Shown here piece after piece: positions 1 through 64,000 of a stretch of 64,000 nt of DNA. Source of the stretch: Rhodothermus marinus DSM 4252. Lineage in GTDB: Bacteria; Bacteroidota; Rhodothermia; Rhodothermales; Rhodothermaceae. Location: assembly GCF_000024845.1 (NCBI RefSeq), contig NC_013501.1, positions 872,001 to 936,000 of the forward strand. The letters run 5' to 3'. Made by a program: the position numbers and the translations under genes. Numbering within the stretch: the stretch's first letter is position 1; each line of letters opens with the position of its first letter. The notes below the pieces were generated by a model that saw only the letters and a program-made list of their open reading frames with translations, had not been told where the DNA came from and searched no databases.

Positions 1-24
1 GCGCGGAGCCGTGGGGCTCCGCGC
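1..24 (-). terminator. Hairpin downstream of fumC, probable terminator
   Basis: GCGCGGAGCC and GGCTCCGCGC form a 10-bp perfect stem with a four-base loop, just past the fumC stop on the minus strand. Any T-run lies outside the window, so the terminator role is inferred from position and stem strength. Confidence 0.5.
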
Positions 25-49
25 TTCGGGGCGTCGCTTCCGTTGCGAC

Positions 50-1453
50 TCAGTGGCGGGCGATGCCCGGCTCGGTCATTTCGCGGACGTTCAGCACGCG
101 GTCGAGCTCTTCGTCCGAAAGCAATCCCATTTCTTTGACGACTTCCCGGACCGACTTGCGCTCGGCCGCCGCCTTTTTGGCCACCTCGGCGGCTTTGTCG
201 TAGCCGATAATGGGGTTCAGGGCGGTGGCGATGGCCGGGTTCAGCTCCAGCAGCTGGCGGCAGCGTTCCCGATCCGCTTCGATTCCGTCCACGCAGCGCG
301 TGCGGAACGCCTCGCAGCCGTTGGTCAGGATCTGAATGCTTTCGAGCATGGCGTAGGCCATGACGGGCATCATCGTGTTGAGTTCGAAGTTGCCGTGCTG
401 GCCGCCGATGGTGATCGTCAGGTGATTGCCCATCACGCGGGCGCAGATCATCATCATCATCTCGCAGTGCACGGGGTTGACCTTGCCCGGCATGATCGAC
501 GAACCCGGCTGCACGGCGGGCAGGCGGATCTCGGCCAGGCCGCTGGTCGGACCACTGGCCAGCCAGCGGATGTCGTTGGCGATTTTCATCAACGCGACGG
601 CCAGTGTGTTGAGCGCGCCGGAGACCGACACGTAGGCGTCCTTGCTGCCCTGGGCCTCGAAGTGGTTTTCGGCTTCCCGGAAGGGCAGGCCGGTCAGGTC
701 GCTGATGTGTTCGATGGCGCGCGCGGGGAACTCCGGGTGGCGGTTGATGCCCGTGCCGGTGGCCGTGCCGCCCAGCGCCAGCTCCGACAGTTCGTGTGAA
801 ACGGTGCGGAGCCGCCGGATGGCATGGTCGATCTGGGAAGCATAGCCGCCGAACTCCTGGCCGAGCCGCACGGGCGTGGCGTCCATCAGGTGCGTGCGGC
901 CGCTTTTGATCACGTCGTCGAACTGCTCGGCCTTTTCCTGTAGGCTGGTGCGCAGCCGGAGCAGGGCCGGGATCAGCTCGTTTTCCAGGGCCACGCGGGC
1001 GGCAATGTGCATGGCCGTGGGAATCACGTCGTTCGACGACTGGGACATGTTTACGTCGTCGTTCGGGTGCACGAGCTTGCTGCCCCGCTCGCCGCCCAGC
1101 ATTTCGGTGGCCAGGTTGGCGATCACCTCGTTGGCGTTCATGTTCGTCGAGGTGCCGCTACCGGTCTGGAAGATGTCCACGACGAACTGATCGTCCAGTT
1201 CGCCGCTGATCACCCGCCGGGCGGCCTTTTCGATGGCTTCGGCCTTTTCGGGAGGCAGCAGGCCCAGCTCCCGGTTGGCGCGGGCGGCGGCCAGCTTGAC
1301 GATGCCCAGCGCTTCGATAAAGCGACGCGGAAAGCGCAGTCCACTGACCGGAAAGTTCTCGACGGCGCGTTGCGTCTGGGCGCCGTAGAGCGCGTCGGCC
1401 GGGACGCGCACCTCACCGAGCGAGTCGCGTTCAATGCGATAAGCCTGTGCCAT
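50..1453 (-). CDS. fumC: Class II fumarate hydratase
   Basis: Reversible hydration of fumarate to L-malate in the TCA cycle; a soluble homotetramer with no Fe-S cluster. The 467-residue product has the usual class II length. It carries the superfamily signature GSSIMPGKVNP, the substrate-site segment TGSGTSTNMNANEV and the HPNDDVNMSQSSND region around the active-site His. The ATG at 1453 is taken as start because the family's N-terminal RIERDSLGEVRVPADALYGAQT block begins right after it. It stands alone, divergent from panC. Confidence 0.96.
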   Translation of the reverse strand: MAQAYRIERDSLGEVRVPADALYGAQTQRAVENFPVSGLRFPRRFIEALGIVKLAAARANRELGLLPPEKAEAIEKAARRVISGELDDQFVVDIFQTGSGTSTNMNANEVIANLATEMLGGERGSKLVHPNDDVNMSQSSNDVIPTAMHIAARVALENELIPALLRLRTSLQEKAEQFDDVIKSGRTHLMDATPVRLGQEFGGYASQIDHAIRRLRTVSHELSELALGGTATGTGINRHPEFPARAIEHISDLTGLPFREAENHFEAQGSKDAYVSVSGALNTLAVALMKIANDIRWLASGPTSGLAEIRLPAVQPGSSIMPGKVNPVHCEMMMMICARVMGNHLTITIGGQHGNFELNTMMPVMAYAMLESIQILTNGCEAFRTRCVDGIEADRERCRQLLELNPAIATALNPIIGYDKAAEVAKKAAAERKSVREVVKEMGLLSDEELDRVLNVREMTEPGIARH

Positions 1454-1602
1454 GGCAGATTTCCTGTTGGTAGGATGCCGCGAAAACGTTTTGCCGCTAC
1501 TAACTTACAACGCCCGGTGTAGAAAAAAAGACGCAGCAGGACGGTCGGGCATTTTTTCGTGGTTTTTCAGTAGATTGCAGGGCTGCAAAACAGGAGTGAG
1601 CA
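1454..1602. promoter_or_regulatory. Divergent intergenic region fumC/panC
   Basis: About 150 bases lie between two divergent genes and must hold both promoters. It is more AT-rich than its surroundings, with A- and T-runs near 1530-1570. An AGGAGTGAGCA ribosome binding site sits directly before the panC ATG at 1603. I could not assign -35/-10 boxes with confidence. Confidence 0.4.
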
Positions 1603-2472
1603 ATGGAAGTCATCCGAACAGTTCGGGAGATGCAGGCGCACGCCGACGCCCGGCGTCGGGAAGGGCGGCGTCTGGCGCTGGTGCCCACCATGGGGGCGCT
1701 GCACGAGGGACATCTGGCGCTGGTGCGTACGGCCCGCGCGCATGCCGACCATGTGACCGTCTCGATCTTTGTCAACCCGACACAGTTCGGTCCCAACGAA
1801 GACTACGCCCGCTATCCACGCCAGCTCGAACAGGACGTGGCGGCGCTGGAAGCGCTTGAGGTAGACGTAGTCTTTGCGCCGACCGTCGAGGAAATGTATC
1901 CGGACGGACCCGAAGCGAATCTGACCTGGGTCTATGTAGAAAAGCTCGACGCGCACCTGTGCGGCCGCTACCGGCCCGGACATTTCCGGGGCGTGACCAC
2001 GATCGTGGCCAAACTGTTCAACATCTGCAAGCCCCATGTGGCGGTTTTCGGGCTGAAGGACGCGCAGCAGTTTCAGATCATCCGGCGCATGGTGCGCGAC
2101 CTGCACTACGACATCGAAATGATCGGGGTGCCGACGGTGCGGGAGCCCGACGGGCTGGCGCTTTCTTCGCGCAACACGTACCTGAGTCCGGAAGAGCGGA
2201 AGCAGGCCGTGGTGCTCTCGCAGGCCGTGGAGGCGGCCCGGCGGGCCATCGAGGCGGGGGAACAGCGCCCGGAGGCCATTGTTGAAGCGATGCGTCAGAT
2301 TCTGGCCCGGGCGCCGCTGGCGCGGGTGCAGTATGCGGAGGTTGTCGACGCCAAGACGCTGCAGCCGGTCGCGCGCATTCGTCCGGGACAGCGCGTGCTG
2401 GCCGGCGTGGCCGTCTTTTTCGGAGACACCCGCCTGATCGACAGTGTCTTTGTGGAAGCTCCTGGAGCTTGA
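1603..2472 (+). CDS. panC: Pantoate--beta-alanine ligase (pantothenate synthetase)
   Basis: ATP-dependent joining of pantoate and beta-alanine, the last step of pantothenate (and so CoA) synthesis. The 289-residue protein has the family blocks VPTMGALHEGHLALV (with the HxGH nucleotide-binding motif), FVNPTQFGPNEDYARYPR, FRGVTTIVAKLFN and the KMSKS-equivalent LSSRNTYL. A good ribosome site precedes the ATG. panD follows 13 bases later and makes the beta-alanine this enzyme uses, so they are evidently one operon. Confidence 0.97.
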   Translation: MEVIRTVREMQAHADARRREGRRLALVPTMGALHEGHLALVRTARAHADHVTVSIFVNPTQFGPNEDYARYPRQLEQDVAALEALEVDVVFAPTVEEMYPDGPEANLTWVYVEKLDAHLCGRYRPGHFRGVTTIVAKLFNICKPHVAVFGLKDAQQFQIIRRMVRDLHYDIEMIGVPTVREPDGLALSSRNTYLSPEERKQAVVLSQAVEAARRAIEAGEQRPEAIVEAMRQILARAPLARVQYAEVVDAKTLQPVARIRPGQRVLAGVAVFFGDTRLIDSVFVEAPGA

Positions 2473-2485
2473 AGTCTGAGCGCGT

Positions 2486-2893
2486 ATGACGATCACCATG
2501 TTTCGGGCGAAGCTGCACGGGCTTCGCGTCACGGAAGCGGATCTCTATTACGAAGGGTCGATCACGATCGATCAGGAGCTGCTCGAACTGGCCGGCATTC
2601 TGCCCTACGAAAAAGTCCAGGTGGTCAACGTCAACAACGGCGCCCGGCTGGAGACCTACACGCTGCCCGGCGAACGGGGAAGCCGGGTGGTGTGCCTGAA
2701 CGGACCGGCCGCCCGCATGGCAGCCCGAGGCGATCAGGTGCTGGTGATCGCCTATGCGCAGATGACGCCTGAAGAGGCCCGCAAACACCGGGCACGCGTG
2801 GTGCTGTTCGACGAAGGCAACGAACCCAAACAGACGTTGGAGCTTTCTGTCGAGGAGGCGCTGGCCGCTCCATCCGAAGCCGGCACGGTATGA
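2486..2893 (+). CDS. panD: Aspartate 1-decarboxylase, pyruvoyl-dependent
   Basis: Decarboxylates L-aspartate to beta-alanine for PanC. The 135-residue proenzyme contains the self-cleavage site YYEGS followed by ITID; Ser25 would become the pyruvoyl group, matching the E. coli position when the start is at 2486. The NVNNGARLETY and LNGPAARMAARGDQVLVIAY segments are typical. Residues 120-135 form a slightly extended tail. The stop overlaps the start of the next gene (ATGA at 2890-2893), which implies translational coupling. Confidence 0.96.
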   Translation: MTITMFRAKLHGLRVTEADLYYEGSITIDQELLELAGILPYEKVQVVNVNNGARLETYTLPGERGSRVVCLNGPAARMAARGDQVLVIAYAQMTPEEARKHRARVVLFDEGNEPKQTLELSVEEALAAPSEAGTV

Positions 2894-3912
2894 TGCGCGT
2901 TGCGATCACTTTTCTGAGTCTGCTCTTTGTTGCCGGAACGGTTCGTGCCCAGACCGAGGCGCTGCTCCCGGTGGCCACCACAGCGGGCTATGGCTTTGTC
3001 ACGCCGGAGGGCGAGACGGCCATTGCGCCCCGGTTCGAGCGTGTGCTGGCGTTTTCGGAAGGAAGGGCGGCCGCCCGACTCGACGGCCAGTGGGGCTTCA
3101 TCGATACGACCGGCCACTGGGTCGTTCCGCCGCAGTACGAGCAGGTCTTTGCGTATCAGAACGGCTATGCCCGCGTGCGCAAAGACGGCCGCTGGGGCTT
3201 TGTCGATCGGGAGGGGCGCGAGGTAGTGGGGCCCGCCTACGAGGCCGTTCAGGACTTCGCCTATGGGCTGGCGCCGGTGACGGTGATCCAGAAGATGCTC
3301 GGCGTGATGCGGCGCACGCGCTGGGGGTTCATTAACGCCCGGGGAGAGATGGTCATCCCGCCGCAGTTCACCCGGGCGCTGGCCTTCAGCGAGGGGCTGG
3401 CCGCCGTCGAGGTGGGCACGCAGACGCTGATGGTGACGACCGGCCGCAAATGGGGCTTCATCGACACGACGGGTCAGTGGGTCATCCCGCCTCGGTTTAC
3501 GTCGGCGCGGAATTTTTCGGAAGGACTGGCGCTGGTGCGCGAGGGAAATCGCACGCTGTTCATCGACCGAGCGGGCAAACCGGTCTTCGAAGTGCCGTAC
3601 CGGCAGGTTTACAGCTTTTCGGAAGGACGCGCCCGCGTCTCGGACGGCACCGCCTGGGGCTTCATCGATCGCACCGGGGAGCTGGTTATTCCGCTACGCT
3701 TCGAGCAGGCGCTGGACTTCTCCGAAGGGCTGGCGGCCGTACGCGTTGAGGGCCGCTGGGGATACATCGACCGCGAAGGCAATCTGATCATTCCGCCGCG
3801 CTTCGAGCAGGCGCACGCCTTTCAGCACGGTGTGGCGCTCGTGGTCGAAAACGGTCGGCTGCTGTACATCGACCGGGGCGGCCGTGTGCGCTGGCAGAGC
3901 CCCTCCCCTTGA
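2890..3912 (+). CDS. Exported WG-repeat protein
   Basis: A 340-residue protein with an N-terminal signal peptide (residues 1 to about 20, ending VRAQ) and roughly eight WG repeats of about 40 residues. Each has the form WGFID..G..VIPP.F..A..FSEGLA. Such proteins are probably periplasmic or surface beta-rich structures; no enzyme function is known to me for this arrangement. The ATG overlaps the panD stop, so it is translationally coupled to pantothenate synthesis genes for no obvious reason. One insert near residues 130-140 and 175-185 lengthens two repeats. Confidence 0.85.
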   Translation: MMRVAITFLSLLFVAGTVRAQTEALLPVATTAGYGFVTPEGETAIAPRFERVLAFSEGRAAARLDGQWGFIDTTGHWVVPPQYEQVFAYQNGYARVRKDGRWGFVDREGREVVGPAYEAVQDFAYGLAPVTVIQKMLGVMRRTRWGFINARGEMVIPPQFTRALAFSEGLAAVEVGTQTLMVTTGRKWGFIDTTGQWVIPPRFTSARNFSEGLALVREGNRTLFIDRAGKPVFEVPYRQVYSFSEGRARVSDGTAWGFIDRTGELVIPLRFEQALDFSEGLAAVRVEGRWGYIDREGNLIIPPRFEQAHAFQHGVALVVENGRLLYIDRGGRVRWQSPSP

Positions 3913-3978
3913 GACTGAGCGCAGCATTTCGTACGTTTCACTTCTGCGAAGTCAGGCAGGATCAGTCCGTAGGGTCCC

Positions 3979-4839
3979 ATGGAAATTTCGACGCTTGCCG
4001 TAGTCGGGGCCGGTACGATGGGGCAGGGCATCGCCCATGTGGCGGCGCTCCACGGGCGATCGGTGCGGCTGGTAGATGTCTCGGAAGCAGTGCTGCAGCG
4101 GGCGCTTCAGACGATCGCGCATAACCTGGAGCGGCAGGTCAGAAAGGAACGCATCACGGCGACGCAGAAAGAAGAAGCGCTCGGGCGCATCACGCCCGCG
4201 ACCGATCTGGAGGCCGCCGTGGCCGACGTGCAACTGGTGATCGAGGCGGTTCCGGAAAATCCGGAGCTGAAGGCGCAGGTGTTCGAACGGCTGGACCGTG
4301 CAGCCCCGCCGGAAGCTATCCTGGCTTCCAACACATCGTCGATCTCCATCACCTGGCTGGGAGCCCGGACGCAGCGCCCGGCCCGGGTAATCGGCATGCA
4401 CTTTTTCAATCCGGTGCCGGTCATGCAACTGGTAGAGATCGTCCGGGGACTGGAAACGAGCGATGCCACCTACGAGACGATCTACCGTCTGGCCGAGGCA
4501 CTGGGCAAAACCCCGGTGACCGTCAACGATGCGCCGGGGTTTGTTTCGAACCGGGTGTTGATGCCCATGATCAACGAGGCGATCTACTGTGTGATGGAGG
4601 GCGTGGCCTCGCCGGAAGATGTGGACCAGGTTATGAAGCTGGGCATGAACCACCCGATGGGACCACTGGCGCTGGCCGACCTGATCGGGCTGGACGTGTG
4701 CCTGGGCATCATGGAAGTGCTGCACCGGGAGCTGGGCGAAGACAAATACCGCCCCTGTCCGCTGCTCCGCAAGATGGTCGCGGCCGGGCGACTGGGCCGT
4801 AAGACCGGCCGTGGCTTTTACGAGTATGCGTCCAACTGA
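3979..4839 (+). CDS. 3-hydroxyacyl-CoA (3-hydroxybutyryl-CoA) dehydrogenase
   Basis: NAD(P)-dependent interconversion of 3-hydroxyacyl-CoA and 3-ketoacyl-CoA. The 286-residue, single-function protein starts with the Rossmann motif GAGTMGQG at residues 10-17. It has the catalytic-His block [17 protein letters not shown] and the C-terminal [27 protein letters not shown] and [11 protein letters not shown] segments. The length and lack of a hydratase domain fit the short Hbd-type enzyme rather than a FadB-type fusion. Whether it serves fatty-acid oxidation or butyrate-type metabolism cannot be told from the window. Confidence 0.93.
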
Positions 4840-4855
4840 GCGTCGGTCGTTTGCG

Positions 4856-5020
4856 ATGGAGAGCGTGCCCCACCAACCCGAAACGGAAACGATGGAAAGC
4901 TCGACGATCTCGTATCGAAGGCGCAGCGTGCCCTTTTATCGACGGCCCAGCGTGGCCGCCTGGGCCGTGATCATCGCGATGGCTATTTTGCTCACGCTGT
5001 ACTTTCTCAATCTGTCTTAG
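4856..5020 (+). CDS. Small tail-anchored membrane protein, unknown function
   Basis: A 54-residue product from the ATG at 4856 (upstream in-frame starts at 4826 and 4811 overlap the dehydrogenase). It is hydrophilic and basic at first (SYRRRSVPFYRRPSVAA), then has one C-terminal membrane segment of about 18 residues ([20 protein letters not shown]). This looks like a real tail-anchored mini-protein, since the basic-then-hydrophobic layout obeys the positive-inside rule, but no family is recognised. It ends just before the convergent phoH stop. Confidence 0.5.
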   Translation: MESVPHQPETETMESSTISYRRRSVPFYRRPSVAAWAVIIAMAILLTLYFLNLS

Positions 5021-5996
5021 CGGACGCGCCGCCGTTCTGCTCGCGCTGGGCGAAGCGTTCGTAGGCTTCGATGATGTCTTTGACCAGGCGGTGGCGGACG
5101 ACGTCCTCGCGGTCGAAGTAGACGAAGGCGATGCCTTCGACGCCTTCGAGCACGTGCCGCACCTCGACCAGGCCGCTACGCTCCGGACTGGGCAGGTCGG
5201 TCTGGGTGATGTCGCCGGTGACGATGGCCCGGCTGTTGGCCCCCAGCCGCGTCAGAAACATCTTCATCTGCTGGGTGGTGGCGTTCTGGGCTTCGTCCAG
5301 GATGACGAAGGCCGAGTTGAGCGTGCGGCCGCGCATGTAGGCCAGTGGCACGATCTCGATCACGTTCTGCTCCATGAGCGCGCGCAGGCGCTCACGCGGT
5401 AGCATGTCTTCCAGCGCGTCGTAAAGGGGCCGCAGATAGGGATCGACCTTCTCGCGGAAGTCGCCGGGCAGAAAGCCCAGGCGCTCGCCGGCCTCGACGG
5501 CCGGCCGCGACAGCACGATGCGCTTGACCTGGCGGGCTTTCAGCGCCGCCACGGCCAGCGCCACGGCCGTGTAGGTTTTGCCGGTTCCGGCGGGACCGAT
5601 GGCGAAGACGATGTCGTTTGTGCGGGCCATCTCGATCAGCCGGCGCTGATTGGGCGTCTTGGCGCGTACCGGCACCCCGGACGTAGTGAACAGAATGACA
5701 TCGTCGGCAGGGGTGGGGGTGGCACCTGCGCCATCGCCCGTGGTGAAAAGCGCCAGCACGGTGTCGACGTCCCGCTCAGTGAGCTGTCCGTGCCGGTTGA
5801 GCAGGGCGATCAGTTCGCGAATGGCCCGTTCGATGCGATCCAACGTCTCCGCTTCGCCCCGCAGCAGCAACTGGTTGCCACGTGCAACGAACTGCGCTTC
5901 CGGAAAAGCCGCCTCCAGCTTGCGCAGGTGAACGTCGCCCAACCCGAAGAGCAGCACCGGGCTGGGGTGTTCGATCGTCAGTCGCTTTTCGGCCAA
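5007..5996 (-). CDS. phoH: PhoH-family ATPase
   Basis: PhoH-like cytoplasmic P-loop protein, linked in other bacteria to RNA metabolism and ribosome quality control. The Walker A is [16 protein letters not shown] and Walker B is [11 protein letters not shown], with [16 protein letters not shown] following. The open frame runs back to 6170, but family homology begins near [14 protein letters not shown] place the start at the TTG at 5996, with AGGA about 11 bases upstream, giving 329 residues, the usual PhoH size; a longer form would run into dapF. It diverges from dapF and its 3' end overlaps the small membrane gene by 14 bases. Confidence 0.9.
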
Positions 5997-6099
5997 TGCA
6001 GGCTGCTTCCTGGTTTGGTGAAACAATTCGCTTAACCTTCTTCGACGCAAACCGTTTAACGGCAGGTCGTGCACTTGGTGCCCGCAACCCACCATCATC

Positions 6100-6978
6100 A
6101 TGCCGAAGACACTGGTCCTCGAATTTACCAAAATGAACGGCGCCGGGAACGACTTTGTCGTCCTGGACAACCGGTTCTACGCCTTTTCGGACGAAGAGCT
6201 GGCCGAGCTGGCCCGACGTTACTGTCGCCGGCGTTTCGGTATCGGCGCTGATGGACTGCTGGCGCTGGCACCGCCCCGGCAGCCGGATACGCACTACCGG
6301 ATGCGGTACTTCAACGCGGACGGCAGCCTGGGTACCATGTGCGGCAACGGGGCCCGCTGCCTGGCCCGCTTTGCCCGTCTGGCCGGCATCCGCGACAACC
6401 CGCTTCGGTTCGAGACGGACGCCGGCATCTACCGGGCCGAGGTGCCCGACGATCCGCAGGCGCCGGTGCGGCTCTATCTGCCCCCGGCCGGTACCTACGA
6501 GCCGAATCCCCGTCTGGCAACTCCCCTGGATACTCAGTTTGAATCGGTGGCCTTCATCTGGACAGGTACCGAACATCTGGTCTGCTTTGTGCCCGCGGTG
6601 GAGGCCACGCCGGTAGCCGAATGGGGGCCGAGGCTCCGGCATGATCCGGCCCTGCAACCCCGCGGCGCGAACGTGGATTTCGTCGAGGTGGTGGGCGAGG
6701 CGCAGGAGCGAAGCGTGTTGCGCGCACGCACCTACGAAAAGGGCGTCGAGGCCGAGACGCTGGCCTGTGGCACGGGGGCCGTGGCCGCCGCCCTGGTCGC
6801 CTGGCGACAGGGGCGGGTGCGGCAGCTCCCGATCGCGGTGCACATGCCGGGAGGCGTGCTGACCGTGGGTTTCCGGCCGGAAGACGACGGCGAAACGGAG
6901 CTGTTTCTGGAAGGACCGGCGGAAGTGGTATTCCGGGGCACCGTCGAGGTCCCGATGCCGCTCGTGCCTTCGGGGTGA
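6100..6978 (+). CDS. dapF: Diaminopimelate epimerase
   Basis: Cofactor-independent racemase converting LL- to meso-diaminopimelate for lysine and peptidoglycan synthesis. The 292-residue protein has FTKMNGAGNDFVV at residues 9-21 and both active-site cysteines: one in MCGNGARC (Cys81) and one in LACGTGAVA. Glu in the EAETLACGTG block is also kept. The ATG at 6100 fits the family N-terminus. The neighbouring phoH diverges from it across about 100 bases that must carry both promoters. Confidence 0.96.
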   Translation: MPKTLVLEFTKMNGAGNDFVVLDNRFYAFSDEELAELARRYCRRRFGIGADGLLALAPPRQPDTHYRMRYFNADGSLGTMCGNGARCLARFARLAGIRDNPLRFETDAGIYRAEVPDDPQAPVRLYLPPAGTYEPNPRLATPLDTQFESVAFIWTGTEHLVCFVPAVEATPVAEWGPRLRHDPALQPRGANVDFVEVVGEAQERSVLRARTYEKGVEAETLACGTGAVAAALVAWRQGRVRQLPIAVHMPGGVLTVGFRPEDDGETELFLEGPAEVVFRGTVEVPMPLVPSG

Positions 6979-7158
6979 TATGTAATCGCCGATTCACTGG
7001 GGCATGATGGCGCCATCCCGATTCGCGGGCACGACAGGGCGCATCGCGGTGTGCGCCCGTGCTTTCTCACCACGATTTCTCAGAAATCATATCTACAAGC
7101 CAGAGGCACCGGCGCGCTCGTAACCAGAGCGAGGGCCGTTCGGATCACGCGCAGAAAA

Positions 7159-7194
7159 CGAAAGGCGCCCTTCCGAAGGGAAAGGCGCCTTTCG
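7159..7194 (-). terminator. Rho-independent terminator of the ppiD-like gene
   Basis: CGAAAGGCGCC (7159-7169) and GGCGCCTTTCG (7184-7194) are a perfect 11-bp stem. Read on the minus strand it is followed by TTTTC. The loop itself holds a smaller CTTCCGAAGG hairpin. The stem lies 26 bases beyond the stop of the minus-strand foldase gene; it may also stop dapF transcripts coming from the left. Confidence 0.8.
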
Positions 7195-7219
7195 TCGGGT
7201 TGTGGTTCAGCGGGTGGCG

Positions 7220-9310
7220 TTACAGTTCAAAGCGACGCCGATAGTCCTTGATGTCGGCCTGCTCGCGCAGCGCAGCCAGCCATTGCGTCAGCACCTGCTG
7301 GCGCCGCTGGTTGAGCAGCTGCTGTCGGATCTGCTCCCGCATCTGTTCGCCCAGTGGCGGTGGCTCGTAGAGCTTCGTGAGCTGTACTACGAAGGCCGCG
7401 TTTTCGCCTTCGACGACGCCGGACGTTGTGCCTTCCTGCAGGCCGAACACCGTGCCGATGAAGCGCGGCTCACGGCCCAGCCCGGGGATCAGCGTCTGGT
7501 TGTAGCTGAGCTGGGTGACGGTCTGCACCGTGGTGCCGAGCGCTTCGGCCAGGCCGTCGAAGCCGTGCTGCTGAAGGGCCCGGCGCATACGCGCCACCTG
7601 CACCTCTTTCTTCTTTTCCAGCAACACACGCGGGCGGATCTCCTCGCGCACTTCCTCGAAGGAGCGATACCCTTCGGGGATCACCTCGACGAGCTGCAGC
7701 ACGATGAAGCGGTCGTCCAGCTCGATCACTTGGCTGACGTCGCCTTCGTCGGCACCGGCCAGAAAGTTCAGAATAGCCCGGCTCTGGCCGATGCCGGGCA
7801 GGAACTGCTGGTCTTCTTCAACGCGCATTTCCTGCACCTGCAATCCCATGCGCTGCGCCTCGCCCTCAAAATCACCGGACTCCTCGGCGTAGTAGGCCAG
7901 GTCTTCCATGCGTTCCTGGATGCGGTTGAGCGTAGCCAGCGAGGGCGCCAGGCGCATGGCCAGGTCGGCGATCTGGACTTCCACATTGGAACGGCCCGTC
8001 ACTTCGATCAGATGATAGCCGAAGCGGGTTTCGATCGGTCCCACCACCCGGCCGATCGGCGCCGAAAAGGCCGCCTCTTCGAAGGGCTCGACCATACGGC
8101 CGCGGCCGAACCAGCCCAGGTCGCCGCCGCGCCGGGCGCTGCCGGGATCGTCGGAATGTTCACGGGCCAGCGTGGCAAAGTCGGCGCCCTGTTCCAGCTG
8201 GCGCTTCAGTTCCAGCGCTTCCTGACGCGCCTGCCGGCGGGCTTCTGCGTCGCCTTCCGGCGCCCGGATCAGGATGTGCCGCGCCCGGATGACGGTTTCT
8301 TCCGAAGGCCGCACCGCCCGGATCTTGACCAGGTGGGCCAGTCCGCCGGCTACGACCGGCCCCACCACTTTGCCCGGCTGCGGATCGTCGAAGACGACGT
8401 CGCCGAGGGCCGGGTCCAGTTCATCCCGACGGAAGAAGGCGTCCGTGAAGGGACGCTCCGACGCGTAGCGGGCCAGAAAGAGCGAGTCGTTTTCGGTCTG
8501 CGCAAAGCGTTCCTTGAGCCGGTTCAGCTCTTCCAGCACCTGTAAGGTATCCTCGGCGGTAGGATTCTTGGGCAGGGCAACGTAGACGACCCGGTAGGTG
8601 CGCTTGCGCTTGAAATCGTCCCGGTGCTCGTTGTAGTAGCGGCGCAGGTCGCTTTCGGTCACCGTCACGGAGTCGTCCGGCACTTCGGCGTAGCGAAGCG
8701 CGACGTAGCGCGCGTCGGCCCGGAGCGTGCGCCGCCGATACTCTTCTTCCACTTCCTGGTCGGAGACGTGAACGGTCGCCAGCAGAAGCTGCTCCAGCTT
8801 CTGACGGGCACGCTCGGCCCGCAGGTATTCTTCCAGCCGGATCCAGTCTTCACGGGCGGCCGGATTGTCGATGAAGTTCTGGAGCAGCGCCCGGTTGACG
8901 TTGCCGTTTTCGTCGCCGAAGTAAGCTTTGATGATGGGGTGGGGGTTGTCGCCCAGCACCATCTGCACGACTTCGTCGTCGGTCACGGTGATGCCCAGGC
9001 GCTCCATGGCCTGCTGGCGCAGGCGCTCCTCGACGAGCGCGTTGAAGACCTGCTCCCGGATCAGGTCACTCATCTGAGGCGTCGGCGCCTCGCCCGTCTG
9101 CTGCTGATAGGCCTGCATCTGGGCCTCGACGGCCCGGACGTACTCCTGATACGAGATGGGATCGCCGTTGACCTCGGCGATGGTATCCCCGGTGCGCCCG
9201 ACCACGTCGAACGCGCCCGAATCCTGCAGCACCCAGATGATGCCGAAGGAGATCACCAGAATCCACAGAATGACTCCGGTGTTCTCCCGGAGTTTGTTCA
9301 TCACACCCAT
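7220..9310 (-). CDS. ppiD: PpiD/SurA-like peptidyl-prolyl isomerase, membrane-anchored
   Basis: Periplasmic folding factor anchored in the inner membrane. Of 696 residues, 11-29 are a single membrane segment after a short basic start (MNKLREN), and residues 40-240 are a SurA_N-like chaperone domain. A clear parvulin domain follows at about 341-440 ([47 protein letters not shown]). A second, degenerate parvulin-like repeat may occupy the C-terminus. The start could also be Met4 at 9301. It lies directly downstream of fliA but is separated by a 135-base gap. Confidence 0.9.
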
Positions 9311-9445
9311 GCGCGCAAACTCGGTTTGGTTGGCTCCCTCGCGAAAAACAAGCGGAAGTTAACAAAAAGAAAGGCACAGCCCAAGCGAAAAAAGCGGCCG
9401 CGCCACCTGCGGTGAAACGGCACCCGGGAGGATTTGTTCGACGAC

Positions 9446-10207
9446 TCAGGCCACGCGGGAGCGGACGCGCTGCAGCTCGGTGCGCAGCGTCAGCAGGGTT
9501 TTCCCCAGGATCTGCGAGATGCGCGCTTCGGTGAGTCCGAGCAGCTGGGCGATTTCGCGCAGCGTCAGGTTTTCGTAGTAGTAGAGGGCCAGAATGTTCT
9601 GCTCGCGTTCGGGAAGGCGCTGGATGAGTTTGGTGACGTACTCGATCAGCGAAGCGCGGTCGATGTCTTCGAGTTGCTTTTCGGCGTCCTCGTTGGGGAT
9701 GGTCTCCAGCACGCTCTGGTCGCCGTCTTCGCCGACGGTTTCCTGCAGGGAAAGCGCAAAGCGCCGCTGGGCGTCGGTCAGCAGCGTGTAGTATTCCTGA
9801 AGGGAGATGCCGAGGTAGTCGGCCACATCCTGATCCTCGGGTTCGCCGCCGAGCGTTTGGCGGAGCGTTTCGATGGCCTGTTGCAGCTCGGCAAGTTTGC
9901 GGCGGCGCTCGCGGGGCAGGGCGTCGATCGAGCGCAGGTAATCGACGAGAGCTCCGCGGATACGCCCGTAAGCATAGGAAACGAAGGGGGTGCCGCGTTC
10001 CGGATCGTAGCTATCGAGTGCCTGTAGCAGCCCCATGAGGCCCACGTTTTCCAGGTCCTCACGGGTGACGAGCGGGTGATCGGGCACGCTCAGACGTCCG
10101 ACCATGGAGCGTACCAGCGGGACGGCTGCCAGCACGACGGCCTCGCGGTTGGCCGACGAAGGATCGGCCACATACTGCTCAACGAGGCGTTGCAGGTCGT
10201 ATTTCAT
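9446..10207 (-). CDS. fliA: Flagellar sigma factor sigma-28
   Basis: RNA polymerase sigma factor for late flagellar genes. The 253-residue protein has region 2 (NVGLMGLLQALDSYDPERGTPFVSYAYGRIRGALVDYLRS), region 3, and a region 4 helix-turn-helix (LTLREIAQLLGLTEARISQI). Region 1 is lacking, as expected for FliA. It is the last gene of the fliO-flhB-flhA-flhF-flhG run, the normal position. Five matching sigma-28 promoters and an FlgM-like anti-sigma gene occur elsewhere in the window, which supports the assignment. Confidence 0.96.
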   Translation of the reverse strand: MKYDLQRLVEQYVADPSSANREAVVLAAVPLVRSMVGRLSVPDHPLVTREDLENVGLMGLLQALDSYDPERGTPFVSYAYGRIRGALVDYLRSIDALPRERRRKLAELQQAIETLRQTLGGEPEDQDVADYLGISLQEYYTLLTDAQRRFALSLQETVGEDGDQSVLETIPNEDAEKQLEDIDRASLIEYVTKLIQRLPEREQNILALYYYENLTLREIAQLLGLTEARISQILGKTLLTLRTELQRVRSRVA

Positions 10208-10227
10208 GGCTCAGCCACGTTCGGACG

Positions 10228-10512
10228 TTACGCAGCAGCCGGTGCGGTCATGCGGGAGGCATGCTCAGAGGTGTCCGCTTCAGCCCGGTCGGAGCTGTTT
10301 TCTTCGGCCGACTCATCCGCTTCGGTTCGGGGGGGCGCCAGCGTCAGAATCCACCGGATCGCCACATAGCCCACCTGCAACACCAGAAAAGCACCCAGTC
10401 CCGTCAGAGCGGCTGTCAGCAGCGCACGATCCAGCGAGGCAAACCGCCAGAGCTGCAGGAAAAGCACGAACACACTCAGAAGACCGCTGATGTAGGTGAA
10501 CAGGCTCTGCAT
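10228..10512 (-). CDS. Small membrane protein in the flhG-fliA interval, unknown function
   Basis: A 94-residue protein with two hydrophobic segments (about residues 7-24 and 32-56), then an acidic, Ala/Ser-rich cytoplasmic-looking tail (EADESAEENSSDRAEADTSE). The ATG at 10512 is preferred over the upstream TTG at 10524 because GGGAG stands just before it. It sits between flhG and fliA on the same strand with short gaps, so it is probably transcribed with them. I do not recognise the family; a flagellar placement role is only suggested by location. Confidence 0.7.
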   Translation of the reverse strand: MQSLFTYISGLLSVFVLFLQLWRFASLDRALLTAALTGLGAFLVLQVGYVAIRWILTLAPPRTEADESAEENSSDRAEADTSEHASRMTAPAAA

Positions 10513-10583
10513 GACTCCCGACAATTACTGCTGTTACTTCGGCAACGCATGAACCGGTCAAACAAGATGCATGCCATGCAGGG

Positions 10584-11357
10584 TCAGGAGGTGAGGCAGG
10601 AGGCGGGTTGTTCGACGACGCCGCGCACAAGCGCCTCGGCCAGCCGCTGAAAGGCGTTGCGTACGGGGCCGGGCGACTGCACGGCCGGCTGCTGACGGTG
10701 TACGCTTTGCCGCACCTGGACGGAAAAAGGTACCCAGCCCAGGTACATCGGCTGGTGGTGCAGAAAGTGGTGGGTGAGTTCGGCAAAGCGGTCGGCCACG
10801 CTCCGGGCTTCGGCCTCGGTGTCGGCAAAGTTGACCACGCAGCCCAGCGGGTAGTGGGGAGCGCGTTGCCAGAGCAGCTTGCAGAGGCGGTAGGCGTCGG
10901 CAATGGCCGTGGGCTCGCCCACGATGACCAGCAGGCCCAGCTGGGCGCGGTCGAGCGCCCAGCGCACCGGCCCCTCGGTGCCGGCCGGCGCGTCGATCAG
11001 GACGAATGTGTGCGTGTGGCGCAGCTCTTTCAGGAGCCAGTCGAGCGTCCGGTACAGCGCTTCGTGGTGGCCGTCGGCCTGGCCGGGTTCGGCCACGGCC
11101 TGCACCAGCGTAAAGCCCGAGCGGGTCGGATGCAGCACGTCGTCCAGTTCGACCCGTCCGAGGGCCAGGTCCAGCACGCTGGCCAGAGGCGTTTCGTTGA
11201 GCAGGATGCCGCAGGCGCCCTGCCCGAAGTCGGCGTCGAGCAGCGCCACGCGCTCGCCCATCACGGCCAGCGTTTCGGCCAGGTTGACGGCGGTGACGCT
11301 TTTGCCCACGCCACCTTTCCCGCTGACGATGGCGACAACCGTGGAACGACGTTTCAT
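10584..11357 (-). CDS. flhG: FlhG (FleN/YlxH) MinD-like ATPase
   Basis: MinD-family ATPase that controls flagellar number and position with FlhF. The 257-residue protein opens almost at once with the deviant Walker A SGKGGVGKSVTAVNLAE (residues 12-28) and has a DADFGQG switch and an IDAPAG motif. The N-terminal FlhF-activating helix (a DQAxxLR-type motif in other FlhG proteins) is not present: only about 11 residues precede the P-loop. The C-terminus has basic and hydrophobic residues that could form a membrane-targeting helix. It is 12 bases downstream of flhF. Confidence 0.92.
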   Translation of the reverse strand: MKRRSTVVAIVSGKGGVGKSVTAVNLAETLAVMGERVALLDADFGQGACGILLNETPLASVLDLALGRVELDDVLHPTRSGFTLVQAVAEPGQADGHHEALYRTLDWLLKELRHTHTFVLIDAPAGTEGPVRWALDRAQLGLLVIVGEPTAIADAYRLCKLLWQRAPHYPLGCVVNFADTEAEARSVADRFAELTHHFLHHQPMYLGWVPFSVQVRQSVHRQQPAVQSPGPVRNAFQRLAEALVRGVVEQPASCLTS

Positions 11358-11369
11358 AGGCCTTGCGTG

Positions 11370-12608
11370 TCAGAGCCGGAGCAGGTGTTCGATGAAGGCG
11401 ACCGGGGAGAACGCTTCGAGGCTGTCGGGCACGCGGGCGCCGCGCGAGACGCAGACGACCGGGCAGGCCAGCGCCACCAGCCAGTCGTAGAGGCGTCCGA
11501 CCCGACGCACCTCGTCCAGGTGGGTCAGCACCAGTGCGTCCGGTGCCAGCGGCAGCCGTCGGATCCAGTCCGGCGGGATGTCTTCGAGGTTGCAGGTGGC
11601 GTTCAGGCAGAACAGCACCTGCAGCGGCAGGACGGGCGTCAGCAGCTGGCGCAGGTGCAGCAGCAGTCGCCGCGCCGGGGCTTCCTGCAGCGGCAGCGAG
11701 GGGGTGTCGATCAGGATCTGGTCGAAGCCCTGCACGCGCCGGAGCGCGGCCGTCATTTCCTGCGGCGTGGCGACCGTCTGCACCGGAAGTCCGAAACGAC
11801 GGTAGAGTTCGACGGGGCTGAGGTAGGGCTGGCTGTCGGCATCTTCGGGCAGGAGCACGAGCACGGCCGTCATGCGCCGCCCGAAAAAGCCGGCATGCCG
11901 GGCCAGCTTGAGCAGGAGTGTGGTCTTGCCGGCGCCGGCCGGACCGATGACGACCTGGGGGCCCTGCAGCGGGCGCGGCGTGCTCGGAGCCAGTTGGTGG
12001 CGCATTTCGCGGGCCAGGGCCCAGCGCAGCTGCTCGTCGGGCTGTTCGGGATCAAAGCCCTGCGCGACCAGGCGGTCGAACAGTCGGATCACGGTCGAGG
12101 GTTGCAATCCCTGTCGCAGCAGCTCGCCGGCCAGCGGATGCCCCAGCCAGCGATGCGAGGCGCCCACCAGGGCGCCGCCCAGTTGCCGCTCGAGCCGTTC
12201 CAGCCGCCGGTGCAGGCGTTCGAGCTGATCGGCCAGGTGGGCCGGAACAGGCGATGCCGAGGTGGAAGCGGCGGACGTTTCTGCCGGAAAGAGTTGCCCG
12301 CGCCGGTCCAGGTGGGCACGGTTTCCGGACGGACGCGGTGGGCCGCCGTTGCCGCGTTCGACCGTGAGGACGGCCGTGTCGGTCGTGGTCGCCGAGGCGC
12401 CCGCCCTGCGGGCCAGCCGACTGGTGCCGGCATAGCCGAAAGGCAGGCGTTCCGCTTCCTGCCGTTCGTCTACCATGATGGTAATGCGGGCCGGCTGGTC
12501 GCCCTGCGCCGGCACGGACTCCAGCAGTACCACGTCGTCTCCGAACCGACGCCGCGCCTCCAGCAGCGCAGCCTGAATGCTCGGAGCGGTCAGCGTATGC
12601 AGTTTCAT
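11370..12608 (-). CDS. flhF: FlhF, SRP-family flagellar placement GTPase, with altered G motifs
   Basis: SRP-type GTPase that marks the pole and recruits early flagellar parts. The 412-residue protein has a short N-domain (MKLHTLTAPSIQAALLEARRRFG), a low-complexity linker (about 60-125), an N-helical region and a G domain. G1 is GPAGAGKTTLLLKLA at 222-236. The usual DTAGR (G3) reads DTPSL at 301-305 and the usual TKLD (G4) reads THLD at 362-365, so nucleotide specificity or hydrolysis may be changed. It lies between flhA and flhG, as in many polar flagellates. Confidence 0.87.
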   Translation of the reverse strand: MKLHTLTAPSIQAALLEARRRFGDDVVLLESVPAQGDQPARITIMVDERQEAERLPFGYAGTSRLARRAGASATTTDTAVLTVERGNGGPPRPSGNRAHLDRRGQLFPAETSAASTSASPVPAHLADQLERLHRRLERLERQLGGALVGASHRWLGHPLAGELLRQGLQPSTVIRLFDRLVAQGFDPEQPDEQLRWALAREMRHQLAPSTPRPLQGPQVVIGPAGAGKTTLLLKLARHAGFFGRRMTAVLVLLPEDADSQPYLSPVELYRRFGLPVQTVATPQEMTAALRRVQGFDQILIDTPSLPLQEAPARRLLLHLRQLLTPVLPLQVLFCLNATCNLEDIPPDWIRRLPLAPDALVLTHLDEVRRVGRLYDWLVALACPVVCVSRGARVPDSLEAFSPVAFIEHLLRL

Positions 12609-12627
12609 GGCTTGCAGGGACTATGGC

Positions 12628-14718
12628 TCACGGAAGCCGCAGCTGATCGACGACTTCCACGCGGGTGTCCGGTAGCAGGTCGTTGTAGGACAGTACGTTC
12701 AGGTCCGGGATCGAGGGTGCCAGGAAGTTGTAGAGCACGGGGCGCAGCACCGGCGAGGTGAGCAGCACCGGCGGCCGTCCTTCGCTCAGCAACCGCCGGG
12801 TAATTCGCTCTGCTTCCTTCAGGAAGCGCTCGCTCTGCCGTGGCTCCAGCCCCAGCGTGCCCGGATGCAACTCCCCGGCTTCTGCCTGTTGCAGCAAGTG
12901 GCGTTCCAATATGGGATCCAGCACGAAGGCATAGATGGCGCCGTCCGGCGACAGGAACTGCCGGGTGATGGTGGGCGCCAGCGCATGGCGCACGTATTCG
13001 GTCAGCACGTCGATGTTTTTCGTGCTGGTGGCGTGATCGGCCAGCGCCTCCAGGATCGAGACCAGATCACGGATTGGAATGCGCTCGCGCAGCAGGCGCT
13101 TGAGCACCTTCTGAATGGCGCCGATGCTGAGCAGATTCGGCGTCAGCTCCTCGATCAGCGCCGGGTGGGTTTCTTTGACTTTATCGAGCAGCTTTTTGAC
13201 TTCCTGGCGATCCAGCAGCAGGTGGGCGTTTTTGCGGAGCACCTCGAGCAGGTGCGTGGTGATGACGGCCGGTGCTTCGACCACGGTCAGCCCCATGCGC
13301 TCGGCATCGGGCAGGTTACGCTCGGCCACCCAGAGCGCTGGCAGTCCGAAGGTGGGGTCCGTCGTGCGCAACCCCGGCGGCGTTTCTTCCAGCCCTTCGG
13401 GCAGCAGCGCCAGATAGTAACCGGGCAGCACCTCGCCCTCTGCCACCGGGTTGCCCCGGATCTTGATGACGTACCGGTTGGCGCCCAGCGCCATGTTGTC
13501 GCGGATGCGCACCGGCGGGATGACGATACCCAGCTCCAGTGCCAGTTGCTGGCGCAGCACCTTGATGCGGTCCAATAGGTCGCCGTGCTGGTTGGGATCG
13601 ACCAGCGGGATCAGGCCGTAGCCGATTTCCAGCTCCAGCGGATCGACCATGAGAAGTTCGCCCGGGTCTTCGCTGGGCTTTTGTTCGGGCTCCTGTGCTT
13701 CGGGCTGGGCAGGCTTTGCTTGTTCGCGGCGCTCGAACTGGCGGCGCTGGTAGCCCAGCAGCAGCGTGGTGCCGGCCAGCAGCCAGAATGGCACGAGCGG
13801 CAGGCCGGGCACCAGGCCCAGCAGCGCCAGAAAGCTCCCGGTGATCAACAGCGGATAGGAGCGGCCGAAGAGCTGGCCCTTGAACTCTTCGGCCAGGTTG
13901 GCCTCGCCGCTGGCGCGCGAGACGATGATGCCGGCGGCCGTGGAGATGAGCAGCGCCGGGATCTGCGAGACCAGCCCGTCGCCGATCGAAAGCAGCACGA
14001 AGTTCTGTGCGGCTTCGGCGGCCGACATGCCGTGCTGAAACACGCCGATCAGGAATCCACCGATGATGTTGACGGCCGTGATGACCAGGCCGGCGATGGC
14101 GTCGCCCCGCACGAACTTGCTGGCGCCGTCCATGGCGCCGTAGAAGTCGGCCTCGCGGGCGATTTCTTCGCGCCGTTTGCGCGCTTCGTCTTCGTCGATC
14201 AGGCCCGCGTTCAGGTCGGCGTCGATGGCCATCTGCTTGCCGGGCAGCGCGTCCAGCGTGAAGCGGGCGGCCACCTCGGCGATGCGTCCGGAGCCCTTGG
14301 TGATCACCACGAAGTTGATCACCACGAGCACGATGAAGATGATGGCGCCCACCACATAGTTGCCGGCCACGACGAACTGGCCGAAGGCGCTGATCAGCGC
14401 GCCGGCCTTGCCCTCGCTCAGGATCAGCCGCGTGGAGGCCACGTTGAGCGAAAGGCGGAACAGCGTGGTCAGCAGCAACAGGCCCGGGAAGATGGCAAAT
14501 TCGAGCGGTCGCGCCGCGTAGAAAGCGGTCAGCAGAATGGCCAGGCTGATCGTGATGTTGGTGGCCAGCAGCACATCCAGCAGAAACGGCGGCAGCGGCA
14601 CCAGCATCACGAACAGGATGAGCACGATGCTGCTGGCCAGCAGCGCTTCGGTGTTGAAGCGCCGTGCCAAGCCGCCGGGCAGGTTCGGGGTGAGGGTTGC
14701 CGGAACGGGGTTGGCCAT
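12628..14718 (-). CDS. flhA: FlhA, flagellar type III export gate protein
   Basis: Main inner-membrane export gate component, using the proton gradient and binding chaperone-substrate complexes. Of 696 residues, the N-terminal half is membrane (about eight segments). It holds the conserved cytoplasmic FHIPEP-family loop with GKQMAIDADLNAGLIDEDEA and DGASKFVRGDAIAG. The C-terminal half is the soluble nonamer-forming domain, preceded by an acidic, Pro/Gln-rich linker near residues 330-350. It is flanked by flhB upstream and flhF downstream in one transcription unit. Confidence 0.97.
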   Translation of the reverse strand: MANPVPATLTPNLPGGLARRFNTEALLASSIVLILFVMLVPLPPFLLDVLLATNITISLAILLTAFYAARPLEFAIFPGLLLLTTLFRLSLNVASTRLILSEGKAGALISAFGQFVVAGNYVVGAIIFIVLVVINFVVITKGSGRIAEVAARFTLDALPGKQMAIDADLNAGLIDEDEARKRREEIAREADFYGAMDGASKFVRGDAIAGLVITAVNIIGGFLIGVFQHGMSAAEAAQNFVLLSIGDGLVSQIPALLISTAAGIIVSRASGEANLAEEFKGQLFGRSYPLLITGSFLALLGLVPGLPLVPFWLLAGTTLLLGYQRRQFERREQAKPAQPEAQEPEQKPSEDPGELLMVDPLELEIGYGLIPLVDPNQHGDLLDRIKVLRQQLALELGIVIPPVRIRDNMALGANRYVIKIRGNPVAEGEVLPGYYLALLPEGLEETPPGLRTTDPTFGLPALWVAERNLPDAERMGLTVVEAPAVITTHLLEVLRKNAHLLLDRQEVKKLLDKVKETHPALIEELTPNLLSIGAIQKVLKRLLRERIPIRDLVSILEALADHATSTKNIDVLTEYVRHALAPTITRQFLSPDGAIYAFVLDPILERHLLQQAEAGELHPGTLGLEPRQSERFLKEAERITRRLLSEGRPPVLLTSPVLRPVLYNFLAPSIPDLNVLSYNDLLPDTRVEVVDQLRLP

Positions 14719-14736
14719 CGGGGTACGTCAGCGGGT

Positions 14737-15819
14737 TTAGCGGCTACCGGCACCCGGAGGCTGCTGGCCGCGCTGGCGGTAGATCTCGGCCAGAATGGTG
14801 GCGACGGCCAGGTACAGCTCTTCCGGGATTTCCTGCTCTTCGGGCACGTTGTGATACAAAGCCCTTGCCAGGGGTGGGTCTTCGACGACGGGAATGCCGT
14901 GCTCCAGCGCCAAGGCTCGAATGCGCAGCGCCCGCTTGCGGATGCCTTTGGCCAGGACGCGCGGTGCCGGCGCTTCGGACGGATCGTAGCGCAGGGCGAC
15001 GGCATAGTGCGTCGGGTTGGTGATCACCACATCGGAGCGCAGCACGGCATGATCGAGCCGGCGCCGACGGGCCAGCTCGCGGGCTTTCTTCAAGCGCCGG
15101 CTCTTGACCATCGGATCGCCTTCGGTCTCCCGGTGTTCGTCCTTCACCTCCTGTGCCGTCATCTTCAGATCCTGCCGGTACTTCCATTTCTCATAGGCGA
15201 AGTCGGCGGCCGACAGCAGCAGAAGTGCCCCGAGCGTGTAGGCCGCCAGCTGCAGCATCCACAGACCCGTTGCCTGCAGAATCGCCTCCAGCGAATGGGT
15301 GTGCAGCTCAAGAATCTCGGGCAGGTGCCGATAGATGACCAGGAAGGCGATCGGGCCGACGATGGCGATCTTCAGCAGTGCCTTGAGCACGTTGAACAGG
15401 CCGCGTGACGAAAACAGACGTTGCAGGCCGCGCAGCGGGCTGATGCGCTCGGGCTTCGGAAGCAGCGGTTTGAGCGTGGGGTGCCAGCCGGTCTGCCAGA
15501 CGTTGACGCCGAAGGCGATCACCAGCAGCAGCGCAAAGAATGGTACCAGCAGGCGTCCCAGCACCATGAGCGCTTCCTGGAGAGCGCCGATGACGGAGCC
15601 GGAGGTGAGCGGATAGAACGGGGCGCTCATCAGCGTGCGCGCCGTGAACTGACGCATCAGGCCGTAGGCGTAGGGCAGGCTCAGCGCGAGTGTGAGCAGG
15701 CCGCCCAGGAGCAGCAGGACGGCGCTCGTCTCCTGCGAGCGAAAGACGTTGCCTTCTTCCCGCGCCTTCTGGAGGCGACGCGGGGTAGGATCGAACTGCT
15801 TCTGATCGCGATCCGGCAT
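14737..15819 (-). CDS. flhB: FlhB, export gate and substrate-specificity switch
   Basis: Inner-membrane component of the flagellar export apparatus that switches from hook-type to filament-type substrates. The 360-residue protein has the cytoplasmic N-terminus DRDQKQFDPTPRRLQKAREEGNV, four membrane segments, and a cytoplasmic domain with the autocleavage motif NPTH (in VVITNPTHYAVAL). The Ala/Pro after the cleavage site and the LARALYHNVPEEQEIPEELY block are typical. It starts about 100 bases after fliR and is followed by flhA. Confidence 0.97.
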   Translation of the reverse strand: MPDRDQKQFDPTPRRLQKAREEGNVFRSQETSAVLLLLGGLLTLALSLPYAYGLMRQFTARTLMSAPFYPLTSGSVIGALQEALMVLGRLLVPFFALLLVIAFGVNVWQTGWHPTLKPLLPKPERISPLRGLQRLFSSRGLFNVLKALLKIAIVGPIAFLVIYRHLPEILELHTHSLEAILQATGLWMLQLAAYTLGALLLLSAADFAYEKWKYRQDLKMTAQEVKDEHRETEGDPMVKSRRLKKARELARRRRLDHAVLRSDVVITNPTHYAVALRYDPSEAPAPRVLAKGIRKRALRIRALALEHGIPVVEDPPLARALYHNVPEEQEIPEELYLAVATILAEIYRQRGQQPPGAGSR

Positions 15820-15923
15820 ACGGCATTGCGGGGTGACTATCCGGGCCTGTCGAAAAAGCGTGCCGGACGGCTAAACGAAAGCCTGAGGGGCGGACAGACG
15901 GACGTTGGCGGAAATCCTTTCCG

Positions 15924-16700
15924 TCAGGGCGGCAGGATGGCGCCCAGCAGTCGGAGCAGCTCGTCGTCGATATTGCTGATCAATGTGGCCATCAGCGGGA
16001 AAAAGGCCCGCATGTAGAACAGCGCCAGGGCCAGCCCGACGAGCAGCTTGAGCGGTAGCGCAATGGAAAACAGGTCGGCCTGGGGGACGACGCGCGCAAA
16101 GATGCCCAGGGCCACGTCGATCAGCAGGATCGTCACCATGAACGGCGCGGCCAGGCGCAGCGCCAGCACCAGAAAATCCCAGACCCATTGGACCAGCAGC
16201 GGCTGGCTGGCCGCGAGGTTCGCACCCGCCAGGGGGACGACGCGGAATGACTCGACCAGGGCGCGCAGCACCACGTGATGGCCGTCCAGCAGCACGAAGA
16301 TCATCAGCGCGGCCAGCGAAAGCAGTCGGCCCAGCGGGTTGGCCGCGTGTCCTTCCAGCGGGTTGAAGACCTGGGCCATGTGGAGCCCGATCTGGAAGCC
16401 GATCAGGTCGCCGGCCATTTCGACGGCCCAGAAGATCATGTGCGCGGCAAAGCCCAGCAGCAGGCCGGTCAATGCTTCCAGCGCAACGGCCACGATGAAT
16501 CCGAGCGCCTGATCGGCATGGGGCGGCAGCGGGCCCGCTACCAGTCCCGACAGGCTGTAGGCCAGCAGCACGGCCAGCAACACGCGCACGCGCACCGGAA
16601 TCGAGAGCTGGCCGAAGAACGGGGCCGCCAGCAGCACCCCGCTGATCCGCACGAACACCAGCAGCACGCGCAGCAGGTATTCCGGGTTCAGCAGGGGCAT
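15924..16700 (-). CDS. fliR: FliR, flagellar export apparatus protein
   Basis: Integral membrane export-gate subunit forming the core channel with FliP and FliQ. I use the ATG at 16700 (258 residues), since the open frame upstream to 16748 lies inside fliQ and MPLLNPEYLLRVLLVFVRISG is the family-like start. It has about six membrane segments, with FFGQLSIPVRVRVLLAVLLAYSL early and an FSIALPLKLLVGLALALFYM segment late. fliQ ends five bases before the start. Length is usual. Confidence 0.94.
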   Translation of the reverse strand: MPLLNPEYLLRVLLVFVRISGVLLAAPFFGQLSIPVRVRVLLAVLLAYSLSGLVAGPLPPHADQALGFIVAVALEALTGLLLGFAAHMIFWAVEMAGDLIGFQIGLHMAQVFNPLEGHAANPLGRLLSLAALMIFVLLDGHHVVLRALVESFRVVPLAGANLAASQPLLVQWVWDFLVLALRLAAPFMVTILLIDVALGIFARVVPQADLFSIALPLKLLVGLALALFYMRAFFPLMATLISNIDDELLRLLGAILPP

Positions 16701-16704
16701 GGCC

Positions 16705-16974
16705 TCAGTGCGACACGTTCGGGATGAACTGCAGCACCTGCACGGCAAAATCCGTCAGCATCTGCAGCATCCAGGGCGCCAACAACAGCAACACGAACCC
16801 CACGGCCAGAATCTTGGGAATGTAGCTGAGCGTCATTTCCTGCACCGAGGTGATGGCCTGCAGCAGGCTCACGATCAGGCCCACGATCAGCGCCACCGCC
16901 AGCAGCGGTCCTACCAGCAGCAGGGCGGTTTTGAGCGCTTCCTGAATCCAGTACAGAGCGACTTCGCTGGTCAT
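16705..16974 (-). CDS. fliQ: FliQ, flagellar export apparatus protein
   Basis: Small membrane subunit (89 residues) of the FliPQR export channel, with two hydrophobic hairpin segments. The conserved signatures EALKTALLLVGPLLAVALIVGL and SLLQAITSVQEMTLSYIPKI are clear. It stands 13 bases after fliP and five bases before fliR, the canonical P-Q-R order. Confidence 0.96.
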   Translation of the reverse strand: MTSEVALYWIQEALKTALLLVGPLLAVALIVGLIVSLLQAITSVQEMTLSYIPKILAVGFVLLLLAPWMLQMLTDFAVQVLQFIPNVSH

Positions 16975-16987
16975 AGCCGTCAGGGAT

Positions 16988-17797
16988 TTAACCGCCGAGA
17001 TAACCGCGAACGACCGATTCTACCACGAGATACCAGCCGTCGGCCAGCACGAACAGTAGCAGCTTGAGCGGCAGCGAGATCATGACCGGCGGCAGCATCA
17101 TCATGCCCATGCTCATCAGCACGCTGGCGACGATCAAGTCCACCAGCAGAAAGGGCAGAAAGATCATGAAGCCGATCTGGAAGGCGATGCGCAGTTCGCT
17201 GATCACGAAGGCCGGGACCAGAATGTAGAAGGGCACGTCTTCGGGCCGGTCGAAGGCTTCGACGTTGGCCAGGTCCATGAACAGCATCAGGTCTTTTTCG
17301 CGGGTCTGGCGCAGCATGAAAGCGCGCAGCGGCGCGGCGGCCCGTTCGAGCGCCACCTGCTGGGTGATCTCGCCGTCCAGATAGGGCCGCAGCGCCTCGT
17401 CGTGAATCTGATCGAACACCGGGTACATGATGAACAGCGTCAGAAAGAGCGCCAGCCCGATCAGCACCTGCGTGGGCGGGGATTGTTGCAGGCCGAGTGC
17501 CGTCCGCAGGATGCTGAAGATGACCACCAGTCGGGTAAAACTGGTGGTCAGGATGATGATGGCCGGAGCCAGCGACAGGATGGTGAGCAGCAGCAGCAGC
17601 TGCAGCGGCAGCGCGAAGTCTTCGTTCTCGCCGAGCTGAATGCGGGGGAGCGGGCCCAGCAGCGTGCTGCCGCCGGAAGCAGGCGGTGTCTGCGGGGTGG
17701 TCTGCTGGGTTTGCGTCTGCTGGGCGAGGGCCGGCAGAGCAGGCCCCGGGAGCAGCAGGCACAGCGACAGGCCCAGAAGCGACAGCTTACGACGCAT
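16988..17797 (-). CDS. fliP: FliP, flagellar export apparatus protein
   Basis: Core export-channel protein, 269 residues. It has a cleavable signal peptide (residues 1 to about 25, ending LPALAQQ), a Gln/Thr-rich spacer, then four membrane segments. Conserved blocks include SLAPAIIILTTSFTRLVVIFSILRTALG and GLALFLTLFIMYPVFDQI. The late block MSMGMMMLPPVMISLPLKLLLFVLADGW is also typical. Its start overlaps the end of fliO by 11 bases, indicating translational coupling. Confidence 0.97.
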   Translation of the reverse strand: MRRKLSLLGLSLCLLLPGPALPALAQQTQTQQTTPQTPPASGGSTLLGPLPRIQLGENEDFALPLQLLLLLTILSLAPAIIILTTSFTRLVVIFSILRTALGLQQSPPTQVLIGLALFLTLFIMYPVFDQIHDEALRPYLDGEITQQVALERAAAPLRAFMLRQTREKDLMLFMDLANVEAFDRPEDVPFYILVPAFVISELRIAFQIGFMIFLPFLLVDLIVASVLMSMGMMMLPPVMISLPLKLLLFVLADGWYLVVESVVRGYLGG

Positions 17798-18317
17798 GGT
17801 CGGTCTGCGAGGCTCGTGCGGACAGGGTGGTGAGCATCCGGGCGAAGGTAGAGGAAGCAGTCGCTTCGGCCGAATGCTCGTGCTGCAGTTCCTGCGGAAG
17901 CGGCATACTTTTAAGCAGCGTGATCTGCTGGGAGGTGACGCCCAGAATCAGCAGTTCGTCCCCGCAGGCGACGAGGCGGATCTGCTGTCCGGGGCCCAGC
18001 GAGAGCTGGCCAATCGGGCGTAGCAGGGCGGGACCGGGGAGCGTGCGGGTGCGGCGGTGCAGGTAGAGCGCCAGGACGGCTCCGGCGGCCAGAACAAGCA
18101 GCACCAGCACGTAGCGAGCGCTCAGATAGGGTGGCGCGGACTCCGAGCGGACAGGCAGAACCCGTGTGGAATCCGCAACGGTTGGTGGAGCAGTGGCAGG
18201 AGGCGCAGCGGGTGTGGAGGCCCACTGGAGCGCCAGCCAGAGCAAAACAAGCCCGCCGCCCAGCAGAAGCAGGCGGCGGAGCGGAAAGCCGCTGGCGGAG
18301 CGCACGCGGAACGTCAT
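17787..18317 (-). CDS. fliO: FliO-like export apparatus protein
   Basis: Membrane protein that helps assemble the FliP channel. The 176-residue product has two hydrophobic segments: residues 15-31, signal-like, then a periplasmic Pro/Ala-rich stretch, and about 65-85. A small cytoplasmic beta domain follows with the FliO hallmark LGPGQQIRLVACGDELLILGVTSQQITLL. Poor overall conservation is normal for FliO. It heads the fliOPQR-flhBA operon: a sigma-54-like promoter lies 44 bases upstream, and the leader has unusual inverted repeats. Confidence 0.88.
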   Translation of the reverse strand: MTFRVRSASGFPLRRLLLLGGGLVLLWLALQWASTPAAPPATAPPTVADSTRVLPVRSESAPPYLSARYVLVLLVLAAGAVLALYLHRRTRTLPGPALLRPIGQLSLGPGQQIRLVACGDELLILGVTSQQITLLKSMPLPQELQHEHSAEATASSTFARMLTTLSARASQTDHAS

Positions 18318-18360
18318 GGCACGGTGTGGATGGGGTGGCGTTACGCTATCGCCACCGGCC

Positions 18361-18376
18361 TGCCAACACCGTGCCA
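18361..18376 (-). promoter_or_regulatory. Sigma-54-type promoter of fliO operon
   Basis: On the minus strand this reads TGGCACGGTGTTGGCA, matching the -24/-12 consensus TGGCACG-N4-TTGC(A/T) at all positions but one, with the essential GG and GC 12 bases apart. It begins right after the fliN stop, and the predicted transcription start is about 33 bases before the fliO ATG. It would drive fliO through fliA. Confidence 0.75.
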
Positions 18377-18380
18377 GTGC

Positions 18381-19262
18381 TCAGAACAGTGCCTTTTCGC
18401 GCTGGCGGCTTCCGGTGACCAGGCTGGTAATGCGTACGCCGAACTGCTCGTCGATCACGACGGCTTCGCCCTCGGCGATGAGCCGGCCGTTGGCATAAAT
18501 TTCCAGCGGTTCGCCGACCAGTTTTTCCAGTTCGATGATGCTGCCGGTGGTCAGCCGCAGCACGTCGGCCAGCGGCAGGCGGCGTCGGCCCAGCTCGACG
18601 ACGATCTCCAGCTCGACATCGGCCAGCAGTTCCAGGTTGCCTTTGACGCCGCCGTCGCCGATGCGCTCGGGGCCCAGTTCGCCAAAGGAGGCCGGACGTA
18701 CTTCGACGGCCGCTTGCTCGGCGGCTCCTGCAGCCGTCGCCTTGGGTGCTCTGGAAGTCGGCTGTTGCGTCACGCTCGGAGGTAGCAGAATAAAGCCTTC
18801 GTGCCGCGTGTCACCGATCTGCAGCGTAAATGGAAGTTGCAACAGCGAGTCGGGCAGTTCCACCGGAGGCTGGGCGGCCCCGGAACCGGGCTGCTGGACG
18901 ACGAAGCTTACCTCGGGCAAGCGCACGCCTTCGGCGGCCAGTGCGTTGCGCAGCGTGCCGTAGCCCTGAGCGGCCACTTCGCCTAGCAGGTCATCGGTGC
19001 CCTCGTCGCCGGGGTTGAGCGCTTCGCCCAGCATGGCCTGCGACAGCAGCGGGATCCAGTCCGGCGTCAACCCGATGGCGAACGGCTCGCTGCTGGCCCA
19101 GATGAGCACGCGATCGCCGGCCAGCTCGTTCAGCTGGTCGGTCGTGATCGTGGCAGGCGTACCCAGCTCCAGGGTAAGCTCCTGGTTCAGCAGCGTCTGC
19201 AGAAACTGTTGCAGGGCCTCGCGGGTGGCCTCAAGCCGCGGAAGCGTCGGATTCGAGCTCAT
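18381..19262 (-). CDS. fliN: FliN/FliY-type flagellar switch protein with N-terminal CheC-like region
   Basis: C-ring switch component. The ATG at 19262 (MSSNPTLPRL) gives 293 residues; the frame runs further but lies inside fliM. The C-terminal SpoA domain (about 205-280: LLADVELEIVVELGRRRLPLADVLRLTTGSIIELEKLVGEPLEIYANGRL...) is classic FliN. Residues 1-130 resemble the CheC-type domain of FliY, but the phosphatase signature is broken: D91-x3-E95-x2 is followed by Ala98 instead of Asn, so CheY-P hydrolysis is doubtful. The start overlaps fliM by 32 bases. Confidence 0.9.
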   Translation of the reverse strand: MSSNPTLPRLEATREALQQFLQTLLNQELTLELGTPATITTDQLNELAGDRVLIWASSEPFAIGLTPDWIPLLSQAMLGEALNPGDEGTDDLLGEVAAQGYGTLRNALAAEGVRLPEVSFVVQQPGSGAAQPPVELPDSLLQLPFTLQIGDTRHEGFILLPPSVTQQPTSRAPKATAAGAAEQAAVEVRPASFGELGPERIGDGGVKGNLELLADVELEIVVELGRRRLPLADVLRLTTGSIIELEKLVGEPLEIYANGRLIAEGEAVVIDEQFGVRITSLVTGSRQREKALF

Positions 19263-20277
19263 CTTCCTCAAGCGGTAGTTCCGGGGGGACGACTTCCAGA
19301 ATGCGCAGGGCGCGATGTTTGCCGGAGCGGCCGGGGATCGCCCTGAATTTCTCACGTTCGCCGATGTACACCTGGACGGGTTGATTTACCCGGCGCTCCA
19401 GCACGATCACGTCGCCCACCTCGAGCGTCATCATCTCGCTGAGCTTGATCCGGGTGCGGCCCATCACGGCGCGCAGCTCCACCTCGATTTTTTCCAGTTG
19501 CTCCTCGTAGCGCTGGCGAACGGCCGGAGGCACCTCGGTCGTGGAACTGGAGCGCCACTGCTTCATGGCGCTGTGCCCCAGCATCCGCTCCAGCAGGATG
19601 TACGGATAGCAAATGTTGATAAAAGAGCGCTGCTCGTAAATCGAAACCTCGAACGTGGCCACCAGCGCCGGCTCGACACCCGGCAGGATCTGCACGAACT
19701 CGGCGTTCGATTCGAAGCCGGCTTCTTCCAGGTGGATATCGTGAATCTGTTTCCAGGCCTTTTCCAGCTCCCGAAACGCCCGCATCATGACCTTGTCCAT
19801 GATGCGGCGCTCGATCTGGGAAAGCTCCCGCGGTTTGCGCAGAAAGATGCCCGGTCCACCGAAAAGCTTCTCTACCATGAAAATGGCCAGGCGAGGGTCA
19901 AGCTCCAGGACGATTTTCTGGTGAAGTGGATGGACGTCGACCACGTAGAGCGCCGACGGTGGCGCGCTGGACATCACGAACTCCGAGTAGAGCACCTGGT
20001 CGATAGCCGACAGGCTGATGTCGACCAGCGTGCGGAGCTGCGCCGAAAGATAAACCGAAAGATCGCGGGCGAAGGCTTCGTGCACATAGTGCAGGACCCG
20101 CATCTGGTCCTGCGAAAACAGCCGAGGCCGTTTGAAGTTGTAGGGGAGAATCTTCTTCTCCGCCTCGGCCGTCATCATCGACTCGAGGGCCTCGAGGTCG
20201 TAGTCGCCCTGTTCACCGATCTGGCTACGGACCTCAAGGAGTATGTCGATTTCTTCCTGGCTAAGTGGCTTAGCCAT
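19231..20277 (-). CDS. fliM: FliM, flagellar motor switch protein
   Basis: C-ring protein that binds CheY-P and controls rotation sense. The 348-residue protein begins with the CheY-binding peptide LSQEEIDILL (residues 5-14). A middle CheC-like domain follows, with the family GGPG motif in EKLFGGPG, then a C-terminal SpoA domain (LEVGDVIVLERRVNQPVQVYIGEREKFRAIPGRSGKHRALRI). Its N-terminal peptide resembles the repeated motif in the CheZ-like tail encoded about 6 kb upstream in the locus. It lies between fliL and fliN. Confidence 0.97.
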   Translation of the reverse strand: MAKPLSQEEIDILLEVRSQIGEQGDYDLEALESMMTAEAEKKILPYNFKRPRLFSQDQMRVLHYVHEAFARDLSVYLSAQLRTLVDISLSAIDQVLYSEFVMSSAPPSALYVVDVHPLHQKIVLELDPRLAIFMVEKLFGGPGIFLRKPRELSQIERRIMDKVMMRAFRELEKAWKQIHDIHLEEAGFESNAEFVQILPGVEPALVATFEVSIYEQRSFINICYPYILLERMLGHSAMKQWRSSSTTEVPPAVRQRYEEQLEKIEVELRAVMGRTRIKLSEMMTLEVGDVIVLERRVNQPVQVYIGEREKFRAIPGRSGKHRALRILEVVPPELPLEEDELESDASAA

Positions 20278-20285
20278 GGCCCTCC

Positions 20286-20840
20286 TTACTGCAGAACGTA
20301 TTGCGTGAAGTAGACGCGGTCAATTTTTCCTTTGCGGAGGACAGCATTGACCGCGTCGCGCAGCTCCTGCTTGAGCTGGGTGCGCAGGCTGATGTCGGCC
20401 AGTTCCTCGACGGTGCGCTGGCCGAGCAGTTTGAGCACGGTGTCGCGCACGACCACTTCTTTTTCCTTCAGCTCTTCCAGCACGCCACCTTCGGCGCTTT
20501 CCAGCCCCAGATTGATCATCAGGTAGCGGGTCCCGTCGGTGCCGGCCGGATTGATAATGAAGCCCTGTAGCTCCATGAACTGGCCGTATTCGACGGGTTT
20601 CGCTTCTTCTCCCGTATCATCATCCGTGCCAGAAAACTGCTCGGCGGCCTGGGCCAGACTGGGATAGTAAACGTAAGCCAGCCAGGCACCGGCGGCAGTG
20701 GGGCCCAGCGTCAGCGCGACCAGTAACAGGCGGGCCAGCAGGCGGCGCCCCCCGCCCGAAGATTGCTCCTGTTCCTGCGCTACTTCTTCGCCGGGGGTAT
20801 CAGGCGTTTCAGGTACGGATTGCTGTGCTCGTTCTGCCAT
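20286..20840 (-). CDS. fliL: FliL, stator-associated membrane protein
   Basis: Single-pass inner-membrane protein (184 residues) that supports stator engagement. It has an acidic cytoplasmic N-terminus (residues 1-30), a membrane segment (about 32-52, RRLLARLLLVALTLGPTAAG) and a periplasmic SPFH-like FliL domain ending LRKGKIDRVYFTQYVLQ. The ATG at 20840 lies 61 bases inside the 3' end of motB in another frame, an unusually long overlap; GGGAG just upstream supports this start and no later ATG fits. Confidence 0.92.
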   Translation of the reverse strand: MAERAQQSVPETPDTPGEEVAQEQEQSSGGGRRLLARLLLVALTLGPTAAGAWLAYVYYPSLAQAAEQFSGTDDDTGEEAKPVEYGQFMELQGFIINPAGTDGTRYLMINLGLESAEGGVLEELKEKEVVVRDTVLKLLGQRTVEELADISLRTQLKQELRDAVNAVLRKGKIDRVYFTQYVLQ

Positions 20841-21541
20841 GGCTCCCAGTTGAATAGGATTTCGACGCGGCGGTTACGGGCCCGTCCTTCCGGTGTTGCG
20901 TTGGTATCTCGTGGATGGAATTCGCCATACCCTACCGCCATGTAGCGCGAAGGGGGCAGGGCATCGGTCTGCTCCAGCAGAAAACGGACGACCGCAGCGG
21001 CCCGTGCCGCCGACAGCTCCCAGTTGGAGGGGAAGCGGGCGGTGTGGATGGGACGGTTGTCCGTGTGGCCTTCGACGACGACCGATTCGATCCGGTCGTC
21101 GATAATCCCGGCCAGAATGCGCAAAATGGTACGGGACGGTTCGATGATTTCGGCCTCGCCGGACCGAAACATGATGGAATCCGTGATGATCAGGTGCAGT
21201 CCCTTGTCGGTCAGGTTCACCTGCACCTTGCCTTCCAGGTTGTGCTCCTGCAGGTACTGAATCAGTTCCTCATATTTCTCCAGCTGCTCTTTTGAAAGTC
21301 GACGTTGAACCACCTGATTTTTGATGGAAGGGATGACCGCTTCGCTCTGCAACATGCCGGTCCGCCCCTGGAAGAAGCTGAGCGCTTCTTTGAACTTTTT
21401 GACCTCAACCTCCGACATGGCCACGATCATGACGAAGAACGTCAGCAGCAGCGTGGCCATGTCGCTGAAGGTGGTCATCCAGAACGGAGCCGAAGGCTCC
21501 TCGTCTTCCTCTTCCTGAGGCTGTTGCACTTCTTCCGGCAT
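20780..21541 (-). CDS. motB: MotB, flagellar stator protein
   Basis: Peptidoglycan-anchored stator subunit. The 253-residue protein has a cytoplasmic acidic N-terminus and one membrane helix with the proton-carrying Asp (FSDMATLLLTFFVMIVAMSE, Asp27). A linker and an OmpA/MotB domain follow (VVVEGHTDNRPIHTARFPSNWELSAARAAAVVRFL). The Asp-containing helix fits a proton-driven rather than clearly sodium-driven motor, though ion type cannot be settled by eye. It follows motA by about 19 bases. Confidence 0.96.
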   Translation of the reverse strand: MPEEVQQPQEEEDEEPSAPFWMTTFSDMATLLLTFFVMIVAMSEVEVKKFKEALSFFQGRTGMLQSEAVIPSIKNQVVQRRLSKEQLEKYEELIQYLQEHNLEGKVQVNLTDKGLHLIITDSIMFRSGEAEIIEPSRTILRILAGIIDDRIESVVVEGHTDNRPIHTARFPSNWELSAARAAAVVRFLLEQTDALPPSRYMAVGYGEFHPRDTNATPEGRARNRRVEILFNWEPWQNEHSNPYLKRLIPPAKK

Positions 21542-21560
21542 GGCTCAGCGGCGGGTGTTG

Positions 21561-22349
21561 TTAGGCGGCTTTGGCCAGGTGCGACGCTTCTTCTTTGCCG
21601 CCGGCTTCCTGATTACCGGCCAGCATCTGCAGGCGTCGTTCGATCATGCTGGGGCTGTCGCCCCGGACGATGGAAAGAATGCCGACGCGGGTCATTTCGC
21701 GGGCCTTCTGCAGCAAAGCCAGCTGCACCTTGGTCTTGTTGGCGAGCGGCAGAAAAACCAGGTTGGCCAGCACGGCCCCGTAAAGCGTGGTGAGCATGGC
21801 CACGGCCATTCCGGCACCGATCTGGGTCGGGTCGGTCAGGTTCTGCATCATCTGCACCAGGCCGATCAGCGTGCCGATCATCCCGAACGACGGCGCGAAG
21901 GTGCCCGCCGAGTTCATGATCTTGGCAAAAAGCTGGATCGGGCGAAACTCTTCGGTCATGCGCACCTGCAGCATCTCGGCGATTTCCTGCTCCTCGATGC
22001 CGTCGACGGCCATTTCCAGTCCGAAGCGAATGAACGCGTCCTCCACTTCGCCAAGACGCCGATCCAGTGCCAGCAGACCTTCGCGGCGGGCCGTGCGGGA
22101 CAGGTCGGTGAACAGGTGTACGTACTGGTTCAGATCGGGCGGATTGAATTTCAGCAGGCCCTGCAGCCCGGGGACGACCACTTTGAGTTCGTCGATGGAG
22201 TAGGCAACCAGCAGGGCAGCAATGGTGCCGCCGACGACGATCAGAATGGAGGGAATGTCTACGAAGGTGAGCCAGTTGCCCCCCAGAAAGATGGCGGCAA
22301 AGATCAGCGCAAAGCCAAGTCCTAAGCCGATCGGCGTGGATTTCTCCAT
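21561..22349 (-). CDS. motA: MotA, flagellar stator protein
   Basis: Stator subunit forming the ion channel with MotB. The 262-residue protein has four membrane segments, and a cytoplasmic loop with the family block RREGLLALDRRLGEVEDAFIRFGLEMAVDG. Segments 3 and 4 contain GTFAPSFGMIGTLIGLVQMMQNL and MAVAMLTTLYGAVLANLVFLPLANK, with the conserved Pro and Thr. It starts the motA-motB-fliL-fliM-fliN group, 80 bases downstream of a sigma-28-type promoter. Confidence 0.97.
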   Translation of the reverse strand: MEKSTPIGLGLGFALIFAAIFLGGNWLTFVDIPSILIVVGGTIAALLVAYSIDELKVVVPGLQGLLKFNPPDLNQYVHLFTDLSRTARREGLLALDRRLGEVEDAFIRFGLEMAVDGIEEQEIAEMLQVRMTEEFRPIQLFAKIMNSAGTFAPSFGMIGTLIGLVQMMQNLTDPTQIGAGMAVAMLTTLYGAVLANLVFLPLANKTKVQLALLQKAREMTRVGILSIVRGDSPSMIERRLQMLAGNQEAGGKEEASHLAKAA

Positions 22350-22429
22350 GGCGACACCGTCCCGTACTTCAAGGTGGCCGGAATCTCAGGACGTACTGCG
22401 CGCTCCGAAAGAGCAGACGCCCGGGAAAA

Positions 22430-22456
22430 GTATCGGCAGTTCAGGATGCAGCTTAA
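22430..22456 (-). promoter_or_regulatory. Sigma-28-type promoter of motA operon
   Basis: On the minus strand: TTAAG, 14 bases, GCCGATAC. The -10 octamer is the same as upstream of fliS and the first flagellin. The -35 box overlaps the cheB stop codon. It would transcribe motA, motB, fliL, fliM and fliN with a leader of about 75 bases. Confidence 0.8.
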
Positions 22457-23514
22457 GGGGAGACAGGCTGGGCGACCGGCGTGCAACCCAGGCTCCGGGC
22501 CAGGAACGGACCGATCTGTTCCAGCGGCAGCACCGCATCGCTCAGCCCGGCTTCGGCCACAGCGCGGGGCATGCCATAGACCACGCAGGTGGCCTCGTCC
22601 TGGGTGATCACTTTGCCGCCGTGCTGCTTGATCAGGCGGGCGCCTTCCAATCCGTCGCGACCCATGCCGGTCATCACGACGGCCAGCACCTTGCCCCCGA
22701 AGATCTGGCAGACGCTCTGGAACATGACGTCCACCGAGGGGCGGTGCAGCGTGGCCGGTTCGACAGGCGTTCGGATCACCGGCACGTGGCCGTTGCGGCG
22801 CTCGAGTACCAGATGTCGACCGCCGGGGGCCAGAAAGACCCGCCCGGGCTCCAGCGGCATGCCTTCTTCCGCTTCGACCACCGTCAGCGGGCTGAGGCTG
22901 TTCAACCGCTCGGCGAGCGAGCGGGTAAAGTGGGGGGGCATGTGCTGGACGATCAGCACCGGCACGGGCAGGTCGGCCGGAAGCGCCGGAATGACCTGCT
23001 GGAGGGCGCGGGGGCCGCCGGTGGAAACGCCGATGGCAATAGCGCGGGCTTCGCGAAAGCGAAACGCCGGCAGCGCCTCGGTGTCCGGGGCGGCGGAGCG
23101 GCGACGCGTCAGCAGTGGACGCGTTCGGGCAATCGTCTTGATCTTTTCCAGCAGTTCGGCGCGAATGCGCGAGATTTCGATGGAGACGTACGAGTGCTGC
23201 TTGGGGATGAAATCGACGGCACCGGCTTCCAGCGCTTCGATCGTCGCCTGCGCGCCTTCCTGCGTCAGCGAGCTGACCATGATGACGGGCACAGGATGCT
23301 CGCGCATGATGCGCCGCAGCGCCGTCAGCCCGTCCATGCGCGGCATTTCGACATCGAGCGTGACGATGTCGGGCTTGAGTTCCCGCACTTTCTCGATGGC
23401 TTCCAGCCCGTCGCGGGCCGTGCCCACCACTTCGACTTCCGGGTCGCCCTCCAGCATGATGGAGAGCGCCTTGCGCATGAAAGCCGAATCGTCGACGATG
23501 AGTACGCGGATCAT
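22453..23514 (-). CDS. cheB: CheB, chemoreceptor methylesterase/deamidase
   Basis: Removes methyl groups from receptor glutamates when its receiver is phosphorylated by CheA. From the ATG at 23514 (MIRVLIVDDSAFMRKAL) the protein has 353 residues; the frame upstream of this lies in cheA and is not coding here. The receiver has TLDVEMPRMDGL. The esterase has the catalytic Ser in IGVSTGGPRAL, His in VQHMPPHFTRSLAERLN and Asp in VMTGMGRDGLEGA. It is the last gene of the chemotaxis run. Confidence 0.97.
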   Translation of the reverse strand: MIRVLIVDDSAFMRKALSIMLEGDPEVEVVGTARDGLEAIEKVRELKPDIVTLDVEMPRMDGLTALRRIMREHPVPVIMVSSLTQEGAQATIEALEAGAVDFIPKQHSYVSIEISRIRAELLEKIKTIARTRPLLTRRRSAAPDTEALPAFRFREARAIAIGVSTGGPRALQQVIPALPADLPVPVLIVQHMPPHFTRSLAERLNSLSPLTVVEAEEGMPLEPGRVFLAPGGRHLVLERRNGHVPVIRTPVEPATLHRPSVDVMFQSVCQIFGGKVLAVVMTGMGRDGLEGARLIKQHGGKVITQDEATCVVYGMPRAVAEAGLSDAVLPLEQIGPFLARSLGCTPVAQPVSP

Positions 23515-23537
23515 GGGCTTTCTCTGCAGATAGCGGT

Positions 23538-25850
23538 TCAGGCTGTGACCAGCGCGGCCTGAAAGGCTTCGCTGCCGCGAAGACGCTGCGTTTCCATGCG
23601 CACCAGCTCGCCCACATCCAGAATCATGATCACCCGACCGTCGCCGAGGATCGTGGACCCGGCCACGCCGGGCACCTTCTTGAGGTAGTTGCCCAGCGGC
23701 TTGATCACGATTTCCTTCTGGCCGATCAGATCGTCCACGATCAGGCCCAGTCGATGATGGGCGATGCCCACAATGACGGCGTAGGCCCGTTCGGGATGGT
23801 ACGTCCATCCGGGTACCTGCAGCATTTCGCCCACGCGCAGCAACGGGATGACCGTGTCGCGCAGGCGGATGACTTCGCGGCCTTTGATGGTGTAAACCGT
23901 GTCGGATTCAAGCCCGACCACTTCAATGACCGAATGCAGCGGGATGGCGAAGGCTTCTTCGCCCACGCGCACCAGCAGGCTCTGGATGATGGCCAGCGTC
24001 AGCGGCAGTTTGAGCGTGAAGCGCGTTCCCTGGCCGGGCACCGAATGGACGCTAATGGTGCCGTTCAACTTGGTGATGTTGGTCTTGACCACGTCCATGC
24101 CCACGCCCCGGCCTGATACTTTGCTGACGCGCTGCGCCGTGCTGAAGCCGGCTCGGAAAATAAGCTCCAGCGCCTCGCGGTCGCTCATCTCGGTAGCCTC
24201 TTTCTCAGTGATGAGGCCTTTTTCCAGGGCTTTGGCCTTGATTTTCTCCGGATCGATGCCGGCGCCATCGTCTTCGATTTCGATGACGATGTGGTTGCCC
24301 TCCTGCGAGGCGGCCAGCCGAATGCGGCCGGTGGGCGACTTGCCCCGGGCGCGGCGTGTTTCGGGATCCTCGATGCCGTGGTCGGCGGCATTCCGGATCA
24401 GGTGCACCAGCGGATCGCTGATCTCCTCGATGAGCGACTTGTCCAGCTCGGTCTCTTCGCCCTCGATGATCAGCTCGATCTGCTTGTTGAACTCGCGGGC
24501 CAGATCGCGCACCAGGCGCGGAAACTTGTTGAACACACGGCCGATCTGCACCATGCGCGTGTGCATGACGGCCGACTGCAGCTCGGTGGTGATGAAGTCG
24601 ATCTGGGTGGTCGTGTCGGCCAGCTCGCGGAGCAGCTCGGCGTTGTCGCCGTCGGTGCTCAGCTCGCTGAGAAGCTGGAGCAGTCGGTTGCGGCCCAGCA
24701 CCAGCTCGCCCACCAGGTCCATGAGGTTGTCGAGGCGGCGCACCTCGACGCGGATCGTCTCAGTGCTCTGATCCCGGCGGGCGGCCTGTCCGTTGCCCGA
24801 AGGCGTCGAAGCAGCCGGAGTCGATCGGGACGCATCGGCTGTCTCCGAGGAAGGCGCCGTAGCCGGTGGTGTGGTCCGGGCTTCCGGCGTGGCCGCCGCA
24901 GGCGTAGATCCGGAGCGGGCGGGCGCCGGCTTGCCCTCAGCAATTGCCTGAAGTCTTTCGATGACAGCGCCGATGGGTAGCGGCTGCAGCTTACGTGTTT
25001 CGACCTGGTGGAGGAGTTGTTTCATCAGGTCGAAGGCTTCGAAGAGGACGTCCATCATGGCGGGCTCGAAGGCGAGCGTGCCTTTGCGGAGGCGGTTGAG
25101 GACGTCCTCGAAGTGGTGGGCCAGGAGGCTGAGTTGTTCGAGGCTGAGGAAGCCGGAGGTGCCTTTGACGGTGTGGACGGCGCGGAAGATTTTGTCGACG
25201 AGCTGTCGGTCGTCGGGAGTTTTTTCGAGCTGGAGCAGGTCGTGCTCCAGGTCTTCGAAGATTTCGCGCGTCTCGACGATGAAGCTCTCGACAATCTCCC
25301 GCATCTCCTCCGAAAAGAGCGTCTCGGCCAGGGCCTCCAGAGCAGCGGCTTCCTGGGGGTCAGCAGACGCAGATTGCGCAGGAGTCGGTGCCGATGGTTC
25401 CTGAGGAGCGGTTGGGGTCGTTTTATCGGCGCTTCCGGCTGCAGCCTCCTCGTCGGCCAGCGCTTTGAGCTTACGCAGGATGTCCTCCAGCGGAATGGGC
25501 TGGAGGTTGCGCTCCTCGACCTGGTGGAGGAGTTGTTTCATCAGGTCGAAGGCTTCGAAGAGGACGTCCATCATGGCGGGCTCGAAGGCGAGCGTGCCTT
25601 TGCGGAGGCGGTTGAGGACGTCCTCGAAGTGGTGGGCCAGGAGGCTGAGTTGTTCGAGGCTGAGGAAGCCGGAGGTGCCTTTGACGGTGTGGACGGCGCG
25701 GAAGATTTTGTCGACGAGCTGTCGGTCGTCGGGAGTTTTTTCGAGCTGGAGCAGGTCGTGCTCCAGGTCTTCGAAGATTTCGCGCGTCTCGACGATGAAG
25801 CTCTCGACAATCTCCCGCATCTCCTCCGAAAAAATCGGATGCTCGCTCAT
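23538..25850 (-). CDS. cheA: CheA chemotaxis kinase with two identical Hpt domains
   Basis: Histidine kinase that reads receptor arrays and phosphorylates CheY and CheB. The 770-residue order is: Hpt1 (about 7-112, phospho-His54 in AVHTVKGTSGF); linker; Hpt2 (about 179-284, His226), which repeats Hpt1 exactly; a Pro/Ala/Thr-rich linker (about 300-370); dimerisation helix with RRLDNLMDLVGELVLGRNRL; ATPase domain (N box HLIRNAADHGIEDPETR, GVGMDVVKTNI); and a C-terminal CheW-like domain. No P2 CheY-docking domain is evident. It lies between the cheZ-like gene and cheB. Confidence 0.96.
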   Translation of the reverse strand: MSEHPIFSEEMREIVESFIVETREIFEDLEHDLLQLEKTPDDRQLVDKIFRAVHTVKGTSGFLSLEQLSLLAHHFEDVLNRLRKGTLAFEPAMMDVLFEAFDLMKQLLHQVEERNLQPIPLEDILRKLKALADEEAAAGSADKTTPTAPQEPSAPTPAQSASADPQEAAALEALAETLFSEEMREIVESFIVETREIFEDLEHDLLQLEKTPDDRQLVDKIFRAVHTVKGTSGFLSLEQLSLLAHHFEDVLNRLRKGTLAFEPAMMDVLFEAFDLMKQLLHQVETRKLQPLPIGAVIERLQAIAEGKPAPARSGSTPAAATPEARTTPPATAPSSETADASRSTPAASTPSGNGQAARRDQSTETIRVEVRRLDNLMDLVGELVLGRNRLLQLLSELSTDGDNAELLRELADTTTQIDFITTELQSAVMHTRMVQIGRVFNKFPRLVRDLAREFNKQIELIIEGEETELDKSLIEEISDPLVHLIRNAADHGIEDPETRRARGKSPTGRIRLAASQEGNHIVIEIEDDGAGIDPEKIKAKALEKGLITEKEATEMSDREALELIFRAGFSTAQRVSKVSGRGVGMDVVKTNITKLNGTISVHSVPGQGTRFTLKLPLTLAIIQSLLVRVGEEAFAIPLHSVIEVVGLESDTVYTIKGREVIRLRDTVIPLLRVGEMLQVPGWTYHPERAYAVIVGIAHHRLGLIVDDLIGQKEIVIKPLGNYLKKVPGVAGSTILGDGRVIMILDVGELVRMETQRLRGSEAFQAALVTA
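25000..25316. repeat. 317-bp perfect direct repeat, copy A (Hpt2 of cheA)
   Basis: This segment matches 25516-25832 base for base over the 317 positions I compared, at a fixed offset of 516. It encodes the second Hpt domain of CheA. Identity at synonymous sites means recent duplication or ongoing gene conversion rather than only protein-level selection. Confidence 0.9.
25516..25832. repeat. 317-bp perfect direct repeat, copy B (Hpt1 of cheA)
   Basis: Partner of the repeat at 25000-25316, encoding the first Hpt domain. The sequences diverge at once on both sides of the repeat: the linker between them and the flanks share no such identity. Confidence 0.9.
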
Positions 25851-25880
25851 GGCACCACTCTCTGGCTATTGGTGGGGACG

Positions 25881-26891
25881 TCAGCTATTCGAGTCGTTCC
25901 GCTTCGGATTGAACAGGGCATCGATTTCGTCCTGGGAGGCGGGGGTGCTTCCACCGCCGAACAGGGCGTCGATTTCGTCCTGGGAGGCGGGAGTGCTTCC
26001 GCCGCCGAACAGGGCGTCGATTTCATCCTGCGAGGTCGGGGTGCCGCTGCTGAACAGACTATCGATTTCGTCCTGCGAGGCCGGTGTGCTGTTTCCGCTA
26101 AAGAGTGCGTCGATTTCGTCCTGCGAAGCCGGACCAGTGCTTTCGCCATCTTCCGGAAGCGATGCATTGTGCTGCAGGGCGTCGACCAGCGCGTCGACCT
26201 GTTGCTGGCGGCGGCCGTCACGATCGTAGCGGGCGTGGGGATCGAACGTCCCTTCGGCAAAGAGCTGCCGGGGCAGCTCCAGGTCGTCGAGCACCTCACT
26301 GCCCAGTCGCCGGATGAGCTGGGCCATGCGATACCGCACCGACTCGATCAGGTGGTTGACGGCGGCCAGCTGCTGGGCGGTGATGTCCTGCACCTGCAGC
26401 GCCATCATGATGCGGTTCATGCGATCGCGCAGCGAGTCGACGAGCTGCTGCTGGCTTTCCAGCATGGCCTGCAGCGTGGCATAATGCTGCCGGCGCTCTT
26501 CCAGCAGCGTCTGGAGCCGCTCGTTCCAGCTCTCCGGAAGCGGCTGCCAGAGCTGCTCCTCCTGGGATTGCAGCGTCTGGAGCGCCTCGGGTGCCGCGGC
26601 CCAGGACTTTCTGAACGTATCCAGGTCATTCAGCACCACGTCGATCAGGTCGAGGATCTCCGTGGTGGCCATTTCGGTGGCCTGCGTGACGCTTTTGAGC
26701 TGCGAGCTTGCCCGCGGCATTTTGCGGGTGCTTTCGGCCAGCGAGTCGTTGACCTCCGAGAGGAGCGGGGAGATCTCCCGGAGGAAATAGACCACCTCTT
26801 CGATGAACGGAATGGCCCGTTGGCCGAGAATGAAGACGGCGCGCAGCTCGTTCAGCTTGGAAAGCAGCTCCTGTATGTGATTGGTCGTCAT
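25881..26891 (-). CDS. cheZ: CheZ-like CheY-P phosphatase with five tail repeats
   Basis: Predicted to dephosphorylate CheY-P. The 336-residue protein is long and helical at 1-215, with the CheZ-type core IMMALQVQDITAQQL (161-175). Asp169 and Gln173 fall at the D-x3-Q spacing of the E. coli CheZ catalytic D143/Q147. After a Gln-rich hinge, residues 253-328 are five tandem copies of [P/T]-x-S-Q-D-E-I-D-[A/S]-L-F joined by short Gly/Ser/Thr-Pro links. The motif resembles both the E. coli CheZ tail peptide (ASQDQVDDLL) and the FliM N-terminus here (LSQEEIDILL). It sits between cheY and cheA. Identification rests on motifs and context; the N-half is divergent. Confidence 0.82.
   Translation of the reverse strand: MTTNHIQELLSKLNELRAVFILGQRAIPFIEEVVYFLREISPLLSEVNDSLAESTRKMPRASSQLKSVTQATEMATTEILDLIDVVLNDLDTFRKSWAAAPEALQTLQSQEEQLWQPLPESWNERLQTLLEERRQHYATLQAMLESQQQLVDSLRDRMNRIMMALQVQDITAQQLAAVNHLIESVRYRMAQLIRRLGSEVLDDLELPRQLFAEGTFDPHARYDRDGRRQQQVDALVDALQHNASLPEDGESTGPASQDEIDALFSGNSTPASQDEIDSLFSSGTPTSQDEIDALFGGGSTPASQDEIDALFGGGSTPASQDEIDALFNPKRNDSNS
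25908..26135 (-). repeat. Five tandem SQDEIDALF repeats in the cheZ-like gene
   Basis: The reading frame encodes SQDEIDALF or SQDEIDSLF five times at spacings of 14 to 16 residues. The last three units are very similar at the DNA level; the first two differ more. The array ends nine residues before the stop. Confidence 0.92.
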
Positions 26892-26901
26892 TGCGGCCTC
26901 C

Positions 26902-27282
26902 TCAGGCGGTTTTCAGAATCAGGTTGATCTTTTCGCGGAGCACTTCCGGCGTAAAGGGCTTGACGATGTAGTTGTTGACGCGGGCTTGCATCGCGGCGAT
27001 CACGTCCTCCTTCATCCCGCGTGTGGTGACCATCAGGATCGGCAGGTTGCCGAAGCGGGCGTGACTGCGAATGGCTTTCGTCAGCTCCAGCCCGTTCATG
27101 TTGGGCATGTTCCAGTCGGTGATGACGAAGTCGATGGAGCCCTGCTCCAGTTTTTCCAGCGCGTCGGCCCCATCGCTGGCCTCGACCACGTCGGTGTAGC
27201 CGATCTCGCGCAGCGCGTTGCAGACGATGCGCCGCATCGTGGGGGAATCATCGACGACCAGGAACGTCATGGCTTCGCTCAT
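26902..27282 (-). CDS. cheY: CheY response regulator, next to the CheZ-like gene
   Basis: Single receiver domain of 126 residues that carries the phosphoryl signal from CheA to FliM. It has the acidic pair in VVDDSPTMRRIV, phospho-Asp in VITDWNMPNMNGLEL, the Thr switch in LMVTTRGMKED and Lys in YIVKPFTPE, all close to the classic E. coli CheY. AAAAGG precedes the ATG at 27282; Met5 at 27270 is a second possible start. It is followed 10 bases later by the cheZ-like gene, which favours this copy as the motor-binding CheY. Confidence 0.95.
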   Translation of the reverse strand: MSEAMTFLVVDDSPTMRRIVCNALREIGYTDVVEASDGADALEKLEQGSIDFVITDWNMPNMNGLELTKAIRSHARFGNLPILMVTTRGMKEDVIAAMQARVNNYIVKPFTPEVLREKINLILKTA

Positions 27283-27303
27283 GCCTTTTGATTTTTGGTC
27301 GGT

Positions 27304-27669
27304 TCAGGAGATAAACTTGGACACTTCGTACTGCAGTCGTTGTGCGTCAAAGGGTTTGGTCAGGTAGGCCTGCACGCCCAGTTGCTGGCTCTGGCTGACC
27401 AGCTCGGCATCTTCGAGCGAAGACAGCACCAGGATCGGGATGTGGGCGTACTCCGGGTCGGAGCGCAGCGCCTGCACCAGACCGATCCCGTCCATCTTGG
27501 GCATGTTCAGGTCGGTAATGACCAGATCGACCGGCGTCTGGGCAATTTTTTCCAGCGCTTCCAGGCCGTCGCAGGCCGTCAGCACCGTGAGGCCCTGGGC
27601 CCGCAGGGCAAACGTGACGAACTTGCGGGCCGTGCTGGAGTCGTCGACGACGAGAACCGTCTTAGCCAT
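27304..27669 (-). CDS. Second CheY-like response regulator
   Basis: Single receiver domain, 121 residues from the ATG at 27669, which overlaps the end of cheR by eight bases. The acidic pair (VVDDSSTARKFV), phospho-Asp (VITDLNMPKMDGIGLV), switch region (LVLSSLEDAELV) and Lys (AYLTKPFDAQ) are all present. Ser replaces the usual Thr at the switch. It could act as a phosphate sink for CheA, an adaptation regulator with the neighbouring CheR, or a second motor ligand; the sequence does not decide. Confidence 0.92.
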   Translation of the reverse strand: MAKTVLVVDDSSTARKFVTFALRAQGLTVLTACDGLEALEKIAQTPVDLVITDLNMPKMDGIGLVQALRSDPEYAHIPILVLSSLEDAELVSQSQQLGVQAYLTKPFDAQRLQYEVSKFIS

Positions 27670-28555
27670 GGCGATACGGGCTATTTTCGGAAGCTTCGGC
27701 TTCTTTTCGGTAAACAATGGCCTTGCCAAAACGCACCGGCTGGAAGGCCTGGCTGATGCCGTAAAGGGTCTCCGAGAACCCGATAAACAGGTAGCCGCCC
27801 GGTACCAGACTCCGGTAGAATGACTGGACCACGCGGCGCTTCATATTATCGTCGAAATAGATGAGAACATTAGCGCAGATGATTAAATCGAAATTCCGCA
27901 TGGCATTCATGGCGACCGCATCGGCCAGGTTCAACACCTGGAATTTCACCATCTTGCGAATTTCCTCGCGGACCTGGTAGCGATCGCCCTGCTGGACGAA
28001 ATAGCGTTGAAGATATTCAGGCGGCACGTTGCGGATGGCATAGTCGCCGTAGATCCCCTGCTGGGCCTGCTGGAGCACGTTCGTGTTGATGTCGGTGCCG
28101 ATGATCTCGAACCGGGCATAGGGATGGCGCGGCAGAATGCGATCCCGCAGAAAAATGGCCAGCGTGTAGGGCTCTTCGCCGCTGGAGCAGCCCGCACTCC
28201 AGATGCGGATCTGGTGTTTGGTGCGCAGCCACTCAGGCAGAATGTGTTCTTCCAGCACTTCCAGATGGCCGGGCGCGCGAAAGAAATAGGTTTCGTTGAT
28301 GGTGATGGCGTTGACCAGATGACGGAATTCCTCCCGCGCCTGGCCGTTCTGCAGAGCATGCAGGTAGGCCCGGCCGTTCGGCAGGCGGAGTTCATTCAGG
28401 CGGCGTCCGACCCGGCTTTCCAGCAGATAGCGCTTGTTGTCCTGAAAGTAGATGCCGGTCTTTTCGTAGATCAGCTGGCGCAACTGCTGGAATTCTGCGT
28501 CCGAAAGGACGCCCTGTTGTTGCGGGGTCAGGGGTAGGCGTGCCAGCAGACTCAT
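27662..28555 (-). CDS. cheR: CheR, chemoreceptor methyltransferase
   Basis: SAM-dependent methylation of receptor glutamates. The 297-residue protein has the helical N-domain (FQQLRQLIYEKTGIYFQDNKRYLLESRVGRRL) and the ITINETYFFRAPGHLEVLEEHILPE block. The SAM site IRIWSAGCSSGEEPYTLAIFL follows, with FDLIICANVLIYFD and GGYLFIGFSETL later. No C-terminal pentapeptide-receptor-binding extension or TPR is fused. The start lies 14 bases after the HEAT-repeat gene. Confidence 0.97.
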   Translation of the reverse strand: MSLLARLPLTPQQQGVLSDAEFQQLRQLIYEKTGIYFQDNKRYLLESRVGRRLNELRLPNGRAYLHALQNGQAREEFRHLVNAITINETYFFRAPGHLEVLEEHILPEWLRTKHQIRIWSAGCSSGEEPYTLAIFLRDRILPRHPYARFEIIGTDINTNVLQQAQQGIYGDYAIRNVPPEYLQRYFVQQGDRYQVREEIRKMVKFQVLNLADAVAMNAMRNFDLIICANVLIYFDDNMKRRVVQSFYRSLVPGGYLFIGFSETLYGISQAFQPVRFGKAIVYRKEAEASENSPYRHG

Positions 28556-28569
28556 GGCGGTGCGGGGTT

Positions 28570-29835
28570 TCAGGACTGGTAGGCAGAACTACGGCGGGCC
28601 GTGCAGAGCGCGTCGTCGGCATAGTGGCGCACGGCCGGATCGGGGTCGTGCAATCCCTGCTGAACCAGAGCAAAGAAGGCGGGGTGCTGCAGTTGCAGGC
28701 CCAGCGTGATGGCCGCCATTTTGGTTTCGGCATCCAGGCTTTCGAAGTGGGCCTGAAGGAACTGGGCCGCCTGGGGCAATTGAAAGTCGTCCAGGCGGCC
28801 GTGGGTCAGGAGTGCGATGGCAAAGCCGGCGGCCGCGTCGAGCGACATCCGGCCCGTTTCGGCGCAGCGGGCCACACAGGCGAACGCCCTGGGATGGGTG
28901 GAAATGGCCTCGAACAGGGCCAGGTCCAGCTCGTCGTGCTGCCCCGCATGCTCCAGCATGGCCTCGATGGTCGCCTCATCGAGCATGTGGCGCAGGCCAC
29001 GCACGGCCGCTTTTTTGAAGCTCAGATCAGGCTCCTGAAGCATTTCCAGCAGGTAGGGACGAAGCCGTTCCGGAAGCGGCGGTACCGGCCCGGTGGCCGA
29101 CTCGTAGGCCTCGATCAGGTCGTAGAGCACTAAGGGACGGGCTTCGGGTGTGGCCTGCTCGACCTGGCGCAGCAGCAGATGCAGCACTTCAGGAATCGGA
29201 TACCGCGCGAGTGCTTCAGCGGCGGCGTACTGGACGACCGGGTCCGGATCGTTCAGGGCCGCCTCGACGAGCTGCAGCCCGCGTGCATCCCGGAACGTCC
29301 CCAGCGCCGCCAGGATGTGCGGCCGCTCGGCCGGGTAAAACCGATAGCGTTCGCGCAGCACCGGGGCGTACTCGGTAGCCCCCAGCGCGGCCAGCGCATC
29401 GATGGCGGCCAGGCGGACGTTCGTGTCCGGATCGTCCAGCCGGGCCGCGATGCGATCGACTACGTCGTAGGCCGGGAGCTGCGCCAGGACGTCGATGGCA
29501 AACTTGCGCGCGTCCGCATCGTCGATGTCCACGTAGGGCAGGAGCGCCTGAATCGAAGGCGCGCCGATGCGGACGAGCACCTCGCCGGCCAGGTTGCGCA
29601 CAGGCAACTCGGGATGCTGGATGAGCGGCACCACCGCCCGGGCCGCTTCCTCGGTGCCGATGGCCACCAGATGCTCGGCTGCGGCTTCGCGAATGCCCGG
29701 ATCGGGATCCTGCAGGCAGTGGGCCGCGACCGGAATCGTTTCGGCGGGCGTGTGGGTGGCCAGCAACTCGTTCAGCGCATCCAGACGAACAGACGGATCC
29801 GGATGCTGCAGGCCTTCAGGCAGCATCATCGACAT
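28570..29835 (-). CDS. HEAT-repeat protein inside the chemotaxis operon
   Basis: A 421-residue soluble protein built of repeated helical pairs of about 30 residues (for example DPDPGIREAAAEHLVAIG, DPDTNVRLAAIDALAALG, DPDPVVQYAAAEALARYP, DPDPAVRHYADDAL). These are typical PBS/HEAT repeats. The middle (about 230-390) is less regular. No signal peptide, membrane segment or catalytic motif is seen, so it is probably a protein-binding scaffold. It is placed between cheW and cheR with 14-24 base gaps, so it should be co-expressed with them. I know no standard chemotaxis protein of this kind. Confidence 0.88.
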   Translation of the reverse strand: MSMMLPEGLQHPDPSVRLDALNELLATHTPAETIPVAAHCLQDPDPGIREAAAEHLVAIGTEEAARAVVPLIQHPELPVRNLAGEVLVRIGAPSIQALLPYVDIDDADARKFAIDVLAQLPAYDVVDRIAARLDDPDTNVRLAAIDALAALGATEYAPVLRERYRFYPAERPHILAALGTFRDARGLQLVEAALNDPDPVVQYAAAEALARYPIPEVLHLLLRQVEQATPEARPLVLYDLIEAYESATGPVPPLPERLRPYLLEMLQEPDLSFKKAAVRGLRHMLDEATIEAMLEHAGQHDELDLALFEAISTHPRAFACVARCAETGRMSLDAAAGFAIALLTHGRLDDFQLPQAAQFLQAHFESLDAETKMAAITLGLQLQHPAFFALVQQGLHDPDPAVRHYADDALCTARRSSAYQS

Positions 29836-29859
29836 GGCTTTTCACCGATGGTTGTGCGA

Positions 29860-30381
29860 TCAGGAAGCTTCGGCTTCGGCGGTTTCCTGGAGCGGCTGGA
29901 GACGGTGCTTTTCTTCGTCGGTCAGGATGCGCTCCAGGTCCAGCAGAATGAGCAGCCGATCGTCGAGCTTGGCCACGCCCGTGATGTAGTGGGCATCGAT
30001 GCCGATGGCCAGCTCCGGCGGCGGTTCGATCACGCCGGCATCGACGCGCAGCACCTCGCGCACGGCGTCGACCATGAAGCCGACGATCTTGTCGCCCAGT
30101 TCCACCACGATGATGCGCGAGTTCTTGTCGCGCTCGCGCCGCGGCAGGTTGAACCGCTTGCGCAGGTCCACGACGGGCACGATGCGCCCGCGCAGGTTGA
30201 TGACGCCCTCGACGAACGCGGGCGCATTCGGCACGCGCGTAATATCGACGGGCCGGATGATCTCCTGCACGTTCAGAATGTCGACGCCAAACTCTTCGTT
30301 TTCGATCAGAAAACTGACCAGTTGGAGAATCTGCGAACGAGACGTCTGCTGCTGCATGGCCAGCGGTGGGGTTGAATCCAA
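29860..30381 (-). CDS. cheW: CheW, chemotaxis coupling protein
   Basis: Adaptor that links receptors to CheA. The 173-residue protein has the CheW fold blocks LVSFLIENEEFGVDILNVQEII, GVINLRGRIVPVVDLRKRF and VGFMVDAVREVLRVD. A Glu/Ala-rich tail follows. I keep the TTG at 30381 because GGAAGG stands eight bases upstream; the ATG at 30357 (MQQQTSRSQ) is a fair alternative because the TTG leaves a leader of only about 15 bases behind the sigma-28 promoter. First gene of the chemotaxis operon. Confidence 0.95.
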   Translation of the reverse strand: MDSTPPLAMQQQTSRSQILQLVSFLIENEEFGVDILNVQEIIRPVDITRVPNAPAFVEGVINLRGRIVPVVDLRKRFNLPRRERDKNSRIIVVELGDKIVGFMVDAVREVLRVDAGVIEPPPELAIGIDAHYITGVAKLDDRLLILLDLERILTDEEKHRLQPLQETAEAEAS

Positions 30382-30402
30382 CAGGAATACCTTCCGGCTA
30401 CC

Positions 30403-30429
30403 ATATCGGCCAGAAAGGGCGCTTCTTTA
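30403..30429 (-). promoter_or_regulatory. Sigma-28-type promoter of the chemotaxis operon
   Basis: Minus strand: TAAAG, 14 bases, GCCGATAT. This is the best match in the window to the enterobacterial FliA consensus (TAAAGTTT-N11-GCCGATAA), with exact spacing. It would transcribe cheW through cheB. Confidence 0.85.
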
Positions 30430-30458
30430 GAGAAATATGAGGTCTTTACGTAAAAAAG

Positions 30459-30485
30459 CGTACCCCGGCCACAGGCCGGGGTACG
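30459..30485 (-). terminator. Rho-independent terminator of flgE
   Basis: CGTACCCCGGCC and GGCCGGGGTACG form a perfect 12-bp stem with a three-base loop, followed on the minus strand by a run of six T after one C. It lies 23 bases past the flgE stop and insulates flgE from the cheW promoter. Confidence 0.93.
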
Positions 30486-30507
30486 CCGGGAGGTTCACCG
30501 CAAACGC

Positions 30508-31755
30508 TTATCGTTTGAGCTGGACGAGTTCCTGGAGCATTTCGTCGGAAGTCGTGATGATGCGGGCCGAGGCCTGGTAGCCGCGCTGCGTGACGATCAT
30601 GTCGGTAAATTCCGTGGCCAGGTCCACGTTGCTCATCTCGAGCGTACCGGCCACGATCACCGTGCGGTTGAGTTCGACGCCGGCGCGTCCCAGGGCCAGA
30701 TCGCCCGAGGAGCTGGTCAGGCTCCAGAGGTTGTCGCCGACCTGTTGCAGGCCGTTGACGTTGTTAACGGACCCGAGGGCCAGTTGATAGATTTTTTGCT
30801 GGTAGCCGTTGGAGAAGTTGAGTTCGACGATGCCTTCCTGGTTGATGCTGAAGCCGATGAGGGAGCCGGGGGGTTGGCCGTCCTGGTCGCGGACGGTGGC
30901 GGTGGTGGAGCCGGCGTACTGGGTGAGGGCATCGTCGGCCCCCGCCAGGTTCAGCGTGAAGCTTTCCAGAGTGCCATCATTATCGATGTCCCAGTCGAAC
31001 GTCTGGAGCGCTTCGGTGGGATCCAGGTTGCCCTGCGTGTCGAAGGTGATCAGGTTATCGCCACTGGTAATCGTAACACCCAGGGGATTCCCGTCTTCGT
31101 CCAGCAGATTCCATTGCCATTCGTTGGGATTGGAGGTTCTTGTAAATTCAATGATGATGGTTTTGGCTTTCCCCTGCGGATCATACACGACGGTAGAGAC
31201 CGTTACGGTTTCGCCGGCTGCCAATTCCGCATTGAGGTTGCCGCGGACGTAGATGTTTTCGGTTTGTTTGGGGGGAGCGGTGGCGCTGAAGGGAACGCGC
31301 ACGTCTTCGAGCGCAGCCGACTGCAACTCACCGTTTTCATCGAAAGCCCAGCCCTGCACCTGCAAACCGCTGTTGGTCACCAGTTCACCAAAGCGGTTGA
31401 TCGTGAAATTGCCGGCGCGCGTCAGGTAGATGCGGTCGCCGCCACGGACGACGAAGAACCCGTCGCCGTTGATGCCCAGGTCGGTGGCCACGCCGGTGTT
31501 TTCGAGGGCGCCCTGGGCGAAGTTGACGTCGATCGAACCCACCGAGACGCCCAGCCCGACGTAGGAGGGATTGATGCCACGGCCGCCGGCGGTGCGGCCC
31601 ACACCCAGCAGCGTCTGGCCGAGCAGTTCGTTGAAGGCGGCGCGGCCGCGTTTGAAGGCGGTGGTGTTGACGTTGGCGATGTTGTTGGAGATGACGTCCA
31701 TGCGGACCTGATGGCTTTTGAGTCCGGAGACGCCGGTGCGCAGAGAGCGAATCAT
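30508..31755 (-). CDS. flgE: FlgE, flagellar hook protein
   Basis: Main subunit of the hook. The 415-residue protein opens with the rod/hook signature SGLKSHQVRMDVISNNIANVNTTAFKRGRAAFNELL. It has the FlgE/F/G middle block INGDGFFVVRGGDRIYLTRAGNFTIN and ends with the C-terminal helix signature SNVDLATEFTDMIVTQRGYQASARII...DEMLQELVQLKR. Length is that of a small hook protein with a modest D2 insertion. It has its own sigma-54-like promoter and terminator, so it appears to be a single-gene unit. Confidence 0.95.
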   Translation of the reverse strand: MIRSLRTGVSGLKSHQVRMDVISNNIANVNTTAFKRGRAAFNELLGQTLLGVGRTAGGRGINPSYVGLGVSVGSIDVNFAQGALENTGVATDLGINGDGFFVVRGGDRIYLTRAGNFTINRFGELVTNSGLQVQGWAFDENGELQSAALEDVRVPFSATAPPKQTENIYVRGNLNAELAAGETVTVSTVVYDPQGKAKTIIIEFTRTSNPNEWQWNLLDEDGNPLGVTITSGDNLITFDTQGNLDPTEALQTFDWDIDNDGTLESFTLNLAGADDALTQYAGSTTATVRDQDGQPPGSLIGFSINQEGIVELNFSNGYQQKIYQLALGSVNNVNGLQQVGDNLWSLTSSSGDLALGRAGVELNRTVIVAGTLEMSNVDLATEFTDMIVTQRGYQASARIITTSDEMLQELVQLKR

Positions 31756-31824
31756 GGCCGTTACTTCGGGTTTGGTTTTACAGGATGCTCAGGATGAGCG
31801 CTGCAGCGTCGGTCGGTCGGCTGC

Positions 31825-31840
31825 AGCAACCGGCATCCCA
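31825..31840 (-). promoter_or_regulatory. Sigma-54-type promoter of flgE
   Basis: Minus strand TGGGATGCCGGTTGCT: GG and GC are correctly 12 bases apart and TTGCT is perfect at -12; two of twelve consensus positions differ. The predicted start is about 58 bases before the flgE ATG. Confidence 0.65.
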
Positions 31841-31870
31841 GAAGGGGCCTGCCGGTGGTTCGTTCAGTCG

Positions 31871-32260
31871 TTACAGGATGTAGGCACTGTCAATCTGGGT
31901 GAAAATCCGTTGCTGCATTTCCTGGCGGTCGAGGGCCGTCACCACGGTGCGATTCGTGACGCTGACGATGAAGGCTGCTTCGGGATGCAGCACCAGCGCT
32001 TCGCGTGCGCCTTTAGCCGACAGCTCCTGCACGGCCTCGGTGAGCTGTCGGGCCAGCAGGTCGTCGAAGGCGATGCCGCGCTGGGCGATGCGCTGGCGCG
32101 CGTGGGCCGAGAGACGCACGCCTTCATCGGGCGCCTGCACCTGGCGCAGCACTTCGGCAAACGAAGATCGCGGCGGATCGTGCGTGCGCGGCGCCTGCGT
32201 GGGCGACGTCGACGTGCCCGGCACAGGCTGCACGCGCGCGGCCAGTTCCTGTACCTTCAT
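31871..32260 (-). CDS. TIGR02530-like flagellar operon protein
   Basis: A 129-residue soluble protein with the block VRLSAHARQRIAQRGIAFDDLLARQLTEAVQELSAKGAREALVLHPEAAFIVSVTNRTVVTALD, which resembles a small family found between flgD and flgE in many flagellar operons. Its role is unknown to me; hook assembly or export is suggested by position. It lies 28 bases after flgD and before the flgE promoter, the last gene of that operon. Confidence 0.8.
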   Translation of the reverse strand: MKVQELAARVQPVPGTSTSPTQAPRTHDPPRSSFAEVLRQVQAPDEGVRLSAHARQRIAQRGIAFDDLLARQLTEAVQELSAKGAREALVLHPEAAFIVSVTNRTVVTALDRQEMQQRIFTQIDSAYIL

Positions 32261-32288
32261 GGCGTTCCGTTATGGTTTAATGGAGGGT

Positions 32289-32981
32289 TTATTCGGATTC
32301 CACGCCCCGGACGGACTGCATGGGCACCGAGCGGTCGCCAATCCAGAGCAGGATACCTTCGGGGCCGAACGTCACGCGGGTGACGCGTCCGCGCACGAAG
32401 GATCGGGCCGCTACCGGATCGCCATCGGCATCGGTGGCAAGCACCTCGATCGTGTAAGTGCCGGCGGGAAGCGCCTCGCCCGCATCGTTTTTTCCGTCCC
32501 ATTCCACGGCATGTTCACCCGCGGCCTTGGAGCCCAGAAAGATCGTCCGTACCACCTCGCCGGCCTCGTTGCGAATCTGAATGCTGACCTGTTGGGCGGC
32601 GTCGCCCAGTTCGATCCGGAAGGGAACAGGGTCTTCGCCACCCCAGGTAAGCCGATCGCCTTCGGCTTCGATAACCTTGCCCACCAGCCCGGCCGCCACG
32701 CTGTTGTGAATGCCCTGGGCCAGCGCGGCGTAGGCGTCGGACTGGGCCGCCAGCGTTTCGTTGATGCCGATCAGCTGCTCGACGGTGGAAAACTGGGCCA
32801 GCTGTGCGGCAAATTCGCGGCTGTCCAGCGGGTTGATGGGGTCCTGATAGCGCAGCTGGGTCACCAGCAGTCGCAGGAAGGCTTCTTTGTCCAGCTCCTG
32901 CGATGGCGGTGCGGGCGCACTGGGCGTGCTCTGCAGCGCCTGCTGGCGGATTTCGTCAATGGGAGCGATCAGGGACGGCAT
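32289..32981 (-). CDS. flgD: FlgD, hook-capping protein
   Basis: Scaffold that caps the growing hook. The 230-residue protein has the N-terminal FlgD block LDKEAFLRLLVTQLRYQDPINPLDSREFAAQLAQFSTVEQL, and a C-terminal FLN/Ig-like and Tudor region with AGEHAVEWDGKNDAGEALPAGTYTIEVLATD. Both halves are complete. It lies 12 bases after fliK. Confidence 0.95.
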   Translation of the reverse strand: MPSLIAPIDEIRQQALQSTPSAPAPPSQELDKEAFLRLLVTQLRYQDPINPLDSREFAAQLAQFSTVEQLIGINETLAAQSDAYAALAQGIHNSVAAGLVGKVIEAEGDRLTWGGEDPVPFRIELGDAAQQVSIQIRNEAGEVVRTIFLGSKAAGEHAVEWDGKNDAGEALPAGTYTIEVLATDADGDPVAARSFVRGRVTRVTFGPEGILLWIGDRSVPMQSVRGVESE

Positions 32982-32993
32982 GGCGGTACGGGT

Positions 32994-35048
32994 TTAACCA
33001 ATCCATTCATGTCGGCTACCGGGACGCAGCACCCGTGCACGGGAAGATTCGGCCGGTGCAGGGCCGGACGCATCTGAGCCGGAAGCAAGCGGCGTACCAT
33101 GAGCGGGGGCCTGCGTGAAGGCCTGTTGTTGCCGGGCGCCCTGCTCGCCGCCACCGGAGAGCGAGAACTGCACGGCGGTCTGGTACTGCGCCTGCAGCGC
33201 CTCCTGAATGCGGTCGGCGTGGGCGGCCACCAGGGCCCGGAGCTGTGGATCGCTGAGCTGGACCGACACGGCCACGTGGTCGGGATGGCGGCGCGTCTCG
33301 ACGCGCAGCGTCCCTTCGCCGTCGGCCAGTTCCACTTCCAGCATCTGTCCGTCGAAATGCTGACGGACGCGTTCGGCAAAAGCCATGGCCATCTGGAACC
33401 ACGCGGCCGTGCGGATCACCCGCGGCAGGGCCGTGGCCTGCGGTGGGAGTGCCACCGTATGGGAGGAAGCTACCGGAGGTCGATCGATTTCGTCAGGTGC
33501 GTGCTGCACTTCCAGAGAAGGATCGGTTTCGGTATCCTGTTCAGAGAGAAGCGCAGCTTCGGCCATTGAAGCCTCAGCGTCCTGCATGGAAGGATGTGCA
33601 GATGGAGTGGCAGATTTTGCCGGCGTACCGTCCGGCCGCGTTGCGGCTTCGGAAGAAGCCGCCGCGGTTTCTGAAGGTTGCGTGTGTAATGGTTCATGGA
33701 GTCCCGGAACTTGCAGGGTGATGTCACCCGCAACCTGCTGGACAGGCGCTCCGGTTACCGGATGAGCGTCGTCAGCGGTTGCAGATAGTACCTGGACATG
33801 AGGAACGTGACCTTTTCGATGAACGACCTTCGTCGGAGTGATGTCACTTTCCGGCGGCCGCTGATCGGTGAGCTTGTCGGTTTCTGAAGCTTCTGCTACG
33901 GTTGAAGGAAAGGTCTGGAATGCCAGTACGGGTTCTGGTTGCGATGCGGCTTCTGGACGTTGAAGGCCTGCATGAACCAGGACTGCTTCTGCTGCAGGTG
34001 TTATTTGCGACGCAGTCCCAGAGGTCGTCGGAAACGAAGGCTGAGCGGAGTGATGCGCTGTAGGCTTCAGAACGATTGTTCCAGGTTCGTCAGCATTTGA
34101 AGGATTTGTTTGCAGCTGAACAAGCCGCGCTCCGGAAGCGAGGTTCAGGTTTGTCCCCTCGCTCAATGCACTGGGAGCGTCACCAGTAAATTGCTTTGCA
34201 GCCGCATGATCGCTGTTCTGTGAAGGTTCAGGCTGACGTGATACGTGGTCTGCCAATTCGGGGTCAACAGGCGCAGGCGAGCGCTTTGCTTGCGCCGGCG
34301 CTGAAGCATTTTCCGGCGCCATGGCCGGCGGGCGCTGCATTTCGGCCTGATCGAGTTGTCGAGGCGCCATCTCGTGCCGGGTCTGCGCAGAGGTGGCCTG
34401 TGTAAAGCGCGCATCACCGGTGGGCATTTGGGCTTCCGAGGCGGCTTCGGCCACAATCCCTTGCGATCCTTGAAGCACCGCGCCGTGCCCGCCCGGGGTC
34501 TTTGATTTCGTTTCACCCGGAATCATTCCGGATGGTATCTGTTCGTCTGACTCGACAGAAGAAGGAAGAGGTGGCTGCAGAGAGCCGTCCGTGTTGGTTT
34601 TGTCCCGGGGAGTCAGGGGCGTTTCAATATCTCTGACAGATGTTGTTGTTTTTTCGGGCAGTGCGGTGGAGGGAGACGACGTGTCCGGCAGGTAGCTGAT
34701 CGGTGGCGAGCCTATCGCCACTCCTGAAAGCCCCGACGCAACTTCGGATGTGAGCAAGCCTGGCCGGGCGCTCTTCTGACCACGATGCGAATGAGGCTTT
34801 TCACTGCTCGGTGTTGAAGGTGAGGATAGAGGTTCCTCAAGCGTTTGCGGCAGTGTTTCGTGTCCGGAGAGTGCGTCGTTTTCGGATGAAGCGTTGGGCG
34901 CAGGGTTTTCGCCTCCGGGGAAAAACAGCGCTAGGGCTGCTTCCAGCAGGCGGGCAAAGCGGCGCGGCCTACTCTCCGCCTGAGACGCAACAGGGGCCTC
35001 TGTCTGAGGCGTTTCCGGAGACATAGAGGGCAATGGTAACAAGTTCAT
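32994..35048 (-). CDS. fliK: FliK-like hook-length control protein
   Basis: Secreted ruler that tells FlhB when the hook is long enough. At 684 residues it is long for FliK. The first 540 residues are low-complexity (Pro, Ser, Thr, Glu, Gln), as expected for a ruler domain. The conserved part is the C-terminal domain with MLEVELADGEGTLRVETRRHPDHVAVSVQLSDPQLRALVAAHADRIQEAL. Base composition in the linker (about 33.5-34.8 kb) is less GC-rich than neighbours, consistent with loose constraint. It lies 13 bases after the MotE-like gene. Confidence 0.85.
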   Translation of the reverse strand: MNLLPLPSMSPETPQTEAPVASQAESRPRRFARLLEAALALFFPGGENPAPNASSENDALSGHETLPQTLEEPLSSPSTPSSEKPHSHRGQKSARPGLLTSEVASGLSGVAIGSPPISYLPDTSSPSTALPEKTTTSVRDIETPLTPRDKTNTDGSLQPPLPSSVESDEQIPSGMIPGETKSKTPGGHGAVLQGSQGIVAEAASEAQMPTGDARFTQATSAQTRHEMAPRQLDQAEMQRPPAMAPENASAPAQAKRSPAPVDPELADHVSRQPEPSQNSDHAAAKQFTGDAPSALSEGTNLNLASGARLVQLQTNPSNADEPGTIVLKPTAHHSAQPSFPTTSGTASQITPAAEAVLVHAGLQRPEAASQPEPVLAFQTFPSTVAEASETDKLTDQRPPESDITPTKVVHRKGHVPHVQVLSATADDAHPVTGAPVQQVAGDITLQVPGLHEPLHTQPSETAAASSEAATRPDGTPAKSATPSAHPSMQDAEASMAEAALLSEQDTETDPSLEVQHAPDEIDRPPVASSHTVALPPQATALPRVIRTAAWFQMAMAFAERVRQHFDGQMLEVELADGEGTLRVETRRHPDHVAVSVQLSDPQLRALVAAHADRIQEALQAQYQTAVQFSLSGGGEQGARQQQAFTQAPAHGTPLASGSDASGPAPAESSRARVLRPGSRHEWIG

Positions 35049-35061
35049 GGCCAGCTACGGA

Positions 35062-35658
35062 TTAGGGTGACTGGCTTCCAACCGAGGTTACCATGGGTTC
35101 CTGATCGTCGGATTTCTGAATCAGGCGGCTTACCAGGCGGGCCGCCTGTTCGGGGGGGAGCGACTGGAGCAGGAGGGTGCGGCCGCGTCCCTGGGTTTCC
35201 AGGTAGAGCAGATCCAGAATCTCGGGGGAGAGCTGGCTCAGCAGGGCGCGTCGCTGAGCGTCTTCCAGGCGTGTGATGGTGGCGGCCAGTTCTTTTGCTT
35301 TGGCGCGTTGTGCTTCCAGTACGGTAAGGCGCTGCTGCACCTGACTCAATTGCTGCTGCACCTGTTGCAGCGTCTGGTTGAATTGATGAAGCCGATGATG
35401 AAGGCTCTGGATCGAATCGCGGAGCTGACGGAGCGTGTCGCGTGTAGCCGCCAGCGAGTCGGCGAACAGGAAGAGCGGGTTGAAGGCCAGGGAATCCAAC
35501 AGGGTAGAATCGCCTTCAGCGATCGCCTGCAGGCTGTCGAGTTGCCTTTGCACCTGCTGGACACGCTGCGGGGCGATGTAAGGCATGGCGAAGTACATGC
35601 CCACCACGCCGATGAGGAAGAAAACGATCGCCAGCACAATGCGAAGCACGAGCTTCAT
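35062..35658 (-). CDS. MotE/YlxF-like membrane coiled-coil protein (MgtE_N-type)
   Basis: A 198-residue protein with an N-terminal membrane anchor (residues 3-25), a long Gln/Leu-rich coiled coil (about 30-130) and a C-terminal MgtE_N-like helical domain (ALLSQLSPEILDLLYLETQGRGRTLLLQSLPPEQAARLVSRLI). This layout matches the MotE family found beside fliJ/fliK, proposed as a chaperone or stabiliser of motor parts. Its ATG overlaps the fliJ stop (ATGA at 35655-35658), so the two are coupled. Confidence 0.75.
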   Translation of the reverse strand: MKLVLRIVLAIVFFLIGVVGMYFAMPYIAPQRVQQVQRQLDSLQAIAEGDSTLLDSLAFNPLFLFADSLAATRDTLRQLRDSIQSLHHRLHQFNQTLQQVQQQLSQVQQRLTVLEAQRAKAKELAATITRLEDAQRRALLSQLSPEILDLLYLETQGRGRTLLLQSLPPEQAARLVSRLIQKSDDQEPMVTSVGSQSP

Positions 35659-36116
35659 GACGCACGCTGCTGCAGCTTACGGACATAGGCTCCGGTCGCC
35701 TGCTCGTCGATCCAGGCGCGCTCGGCGGCGGCTTCGGCTTCCAGATGGCGGGCATATTGCCGCTCGCGCAGGCGTTCGAGCGATTCCTCCGCCTGCCGGC
35801 GTTCCAGTACCAGCGCACGGGCTTCGGCTTCCTGCTGCTGGAGCCGGGCCAGTTGCTGCTCCAGCTGGCGAAGCTGGCGCCGGGCTTTCAACCAGTAGGC
35901 TTCCTGGCGGCGAAGCTGAGCCGGATCGACGGCCGATTGCCGCGCCGCAAGTTCCTGGTGCAGTTGCTCCAGCTTCTGCCGGGCTGCTTCAATTGCTTCT
36001 TCCAGTTTCTGGCGTTCCTGCTGGAGGCGGATCAGCGCCTCTATGGCCTGTTCGGTCTGATGCTGCCGCAGGCGCAGCACACTTTGCAACGAAAAGCGGA
36101 ATTTCTTGCCTTGCAT
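35655..36116 (-). CDS. fliJ: FliJ, export ATPase stalk protein
   Basis: Coiled-coil protein that links the FliI ATPase ring to FlhA. The 153-residue product starts KFRFSLQSVLRLRQHQTEQA, the standard FliJ N-terminus, and is helical and Gln/Glu/Arg-rich throughout. It is preceded by a 67-base gap with a sigma-54-like element and heads a fliJ-motE-fliK-flgD group. Confidence 0.88.
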   Translation of the reverse strand: MQGKKFRFSLQSVLRLRQHQTEQAIEALIRLQQERQKLEEAIEAARQKLEQLHQELAARQSAVDPAQLRRQEAYWLKARRQLRQLEQQLARLQQQEAEARALVLERRQAEESLERLRERQYARHLEAEAAAERAWIDEQATGAYVRKLQQRAS

Positions 36117-36165
36117 AGGACGCTGCGGGGTACTACACGGCGGTTGTGGAGGTATCTGTCGTTAA

Positions 36166-36181
36166 AGCAAAAGGTCGGCCA
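36166..36181 (-). promoter_or_regulatory. Sigma-54-type promoter candidate before fliJ
   Basis: Minus strand TGGCCGACCTTTTGCT: TGGC and TTGCT are perfect with correct spacing, but positions 5-7 (ACG in the consensus) differ. It starts right after the fliI stop, and the predicted start is about 39 bases before fliJ. Confidence 0.55.
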
Positions 36182-36183
36182 AT

Positions 36184-37536
36184 TCACGAAGCGCGGGCGG
36201 GCAGGCTGCGTAGCATGTCGGCCAGCTGCGCGACCGGGTCGTCGGCAACTTCGTCGACGCCCTGGCGCAGGAAAGCCATGAGCGCTTCGTGGGCCAGGAT
36301 GGCCCGGTCGATTTCGGGCCGCGTGCCCATCTCGTAGGCACCGACGCGGATCAGGTCTTCCGCTTCCTGATAGGTGGCCAGCAGGCGGCGGGCTTCTTCG
36401 ACCAGCGCGCGGTGCTCGGCCGTCGTGACGCGGGGCATGACGCGGCTGACGCTCTGCAGCACATCGATGGCCGGAAAATGGTTGGCATGGGCCAGGCGCC
36501 GGGAAAGCACGATATGGCCGTCGAGAATGCCGCGTACTGCGTCGCCGATCGGGTCGTTCATGTCGTCGGCATCGACGAGCACCGTAAAAATGCCCGTGAT
36601 CGTACCGCGTGCGCCGGGACCGGCCCGCTCCAGCAGCCGGGGGAGCATGGCAAAGACGCTGGGCGTGTAGCCGCGCGTGGTGGGCGGCTCGCCGACGGCC
36701 AGCCCGATTTCGCGCTGGGCCATGGCCACGCGCGTGATCGAATCCATCATCAGCAGCACGTCCAGGCCGCGATCCCGGAAATACTCCGCGATGGCCATGG
36801 CCACACTGGCGCCTTTGACGCGACTCATGGCCGCCTGATCGCCGGTGACGGCCACGACGACCGAGCGCTTGAGCCCTTCCGGACCCAGGTTGTCGGCAAT
36901 GAACTCCTGCACCTCGCGGCCACGCTCGCCGATCAGGGCGATGACGTTCACGTCGGCACGGGCGCGACGGGCGATCATGCCCAGTAGCGTACTTTTGCCG
37001 ACCCCGGAACCGGCGAAAATACCGATGCGCTGGCCGCGTCCGAGCGTCAGGAAGGTGTCGATGGCGCGGATGCCGGTAAACAGCGGCGTGTCGATCATGC
37101 GCCGCGAAAGGGGCGGGGGCGGGTCGTTGCGTACGGGCTGCTCGTCGGTGACCGTCAGGGGCCCTTTGCCGTCGATGGGGCGGGCGTTGGCATCCACCAC
37201 GCGACCCAGCATGGCCTCGCCGACGCGAATCGTGAGGGGCAGGGCGGAGGGTTCGACCAGATAGCCGGCGCGCAGGCCGCGGGTCTCTTCGAGCGGCATC
37301 AGGATCGTGGTGTTGCCGCGCAGGCCCACCACTTCGGCCTTGATGCGCCGGGCGCCGGGTTCCTGTCCTTCGTGGATGTAGCAGAGTTCGCCGACGGCCG
37401 CCGGTAGCTCGGACGCCTCGATGAGCAGTCCGACGACGCTTTGCACCTTGCCGAAGTGGAGCGGGCGCAGCGGATGGCGGCGCACCTGCTCCAGACAGTG
37501 CGCGACAAACGAATGGGCGGGGGATACGTCAGGCAT
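36184..37536 (-). CDS. fliI: FliI, flagellar export ATPase
   Basis: F1-beta-like ATPase that energises loading of export substrates. The 450-residue protein has the Walker A GIFAGSGVGKSTLLGMIARRA and the Walker B LLMMDSITRVAMAQREIGLA. The family signature GEPPTTRGYTPSVFAMLPRLLERAG follows, with the ITGIFTVLVDADDMNDPIGD loop later. Length is standard. It overlaps the 3' end of fliH by eight bases. Confidence 0.97.
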   Translation of the reverse strand: MPDVSPAHSFVAHCLEQVRRHPLRPLHFGKVQSVVGLLIEASELPAAVGELCYIHEGQEPGARRIKAEVVGLRGNTTILMPLEETRGLRAGYLVEPSALPLTIRVGEAMLGRVVDANARPIDGKGPLTVTDEQPVRNDPPPPLSRRMIDTPLFTGIRAIDTFLTLGRGQRIGIFAGSGVGKSTLLGMIARRARADVNVIALIGERGREVQEFIADNLGPEGLKRSVVVAVTGDQAAMSRVKGASVAMAIAEYFRDRGLDVLLMMDSITRVAMAQREIGLAVGEPPTTRGYTPSVFAMLPRLLERAGPGARGTITGIFTVLVDADDMNDPIGDAVRGILDGHIVLSRRLAHANHFPAIDVLQSVSRVMPRVTTAEHRALVEEARRLLATYQEAEDLIRVGAYEMGTRPEIDRAILAHEALMAFLRQGVDEVADDPVAQLADMLRSLPARAS

Positions 37537-38449
37537 CGTCGGAAGGCGGTGTCTGTTCGGGCGATCCCGGTGCGTCGGAGTGCGGGGTAAGGCCCAGTCG
37601 CTGGCGCAGCCGCTCCAGCATTTCCTGACGAATGCGCCGCTGCATGGCCGTGGGCGTCTGGACGATCCAGTCGCCTTCGCTCAGGCCGGGATTGAGATCC
37701 CAGTGCAGGTCGGGGTGGCGGCTTTCGAGCTGGGCGATTACGCCCTGCTCCTGCAGCCGCAGAAAATCGACCGGGTGCATGGAGATTTCCAGCGGAACCG
37801 AGCGGGCCAACTGCTCGACGGCTTCGGTGAGCGTGCGCGCCGAAACGCCCCGGATGCTTTCGGGAAGCGGGGCGTCCAGCAGTGTTTCGGCCACTTCGAG
37901 GGCCAGTTCGACGAGCAGGGGCTCCAGCTGGCGGGTGTGGTCGGCCCAGGCCTGGCGCAGCCGCTCCAGCTCGCGGGCCAGTTGTTCCTGAAGCGCCTGC
38001 AGGCGCGGGGCCCATTCCGCTTCGGCTGCGGCACGGCCGGCCGCTTCGCCTTCGGCGCGGGCCTGACTTACGGCTTCTTCCAGGCGCTCCTGCCATTCGG
38101 CCTCGATAGCGGCCCGGAGGGCCGTCTCATCGAGCGCAGACGCCGGTGCCTCCTCAGAAGACTGCTCCGGCTCGGGTTCCACGCGCCATACGTCGTCCTC
38201 CGAAGTCCAGACTTCCTGGGAGAGTTCGACGGGTTGCGCCTGGATCGCCTGCGCGCGTCGTAGCAACCCGCGATGGCGAAATTCGGTAGTCTCCTCGGCC
38301 GCATCCTGTGCCGCCGGCTGTACCTGGTTGCGATGCAGGCGGGGCGGTGGACGCCGGGCCGGCTCCTCCGGCATGCGCGCAGCACGCCGGGGATCGGATG
38401 GGGCCGACAGAAAATCGGCCAGCGACAGGATGTGGGGTCGGGTAGCCAT
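37529..38449 (-). CDS. fliH: FliH, negative regulator and stalk of FliI
   Basis: Dimeric peripheral stalk that binds FliI to the C ring. In the 306-residue protein the first 110 residues are disordered, Arg/Pro- and then Glu-rich. A Glu/Ala coiled coil (about 115-175, AAIEAEWQERLEEAVSQARAEGEAAGRAAAEAEW) and a FliH/V-ATPase E-like C-domain (LLVELALEVAETLLDAPLPESI...LNPGLSEGDWIVQTPTA) follow. The weak N-terminus is normal. It sits between fliG and fliI. Confidence 0.88.
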   Translation of the reverse strand: MATRPHILSLADFLSAPSDPRRAARMPEEPARRPPPRLHRNQVQPAAQDAAEETTEFRHRGLLRRAQAIQAQPVELSQEVWTSEDDVWRVEPEPEQSSEEAPASALDETALRAAIEAEWQERLEEAVSQARAEGEAAGRAAAEAEWAPRLQALQEQLARELERLRQAWADHTRQLEPLLVELALEVAETLLDAPLPESIRGVSARTLTEAVEQLARSVPLEISMHPVDFLRLQEQGVIAQLESRHPDLHWDLNPGLSEGDWIVQTPTAMQRRIRQEMLERLRQRLGLTPHSDAPGSPEQTPPSDDA

Positions 38450-38455
38450 GACGCG

Positions 38456-39502
38456 TTAGATGACCATTTCCTGGCTGTTGCGCGAAAGCGTGATTTCTTC
38501 CTGCTCTTCGAGCCGCTGGGCGGTTTCGAGGATGCGGCGCTGCGCCTCGTCGACGTCGCGCACGCGCACCGGCCCCATCAGCTCCAACTCCTCCTGGATC
38601 ATCTGGGCGGCGCGTTCGCTGACGTTGCGCAGGATCTTTTCTTTCAATTCGCCAGAAGCCGCTTTGAGCGCCAGGGCAATGTCCTTCTGATCGACCTCGG
38701 TCAGCAGCCGCTGCATGTCGCGGTCGCTGATGTGCACCAGGTCGTCGAAGGTGAACATCAGCGCCTTGACCGAAGTGGCTAGCTCCGGATCGCGCTCGCG
38801 CAGCGCCTCCAGCACGGCCCGCTCGACAGTGCGGCTGCTGCTGTTGAGAATTTCGGCCACTTTTTCCACGCCACCCGACGCGCTGAGCTCGGCACCGAAA
38901 ACCGAACTGATATGCTGGCGAATCACGTCCTCGATGTCGCGCAGCAGCTCCGGCGACGTCTTGCCCATGGTGGCCAGCCGATAGATGATTTCGGTGCGCA
39001 GTTCTTCCGGGAGATTGGAGATGATGTCGGCGGCCTTGCGCGCGTTCAGGTGGGCCAGAATCAGCGCAGCCGTCTGCGGATGTTCGTTCTGGATGAAGTT
39101 GACCAGCTGGGTGGTTTCGACGGTCTGCAGCAGGTGGAAAGCCGAAACCTCCATGGCCGCTTCGACGCGCATGAGGATCTCCTCGGCGCGACGCGGGCCC
39201 AGCGCAGCCTCCAGCGCCTCGCGGGCAAACTGCAGGCCGCCCTGCGCGATGTAGTCGTGGGCCATGGCCGAGTCGCGATAGTCCAGCAGGACGGCCTCGA
39301 CTACGTCGCCGCTGACGTTGCGCATGCGGGCAATTTCAATAGAGATCCTTTCGACCTCTTCGTCACGCAGGTGCTTGAGCACCTTGCTGGCCGCCTGCGT
39401 CCCCATGGCGATGAGCAGCACCGCTGCCTTTTGGGCGCCGGTCATGTTGTGCTGCGTCATTTCGGGGACTTCCTGCGCCTGTTGTTTGGTGGCGTTTGCC
39501 AT
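38456..39502 (-). CDS. fliG: FliG, flagellar motor switch protein
   Basis: C-ring protein that contacts MotA for torque. The 348-residue protein has the N-domain (TGAQKAAVLLIAMGTQAASKVLKHL), the middle domain with an EHPQTAALILAHL motif, and the C-terminal torque domain. The latter has MFTFDDLVHISDRDMQRLLTEVDQKDIALALKAAS and carries the charged ridge. A first tail of about 20 residues precedes the family start. Order fliF-fliG-fliH is canonical. Confidence 0.97.
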   Translation of the reverse strand: MANATKQQAQEVPEMTQHNMTGAQKAAVLLIAMGTQAASKVLKHLRDEEVERISIEIARMRNVSGDVVEAVLLDYRDSAMAHDYIAQGGLQFAREALEAALGPRRAEEILMRVEAAMEVSAFHLLQTVETTQLVNFIQNEHPQTAALILAHLNARKAADIISNLPEELRTEIIYRLATMGKTSPELLRDIEDVIRQHISSVFGAELSASGGVEKVAEILNSSSRTVERAVLEALRERDPELATSVKALMFTFDDLVHISDRDMQRLLTEVDQKDIALALKAASGELKEKILRNVSERAAQMIQEELELMGPVRVRDVDEAQRRILETAQRLEEQEEITLSRNSQEMVI

Positions 39503-39518
39503 GGCTCCCCGTTCGTTT

Positions 39519-41120
39519 TCAATCCTGCATGTCGGCTACCAGCCAGCTCCGGATGATTTCGGCCGCCTCTTCCGGTTTTTCGTTGACCTGTTTCTGGACT
39601 TCCTCGAACAGGATGTGCTTGGCCTTCAGGCGGGCCTTGGCTTCGGCCGATAGCCGACTGGTGTAGATGTCGTCGATCAAAACCAGCTCCTCGTCGGATT
39701 CGCCGGATTCCAGACCGGGCACCGCTTTGCCCTGCAGCGCGCCCGAAGCGCCTTCGGGTGCACCGAGCGCTCCATGCTCCTGGTCGACGCGGCCGATGAG
39801 CACCTGCGTCTCGCCGGCCAGCTCGCCCATGCGACGGACCAGCGCGCGCAGCAGCCAGACGGCCAGGCCCAGGGCCAGCACCATGAGGCCGTAGCGCAGG
39901 TAGAGATTGAGTTGCTCCTGACGGCGCTGTTCGCGGAGTTCCTGCGCGATCTGGTCGTCGATCTGCGTGTCGAAGCGCGTCTGATGAATGGCAAAGCGGT
40001 CGCCCCGCTCCGGCCGGAAACCGACGGCGTTTTTGACCAGCTCTTCGATCTCCCGGAGCTCGTCTTCGGTGTAGGGGCGTGGCTGCGGCGTGCCGTCCGG
40101 GCCTTCTTCGAAGCGCTGGTTGAGGATGACCGATACGGTCAGGTATTCGACGTCGCCGCCGTTTTGCTGGATGCGTTCGACCGTACGGCTCAGTTCATAG
40201 TTGCGCACCATGGAGCTGGCCGAAGACCCTTCGCCCCCGGTGCCGGCCTCTTCGAGGCGTTCCTCGCTGATGACCGTGGCGCTTTCGGGATCGATGAGCT
40301 GTCGCTCGGTAACCGCCTGGTCGAAGTTCAGCGTGGCCGAAACACGCACGATGGCATTACCGGGGCCCAGCACGCGGTCGAGCATGGACTGGCCTTTTTC
40401 GGTCAGATGGGCCTCGAGCGCCTGACGTAGCTTGAGCTGTGTGCTGCTGAGGGCGAGTTCGGCGTTGCCGGCGTCCGGGTTGGAGAGGAGGTTGCCCCGG
40501 GCATCCAGCACGGTCACGTTGGCCGGATCGAGCCCTTCGACGGCACCGGCCACCAGCGCCGTGATGCCATCGATCTGCTCTTCGGTCAGGCGCGCGCCGC
40601 TTTTGAGTGAGAGCAGCACCGAAGCACTGGGAGCCACCTGGGTTTCGCGAAACGGGCTCCGCTCCGGTAACACCAGATGGACCTTGGCCAGCTCGACCTG
40701 CTGCAGGCTCATGATCGTGCGGGCCAGCTCGCCCTCCAGCGCCCGTTTGTAATTCAGCCGCTGCATGAAGTCGGTCATGCCGAGCGTGTTCTGGTCGAAG
40801 AGCTCGTACCCGACCGGTCCGTCGCTGACCAGCCCTTCTCCGGCAAACCGGAGGCGCAGTTCGTAGACGCGATCGCGCGGGACCCAGATGGCCGTGCCGC
40901 CTTCTTTGAGCTGATAGGGGACGTTCTCTTCCTGGAGCGTCTCGACAATCCGACTGGCATCCGAGGGGGAAAGGCCGCCGAACAACAGGGCATATTCCGG
41001 CCGTCCGGCCCAGTAGGCAATGCCCAGCAGCAACAGAATGCTGCCGATCGTAACGGCGCCCAGCGCCAGCCGCTGGCCAGGAGAGAGCCGACTCAGAAAC
41101 TGCTTGAGCTGCTCGAACAT
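39519..41120 (-). CDS. fliF: FliF, MS-ring protein
   Basis: Inner-membrane ring that is the platform of the basal body. The ATG at 41120 (MFEQLKQFLSRLSPGQR) gives 533 residues; the frame continues upstream to a TTG at 41159 without a good ribosome site. It has two membrane segments (about 19-40 and 430-450). Between them lie the ring-building domains with GLSPSDASRIVETLQEENVPYQL, LEGELARTIMSLQQVELAKVHLVLPE and ASVLLSL. The C-terminal cytoplasmic tail ends in a FliG-binding helix (KPEEAAEIIRSWLVAD). Confidence 0.96.
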   Translation of the reverse strand: MFEQLKQFLSRLSPGQRLALGAVTIGSILLLLGIAYWAGRPEYALLFGGLSPSDASRIVETLQEENVPYQLKEGGTAIWVPRDRVYELRLRFAGEGLVSDGPVGYELFDQNTLGMTDFMQRLNYKRALEGELARTIMSLQQVELAKVHLVLPERSPFRETQVAPSASVLLSLKSGARLTEEQIDGITALVAGAVEGLDPANVTVLDARGNLLSNPDAGNAELALSSTQLKLRQALEAHLTEKGQSMLDRVLGPGNAIVRVSATLNFDQAVTERQLIDPESATVISEERLEEAGTGGEGSSASSMVRNYELSRTVERIQQNGGDVEYLTVSVILNQRFEEGPDGTPQPRPYTEDELREIEELVKNAVGFRPERGDRFAIHQTRFDTQIDDQIAQELREQRRQEQLNLYLRYGLMVLALGLAVWLLRALVRRMGELAGETQVLIGRVDQEHGALGAPEGASGALQGKAVPGLESGESDEELVLIDDIYTSRLSAEAKARLKAKHILFEEVQKQVNEKPEEAAEIIRSWLVADMQD

Positions 41121-41201
41121 CTTCGTACTACGAACTCCAGCCTGTGGATTGTGGGGCAACTACGGGGTCAGGTGAACAGAGCCGGCGTGGGCCTGTCCGC
41201 A

Positions 41202-41510
41202 TCAAATCTGCGTGCGCATCAGTTCCTGGTAGGTCTCCAGCAGACGATTACGAACTTCCGTCATGAGCTGGAAGTAGAGCCGCGCCTGGTTCATGGAGAT
41301 CATCACCTCATGCAGATTTTCCTGCTCGCCGGCGATGAAGGCCTCGACCTGCTCGTCGGCGTCCTTCTGGGCGCGGTCCACTTCCTGAATGGCCTGCGCC
41401 AGCGTGTCGGCAAAGCCACCGTCGACCGATTCGCGCGAGCGCGGCGTGGGCAATCGCCGCTCGTCGCCGCCGCTCAGCTGCCGCAGACGTTGGAGCTCGG
41501 CCACGTTCAT
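41202..41510 (-). CDS. fliE: FliE, hook-basal body junction protein
   Basis: Small adaptor (102 residues) joining the MS ring to the rod. It has the family block FADTLAQAIQEVDRAQKDADEQVEAFIAGEQENLHEVMISMNQARLYFQLMTEVRNRLLETYQELM, which fills nearly the whole protein. It precedes fliF, as usual. Confidence 0.94.
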   Translation of the reverse strand: MNVAELQRLRQLSGGDERRLPTPRSRESVDGGFADTLAQAIQEVDRAQKDADEQVEAFIAGEQENLHEVMISMNQARLYFQLMTEVRNRLLETYQELMRTQI

Positions 41511-41526
41511 GGCGAAAGCGACCAGG

Positions 41527-41814
41527 TTAGCCTTTCACGTCCAGCCGGGTCCCCAGTCCGCCGGGCTGCAGGGTTTGGAGCGTGCGGTTGGGACCGTAAA
41601 GACGGAGCGTCATTTTCTCGGATGGAGGAAAATGACGCTGGATCCATGTCCATTCCTCCTGGGTCACGCCCTCGGGACGCGCGTGCTGCGTCGTCGGCGT
41701 TTCCGAAGGCGTTTGCGGAGCGGACGGCGTCGGCGCCGGATCGGGCCGCCGCGTCGCGCTCGGCTCCGGCGTGTTCAGGAAGGAAGGCCAGTTGTTGTGA
41801 ATGCGCAGGTCCAT
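41527..41814 (-). CDS. Small Pro/Thr-rich protein in the flgC-fliE interval, unknown
   Basis: A 95-residue product with a Pro/Thr/Ser-rich first half (residues 15-45) and a compact C-terminal half (GVTQEEWTWIQRHFPPSEKMTLRLYGPNRTLQTL). No membrane segment or signal. The gene has an ATG start four bases after the previous stop and ends 16 bases before fliE, so it is clearly in the operon. No family recognised. A rod-assembly or export accessory role is only a guess from position. Confidence 0.65.
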   Translation of the reverse strand: MDLRIHNNWPSFLNTPEPSATRRPDPAPTPSAPQTPSETPTTQHARPEGVTQEEWTWIQRHFPPSEKMTLRLYGPNRTLQTLQPGGLGTRLDVKG

Positions 41815-41818
41815 ATCG

Positions 41819-42202
41819 CTAGGCAGCTATCAACGGGGAAGTTGGACGCATGGCCAGTCGAGGAAAAGCATGCAGGTCGTAGTCCTGCACGAAACGGGCC
41901 AGTTCGGGTGGGAAGTAAACGAGGTAGCGTCCGGCACGGGGCTCGTAAGCGGTACCCCAGACTCGGGCGACCCGTCTGGCGGTGTCGTGTGACGCATAGG
42001 CTACGCCGCACCGGCCGACGAGCCCGTCCAGTGCCTGCGCCAGCGGGCAGCGTCGCATTTGGCCGGGCTGTCCGGTCGGCAACCGCTCCAGCGGCGGTTT
42101 GCCCAGCGCGCGACGTGCCAGGTTCACCTGACGAAGGACGGCCCGCTCGCGCGGGCGCAGCCAGCGCAACAGCCAGAAAACGATGGGAGACCGGTACGGC
42201 AT
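41819..42202 (-). CDS. Small basic protein in the flgC-fliE interval, unknown
   Basis: A 127-residue, Arg-rich protein with ALGKPPLERLPTGQPGQMRRCPLAQALDGLVGRCGVAYASHDTARRVARVWG and a second part with YLVYFPPELARFVQDYDLHAFPRL. No membrane segment is apparent. It starts four bases after the flgC stop. I do not recognise the family. The placement between rod and MS-ring genes suggests a lineage-specific basal-body accessory. Confidence 0.65.
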   Translation of the reverse strand: MPYRSPIVFWLLRWLRPRERAVLRQVNLARRALGKPPLERLPTGQPGQMRRCPLAQALDGLVGRCGVAYASHDTARRVARVWGTAYEPRAGRYLVYFPPELARFVQDYDLHAFPRLAMRPTSPLIAA

Positions 42203-42206
42203 GGCC

Positions 42207-42707
42207 TCAGATCTCCAGGGTTCGTTTGACGATTTCTTTGGCGGCCTGAATGGTGGAGAGGTTGGCCTCGTAGATCCGGTTGGCCGAAATCAGATGGGCC
42301 ATTTCCTCCACCACGTTCACGTCGGGGTAGGCCACATAGCCGTTGGCGTCGGCGTGCGGATGGGTGGGATCGTACTCGTAGCGCAGCCGAAGCGTCTCGG
42401 CGATCGTAGTTTCCGGACCCAGCTCGGCTTCCGGCAGGCGCGTCAGCAGCGATGGGGAGGAACTGTGGCGGGGGTCCTGGGTGCGCGGGGCCGTACGCAG
42501 CCGGCTGAGCAGCTCGTAAAAGCGCCGGTTGCGGACTTCGGGGTTGGTGTGCACGGCCCGTTTGATGGCGTACGGCGTACCTTCATCGGTGCGGGTGGTG
42601 GCCGCGTTGGCGATGTTCTCGGTGGCCGCGCTCATGGCCATGCGCTGGGCCTCTAAGCCCCGGGCGGCCGTCCGGAAAAATGAGAAGATGCGGGTAGGCA
42701 GCGGCAT
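42207..42707 (-). CDS. flgC: FlgC, proximal rod protein
   Basis: Rod subunit, 166 residues. The N-terminal rod motif is somewhat altered (FRTAARGLEAQRMAMSAATENIANAATTRTDEGTPY), but the C-terminal block GYVAYPDVNVVEEMAHLISANRIYEANLSTIQAAKEIVKRTLEI is classic FlgC. It lies 18 bases after flgB. Confidence 0.94.
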   Translation of the reverse strand: MPLPTRIFSFFRTAARGLEAQRMAMSAATENIANAATTRTDEGTPYAIKRAVHTNPEVRNRRFYELLSRLRTAPRTQDPRHSSSPSLLTRLPEAELGPETTIAETLRLRYEYDPTHPHADANGYVAYPDVNVVEEMAHLISANRIYEANLSTIQAAKEIVKRTLEI

Positions 42708-42725
42708 GGCGGCGTTATGGGTTTA

Positions 42726-43064
42726 TCAGCCGGTGCGTCCGGTAATGGCCGTGCGCATCAGGTCGAAGTGCTCACGCAGGGCCCGTGTGGTCAGCTGCGT
42801 GCGCATCTGCGTATCGGCCAGTTCCATGAGTTCGTCTTCCAGCACCGGCGGTGTGTTTTCCATCCGCATGCGCGGTTCGACTTCTTCCGGCTGACGGAGA
42901 CCGGGAATCTGGTGACGCGCCTGTTGCAATGCTTCCTCAAAAGAGACACCGACGCGCTGGTAGCCCGGCGTGTCCAGGTTGGCAATGTTGGCCGCCAGCG
43001 CCTTCAGGCGCCAGGTGTAGGCCTGCATGGCGTGGCGGAGCAACTGAAGCTTGGAAGGTTCCAT
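42726..43064 (-). CDS. flgB: FlgB, proximal rod protein
   Basis: Rod subunit. I place the start at the ATG at 43064 (MEPSKLQLLRHAMQAYTWRLK), giving 112 residues. The GTG at 43115 would put the start inside the sigma-54 promoter. The rod motif AYTWRLKALAANIANLDTPGYQRVGVSFEEAL and the C-terminal ELADTQMRTQLTTRALREHFDLMRTAITGR are clear. First gene of the basal-body operon. Confidence 0.93.
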   Translation of the reverse strand: MEPSKLQLLRHAMQAYTWRLKALAANIANLDTPGYQRVGVSFEEALQQARHQIPGLRQPEEVEPRMRMENTPPVLEDELMELADTQMRTQLTTRALREHFDLMRTAITGRTG

Positions 43065-43106
43065 GATCGACCCATCGTTTCCGAACCGGAACGCGGTGGG
43101 CGAAAA

Positions 43107-43122
43107 ATCAACCACCGTGCCA
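43107..43122 (-). promoter_or_regulatory. Sigma-54-type promoter of flgB
   Basis: Minus strand TGGCACGGTGGTTGAT: the -24 half is perfect (TGGCACG) and the -12 half is TTGA in place of TTGC. The predicted start is about 32 bases before the flgB ATG at 43064. The divergent sigma-54 activator gene pair begins about 270 bases away. Confidence 0.7.
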
Positions 43123-43394
43123 GGCGCGCCAACAGGGCTTAAGCATCCTGAAGAGGTGTCGATATGACTGGATTAAGCCGATGGATGATTGCCCCACCCG
43201 AAAAGAAGCGGCAGGAAGCGGGGAAAAACTTGCCGTTCGCCAGCAGGGAAGGCGCCGGGTCGGCTCCATGGTGTGACGGCATGTGATTTGTCAGCCCAAC
43301 GGACGTTCGGTTTCGCCGTGAACGTGGTATAGGCAGAGGTGGCCGGTCTTGAAACCGGACCGGAGCATTCAACCTGAAGTTGCCCGCGTTGCTT
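43123..43394. promoter_or_regulatory. Divergent control region between flgB and the kinase gene
   Basis: About 270 bases with no gene. It must hold the promoter of the kinase-regulator pair and could hold activator sites for the flgB promoter. A small inverted repeat CCGGT/ACCGG occurs at 43343-43358, about 40 bases before the kinase start. I found no convincing -35/-10 pair. Confidence 0.35.
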
Positions 43395-44117
43395 ATGGCT
43401 TCTCTGACCGAAAAACCCACCAGTGCACAGGAGACCTCCGACGCGTTACTGGCCAACCTGGCCCAGGTGCTGGCCCATCGGTTACGGGGTCTGATCACCA
43501 GCATCGAAGGATTTACGGATCTGCTTGCCGATACGCTGGCCACGCCGGAGCAGCGCGAACTGGCGCTGCGCGTCTTTGAAAGCACGGCCTCCATTGAGCG
43601 CATTCTGTCCGAGTTGCAGTGGTACAGTCGCCCGCTGCATCCGATGCCCGGTCGGCGTCCGCTACGCACGCTGCTGCAGGAACTCCTGGTGATGCTGGAG
43701 GAGAACGAGGCAGCCCGCGTGGCGCTCGATCTGCGGCTGTCCGGGCGGTATCAGGTCCGAGCCGACGTCATGCTGCTCCGCCAGGCGCTTTTCATGCTGT
43801 TGAAAAATGCGCTGGAGGCGACCGGACCGGCCGGCGTGGTGCAGTTGCGGGTGCTGGGCGAGCCGCGCTCCCTGCGTTTTGAGGTCTGGAACGAGGGCTG
43901 GATGCCCCCCGAGGTGGCCGAGCAGATCTTCGTGCCGTTTTTCACCACTAAAGCACAGAACCTCGGGATCGGACTGCCGATCGCCCGGCGCATCGCCGAG
44001 GTGCACGGCGGTACCGTCTATCTGGCCAACAACGATCCGGACGCCGGGATCTGCATGGCGTTGATCCTGCCGCAGGACGATGAACCAGCCACCGATGGCG
44101 CGACCTCCTTGGCTTAG
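43395..44117 (+). CDS. Soluble sensor histidine kinase, FlrB/AtoS-like, paired with the NtrC regulator
   Basis: Predicted kinase for the adjacent sigma-54 activator. From the ATG at 43395 it has 240 residues: a short N-terminus, a dimerisation helix with phospho-His28 in LAHRLRGLITSIEGFTDLL (a divergent H box, HRLRG where HExxNPL is usual), then an ATPase domain. This has LFMLLKNALEAT (N box), EIFVPFFTTKAQNLGIGLPIARRIAEVHGG (F and G boxes). No membrane segment and no recognisable PAS domain are present, so it must sense an intracellular cue or partner. Confidence 0.88.
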   Translation: MASLTEKPTSAQETSDALLANLAQVLAHRLRGLITSIEGFTDLLADTLATPEQRELALRVFESTASIERILSELQWYSRPLHPMPGRRPLRTLLQELLVMLEENEAARVALDLRLSGRYQVRADVMLLRQALFMLLKNALEATGPAGVVQLRVLGEPRSLRFEVWNEGWMPPEVAEQIFVPFFTTKAQNLGIGLPIARRIAEVHGGTVYLANNDPDAGICMALILPQDDEPATDGATSLA

Positions 44118-44187
44118 AATCCCGGAAGCCTTATCTTTAGTTAACAACCTCCAGAACGGTAACGCCCAACCAACCGTTGTGCCCACC

Positions 44188-45606
<1,419 letters not shown>

Positions 45607-45618
45607 GCGAATACGCCG

Positions 45619-45987
45619 CTATTGCTGCTGGGGCGGCAGGCTCTGGGCCAGCACCTGCTCCACGATGCGCTCCGCGATTTCTTTGAGCACGGCGGGCTGC
45701 TGATAGTAGCCTGACTGCAGGTGGCGCAGGATGGCGGCTACCCGTTCCGGGCTGATGGAGGGGACGCTACGCAAGGCCTGGCGTGCAAATTCCAGATCCG
45801 GGGTGGCCTCCGCCTGCTGAGCGGCCGTGCGGGCAGCTTCTGAAAGATCGACGCGATCTTCAGAAGCCGGCTTTTCCGGCGTGTTTTCCACCGTCCGCTT
45901 GCCCACTTCGCGCGCGCCGCTCAGCGCTTCGCGCTGCAGCGGGTCAAGTCGCTGCGATCCACCCGACTGAATATCCCGAACGTCCAT
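45619..45987 (-). CDS. flgM: FlgM-like anti-sigma-28 factor
   Basis: Expected to hold FliA until the hook is complete, then leave through the export channel. The 122-residue protein has a disordered N-terminus and a C-terminal half of FlgM character: RVDLSEAARTAAQQ, then FARQALRSVPSISPERVAAILRHLQSGYYQQPAVLKEIAERIVEQVL. Family similarity is moderate, but a sigma-28 promoter directly upstream and location beside fliD/fliS support it. It converges with the FlrC-like gene. Confidence 0.78.
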   Translation of the reverse strand: MDVRDIQSGGSQRLDPLQREALSGAREVGKRTVENTPEKPASEDRVDLSEAARTAAQQAEATPDLEFARQALRSVPSISPERVAAILRHLQSGYYQQPAVLKEIAERIVEQVLAQSLPPQQQ

Positions 45988-46027
45988 AGCTATCAGGTCG
46001 CTATCTGGTGACCCCCTCCATACGAAA

Positions 46028-46054
46028 ATATCGGCACTTTATCTGAAAAGTTAA
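46028..46054 (-). promoter_or_regulatory. Sigma-28-type promoter of flgM
   Basis: Minus strand: TTAAC, 14 bases, GCCGATAT, ending about 40 bases before the flgM ATG. Spacing equals the cheW, motA and fliS promoters. Confidence 0.75.
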
Positions 46055-46064
46055 GCGATGCTGC

Positions 46065-46421
46065 TCAACCCTGCAAGCCAGCACGCAGCACGCTGCGCTT
46101 CGGGGCCGTTTCTTCCTGATAGTGCTGGCGGGCCTGTTTGTACTGTTCCAGCTCCACCAGCGAACGGGTCAGGCGCTGCTCGGTCTGGCTCAGAAGCTCC
46201 TGCAGCCGTCGATGTTGGGCCGTCAGCGCCACGCGCAGCACCTCCCATTCGGGGTCGAAGCCGTTCGGTGGTTCATGGTCACGAAGCTGCTCGACGAGCG
46301 TGCCGCGTCGAGAGACTAGCTCCTGTAGTTTTTCGAACTCGTGGTTGATCAGGGCCTGCTCGACCGCTTCGCCGAGGTCCAGAATTTCGCGAAGCAATGC
46401 CAGCGTATCGTGCTCGGACAT
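46065..46421 (-). CDS. fliT: FliT/FlgN-like flagellar chaperone
   Basis: A 118-residue helical protein (LALLREILDLGEAVEQALINHEFEKLQELVSRRGTLVEQL...RRLQELLSQTEQRLTRSLVELEQYKQARQHY). Size, heptad pattern and position directly after fliD fit a FliT-type cap chaperone, though FlgN-type hook-junction chaperones look much the same. No strong signature distinguishes them. Confidence 0.6.
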   Translation of the reverse strand: MSEHDTLALLREILDLGEAVEQALINHEFEKLQELVSRRGTLVEQLRDHEPPNGFDPEWEVLRVALTAQHRRLQELLSQTEQRLTRSLVELEQYKQARQHYQEETAPKRSVLRAGLQG

Positions 46422-46476
46422 GGCGTCCAGGATGACTGGTTATGGGTTAAGGTCTATACGGACCGATTGGATTCGC

Positions 46477-47979
46477 TTAAAAAAACGTGCCACCTCCGTA
46501 AAGGAAGCCGCTGAGGAATTGTTGCTGGCCCTGGAAGAGGGCAATCGTTTCCTGCACGCGGGCAAACTGTGCCCGGAGCTGCTCTTCGCGCCGGGCCAGT
46601 TGTTCTTCAAAGTCGGCAATGCGATCGTCCAGACGACGAATCGAGGCTTCAAGGGAATCCTCTCGCTGATCGATGATGCCCCCCGTTTTGACGAATGTCT
46701 CCACATGGGTAAGCAGCCGGGTGGCGATGCCGTCGCTTCCGGAGAACAGGCTCTCTACGGCCTGCGGATTGCGCTCGACGGCCTGGATGAGCTTGTCTGC
46801 GTCGCTCAGCGTGAGTGTGCCGTCGTTGTTGATGGTGATGCCCAGATCGGTGATATAGTGCGGGCCTTCGGTGGGCTGGCCGCTTACTTTTCGCACCACT
46901 TCGTTACGGAGCGTAAAGCGCAGGCCGGAAAACACCGGATCGCCCGCGAAGTCGCCGCGCGTTTCCGTCTCACCGTCGACGTTGCTCTTGCCCGCCAGGT
47001 AGAGAAGCACGTCGTTATACTTCTTGATAAAGTCCTCGACCTTGGCTTTGATACCATTGCTGTTAGGCGTGATGGTAAAATCGGCCGGCGACGTGCTGAT
47101 CTGCTTGAGTTCCAGCGTGACGCCCGCCAGGGCATCGGTCACCCGGTTGGCATCGCGGTAAAGCGTCAGACCGTCCAGCACGAACTGGCTGTTGAGTTCG
47201 GAGTCGGTCTCGCTGGTCCCCACGTATTTGACCTGGCCGCCGCCGGTGCCGGAGGCGACCACGTTGTTGCTGAGCTCCAGCTCGGACAGCAGCCCGGCGC
47301 CCGAGTCCACGAACTCCAGCCGGTAGGTAAAGCCCGTCTTCCCGCTGCGTAGCGAGAGCCGGGCCGTGCTGGACGTTTCGTTGATGACCGAGGCGTAGGC
47401 GCGCTCATCGGATTTGATCGTGCCGGCATCGACGGCCGCCTGGAAGGCGTCGTTGATGGCCGTGGCGATTTCGTTCAGAATCTCTTCGTCCGTCGTACCG
47501 GTGGGGTTGACGGTCACCTGGATGTCCAACCGGTTGTTCGGGTCGGTATCGGTGGGACTGGCCACGCGGATGGTAAACGTCTGCGCTCCGTTCGTGTCGA
47601 AAAAGCTGCGCAGGCTCGATCCGCTGCTGGTGTATTGCTTCGAGATCCGCGTGTCGGCCGAAGCCAGACGTTTCACCTCCAGCGTGTGCGTGCCCAGTGC
47701 GGCCGAATCGCCGGCCGATACGGTGAATTCGGTGGCCGACGTGGTGGCGCTTTTACCCTGGAAGGGGCGCGCCAGCGGATCGGTCAGTGTTTTCAGCAGG
47801 CTGTGCAGCGCCGAGAGCTTGCTGTCGAAGTCCTTGACGACCCCTTTGAGCCGCTCCTGTTCGGCTTTCTTTGCCTGCAGCTCCAGCTTAGGCTGGCTTT
47901 CGATCGAGATAATCGCGCTGATGAGCTGCTCGTAGGGGTCGTTGGCGCGGTAGACCGACAGCAGCGGATTGACAGCCAT
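46477..47979 (-). CDS. fliD: FliD, filament cap protein
   Basis: Pentameric cap that folds flagellin at the filament tip. The 500-residue protein has the N-terminal FliD_N block (DPYEQLISAIISIESQPKLELQAKKAEQERLKGVVKDFDSKLSALHSLLKTLTDP), and a Ser/Thr-rich variable middle. The FliD_C block follows with VEDFIKKYNDVLLYLAGKSN, GIATRLLTHVETFVKTGGIIDQREDSLEASIRRLDDRIADFEEQLARREEQLRAQFARVQ. It follows fliS by 31 bases. Confidence 0.95.
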   Translation of the reverse strand: MAVNPLLSVYRANDPYEQLISAIISIESQPKLELQAKKAEQERLKGVVKDFDSKLSALHSLLKTLTDPLARPFQGKSATTSATEFTVSAGDSAALGTHTLEVKRLASADTRISKQYTSSGSSLRSFFDTNGAQTFTIRVASPTDTDPNNRLDIQVTVNPTGTTDEEILNEIATAINDAFQAAVDAGTIKSDERAYASVINETSSTARLSLRSGKTGFTYRLEFVDSGAGLLSELELSNNVVASGTGGGQVKYVGTSETDSELNSQFVLDGLTLYRDANRVTDALAGVTLELKQISTSPADFTITPNSNGIKAKVEDFIKKYNDVLLYLAGKSNVDGETETRGDFAGDPVFSGLRFTLRNEVVRKVSGQPTEGPHYITDLGITINNDGTLTLSDADKLIQAVERNPQAVESLFSGSDGIATRLLTHVETFVKTGGIIDQREDSLEASIRRLDDRIADFEEQLARREEQLRAQFARVQETIALFQGQQQFLSGFLYGGGTFF

Positions 47980-48010
47980 GGCGCTTTATGCAGGATGGTC
48001 CCGCTCGGGT

Positions 48011-48331
48011 TCAGGCGGCACGGGCCATGACGACGCCTTCGTGCCAGGCTTCGCGCAGTCCTTCCAGAATGCGCTGGACGACGGCAATGTCGCCGATGGC
48101 GCTTTCGCGCAGACAGAATTCGTACAGGGCATAGAGCCGCTCGGCCAGTTCACCGCCGGCCTCGAAGTTCAGCGCCGACATGAGTTCCACCAGCACGGCG
48201 CGTACCTTGGGCCGATCGTTGCGCCGGCAGGCCGCGATGCCCAGATCGTACAGTTTGAGAATCAACTGCTCGGGGGACGCGCTGAGGACGGCCTGCTCCT
48301 GATATTTCCGCATGGGATGTACGGTGCTCAT
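48011..48331 (-). CDS. fliS: FliS, flagellin export chaperone
   Basis: Binds flagellin C-termini before export. The ATG at 48331 gives 106 residues with MRKYQEQAVLSASPEQLILKLYDLGIAACRRN, the FliS start block, and a helical rest (LMSALNFEAGGELAERLYALYEFCLRESAIGDIAVVQRILEGLREAWHE). The frame upstream of 48331 is promoter, not coding. First gene of fliS-fliD-fliT. Confidence 0.95.
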   Translation of the reverse strand: MSTVHPMRKYQEQAVLSASPEQLILKLYDLGIAACRRNDRPKVRAVLVELMSALNFEAGGELAERLYALYEFCLRESAIGDIAVVQRILEGLREAWHEGVVMARAA

Positions 48332-48426
48332 GGCAATACGCTGGTTTGAAGGTTCGCGGAAGCTTTTTCCCGCCGGAAGGCAGGTTTTACCTTGCAGAAG
48401 CAGCGGCCGCCTTGCTTCTGACCCAA

Positions 48427-48453
48427 GTATCGGCCAATGCAGGCGCGGCTTAA
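48427..48453 (-). promoter_or_regulatory. Sigma-28-type promoter of fliS-fliD
   Basis: Minus strand: TTAAG, 14 bases, GCCGATAC; the same -10 as motA and the first flagellin. The leader to the fliS ATG is about 90 bases. Confidence 0.8.
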
Positions 48454-48523
48454 GTGGCCGGGCGAATTGGCACATTTTCTTCTACGCAGGTCACGCAAAC
48501 CCTGAACGTAACCCACGACCGCC

Positions 48524-49684
48524 ATGCCCCACGACGAGGCGCGACCGCTGCTGTCGCTCTGCATGATCGTCAAAAACGAGGCCGAATACCTGGAGACTTG
48601 CCTGAAGCTGGCCCGGCCGCACGTGGACGAAATCGTCGTCATCGATACGGGCTCGACCGACGGCACGCAGGACATCGCCCGGCGCTATGCCGACGTGTTC
48701 GAGGAAATCGAATGGCCCAATTCCTTCGCCGCCGCCCGCAACTACAGCCTCGACCGCGCCTCGGGACGGTATATTTTGATTCTGGACGGAGATGAATATA
48801 TCGCCGATCCTCAGGGATGGAGCTTAATTAGATCAATTCTGTCTGAGCGCCACATTGCTGCATTAAGACTAAAGTTACTCAATTTACTTCCATTAAACAG
48901 TCTTGTTAAAGCAGAATCAGTTTATCAAGAGCGCATCTTTCCTAATCATCCAATCTTAAGATATGAAAGAAAGGTGCACAATCAGATATATCAAAATATT
49001 GTTCGTTATAAAAATGAAAATGGAGGTTTTATAATTGATGTTCCTGTAGAAATAACTCATTTTGGATATGCTCATAATTACGATAAGATAATAGGTAAAT
49101 ATACTCGCAGAATTCCTTTATTGGAAGAAGAATATGATCAGGCTGCAAATTTGACAATGAAATATTATTATGCATTTCAATTGGGAGTTGTTTATTTTAT
49201 GTTAAAGGATTTTGAGAAAGCTGCATTTTTTCTTGAAAGTATCGATTTTAATCAAATGGGTAAAGATAATATGATGAATGCCTTTTATAGTCAAGTTTTG
49301 CTTATTCAATCTTATTTAGAATTGGGGGAATACAATAAGGCATTGGTTTGCTGTAATCAATTGTTGAGTTATCGAATAAATGAACCTGTTTTGTATTATC
49401 TGACTGGAATTTCGCTATTGCTCAACGATAAGGTAAAAGAAGGAATAAGTTTTCTTATAGAATCATTAGAGTTGAATATGAAGAAAGATAAGACAAGATT
49501 TTTATTGAATGATAGAATTGTATTGAAAAATTTAAAGATTGTATTTGAGAAAATTGGCTGGGCAGATGTTGCAAACCAAATAAGTTTCGATGATAAAAGA
49601 TATTGTGGTGCTGGATCAAAAATAAATGGAATACTCAAAAAGATTCAATATTGTATATTGCAAACATTACCGGAGAGCCAATGA
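48524..49684 (+). CDS. Family 2 glycosyltransferase with TPR-like tail, mosaic composition
   Basis: Likely adds sugar to flagellin, judging by its place between fliS and the flagellins. The 386-residue protein has a GT-A domain: LSLCMIVKNEAEYLETCL (residues 9-26), EIVVIDTGSTDGTQDIA and the metal-binding LDGDEYI (about 86-92). The helical tail (about 215-330, TPR-like) contains YYYAFQLGVVYFMLKDFEKAAFFLE. The first 85 codons are GC-rich like the rest of the window; from about 48790 to the stop the DNA is strongly AT-rich. The frame stays open across the change. Confidence 0.85.
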   Translation: MPHDEARPLLSLCMIVKNEAEYLETCLKLARPHVDEIVVIDTGSTDGTQDIARRYADVFEEIEWPNSFAAARNYSLDRASGRYILILDGDEYIADPQGWSLIRSILSERHIAALRLKLLNLLPLNSLVKAESVYQERIFPNHPILRYERKVHNQIYQNIVRYKNENGGFIIDVPVEITHFGYAHNYDKIIGKYTRRIPLLEEEYDQAANLTMKYYYAFQLGVVYFMLKDFEKAAFFLESIDFNQMGKDNMMNAFYSQVLLIQSYLELGEYNKALVCCNQLLSYRINEPVLYYLTGISLLLNDKVKEGISFLIESLELNMKKDKTRFLLNDRIVLKNLKIVFEKIGWADVANQISFDDKRYCGAGSKINGILKKIQYCILQTLPESQ

Positions 49685-49715
49685 TAGTAACTAGGCTATC
49701 ATTGGCCCCCGGTAA
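49667..49715. repeat. Imperfect inverted repeat at the end of the AT-rich segment
   Basis: TTACCGG + GCCAATGATAG on the left pair with CTATCATTGGC + CCGGTAA on the right (7 + 11 bp arms, three- and two-base internal bulge, eight-base loop). It spans the glycosyltransferase stop codon and marks the return to GC-rich DNA. It may be a terminator-like hairpin between convergent genes, but there is no T-run on either strand. Confidence 0.65.
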
Positions 49716-49745
49716 CGTGCCTGAACCGCCCTGATGACGGCCCCG

Positions 49746-50567
49746 TTAGAACAACTGCAGAACAGCCTGCGGTGCTGCATTAGCCTGTGCGAGCGCCGCA
49801 ATGCCGGTTTGCTGCAGGATCTGCAGCTTGGCCAACTGCATCTGCTCGTAGGCGAAGTCGGCGTCGGCAATGCGGCTGCGCGCAGCCTCGTAGTTGTCCT
49901 TCGCCGTAGCCAGATTGTCCAGCTTGAACGAAAGACGCCGCTGATAGGAACCGATGTCGGCAAGTTTGTCGGCTACGGTCTGGATGGCTGCGTCGATCTT
50001 GGCGATCGCCGAGCCAGCAGAGGAGGCCGAACTGACGTCGAGACTCGCCACGCTCAGGCCGCTGGCCGAAAGCGAACCGATCGTGACCTGAAAGGTGTCG
50101 CCCTGCTCAGCGTTGACCTGGAAGGTGAGTGTGCTGGAGGTAAAGAGCGCCGTGCCGTTGAATTCGGTCTCTCCAACGATGTCGTCAATTTCGGCCGCCA
50201 GCGCATCAAGCTGGTTCTGGATGGCGGCTCGCTCGGAAGTGCCCATGGTGTCGTTGGCAGCCTGGACGACTTTCTCCTTCATGGTCTGGAGGATGTCCAT
50301 GATGGAGTTGAGGCTGCCTTCGGCGACGGTAAGCAGGGATTTGGCGTCGCCGATGTTGGCCAGGGCCTGTTCCTGGCCGCGGATTTTGGCTTTGAGTTTG
50401 GCCGCGATGGAATAGCCGGCCGAGTCGTCTTCGGCGCGGTTGATGCGGCTGCCAGTGGCCAGGCGCAGCTGGCGCAGGCCGAGTTCGGTGTTGGTGCGCT
50501 GCAGGTAGGTGTAGGCCTGCAACGACTGCAGGTTCGTGTTAATGCGGGTCAGGTCTCCGAAACCCAT
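49746..50567 (-). CDS. fliC: Flagellin, second tandem copy
   Basis: Filament subunit of 273 residues, a short flagellin with only D0/D1 domains and no variable D2/D3 insert. The N-terminus (INTNLQSLQAYTYLQRTNTELGLRQLRLATGSRINRAEDDSAGYSIAAKL) and C-terminus (AARSRIADADFAYEQMQLAKLQILQQTGIAALAQANAAPQAVLQLF) are complete. It differs from its neighbour at about 11 residues plus a missing final Gly. GGGAGG precedes the ATG. No sigma-28 element stands in the 137 bases upstream. Confidence 0.96.
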   Translation of the reverse strand: MGFGDLTRINTNLQSLQAYTYLQRTNTELGLRQLRLATGSRINRAEDDSAGYSIAAKLKAKIRGQEQALANIGDAKSLLTVAEGSLNSIMDILQTMKEKVVQAANDTMGTSERAAIQNQLDALAAEIDDIVGETEFNGTALFTSSTLTFQVNAEQGDTFQVTIGSLSASGLSVASLDVSSASSAGSAIAKIDAAIQTVADKLADIGSYQRRLSFKLDNLATAKDNYEAARSRIADADFAYEQMQLAKLQILQQTGIAALAQANAAPQAVLQLF

Positions 50568-50647
50568 GGCGAACCTCCCTTACGGTTTAGTTGAACATTA
50601 GGGTTACGTTGGCTCGCGGACCCGTGGATCGTGGGGGAGGGGACGCC

Positions 50648-50680
50648 CGGTGGCCTCGTGGGGCATACACGGGGCCACCG
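50648..50680. other. Strong hairpin between the two flagellin genes
   Basis: CGGTGGCC-T-CGTG and CACG-G-GGCCACCG form a stem of 13 pairs (one T-G) with a seven-base loop. A T-run (CTTTTTATTTT) follows on the plus strand, not on the strand of the flagellins. It may trim or stabilise the upstream flagellin mRNA end, attenuate read-through into the second copy, or stop antisense transcripts. Confidence 0.6.
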
Positions 50681-50704
50681 CTTTTTATTTTCAGGGCTTT
50701 ATTC

Positions 50705-51529
50705 TTAGCCAAACAGCTGGAGGATAGCCTGGGGGGCGGCGTTGGCCTGGGCGAGCGCCGCCACACCCGTCTGCTGCAGGATCTGCAGCTTGGCCAGCTG
50801 CATCTGCTCGTAGGCGAAGTCGGCGTCGGCAATGCGGCTGCGCGCAGCCTCGTAGTTGTCCTTCGCCGTAGCCAGATTGTCCAGCTTGAACGAAAGACGT
50901 TTCTGGTAATCACCGATGTCGGCAAGTTTGTCGGCTACGGTCTGGATGGCTGCGTCGATCTTGGCGATCGCCGAGCCAGCAGAGGAGGCCGAACTGACGT
51001 TCAGACTCGCCACGCTCAGGCCGCTGGCCGAAAGCGAACCGATCGTGACCTGAAAGGTGTCGCCCTGCTCAGCGTTGACCTGGAAGGTGAGTGTGCTGGA
51101 GGTAAAGAGCGCCGTGCCGTTGAATTCGGTCTCTCCAACGATGTCGTCAATTTCGGCCGCCAGCGCATCAAGCTGGTTCTTGATGGCGGCTCGCTCGGAA
51201 GTGCCCATGGTGTCGTTGGCAGCCTGCACGGCCTTTTCCTTCATGGTCTGGAGGATTTCCATGATGGAGTTGAGGCTGCCTTCGGCGACGGTGAGGAGGG
51301 ATTTGGCGTCGCCGATGTTGGCCAGGGCCTGTTCCTGGCCGCGGATTTTGGCTTTGAGTTTGGCCGCGATGGAGTAGCCAGCCGAGTCGTCTTCGGCGCG
51401 GTTGATGCGGCTGCCGGTGGCCAGGCGCAGTTGGCGCAGGCCGAGTTCGCTGTTGGTGCGCTGCAGGTAGGTGTAGGCCTGCAACGACTGCAGGTTCGTG
51501 TTGATGCGGGTCATGTCTCCGAACGACAT
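50705..51529 (-). CDS. fliC: Flagellin, first tandem copy with sigma-28 promoter
   Basis: Filament subunit of 274 residues, about 96% identical to the second copy and likewise made of D0/D1 only. The conserved N- and C-terminal helices are complete, ending AAPQAILQLFG. GGAAGGAG stands just before the ATG, a near-ideal ribosome site. A sigma-28-type promoter lies about 60 bases upstream, so this copy is probably the main filament gene. Confidence 0.96.
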   Translation of the reverse strand: MSFGDMTRINTNLQSLQAYTYLQRTNSELGLRQLRLATGSRINRAEDDSAGYSIAAKLKAKIRGQEQALANIGDAKSLLTVAEGSLNSIMEILQTMKEKAVQAANDTMGTSERAAIKNQLDALAAEIDDIVGETEFNGTALFTSSTLTFQVNAEQGDTFQVTIGSLSASGLSVASLNVSSASSAGSAIAKIDAAIQTVADKLADIGDYQKRLSFKLDNLATAKDNYEAARSRIADADFAYEQMQLAKLQILQQTGVAALAQANAAPQAILQLFG

Positions 51530-51587
51530 GGCTCCTTCCGGGTTTGGTTGGACGGTTCAGGCAAGCGATTTTCAAAATCTACCGCCT

Positions 51588-51615
51588 GTATCGGCGCATT
51601 GGCGCAGCGACTTAA
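51588..51615 (-). promoter_or_regulatory. Sigma-28-type promoter of the first flagellin
   Basis: Minus strand: TTAAG, 15 bases, GCCGATAC. One base longer in the spacer than the other four sites, otherwise the same pattern. The leader is about 50 bases. Confidence 0.78.
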
Positions 51616-51643
51616 ATCCTGCCGACCAGAGCAGCCGTGCCAG

Positions 51644-51671
51644 AAATAAAAAAGGCCCGAAATGGGCCTTT
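51644..51671 (-). terminator. Rho-independent terminator of the HhH-GPD gene
   Basis: AAAGGCCC (51651-51658) and GGGCCTTT (51664-51671) form an eight-bp stem. On the minus strand it is followed by TTTATTT. It lies about 40 bases past the stop at 51709 and separates hemB transcription from the flagellin promoter. Confidence 0.85.
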
Positions 51672-51708
51672 CTGAAGGGTTCACGGAATAAGCGACAGGA
51701 GATGAAAG

Positions 51709-52251
51709 CTACCGCCTGCCCAGCTCCCGGCTGAAATCCCGGTGGCCGAAGTAGTGCAGCACGTAGGGGAGCTTGCGGAGCTTGTCTTCACCGAAGCCGG
51801 GCAGTTTGCCCACGCGCCGCTGGATTTCCGTAAGCGAGGCGCCGTCGGCCCACAGCTGTGCGGCCTGGCCGTCGTAGTGGGTGCAGAGGTGGCGGGCGAC
51901 GGCCTGCGTCAGCTCGGCCATGCGGTTGGTAAACCGGTGCACGGCCGGCTTTTCGGCGAACAACCGTTGCAGTTCGGCCAGCGGCATTGCGGCAATGCGG
52001 CACAGGTCGAGGTGCCCCAGACGATCGCGCAGCCGGATCGGCCCGGTAAAGGCAAACTCGGCACGCACGCGCTGGTCGTAGAGCAGCCCCAGCAGCACGG
52101 CGTTCGCGTCGCGCCGGAGATAGGCGTCGGCTTCGGGATCGCCGGTGAGCGTCCCGGACAGATGAAACCGGCCCATCATCCGCACAAAGCCGCCTTCCAG
52201 ATCACCGGGGTCGAGCGGCACAATGACCGGCACGCTTACTTCTGCAGCCAT
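51709..52251 (-). CDS. HhH-GPD family protein (TIGR03252-like), possible DNA glycosylase relative
   Basis: A 180-residue protein with LLYDQRVRAEFAFTGPIRLRDRLGHLDLCRIAAM, FAEKPAVHRFTNRMAELTQAVARHLCTHYDGQAAQLW and a helix-hairpin-helix GKLPGFGEDKLRKL. This matches a small uncharacterised branch of the HhH-GPD base-excision superfamily. The Lys/Asp catalytic pair of classic glycosylases is not obvious and there is no Fe-S cluster motif, so activity is uncertain. It overlaps the 3' end of hemB by 16 bases. Confidence 0.82.
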   Translation of the reverse strand: MAAEVSVPVIVPLDPGDLEGGFVRMMGRFHLSGTLTGDPEADAYLRRDANAVLLGLLYDQRVRAEFAFTGPIRLRDRLGHLDLCRIAAMPLAELQRLFAEKPAVHRFTNRMAELTQAVARHLCTHYDGQAAQLWADGASLTEIQRRVGKLPGFGEDKLRKLPYVLHYFGHRDFSRELGRR

Positions 52252-53258
52252 TGCGCTACCTGTTTGGCGAAGTAGGTGAGGATCACGTCGGCACCGGCGC
52301 GACAGATGGCCGTGAGCGCTTCGAGCACCGCGGCTTTTTCGTCGAGCCAGCCGTTCAGCGCGGCCGCTTTGAGCATGGCGTACTCGCCGCTGACGTGGTA
52401 GGCGGCCACCGGCACATCAGAAGCCTGCTTTACCCGATAGATGACGTCCAGATAAGGGAGCGCCGGCTTGACCATGACCATGTCGGCGCCTTCTTCCAGA
52501 TCCAGCCGCAGCTCGCGCAGCGCTTCACGGGCGTTGGCCGGGTCCATCTGGTAGGTTTTCTTGTCCGGCGGGACGCCGGGCCGATGGCGCGGGGCCGAGT
52601 CGAGCGCATCCCGGAAGGGCCCGTAGAAGGCCGAGGCGTATTTGGCCGTGTAGGAGAGAATCGCCACTTCGGTGAAGCCGGCTTCGTCAAGTGCCCGGCG
52701 GATGGCGCCCACGCGGCCGTCCATCATGTCCGAGGGGGCCACGATGTCGGCGCCGGCCTGCGCCTGCACAACGGCCATCCGGGCCAGGATCTCCACCGTC
52801 TCGTCGTTGAGAATGCGGCCGTCGCGTACGATGCCGTCGTGACCATCCGACGAGTAGGGGTCCAGCGCCACGTCGGTGATGACCAGCAGCTCGGGCACGG
52901 CCTCCTTGACTGCCCGGATGGCCCGGGGATAGAGGCCGTCCGGGTTGAACGCCTCGCGGCCGTCGGGCGTCTTGAGCGATTCGTCCAGCGCCGGAAACAA
53001 CGCCACGGCCGGGATGCCCAGCGCGTGCAGCTCCCGCGCCTCCCGTACCAGTTCGTCGATGCTGAGCCGGTACTGGCCCGGCATCGAGGGCACTTCCTGG
53101 CGCACGCCGTGGCCCTCGACGACGAACAGCGGCGCTACGAGCTGGTCCACCGACAGGCGCGTTTCGCGCACCATGCGCCGGATGGCTTCGGTCCGGCGCA
53201 ACCGACGGGGACGCTCGATCAGCGAAAGCGTCACGCTCTGTGTCGTTTGCATTTCCAT
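52236..53258 (-). CDS. hemB: Porphobilinogen synthase (delta-aminolevulinate dehydratase), Mg type
   Basis: Condenses two 5-aminolevulinates to porphobilinogen for haem. The 340-residue protein has both Schiff-base lysines, in SYTAKYASAFYGPFRDA and in MVMVKPALPYLDVI. The metal site reads DVALDPYSSDGHDG, with Asp/Ala where zinc enzymes have cysteines, so a magnesium-dependent form is predicted. The N-terminal arm contains RPRRLRRTEAIRRMVRETRL. It lies between cysS and the HhH-GPD gene on the same strand. Confidence 0.97.
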   Translation of the reverse strand: MEMQTTQSVTLSLIERPRRLRRTEAIRRMVRETRLSVDQLVAPLFVVEGHGVRQEVPSMPGQYRLSIDELVREARELHALGIPAVALFPALDESLKTPDGREAFNPDGLYPRAIRAVKEAVPELLVITDVALDPYSSDGHDGIVRDGRILNDETVEILARMAVVQAQAGADIVAPSDMMDGRVGAIRRALDEAGFTEVAILSYTAKYASAFYGPFRDALDSAPRHRPGVPPDKKTYQMDPANAREALRELRLDLEEGADMVMVKPALPYLDVIYRVKQASDVPVAAYHVSGEYAMLKAAALNGWLDEKAAVLEALTAICRAGADVILTYFAKQVAQWLQK

Positions 53259-53276
53259 GGCCGTTCTGCAGGTTGG

Positions 53277-54791
53277 TCAGACAAGCACCTTGCGACGCCA
53301 GCGGGTGCCTTCGGGCGTGTCCATCACTTCGACGCCCATCTGCAAAAGTTGCTCGCGAATGGCATCGGCCCGGGCGAAGTCGCGGGCGCGCCGGGCCGCA
53401 TCGCGCTCGGCCAGCAGGCGCTCGACTTTCTCCACGAACGGATCTTTCTCCCGTCGCGTGTGCGCGCAGGGACGCTCCGGTGGATAGACGAAGCCCAGCA
53501 GCGCATCGATCTGATCCAGCCAGCGCCGGGCGCTTTCGGCCGAGGCCCGGTTGAGCTGGTCGCCGAAGCCCAGGATCAGCTTGACGCCTTCGAGCGCCGC
53601 GGCCAGCGCCACCGGGGTGTTCAGGTCGTCACAGAGGGCTTCCAGTGTCTTATCGTAAATCGTAGAAAGGCGATCGCCAAGCCGATCCGGCCCGGAACGG
53701 TCGCTTTCCAGCGCGGCTTCGACGTGTCGGGCGGCTTCCTGGTAGCGCTGCACGATCCGGATGCTGTCGCGCAGGTGCTTGCGCGTGAAGTTGAGCGGCT
53801 CGCGATATTTGCCGGAAATCAATGCATAGCGCAGCGCCATCGGATCGATGCCCTGGCCGCCGGCCTCGGGCGGGAAGATCAGCTCGCGCACGGTGAAGAA
53901 GTTGCCCTTCGACTTGGACATCTTCTCGCCCTCGACGAGCAGAAAACGGGTGTGCACCCAGTAGCGGGCCAGCGGCTTGCCCGTGAGGCTTTCGGCCTGG
54001 GCGATTTCGCATTCATGATGGGGAAAGATCAGGTCTTCGCCGCCCAGGTGCAGATCGAACGTCTCGCCCAGGTATTCCATGGACATGACCGAGCACTCGA
54101 TGTGCCAGCCCGGAAAGCCCCAGCCCCAGGGACTGTACCATTGCATCAGGTGTTTTTCGTCTTTTTTCCACAGGGCGAAGTCGCGGGGGTCACGCTTTTC
54201 CGGGTCCTGCACCACGTCGCGCACGGCCCGGGCGAGCTGCTCCGGATCGCGGTTGCCCGAGAGCTTGCCGTAGTCGGGGAAGCTGGGCACGTGGAAGTAG
54301 ACGCCCTGGCGCGTTTCGTAGGCGTGGCCGGTTTTTACCAGTTGTTCGATGGCCAGAATCTGCTGGCGGATGTGCTCGGTGGCCCGGGGACGGACGTCCG
54401 GTTCGACCAGCTTGAGCGTCTGCCAGTCTTCCAGAAAGGCCTGCGTGTAGTAGCGGGCCAGGTCCCAGATGTTGGGGAAGCGGCGGCCTTCTTCGGAGCG
54501 CAGGGCGCGTTCCAGCTTGTCTTCGCCGCTGGCGTCGGCGTAGTCGTCGACGGTCAGGTGGCCGACGTCCGTGACGTTGCAGACGTAAACCGTCTGCCAG
54601 CCCAGGGCCTGGGCCACGCGTACGATCAGATCGGCCGTCAGAAAGCTCCGAAAGTTACCGATGTGGGCGTAGGTGTAGACCGTGGGCCCGCAGGCATACA
54701 GCCGGAGGCGATTGCGCTCCAGCGGGTAGATCGGCTCGATCGAGCGCGTGAGCGTGTTGTACAGACGCAGTGTCTTGGAAGAACCCTCCAT
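53277..54791 (-). CDS. cysS: Cysteinyl-tRNA synthetase
   Basis: Class I synthetase charging tRNA-Cys. From the ATG at 54791 the protein has 504 residues; a TTG three codons earlier is possible. It has the HIGH-equivalent in [17 protein letters not shown], and the zinc-site [40 protein letters not shown] and KMSKSKGN follow. The C-terminal tRNA-binding DALR-like domain is complete. Confidence 0.97.
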
Positions 54792-54858
54792 GCGGCGCAA
54801 GCGACGGTTACTGGCTTCCGGCGCACTCTAACGGTCCGGAGCCCGTCGGGTTGCACCG

Positions 54859-55374
54859 TCAGGAGGCCGGTTGGTGACGCCGGATTTCCCAGACCAGATG
54901 GCGCAGCTCGGGCAGGATGAGCCGGTCGAGGGCCAGCTTGACGGCATTGAGCGAGCCGGGCATGGAAAAAATCAGCGTGTTTTTGTACACGCCGCCGATG
55001 GCCCGCGAGAGCATGGCGCCGCTTCCGATTTCCTGAAAGGAGAGCATGCGAAACAGTTCGCCGAAGCCGGGCAACGTTTTTTCGAGGCGGGCGGCCACCA
55101 CTTCGTAGGTGGTGTCGCGGCCGCTGATGCCGGTGCCGCCGTTGGTCAGGATCGCGTCCACGCGGCCGGCCAGTTCGTCCAGGAGCGCCCCGATCATCTC
55201 GGGTTCGTCGGGCACGATGGCGTAGTGGGCCACCTGGTGGCCGTGCTCTTCGAGCCGCTTGCGGATGAGCGTACCGCTCCGGTCGGTCTCTTCGGTGCGC
55301 GTGTCGCTGATCGTGACGACGGCGCAGCGGACGGTCTGTCCGCGTGCCGATTCCTGGTGCAGTTCGTAGCTCAT
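54859..55374 (-). CDS. moaB: MoaB-like molybdopterin adenylyltransferase
   Basis: Molybdenum cofactor assembly. The ATG at 55374 gives 171 residues with [28 protein letters not shown], the pterin-binding [16 protein letters not shown] and the [41 protein letters not shown] block. The open frame extends upstream, but that part is yidD and beyond. Its ATG overlaps the yidD stop (ATGA), so translation is coupled. Confidence 0.95.
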
Positions 55375-55667
55375 GGATGTTCCGGGTTGGGGGATTCCGG
55401 ACGGGGTTCGCCAAACCAGCGGGGTGGATCGTATCCGTAGCCGCCCCAGGGATGGCAGCGGGCCAGCCGCCAGAGCGTCAGGATCAGGCCGCGGACGGCC
55501 CCGTATTTCTGGAACGCCTCGATGGCATAGTGCGAGCAACTCGGGGTGTAGCGGCAGGTGTCGGGCAGGTGGGGGCTGATGATCAGCTGATAACCCCGCA
55601 CCAGTCCGATCAGCAGCCGCCGGGGCAGCGTCCAGAGAAAACGGCCGATGGCGCGAAGTACCTGCAT
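55371..55667 (-). CDS. yidD: YidD, membrane protein insertion efficiency factor
   Basis: Small membrane-associated protein (98 residues) that aids YidC-dependent insertion. The family core [62 protein letters not shown] is complete, with all three conserved cysteines. It is usually beside rnpA and rpmH; here it is next to moaB. Confidence 0.96.
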
Positions 55668-55700
55668 GGCACCATCCGAACGCCGCGTCCGGCCGTGAGT

Positions 55701-56411
55701 TCACCGGTGGCCGGGACGTTGCGGCGGAATCGGCCGCGCCGGACGGGGCACGCGACCGGAAGGGCGCAGCCGATCCCACAGGCGCGACAACCGGGCCGGA
55801 CGTGTGGGGGGCGTGGACGTATGCGCCGGTGGCTCCGGATCGAGCCGGGCATCGATCCCGTCGAAAAACTGAAACCGTGCGGGGTCGATGTGGGCTACGG
55901 CCGGTCCCCGATAGGGCCGCCCGGCGCTGGCCCACGGAGGCGGATCGTCGCTCGGCATGGAGATGGGGCTGTAGAAATGGCGTACGGTGATCGGGAACGG
56001 CCGGGCCGAAGGCGGCGCCTGGAAGACTTCGAGCGCAATGCGCAGGGCCTGTTGCCAGCCCGGTACGGTCGAGCGCGGCGTCAGGCTCAGGATCAGATCA
56101 CGCCGCGGGGTGGGGCGGTTGAAGGCGCTGAACTGACGGGGCTCCAGCACCACTTCGCGGTAGGTGTCGCCTCGGTAACGGGTTTCGACCCGGTTGCGCA
56201 CGACCCAGGCCACCAGCCGCTGCTCCTCGGGACGGTTGCTTTCGGAGTAGATGCACCGGGCCAGCCAGAGCACCTCGTCCTGCTCCAGCGGCGACAGGCG
56301 CCGAAAGGCCGCCAGAAAGTCGCGGCGGCCGAGCGAATCAGGTGGCGCGGCGGCTCCGGCCTCCGGTCGCGCCAGTAACACCAGACAACAGATCGCCAGA
56401 CCGCGCAGCAT
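55701..56411 (-). CDS. SleB-like cell-wall hydrolase, exported
   Basis: Predicted periplasmic peptidoglycan hydrolase. From the ATG at 56411 (MLRGLAICCLVLLARPEAG) it has 236 residues: signal peptide (1 to about 20), then a SleB/CwlJ-type domain at about 30-165. That domain has LARCIYSESNRPEEQRLVAWVVRNRVETRYRGDTYREVV and PRQFSAFNRP, including the conserved Glu in YSES. The C-terminal 60 residues are Pro/Arg-rich and probably disordered. It diverges from hisI. Confidence 0.82.
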   Translation of the reverse strand: MLRGLAICCLVLLARPEAGAAAPPDSLGRRDFLAAFRRLSPLEQDEVLWLARCIYSESNRPEEQRLVAWVVRNRVETRYRGDTYREVVLEPRQFSAFNRPTPRRDLILSLTPRSTVPGWQQALRIALEVFQAPPSARPFPITVRHFYSPISMPSDDPPPWASAGRPYRGPAVAHIDPARFQFFDGIDARLDPEPPAHTSTPPTRPARLSRLWDRLRPSGRVPRPARPIPPQRPGHR

Positions 56412-56568
56412 GGGCTTCGGGGTGGTGAACGAACCGGACGGAGCAAAGTCAAAACACATGCCGGGCGCCGGATGGGCGTCTCGGGTTAAAAGTTCGTAGA
56501 GAAAGGACAATCGGTGGACAAAACCGGTATTTTTGTCTGAAAAGTTTTCCGCAAACCCGGGGAACGCC

Positions 56569-56961
56569 ATGGACGCACAGGCGCTTCTGGAAGCCGTTCG
56601 TTTCAACGAGCAGGGGTTGGTGCCGGCAATCGCGCAGGATGCTGAGACCGGAGAGATCCTGATGGTGGCCTATATGAACAAGGACACGCTGCGCCAGACG
56701 TTGGAAACCGGACGGATGACCTACTGGAGTCGTTCGCGTCAGGAGGTCTGGGTCAAGGGCGCCACCAGCGGCCATACGCAGGAGGTGCGCGAGGTGCGGA
56801 TCGACTGTGACGGCGATGTGCTGCTGTTCAAGGTCAAGCAGAACGGTGGGGCCGCCTGCCACACCGGCCACCGCTCCTGCTTCTATCGCAAGCTGGAGGG
56901 CGACCGCCTCGTCGAAGCCGACGCCCCGGTGTTCGACCCGGCGCAGGTGTACCGGAAATAG
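56569..56961 (+). CDS. hisI: Phosphoribosyl-AMP cyclohydrolase
   Basis: Third step of histidine synthesis. The ATG at 56569 after GGGGA gives 130 residues. It has [63 protein letters not shown] and the zinc-binding [11 protein letters not shown]. It is a stand-alone HisI: no HisE pyrophosphohydrolase domain is fused and no other his gene is near. Confidence 0.95.
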
Positions 56962-57092
56962 ATGTTCGGGCAGCTGGCAAGAACGACATAATTGTCGTAC
57001 CTTCCTTTCCTGTAGCAAGGACCTGAACCAGCGGTCTGAAGGGACGGTACGGAGCTTGCTGCAGCTCGGGGCGGATTGAACCGGTATCGACC

Positions 57093-58313
57093 ATGCGGGC
57101 GGCACTGCTACTGTTGCTGATCGGGTGCTTCTGGGAGAGCGCGTGGGCCCATGCGCTGCCGCAGGTGACGCGCGTTTCGTTCGCGCCACGCTCCGATCAG
57201 AGCGGCTATGTGATTCGCATTCACACGACCGATCACGTGGGCGCCTACCAGGAGCCGGAGTGGCTGGACGCCCGTCGCCTTCAGCTTGTGCTCTATTACA
57301 CCGAGCCGGCACCCGATCTGCAGCACGATCCACCGCAGGGGCCGATCCGGGCCTACACGATCGAGCCCCGCAACGGTCACCTGGTCTTTCAATTCGAGCT
57401 GGACGAACACGTCTTGGCCGAGGTGGCGGCCTACCGGGATCGCTACTCGACGGACATCCTCATCGGGCTGACCATCGTGCAGCGTGATCCGCCGGTAGCC
57501 GAAGCGGACCCCCTGCCGCAACCGGCCGCGAGCGAATCGGCGCCGGCGCGGACGGTGGCGCTGGGGAGCGAAACGCCCCCGACGCCCCGGGTGGCCGATC
57601 GCTGGCACCTGGACACCGTCGTGATCGATGCGGGGCACGGCGGGAAGGATCCGGGCGCGGTGGCCAATGGCGTGCGGGAAAAGGACATCACGCTGGCCGT
57701 GGCGCTGAAGCTGGGTGAGTATCTGGAGCGGCTGCTGGGCGTGCGGGTCGTCTACACGCGCAAAGACGATCGGTTTGTCGGACTGCGTGAGCGGGGCCGC
57801 ATCGCCAACGAAGCGGGCGGCAAGCTCTTCATCTCGCTCCACTGTAATGCATTGCCCGGCAACCGCCGGGTGCACGGCGCCGAGACGTACTTCCTGGGTT
57901 TACATAAAACCGAGGCGGCCCGCCGCGTGATGGAACGGGAAAACAGCGTCGTGCGCCTGGAAGAGGATCCGTCGCAGTACGAGCACTTCACCGAGCAGGA
58001 GCTGATCCTGATGACGCTGGCGCAGAGTGCCTACCTGCGCAAAAGCGAGAAGCTGGCCATGCTCGTGCAGGAGCAGTTCGCCGAGCGCGTGGGACGCGTC
58101 AACCGCGGCGTCAAGCAGGCGGGCTTCTACGTGCTCTGGAGCGCTTCGATGCCGGCCATCCTGGTGGAGCTGGGCTTTCTGACCAACCCGCAGGAGGCGG
58201 CTTTCCTCAAAAGCAAGGAAGGCCAGGCCTACATGGCCAGCGCCATCTTCCGGGCGGTGCGCACCTTCAAGGAACACTACGAACGGGAACTGGCGTTTCC
58301 AGCCGCGCGATGA
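57093..58313 (+). CDS. N-acetylmuramoyl-L-alanine amidase with AMIN domain
   Basis: Exported cell-separation amidase. The 406-residue protein has a signal peptide (1 to about 20), an AMIN domain (about 22-130, septal targeting), a Pro/Ala linker and an Amidase_3 domain (about 180-400). Zinc ligands lie in VIDAGHGGKDPGA, REKDITLAVALKL and ISLHCNA, and the catalytic Glu in PAILVELGFLTNPQE. It resembles AmiC-type enzymes. The 131 bases upstream contain a small inverted repeat ACGACA/TGTCGT at 56983-56998. Confidence 0.93.
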   Translation: MRAALLLLLIGCFWESAWAHALPQVTRVSFAPRSDQSGYVIRIHTTDHVGAYQEPEWLDARRLQLVLYYTEPAPDLQHDPPQGPIRAYTIEPRNGHLVFQFELDEHVLAEVAAYRDRYSTDILIGLTIVQRDPPVAEADPLPQPAASESAPARTVALGSETPPTPRVADRWHLDTVVIDAGHGGKDPGAVANGVREKDITLAVALKLGEYLERLLGVRVVYTRKDDRFVGLRERGRIANEAGGKLFISLHCNALPGNRRVHGAETYFLGLHKTEAARRVMERENSVVRLEEDPSQYEHFTEQELILMTLAQSAYLRKSEKLAMLVQEQFAERVGRVNRGVKQAGFYVLWSASMPAILVELGFLTNPQEAAFLKSKEGQAYMASAIFRAVRTFKEHYERELAFPAAR

Positions 58314-58344
58314 CGTTTTGCCCGAACTTTACCGAACGGAAGAG

Positions 58345-58878
58345 ATGAACGCGACGGCGCTGGAAACGCTCAAACAGGCCATCCGTACGGTGCCCGACTT
58401 TCCCGAACCGGGCATTCAGTTCAAAGACATTACCCCTGTCCTGGGGCATCCCGAGTTGCTCCGCCTGGCCATCGAGGCGCTGCTGGAGCCGTTTCAGGAG
58501 CAGGAAATCACGAAAGTGGTGGGCATCGAGTCGCGGGGCTTTATTCTGGGCGGCATGCTGGCGCACCACCTGGACGCCGGTTTCGTGCCGGTGCGCAAGA
58601 AAGGCAAGCTGCCCTACCAGACCCTTGCAGAAAGCTATCAACTGGAATACGGCACCGATACGATCGAAATGCACATCGACGCCATCGAGCCCGGCGATCG
58701 CGTGTTGATCCACGACGACGTGATCGCTACGGGCGGGACGGCCGAGGCCACGATTCGCCTGGTCGAGCGGGCCGGGGGCGAGGTGGTCGGCTGTGCCTTT
58801 CTGATCGAACTGACCGGATTGCAGGGGCGTAAGCGACTGCCGGCTCACGTGCCGGTCCATACGGTGCTTCAACTCTGA
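58345..58878 (+). CDS. apt: Adenine phosphoribosyltransferase
   Basis: Salvages adenine to AMP with PRPP. The ATG at 58345 after GGAAG gives 177 residues. It has VPDFPEPGIQFKDITPVL, VVGIESRGFILGG and FVPVRKKGKLPYQT. The PRPP loop VLIHDDVIATGGTAEA is complete. It lies 31 bases after the amidase stop and seven bases before a lipoprotein gene. Confidence 0.96.
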   Translation: MNATALETLKQAIRTVPDFPEPGIQFKDITPVLGHPELLRLAIEALLEPFQEQEITKVVGIESRGFILGGMLAHHLDAGFVPVRKKGKLPYQTLAESYQLEYGTDTIEMHIDAIEPGDRVLIHDDVIATGGTAEATIRLVERAGGEVVGCAFLIELTGLQGRKRLPAHVPVHTVLQL

Positions 58879-58884
58879 AAAGCC

Positions 58885-59436
58885 ATGCACGGAAAGGGCG
58901 GATGGCTTGCGCTGGCGTTGCTGGCGTTTACGCTGGTGCTGGCCGGCTGCGAAGCGGCGGCCAGCGAGCGGTTGACGTTGCCCGAGATCGAGGTGTCGTT
59001 TCGCTTCGAGGTGAACGGCAATGCGCTGAGCGACGGCCAGCCCTACACGGCCACGGCGGTCAACACGGTCGATCTGACGACGGCCCTCCAGCAGCGGGGA
59101 GGCTACACGAAAAATGAGGTGGTGGCCGCCTCGGTAACGGCCGCCGAAATTGAGCGCGTCCAGCCCGCCTTGACCGATCTCTCGGAGTTGCTCAGCGAAG
59201 CCCGGGTGTTGCTGACGGCCTCCGGGCTGAGCGATCTGGAGGTGGCGTCGCGTACCGGATTCCCCGACGACGAGACGGCCTCGCTGGCCCCCCGAAGCGG
59301 CACGGACGTCGCCGCCTTCGTGAAAAAGCCTGCGTTCGGGGCGAAACTGCGGCTGGTGCCGTTGCAGCCGGACGATAGGGAAACCTACGTCTACGAAGTG
59401 CGCCTGACGCTGCGTGTTCAGGTCGAGGGCGTCTGA
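58885..59436 (+). CDS. Predicted lipoprotein, unknown function
   Basis: A 183-residue protein with a lipoprotein signal (LALLAFTLVLAGC, lipobox Cys22). The mature part is a beta-rich domain with FRFEVNGNALSDGQPYTATAVNTVDL, a Thr/Ala/Ser middle and an end segment YVYEVRLTLRVQVEGV. No family recognised. Its last 19 bases overlap the convergent ridA gene. Confidence 0.75.
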   Translation: MHGKGGWLALALLAFTLVLAGCEAAASERLTLPEIEVSFRFEVNGNALSDGQPYTATAVNTVDLTTALQQRGGYTKNEVVAASVTAAEIERVQPALTDLSELLSEARVLLTASGLSDLEVASRTGFPDDETASLAPRSGTDVAAFVKKPAFGAKLRLVPLQPDDRETYVYEVRLTLRVQVEGV

Positions 59437-59816
59437 CGGACGGCAATGCAGGAGATCTCGACACGGGCGCCCCGGGGCAGGGCGGCCACCTGCACCGCTT
59501 CGCGCGCGGGCGGCGACTCGTTGAAGTAGCGGGAATACACTTCGTTGATCTGCGCGTAATCGTTGATGTCGGTCATGTACACCGTGCAGCGCACCACGTC
59601 TTTGTAGTCCATGCCGGCGGCACGCAGCACCGCGCCCAGATTTTCCAGCACCTGCTCGGTTTCTCGCTCGATGCTGTCGGTGATCAGGCTGCCGGTCTTC
59701 GGGTCGATGGCGATCTGTCCGGAGCAGTAGAGCGTGTCGCCCACCAGTACGGCCTGGCTGTAGGGACCGATGGCCGCCGGCGCACGGGGCGTCTTGATGA
59801 TCGTTCGCTCAGGCAC
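59418..59816 (-). CDS. ridA: RidA/YjgF-family enamine/imine deaminase
   Basis: Hydrolyses reactive 2-aminoacrylate-type intermediates. The 132-residue protein has APAAIGPYSQAVLVGDTLYCSGQIAIDP, QVLENLGAVLRAAGMDYKDVVRCTVYMTDINDYAQINEVYSRYF, and PPAREAVQVAALPRGARVEISCIAV with the catalytic-site Arg and Glu. Length and motifs are standard. It converges with the lipoprotein gene. Confidence 0.96.
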   Translation of the reverse strand: MPERTIIKTPRAPAAIGPYSQAVLVGDTLYCSGQIAIDPKTGSLITDSIERETEQVLENLGAVLRAAGMDYKDVVRCTVYMTDINDYAQINEVYSRYFNESPPAREAVQVAALPRGARVEISCIAVRQTPST

Positions 59817-59914
59817 GGTGAAGATTCCGTCGATGGTCTGCAGATCTCATTAACCTTTATTAACTTGCAAAACGCACGTGCTGAACGGCAAACGAAGAAT
59901 CCGCTAAGGACGCC

Positions 59915-60730
59915 ATGGATCTGGGTTTGCAGGATCGTATTGCGCTGGTGACGGGTGCCAGCAGCGGGCTGGGCTGGGCGGCGGCGCTGGAACTGGCCCG
60001 CGAAGGGTGCCGCGTGGCCATCTGCTCGCGTTCGGAGGCGCGCATTCAGGCGGCAGCCCGCCGCATTGTCGAAGCACTCGGCCTGGCCGAAGACCGGGTA
60101 CTGCCGCTGGTCTGCGACGTGACCGACGAGGCGCAGATCATCCGGATGATCGAACAGGTGGTCGATCGGTGGAACGTCCTGAACATTCTGGTGACGAACG
60201 CCGGCGGGCCACCGGCCGGCTACATCGGCGACTTTACGGCCGACGACTGGCGGGCGGCCCTGGAGCTGAACTTGCTCAGCACGATCAACCTCTGCCGACA
60301 TGCGCTGCCGCACCTGCGCCGCGCGGCCCGCGAGCCGAACGGCCTGGCCCGCATTCTGATGATCACCTCCATTTCGGCCAAGCAGCCGATCCCGAACCTG
60401 TATCTGTCGAACGCCGCGCGGGCGGGCGTGCAGGGCTTCGCGAAGAGTCTGGCCGAGGAACTGGGACCTGAAGGCATCACCGTCAACACGCTGCTGCCGG
60501 GCTACACGCGCACCGAACGGTTGCAGGAGCTGGCCCGGGTGCAGCAGCAGCGCACCGGCCGCTCCCTTGAAGAAATCGAGACAAGCTGGGCCGAACAGGC
60601 CGCGCTGAAGCGGATCGGCGAGCCGCACGAGTTTGCCGCGGCCGTGGCCTTTCTGGCCAGTGCCCGCGCCAGCTACATCACGGGCGTAGCCTTCCCGGTC
60701 GATGGCGGACGCTCGAAGCACCTGCTCTGA
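59915..60730 (+). CDS. Short-chain dehydrogenase/reductase family protein with altered active site
   Basis: A 271-residue Rossmann protein with TGASSGLG (residues 13-20), CDVTD, NAGG and the C-terminal PVDGGRSKHLL. Aligned by the following GFAKSLA block, the usual catalytic Tyr and Lys (YxxxK) are replaced by Ser165 and Arg169 (SNAAR); Ser152 is kept. This SNxxR pattern occurs in a divergent SDR branch, so normal dehydrogenase activity should not be assumed. AT-rich direct repeats TTAAC occur 60-70 bases upstream. Confidence 0.85.
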   Translation: MDLGLQDRIALVTGASSGLGWAAALELAREGCRVAICSRSEARIQAAARRIVEALGLAEDRVLPLVCDVTDEAQIIRMIEQVVDRWNVLNILVTNAGGPPAGYIGDFTADDWRAALELNLLSTINLCRHALPHLRRAAREPNGLARILMITSISAKQPIPNLYLSNAARAGVQGFAKSLAEELGPEGITVNTLLPGYTRTERLQELARVQQQRTGRSLEEIETSWAEQAALKRIGEPHEFAAAVAFLASARASYITGVAFPVDGGRSKHLL

Positions 60731-60802
60731 GGCACCGGAACGGGCAACCGCCCCTGCCGTACAACCGCCGCGCATACCTGAAAACAACGAACCCGGGAGA
60801 AG

Positions 60803-61951
60803 ATGAGTCGGCACGGACGGGTACTGGTGGCGATGAGCGGCGGGGTGGATTCGTCCGTCACGGCCGCCCTGCTGCACGAGCAGGGCTACGAGGTGGTGGG
60901 CATCACGATGAAGACGTGGGACTACACCTCCAGCGGTGTGCGTACGGGCAAAGAAGTGGGTTGCTGCTCGCTGGAGTCCATGAACGATGCCCGCGCCGTA
61001 GCCGTGCGGCTGGGCTTTCCGCATTTCATCGTGGACATCCGTGAGGAGTTCGGCGACTGGGTGATCGAACGCTTCACCGAGGAGTATCTGGCCGGCCGCA
61101 CGCCCAATCCCTGCATTCTCTGCAACACGCACATCAAGTGGGCGGCGCTGCTGCGACGGGCCGATCGGCTCGGCTGCGACTACATTGCCACCGGGCATTA
61201 CGCCCGCATTCGCTACGACGAGTCGCTGGGGCGCTACGTGATCTCGCGCGGACGCGATCTGAACAAGGACCAGAGCTACGTGCTCTGGGGGATTGCGCAG
61301 GAGCACCTGGCCCGGACGCTTCTGCCGCTGGGCGACTATACCAAGCCCGAAATCCGGCGCATGGCCGCCGAGATGGGCTTCGAGCGGCTGGCACAGAAGC
61401 CGGATTCCTACGAGATCTGCTTCATCCCGGACAACGATTACCGGCGTTTTCTGCGCCAGCGCGTGCCCGATCTGGACCGGAAGGTCGGCCCGGGCAAGTT
61501 CGTGCTGAAGGACGGTACCGTGGTGGGCACGCACCGGGGCTATCCGTTCTACACGATCGGCCAGCGGCACGGTCTCGGGCTGGCGCTCGGCTATCCCGCC
61601 TACGTCACCCACATCGATTCGGAGACGAACACGATCACCGTCGGGCCACGTGAAGAGTTGCTTCGTCAGCGGTTGGTGGCCCGCCAGATCAACCTGGTCA
61701 AGTACCCGGACCTGCGCGAGGAGCGTCCGGCCATCGGCAAGATCCGCTACAAGGACGAGGGTGCGCCCTGTCTGGTCTGGCAGGAGGGGGATGCGCTGCA
61801 CGTGGCCTTTGCTGAGCCCCGACCGGCCATCACACCGGGACAGGCCGTCGTGCTCTACGAAGGCGACGACGTGCTGGCCGGCGGCTGGATCCACGAGGTG
61901 CTGGACACCGAAGACACGCCGGCCACGGCCGCAGCGAAGAACTTGTCGTAG
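60803..61951 (+). CDS. mnmA: tRNA-specific 2-thiouridylase
   Basis: Adds sulfur to U34 of Lys, Glu and Gln tRNAs. The 382-residue protein has the PP-loop AMSGGVDSSVTAALL (residues 9-23), the first catalytic Cys in NPCILCN and the second in KPDSYEICFIPD. DYIATGHYARI, LNKDQSYVLWGI and HRGYPFYTIGQRHGLGLALG follow. The C-terminal beta-barrel is present. AGAAG precedes the ATG. Confidence 0.96.
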   Translation: MSRHGRVLVAMSGGVDSSVTAALLHEQGYEVVGITMKTWDYTSSGVRTGKEVGCCSLESMNDARAVAVRLGFPHFIVDIREEFGDWVIERFTEEYLAGRTPNPCILCNTHIKWAALLRRADRLGCDYIATGHYARIRYDESLGRYVISRGRDLNKDQSYVLWGIAQEHLARTLLPLGDYTKPEIRRMAAEMGFERLAQKPDSYEICFIPDNDYRRFLRQRVPDLDRKVGPGKFVLKDGTVVGTHRGYPFYTIGQRHGLGLALGYPAYVTHIDSETNTITVGPREELLRQRLVARQINLVKYPDLREERPAIGKIRYKDEGAPCLVWQEGDALHVAFAEPRPAITPGQAVVLYEGDDVLAGGWIHEVLDTEDTPATAAAKNLS

Positions 61952-61990
61952 CACGCTGCTGGTTGTAGATTCCGGATAAAAAGCGGGAAC

Positions 61991-62701
61991 ATGGGGAAAG
62001 CACGTCTGCTGATCATAGAAGACGACGCGGAAGTACGCGAGGCGCTGGCGCTGTGCCTGGAGACGGCGGGCTACGAGGTGGACGCCGTCGCCACCGGCGA
62101 GGCGGGGCGCGAGAAGGCCATCACGGTGCCCGGCTACGATCTGATCATCCTGGACGCGAGGCTTCCGGGGCGCGATGGCTTTGAGGTGCTCCGCGAGTTG
62201 CGTGAGGAGGACGGGGTAATGACGCCTGTCCTGATGCTTACCGGGCTGAACGACCGGGAGCACCGCCTGAAGGGCTTTGAGCTGGGCGCCGACGATTACG
62301 TGGCCAAGCCGTTTGCCCCCGAGGAGCTGCTGGCCCGCGTCGAGGCCGTCCTGCGCCGCGCAAAGCGGCGGCCGCAGCCCGAAAAGCGCCGCTTTCGGGT
62401 GGGCGGCATCGAGGTCGACCTGGTGGACGGGACGGTGACGCGTGACGGCCAGCCGGTGCCGCTGACCGACATGGAGTTCCGGCTACTGCGCTACCTGATC
62501 CTGCACCACGGCCGTACCGTCACCCGCGAGCAATTGCTCCGGGAGGTCTGGGAGCTTCCGCCCACCGTGCAGACCCGTACCATCGATCGCCACATCAACG
62601 CCCTCCGCAAGATCATGGACGGCGAGGACGAAACAAGCTGGCCGATCCAGAGCGTCTACGGGATCGGTTACCGGCTGGTGGGCGGGGAGTTCGTCGATTG
62701 A
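61991..62701 (+). CDS. OmpR/PhoB-family response regulator
   Basis: A 236-residue two-domain regulator: receiver (acidic pair IIEDDAE, phospho-Asp55 in LIILDARLPGRDGFEV, switch Thr in LMLTGLND, Lys in YVAKPFAPEEL) and winged-helix DNA-binding domain (LTDMEFRLLRYLILHHGRTVTREQLLREVW...RTIDRHINALRKIM...SVYGIGYRLV). No cognate kinase is adjacent. Its last 34 bases overlap the convergent second regulator. Confidence 0.93.
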   Translation: MGKARLLIIEDDAEVREALALCLETAGYEVDAVATGEAGREKAITVPGYDLIILDARLPGRDGFEVLRELREEDGVMTPVLMLTGLNDREHRLKGFELGADDYVAKPFAPEELLARVEAVLRRAKRRPQPEKRRFRVGGIEVDLVDGTVTRDGQPVPLTDMEFRLLRYLILHHGRTVTREQLLREVWELPPTVQTRTIDRHINALRKIMDGEDETSWPIQSVYGIGYRLVGGEFVD

Positions 62702-63408
62702 TCCTCGGCGCGGAGACGATAGCCCTTCCCGTAGACGGTTTCGATATAGCGGGGCTGGCGCAGGTCGGGCTCGATTTTTTTGCGAATCGAAGCGATGTGC
62801 CGGTCGATCGTCCGCGTTTCGACGTCGCCGACGATGTGCCACACGTCGCGCAGGAGTTGTTCGCGCGTGACCACTTCGCCCCGATGGTGGATTAGATAGC
62901 GGAGCACATTCAGCTCCATGGCCGTGAAGTTGATGCGCTCGGAGCCGCGGTAGGCCTCGTGCGTGCTGAAGTTGATCTCCACGTCGCCGATGTGGTAGAT
63001 CTGCATGGGCGCCCGGTCGGGCGGTTGCGTTCGTTGCAGGATGGCCCGTACGCGGGCGGCCACTTCGTCCGGATCGAAGGGCTTGACGATGTAGTCGTCG
63101 GCGCCCAGCCCGAAGCCCTGCAGGACCTGCTCGCGTTCGCCGCGGCCGGTGAGCACCAGCACGGGCGTCTCCAGCCCGCGCCGGCGCATTTCCTGAAGTA
63201 CTTCGAAGCCGCTCCGATCGGGCAACATCACGTCCAGCAAGACGACGTCGAACCGATGGGCGTTTGTGAGCAGTTCGAGCGCTTTATGCGCTTCCGGGGC
63301 GTGGGTGACGCGATAGCCCTGCAGCTCGAAGAAATCCTGAAGGGCCTGAGCCACGTCGGCGTCGTCTTCGACGATCAGCATGTGATAGGTCGGCGTCGAC
63401 TCGGCCAT
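62668..63408 (-). CDS. OmpR/PhoB-family response regulator, convergent with the first
   Basis: From the ATG at 63408 it has 246 residues. The receiver has IVEDDADVA, phospho-Asp59 in VVLLDVMLPDRSGFEV, LVLTGRGE and YIVKPFDPDEV. The winged helix has FTAMELNVLRYLIHHRGEVVTREQLLRDVWHIVGDVETRTIDRHIASIRKKIE...TVYGKGYRL. The C-domains of the two neighbouring regulators are alike (RTIDRHI, GYRL), which suggests an inverted duplication. The open frame upstream of 63408 is not coding. Confidence 0.93.
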   Translation of the reverse strand: MAESTPTYHMLIVEDDADVAQALQDFFELQGYRVTHAPEAHKALELLTNAHRFDVVLLDVMLPDRSGFEVLQEMRRRGLETPVLVLTGRGEREQVLQGFGLGADDYIVKPFDPDEVAARVRAILQRTQPPDRAPMQIYHIGDVEINFSTHEAYRGSERINFTAMELNVLRYLIHHRGEVVTREQLLRDVWHIVGDVETRTIDRHIASIRKKIEPDLRQPRYIETVYGKGYRLRAEDQSTNSPPTSR

Positions 63409-63501
63409 GGTGCTGCCTGTGCGCTGGTTGAACGGGAACTCTTTCTGGAGATTAGCAACTGAAGGGGGCGCTGTCAACTTTCTTGACCAGCTAAAAAAGC
63501 A

Positions 63502-64000
63502 ATGGAAGCTACGAACGAAGCTTTTCTGCTGAAACTTCTGGAAACGCCCAGTCCGTCGGGGTTTGAACAGGCCCTGCAGCGCACCTGGGCGCAGCACGTG
63601 AAGCCGTGGGCCGACGCCGTCGAGCAGGATAGCTATGGCACGGTCTGGGCTGTAAAGCGCGGGCGGGCCGATCAGCCACGGCTGATGCTGGAGGCGCATG
63701 CCGACGAGGTGGGCTTCATCGTGCAGCACATCTCAGATGAGGGATTTCTGCACATTGCGCCCATCGGCGGAGCCGATCGGGCACTGGCCCGCGCGCGTCG
63801 GGTGCAGGTGCTGGGCAGCAACGGGCCGGTGGACGGCGTGCTGGGACATACGGCCATCCACCTGCGCGATACGAAAGACGAGAAGGTGCCCGAGTGGCAC
63901 GAACTGTTCGTGGACGTGGGGGCCCGCAATCGGGAGGAGGTGGCGGCGCTGGGCATCCGGGTAGGGCATCCGGTGGTGCTGGCTAGCGGGCCGTTTCGGC
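63502..64000 (+). CDS. M42-family aminopeptidase/endoglucanase-like, 5' part
   Basis: Runs off the window after 166 codons. The product begins MEATNEAFLLKLLETPSPSGFE, with the metal-binding MLEAHADEVGFIVQHI (His and Asp of the cocatalytic site) and the GVLGHTAIHLR dimer/loop segment. These fit M42 tetrahedral aminopeptidases, also annotated as endo-1,4-beta-glucanase-like M family. The remaining metal ligands lie outside the window. Confidence 0.9.
   Translation, partial: MEATNEAFLLKLLETPSPSGFEQALQRTWAQHVKPWADAVEQDSYGTVWAVKRGRADQPRLMLEAHADEVGFIVQHISDEGFLHIAPIGGADRALARARRVQVLGSNGPVDGVLGHTAIHLRDTKDEKVPEWHELFVDVGARNREEVAALGIRVGHPVVLASGPFR

Follow-up and report, generated by a model that had tools for sequence, protein, structure and literature searches.

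Chemotaxis kinases with more than one phosphotransfer (Hpt, P1) domain are already known, and in one survey they account for 18% of CheAs, with around 93% of these multi-Hpt proteins being of the ACF/Tfp type and more than 90% carrying a receiver domain (PMC10782961). The same survey gives nearly 52% of CheAs as being without P2; according to it, phosphotransfer is slower once P2 has been lost, and an overexpressed Hpt can correct this (PMC10782961). As far as they are described there, the multi-Hpt CheAs, including class F4 with its three Hpts, resemble the CheA of Rhodothermus marinus in having several N-terminal Hpts and in their frequent lack of P2, whereas the R. marinus protein is unlike them in belonging to a flagellar gene cluster, in having no receiver and in carrying two matched Hpts (PMC10782961). 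Extra Hpt domains inside CheA are also described for Rhodobacter sphaeroides CheA3, but there the second and third are deviant and lack the His, whereas both R. marinus Hpts are intact (PMC10782961); the decayed state of CheA3 instead resembles that of G036, a relative within the order Rhodothermales. In terms of sequence change, the locus is like the cases of long-lasting concerted evolution described for prokaryotic paralogs, in which copies are closer within a species than to their orthologs and the pattern recurs in lineages, although the cases treated in that source are paralogous genes and ours is one domain inside one gene (PMC6053082). The words 'identical', 'Rhodothermus', 'gene conversion', 'concerted' and 'recombination' each occur zero times in the main text of the CheA survey (PMC10782961), and we found no report of a twin-Hpt CheA under intragenic concerted evolution in the open-licence literature searched. 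As far as that literature shows, it is this combination, rather than the presence of several Hpts, that is new here.

The stretch of R. marinus DNA that we analysed (the window) is 64 kb long. Within its cheA gene (Table 1), nucleotides 19-335 recur exactly and in frame, with 317/317 bases identical and the copies lying 516 bp, or 172 codons, apart from start to start with a gap of 199 bp; the exact match and the 516-bp spacing are as the first-pass annotation of this DNA had described. It had further claimed that the phospho-His motif is kept in both copies, and HTVKGT is indeed found at residues 54 and 226; we take the His of this motif to be the phosphorylation site, given the role of the motif in the Hpt family. 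Its view that the linker between the copies is unrelated needs to be qualified for the ~24 codons past each copy, which are still alignable and in which 9/24 residues are the same in R. marinus. Because these codons still align, the duplication probably covered more than 317 bp at the outset. Only one other place in the window has exact repeats of 60 bp or more, a pair of tandem flagellin-like genes (49746-50567 and 50705-51529, named by eye) which share long exact stretches at an offset of 962, and which have possibly been homogenised by conversion too.

Table 1. Positions, in the window, of the cheA repeat and of the neighbouring che cluster genes.
Feature	Position	Strand	Remarks
cheA	23538..25850	minus	770 aa; Hpt1 - linker - Hpt2 - linker - P3 (H-kinase_dim) - P4 (HATPase_c) - P5 (CheW)
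First (N-terminal) repeat copy, Hpt1	25516..25832	minus	residues 7-111, predicted four-helix Hpt bundle; exact match
Second repeat copy, Hpt2	25000..25316	minus	residues 179-283; 317/317 identical
His54 codon, predicted phosphorylation site of Hpt1 (HTVKGT)	25689..25691	minus	
His226 codon, predicted phosphorylation site of Hpt2	25173..25175	minus	
Linker 1 and tail of Hpt1, 199 bp between repeat copies	25317..25515	minus	
Tail (fifth) helix region of Hpt1, outside homogenised tract	25446..25515	minus	most like first tail of G001
Tail helix region of Hpt2	24930..24999	minus	36/72 bases differ from Hpt1 tail
cheZ	25881..26891	minus	Pfam PF04344
CheZ tail, five SQDEIDxLF motifs	25911..26126	minus	similar to N-terminus of FliM-like ORF (LSQEEIDILL)
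cheY-a, single receiver domain	26902..27282	minus	
cheY-b, single receiver domain	27304..27669	minus	
HEAT-repeat protein gene, co-occurs with CheY-b	28570..29835	minus	

Pfam returned two Hpt domains followed by H-kinase_dim, HATPase_c and CheW for the cheA product, all above the cut-off, and it therefore has the P1 (Hpt), P3, P4 and P5 domains of a CheA histidine kinase. The receiver that most multi-Hpt CheAs possess, a Tfp/ACF trait, is absent, with no Response_reg match in Pfam at E values up to 10. A P2/CheY-binding domain also gave no match up to E 10 with HMMER, which drops weak matches and which, according to the CheA survey, misses many P2 domains (PMC10782961). In a structure model of the protein built from nine sequences (mean pLDDT 61, with values of 67-91 in blocks over the Hpt helices), four helices of Hpt1 (residues 12-38, 43-62, 66-84 and 91-112) and four of Hpt2 (184-210, 215-234, 238-256 and 263-285) fall within the repeat, and a fifth helix of each falls outside it (122-138 and 294-304). 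The linkers (139-164 and 305-372) appear unstructured in what is a modest model overall. As modelled, homogenisation has covered the four helices of the Hpt bundle, and the fifth helix is copy-specific.

Comparison with relatives had been proposed at the first pass, and the two congeners in which the place of the repeat is spanned, G001 (CheA 82% identical to that of R. marinus, G000) and G002 (97%), both have two Hpt copies. The genomes came from a whole-genome search with the CheA protein that matched 7/7 genomes of the genus, six of them with the ortholog and G005 with only a second CheA that is 43% identical. In the remaining congeners the place is interrupted, by a 700-N gap in G003 and by contig breaks in G004 and G006. 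More widely, the search matched 22/114 genomes in the order (E 1e-60) and 23/244 in the class (E 1e-120); G037 (41% identical) and a second place in G035 (38%) were left out as other CheAs. The contigs of G024 also break at the repeat and those of G035 break in the last Hpt, the overlapping contigs of the latter being 96% alike, and a genome contig scan gave three loci, two of them pieces of one MAG. A second CheA with an HTLKGN Hpt, 43-45% identical, is present in the four congeners G005, G006, G003 and G004 (L010, L011, L012 and L013), and no match of this type was listed for G000, G001 or G002 at E 0.001.

Within the 315-nt core, the two copies of a genome differ at 0 positions in G000, 1 in G001, 6 in G002, 0 in G025 and 15 in G041. 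Between genomes the core is far less alike, with 47-48 differences between G000 and G001, including 33/105 third positions (0/105 differ between the copies of G000, and likewise within G001), and 61 differences between G000 and G025. The flank shows the reverse pattern. Over the adjacent 72 nt the copies differ at 36 positions in G000 and 34 in G001, whereas the first copies of these two species differ at 24; of the 24 tail residues, 17 are the same between the two first copies, compared with 9 between the copies of G000 and 11 between those of G001. The second tails of G000 and G001 are 36/72 apart, as distant as paralogs, and the orthology of the flank rests on the first tail. In G000, G001, G025 and G041, then, the copies are closer within a genome than to their orthologs, silent sites included. 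Between G000 and G001 the flanks keep their orthologous relations, the first tails being 24/72 apart as against 34-36 between copies. G002 is less clear, given that its own copies are 6 apart and its first copy is only 4 from the first copy of G000. Since the core is identical or nearly identical within these species and divergent between them, and the first tails are orthologous, the sequences indicate that the duplication predates the G000/G001 split and that only the core has been homogenised since, in each lineage separately. The first-pass annotation had offered 'recent duplication or gene conversion', and it is the second of these that the data favour, the first being at odds with two copies that predate the split from G001 and appear to have been homogenised lineage by lineage. 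The pattern is one of intragenic concerted evolution, for which gene conversion would be the simplest process. Our preferred reading, to which we give a probability of roughly 0.75, is that of an old duplication followed by lineage-wise conversion, with the second Hpt providing an extra, interchangeable donor function; both the conversion process and the function are what we infer from these comparisons.

Some indication of timing and direction may be taken from individual bases. Two silent bases (gene nt 66 and 117) are common to both R. marinus copies and found in 0/6 other readable copies, and 35 bases are common to both G001 copies and absent from other copies. At nt 327, the two R. marinus copies share a His109 codon with the first copy of G002, and the codon is for Gln in the second copies of G002, G004, G006 and G003 and in both copies of G001. 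Because His109 is shared with the first copy of G002 and Gln is found in the second copies, copy 1 would most simply have been written over copy 2 in R. marinus after its split from G002.

In the model that we favour, an old in-frame duplication gave the CheA of this flagellar/chemotaxis cluster two Hpt (P1) domains, after which the 317-bp four-helix part has probably been overwritten from copy to copy, separately in different lineages. The overwriting would occur as the two direct repeats, lying close together, recombine by homology, which amounts to intragenic gene conversion. It would leave copies that match fully or almost fully inside each species but not across species, with the fifth helix and the linker evolving copy by copy. 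A single P4 kinase domain would phosphorylate both bundles, and both would serve the same phosphate acceptors, so the second Hpt may represent an extra interchangeable donor, raising the supply in a CheA without a detected CheY-docking P2 and feeding two CheYs. Extra phospho-donor supply to the two CheYs would be the likeliest role: given that an overexpressed Hpt can offset the loss of P2, doubling the donor with an identical copy would be expected to act likewise in a CheA that has no P2.

The strongest challenge to the functional part of this reading is that nothing has been selected at all, close direct repeats homogenising mechanically and the second Hpt being merely tolerated. Pooled over five genomes, the differences between copies comprise 17.5 nonsynonymous and 4.5 synonymous changes (1228 and 347 sites, respectively), G041 supplying 15 of these 22 changes. 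The ratio is near the unconstrained one (Fisher p 0.80 versus the site ratio) and so would suit such a view, as would the lineages that are without one copy or have a wrecked one. The differences between G000 and G001 are 17.5 nonsynonymous and 30.5 synonymous (p 0.0007). These figures also fit a transient redundancy in one copy which is later cleaned by conversion, although this is only a lead. Against mere tolerance, 3/3 Rhodothermus CheAs that span the place keep two Hpts, with two more implied by contig breaks (see below), and both His are kept in 8/9 fully read two-Hpt CheAs, G036 being the exception. At such a short distance, direct repeats should frequently collapse into a single copy by deletion, and here such a deletion would be in frame. 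We consider the absence of a selected function a serious possibility, though less likely than not.

Across the order, the state of the two copies varies considerably. Out of 309 core bases, 309 are identical between copies in G000, G001 and G025, 303 in G002 and 294 in G041, and the diverged pairs have 214 (G077), 209 (G075), 181 (G076, of lineage g37 as are the former two) and 89 (G036). G025 and G041, with a matched and a nearly matched pair, belong to two other families of the order, and elsewhere the copies are diverged or decayed, or there is just one; the exact repeat of G025 is 384 bp long (gene nt 13-396) and also covers most of the fifth helix. In the first copy of G036 Phe replaces the His, and G035 has three Hpt-like stretches, the first with its His retained in an altered motif, the second with Lys in that position and the third intact. 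A single Hpt is found in G052, G061, G062, G065, G066 and G070, as well as in the class outgroups G242 and G243. In a tree of the Hpt domains the copies pair by genome in G001 (96/95), G041 (100/99) and G025 (identical). The four G000 and G002 copies form one clade (88/86), inside which the second copies pair (83/85) and the copies do not group by genome, the segment used running past the repeat edge, and in g37 (G075-G077) the first and second copies stay apart. Given that the g37 copies share 181-214/309 bases, that those of G002 and G041 are non-identical and that there are single-Hpt relatives, identity of the copies is not essential across the order.

In a P3-P5 tree, the branches before or beside Rhodothermus are those of G041, with two Hpts, of family f8, with additional degenerate ones, and of family f4, where G025 has two. 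Family f12 includes genera of the two-Hpt and of the single-Hpt kind, and there is one Hpt in each of the outgroups G242 and G243. The simplest account would be one duplication near the base of the order, followed by homogenisation, divergence, decay or loss. The deep branches have moderate support (88/57, 85/85 and 93/94), which leaves room for separate duplications at the family level, or for loss and re-duplication through unequal recombination from two copies to one and back to two. G025 is the best candidate for this, as its repeat edges (nt 13-396) differ from those in Rhodothermus (19-335) and the orthology of its linker with that of Rhodothermus is only putative; the existence of single-Hpt lineages points the same way. 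However, lineages with two Hpts or a degenerate copy lie on both sides of Rhodothermus in the P3-P5 tree, and inside the genus such an explanation does not apply. We consider separate origins unlikely, then, without thinking them negligible.

A recent tandem duplication in R. marinus, with the copies being the same because the second is young, would account for the 0/315 differences and for the sharp repeat edge, but G001 and G002 have two copies at nearly the same edges, and the first tails of G000 and G001 are orthologs that have moved far from the second tail, so we regard this as very improbable. Exact repeats are a classic assembly problem and draft relatives do break at the cheA repeat, which makes an artefact worth weighing. 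The R. marinus genome, however, at 3,386,737 bp in 2 contigs, has the size published for the finished genome of R. marinus R-10T, which is described as having been built from Sanger 8-kb and fosmid libraries and 454 data with finishing reads for repetitive regions (PMC3035238). Moreover, two copies are present in G002, G025 and G041, whose genomes each form one contig. The breaks in the MAG G004, whose contig names contain 'k151', are informative too: contigs end at gene nt 169 and resume at nt 186 (Hpt coordinates). Assemblers conventionally overlap contigs by k, and if k = 151 here, these would be the break points produced by an exact repeat from nt 19 to 336. The G006 contigs break at nt 162 and nt 207. 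On the basis of these breaks G004 and G006 probably have two Hpts, although they may have a single one; linker 1 was searched for in the assemblies of G004, G006 and G024 and not found, which would be explained by its lying on a small contig that was left unbinned. The artefact that had been raised as a concern at the first pass thus has next to nothing in its favour, and the repeat stands on the match in genome size and the same layout in relatives. A codon or RNA constraint that keeps the copies the same without exchange, for which we found no support, is just as implausible, since 33/105 third positions differ between G000 and G001 as opposed to 0/105 between the copies of each. The relatives' copies, the tails, the third positions and the finished genome led us to reject these three explanations.

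The locus is a clean example from nature of what seems to be gene conversion confined to a single domain of a signalling kinase, the homogenised catalytic bundle giving way sharply to a fifth helix that is specific to each copy. With two Hpt domains of identical sequence, it also offers a simple test of whether extra donor copies alone alter flux when no docking domain is detected in the CheA. Genes of this kind can interrupt draft assemblies, and kinases with twin domains may thus be under-counted.

The genes around cheA look flagellar, with FlgE- and FliM-like ORFs (named by eye) in the window, the latter with an LSQEEIDILL N-terminus (from 20277 downwards). The annotation had listed two CheY genes, which we recover as cheY-a and cheY-b, and had proposed that the whole phosphorelay is tuned for multivalency. 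Part of that proposal is borne out by the genomes in which both Hpts are live, as these also have a second CheY and the HEAT-repeat protein: CheY-b and HEAT are present in 10/10 genomes with two live Hpts (G000, G001, G002, G004, G006, G025, G041, G075, G076 and G077) and in 1/9 with one (G052, the others being G036, G061, G062, G065, G066, G070, G242 and G243). This association is a lead, the genomes being related and G004 and G006 counted as two-Hpt from their contig breaks; G003, G005, G024, G035 and G037 were left out, G035 because the status of its Hpts (changed motif, Lys, intact) is ambiguous. The part of the proposal that concerns the CheZ tail fares less well. Its SQDEIDxLF-type motifs, which presumably bind CheY, number 5, 5, 4, 4 and 2 in G000, G002, G001, G004 and G006 and 4, 2, 3, 2 and 3 in G025, G041, G075, G076 and G077 (read by eye), compared with 1 in G052 and G036 and 2 in G061, G065 and G066. 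Since they run from 2 to 5 while the Hpts stay at two, motif number is not tightly coupled to Hpt number. A bolder proposal would be that the matched pair has been selected as such, as two interchangeable donor cassettes that conversion keeps matched and that form a module together with CheY-b and the HEAT-repeat protein. The in-frame direct repeat would then allow a switch between one, two and three Hpts. If this were true, such switching would amount to heritable gain control of a chemotaxis kinase, but we think it distinctly improbable.

In 13/13 relatives searched whole, CheY-b (a match of at least 58% identity) and the HEAT gene (E 1e-15) are either both present (G025, G041, G052 and G076) or both absent, and the two proteins may be a functional pair. 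The flagellar and chemotaxis genes at 18000-32000 of the window lie in a strain described as non-motile, the account of R. marinus R-10T stating that flagella were not observed (PMC3035238), a point that weighs against our preferred reading. In Roseithermus sacchariphilus RA, from the same order, cheA and cheZ transcripts are reported to be up around twofold on xylan (PMC7409140).

Follow-up and report, generated by a model that had tools for sequence, protein, structure and literature searches.

The window, i.e., the 64,000-nucleotide stretch of the Rhodothermus marinus DSM 4252 genome analyzed here, carries fliM, a fliN/fliY-like gene, fliL, motA, motB, export genes, fliG, fliF and fliD together with che genes, among which cheY2, cheY1, cheZ and cheA follow each other in this order (Table 1). 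The FliN-like protein (18381-19355) has a long N-terminal extension and partial FliY matches (113 bits vs. a cut-off of 218). Between cheR and cheW, a 421-residue HEAT-repeat protein is encoded at 28570-29835, an unusual neighbor for a chemotaxis operon. The two Hpt copies of cheA (24982-25281 and 25498-25797) share 98% DNA identity over 300 nt; this pair, beside the CheZ array described below, reflects either a recent duplication or gene conversion. The lack of a clear P2 domain in CheA, pointed out in an earlier note on this DNA, agrees with the Pfam search, which detected none.

The 336-residue product of cheZ belongs to the CheZ family of CheY phosphatases, its phosphatase activity being predicted from the sequence. 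It matches PF04344 (CheZ) over residues 47-239 with 42.5 bits against a cut-off of 30.7, and it gives weak matches to the NCBIfam CheZ equivalog models, all under their cut-offs. A family profile built from 35 relatives had the E. coli CheZ structure 1KMI as its top PDB match (E 3.8e-5), and in this profile alignment the R. marinus QDITAQ segment falls on QDLTGQ of 1KMI, the site of the E. coli catalytic pair. The family assignment of the N-terminal half proposed in the earlier note is thus borne out, and so is its catalytic pair: D169 and Q173 show no variation among the 35 aligned sequences, which indicates that catalysis is retained. The pN/pS of the cheZ core, about 0.07-0.22, points to purifying selection. 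A broad set of flagellar and chemotaxis genes, with a cheZ core under such selection, is found in a species described as non-motile.

The AlphaFold2 monomer model of CheZ has long helices at residues 3-97 and 120-202 and a tail of mostly low confidence, in which short helices appear at four of the five repeated units (257-265, 288-296, 304-312 and 320-327). A Foldseek comparison of this monomer model with the PDB returned insignificant coiled-coil matches only. A 639-residue open frame runs antisense to cheZ and cheA (25008-26927, forward strand) and most likely results from codon usage at high GC content together with the repeats.

Table 1. Features of the R. marinus chemotaxis locus (nucleotide positions in the window)
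Feature	Positions	Strand	Basis and remarks
FliM N-terminal docking peptide SQEEIDILL	20236..20262	-	Sequence; FliM Pfam match; presumed competitor
cheA	23538..25850	-	Pfam; 300-nt repeat; two near-identical Hpt (P1) domains, no P2 detected
cheZ, 336 aa	25881..26891	-	ORF and Pfam PF04344; core residues ~1-205, tail ~206-336
Unit 5, SQDEIDALF, residues 319-327	25911..25937	-	Sequence; model helix 320-327; C-terminal, ancestral position
Unit 4, SQDEIDALF, residues 303-311	25959..25985	-	Sequence; model helix 304-312
Unit 3, SQDEIDALF, residues 287-295	26007..26033	-	Sequence; model helix 288-296
Unit 2, SQDEIDSLF, residues 272-280	26052..26078	-	Sequence
Unit 1, SQDEIDALF, residues 256-264	26100..26126	-	Sequence; model helix 257-265
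RQQQVDALV, residues 228-236	26184..26210	-	Relatives' pattern and profile alignment; docking-like element before the array
Catalytic motif D169-I-T-A-Q173	26373..26387	-	Invariant in CheZ alignment; aligns with E. coli D143/Q147 region of 1KMI
cheY1, likely client	26902..27282	-	Docking-face K92, Y106, V108 and K119 kept (E. coli numbering)
cheY2, second response regulator	27304..27672	-	Docking face altered (K119E, V108T, K91D, K92A); longest open frame to 27729

The repeated tail units and known CheY-docking peptides

The CheZ tail contains four exact copies of SQDEIDALF and one SQDEIDSLF, spaced by 16, 15, 16 and 16 residues. The earlier note had described five SQDEIDALF repeats at 14-16-residue spacing; the five units and their extent (25908-26135, residues 253-328) stand, while one copy differs and the spacing is 15-16 residues. 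Tandem Repeats Finder scored the array at 248-251 and the sole other array in the window at 56. Residues 241-336 have a net charge of -17.

The E. coli CheZ tail in PDB 1KMI reads ...VASQDQVDDLLDSLGF, matching the peptide that the earlier note had quoted, and its C-terminal end, SQDQVDDLLDSLGF, resembles the R. marinus units. The FliM encoded in the window begins with MAKPLSQEEIDILL, with LSQEEIDILL at 20236-20265. FliM residues contacting CheY in structure 1F4V include L6, Q8, I11, D12 and L14, and CheZ and FliM share one CheY face (PMC3774744). All five units carry Q, I, D, L and F, the equivalents of FliM Q8, I11, D12, L14 and the hydrophobic residue 15; the proposed resemblance to both peptides therefore extends to the CheY-contact residues. 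The 63 CheZ proteins examined supplied 62 terminal and 52 internal units. Across these 114, hardly any change is seen at I, D, L and the F at the end, whereas positions 3 and 7 are variable; internal units keep I, D, L/M and F just as terminal units do. Conservation at these four positions is partly by construction, since unit selection demanded I/V, D/N, L/M and F, but that of S and Q is not; the Q is conserved in 58/62 terminal and 40/52 internal units.

Compared with E. coli CheZ (1KMI, solved in complex with CheY), the R. marinus protein has the same phosphatase core with DxxxQ and a flexible tail with matching contact positions, ending in SQDQVDDLL in E. coli; the difference lies in one docking peptide versus five. 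The Bacteroidota CheZ units also end in LF instead of LL, and these proteins have an extra RQxxVDxII-type element where the E. coli peptide is located. This pattern is present in 55 of the 63 CheZ relatives, mostly 59-62 residues past the catalytic Asp. In R. marinus, RQQQVDALV aligns with the E. coli CheZ tail in the profile comparison and begins at +59 relative to the catalytic Asp, compared with +58 for the docking peptide of E. coli CheZ. The element could be the original docking site or could act as a weaker, sixth one. The FliM N-terminal peptide (1F4V) has the same SQxEIDxL core and predicted CheY face, but it is a single copy at the N-terminus of a motor switch protein, in contrast to a C-terminal array on a phosphatase. 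ChePep of Campylobacterota has repeats and is likewise a CheY-pathway protein that works with CheZ. Nevertheless, it is a separate protein, on which CheZ localization depends (PMC7750401), whereas the units described here are in the tail of CheZ itself.

The whole 3.39-Mb genome was scanned with a degenerate-codon pattern for SQxxIDxL-type units, using the reversed pattern as a control. The motif was found at six sites only, five of them within cheZ and the sixth at the N-terminus of FliM, far beyond chance considering the single match of the control. Among Bacteroidota, to which all of the genome surveys were confined, tandem-pattern matches occurred in 12 of 114 order-level and 8 of 297 phylum-level genomes (the two sets overlap). 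These matches adjoin a Pfam CheZ match in all genomes but two (G276 and G284), and these two were dropped as counter-examples because both proteins are CheZ by sequence. A generic linker or low-complexity repeat, a reading under which the units would recur in unrelated proteins, was therefore rejected, the motif being limited in the genome to CheZ and FliM and its tandem form in relatives to CheZ. A single contig scan that reached beyond the phylum returned mainly single-unit alphaproteobacterial relatives; its Jannaschia match was discarded as a chance single motif in an apparent crotonase-like protein. Searches for the five-unit tail in plasmids and for relatives of the CheZ protein in viral contigs gave no match.

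Unit number among CheZ relatives

The survey of relatives for repeat number that the earlier note had suggested gave, under the unit criteria stated above, one to five units in 62 of 63 CheZ proteins: one unit in 36, two in 11, three in six, four in seven, five in two and none in one. Within Rhodothermus, the counts were 5, 5, 4, 4, 4 and 2, plus one genome (G046) with an assembly gap inside its array, for which reason its assignment as a one-unit CheZ was rejected. An assembly gap of G046 also extends into the cheA Hpt region mentioned above. The low count of G054, whose array is close to the end of a contig and has repeat-rich surroundings, could be a collapse. A separate clade has one to four units. 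Arrays of two to five units are not unique to the R. marinus genome, being distributed across Rhodothermales and also present in a second clade. In a quick core tree, whose deeper forks are moderately supported, the multi-unit tails fall in two separate groups, one of Rhodothermales and one with Kapaibacteria among its members.

All relatives but one have their last unit within 1-9 residues of the CheZ C-terminus, which identifies this unit as the ancestral one; the single unit of 36 of the 63 proteins holds the position of unit 5. The single-unit CheZ proteins of Ignavibacteria, Melioribacter and Kryptonia (loci L009 and L038-L061) have a related core, a terminal SQDEIDKLF and the same cheY1-cheZ order, any cheY2 that was found lying upstream, but they differ in having one unit only. 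Kryptonia originate from hot springs. Since Kryptonia carry one unit, heat adaptation as the cause of the array receives no support from the named relatives.

Other tails and loci depart from the common pattern. The L022 tail (genome G023, second group) has three EDIDIDALF units followed by SQDDIDALF, and the L094 tail (G315) has four degenerate xxDIDxLF-type units. Loci L007, L008 and L031 each contain two CheZ-like genes, neither with the docking motif. In two Rhodothermus genomes, weak second CheZ profile matches of about 20 bits were obtained in frames of 442-455 residues (L100 in G054 and L101 in G321). Locus L005 of G248, a Bacteroidota genome bin, encodes a proteobacterial-type CheZ close to that of E. 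coli (183 bits), due to either contamination or horizontal transfer.

The two CheY proteins

CheY1 retains most of the docking face, while in CheY2 it is reversed (Table 1); CheY1-P is thus the likely client of the predicted array. K119, which in CheY pairs with FliM D12 (PMC3774744), is present in 64 of 64 CheY1 orthologues, and E119 is present in 22 of 22 CheY2 sequences. CheY1 is without K91 and K122, two polar FliM contacts, which counts against the docking reading. CheY2 is probably not a client, as judged from its altered face; in Vibrio cholerae CheY4, a spatially and electrostatically incompatible face goes together with the absence of FliM binding (PMC3774744).

The cheY1-cheZ order is widespread in relatives, and cheY2-cheY1-cheZ is also seen with a one-unit CheZ. 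The presence of two CheY proteins consequently does not explain the array, and the special hub for both of them envisaged in the earlier note is not supported, given this shared gene order and the loss of the CheY2 docking face.

Interpretation of the five-unit tail

Selection on the units was estimated from pN/pS, with the motif located by the fixed pattern SQ..ID.LF, so that six of its nine positions are held by the search itself. Unit pairs within Rhodothermus genomes gave a value of 0.098 over the nine codons of the motif, compared with 0.44 in linkers of the same length; considering all unit pairs, the values were 0.09 and 0.55, respectively. Synonymous change was abundant, and reading of the tails revealed no additional decayed unit overlooked by the pattern. 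We read the low motif values beside drifting linkers as purifying selection on the internal units, which argues against extra units that arose as a by-product of slippage and are tolerated in a disordered tail, with the last unit alone working. Slippage would be in keeping with the differing unit numbers of close relatives (2, 4 and 5) and with the near-identical cheA duplication at the same locus, which suggests that duplication is frequent here. Nevertheless, recent duplication could lower the differences between units but not shift the motif-to-linker ratio so far. Additionally, the internal units keep the same four residues as the terminal one, and tails with several units are seen in two clades that are separate from each other. 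We therefore regard slippage as an unlikely explanation.

An alternative compatible with the docking-array explanation is that the tail mainly withholds CheY1-P from FliM, as a sponge or motor competitor in which the phosphatase is secondary. The motif common to FliM and the units and the single CheY face used by CheZ and FliM (PMC3774744) speak for it, but with D169 and Q173 invariant in the 35 sequences, catalysis would normally empty such a sponge fast, and a mainly sequestering role appears quite improbable. The array might also bind a partner other than CheY, e.g., CheA or a polar scaffold, and localize CheZ, as other CheZ localization signals exist (E. coli CheA, ChePep and the AXXFQ motif of Azorhizobium; PMC7750401). 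This is the least credible of the alternatives and we consider it very improbable, because elsewhere in the genome the motif is found only at the N-terminus of FliM, a known CheY ligand, and because the conserved unit positions are the CheY-contact residues.

The CheZ identity, the match at the contact residues, the occurrence of the motif in CheZ and FliM alone, the tandem form seen only in CheZ and the purifying selection together make a multivalent docking array the best explanation. We consider it probable that the CheZ tail is an array for CheY1-P that captures more of it for dephosphorylation, in competition with FliM; binding, CheY1-P preference, capture and competition are what we infer from sequence comparisons. 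The array proposed in the earlier note is thereby favored, although a structural model gave it no help: in an AlphaFold2 read-through model of cheY1-cheZ from a relative with four units (L021, one stop read through), a weak method here, the units had a pLDDT of about 40-60 and no confident docking, an outcome that speaks neither for docking nor against it. A point against this reading is that R. marinus has been described as non-motile, with flagella not observed (PMC3035238). Salinibacter ruber, of the same order, is flagellated (PMC5167729).

Under the docking-array explanation, a single C-terminal CheY-docking peptide would have been amplified to a flexible array of five, and the docking sites per CheZ dimer would have risen from two to ten, beside two active sites. 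Each unit would probably form a short helix that packs against the alpha4-beta5-alpha5 face of CheY1-P, the face that FliM would also use. CheY1-P held near D169/Q173 would be dephosphorylated and released, so that less would arrive at the FliM ring. Since CheY1 has one docking face, the array should increase capacity and allow fast recapture but should not provide avidity for one CheY molecule. A repeat of 15-16 residues reaches about 40 Å, roughly one CheY diameter, and neighboring units may therefore be co-occupied, although tightly. The volume of an E. coli cell is about 1.4 fL, and CheY docking has a Kd near 26 µM. E. coli has 1,600 CheZ dimers (PMC1447658). With these E. coli-like numbers (about 3.8 µM CheZ chains), and as an illustration only, about 13% of dilute CheY-P would be held with one site per chain and about 42% with five.

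In a model put forward for E. coli, CheY-P connects two CheZ dimers, being bound to the tail of the first and to the active site of the second (PMC1447658). Extending this oligomer model, CheY-P docked on one CheZ and engaged by the active site of another would produce cross-linking. It is conceivable, if rather doubtful, that unit number is evolvable and that ten tail sites per dimer cross-link CheZ and CheY1-P into a phosphorylation-triggered cluster with a sharper signal shut-off.

In the open-access literature searched, no description of a CheZ with a docking array was found. The array multiplies a docking peptide that is already known, and the enzyme is a known one as well, but the CheZ form that carries it is new. 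Studies on how docking affinity, apart from catalysis, governs CheY-P removal, its gain as well as its speed, have mostly relied on one tail peptide. Here, nature supplies a series of CheZ tails, from one docking unit up to five on related cores, beside CheY proteins with and without the docking face, which makes the array worth a biochemical test: the dose effect of docking sites and the competition between phosphatase and motor for CheY-P become directly testable with purified proteins. The array is also an example of a short linear motif spreading through tandem duplication, and the number of docking hooks would be a natural, testable setting of the hold of CheZ on CheY.
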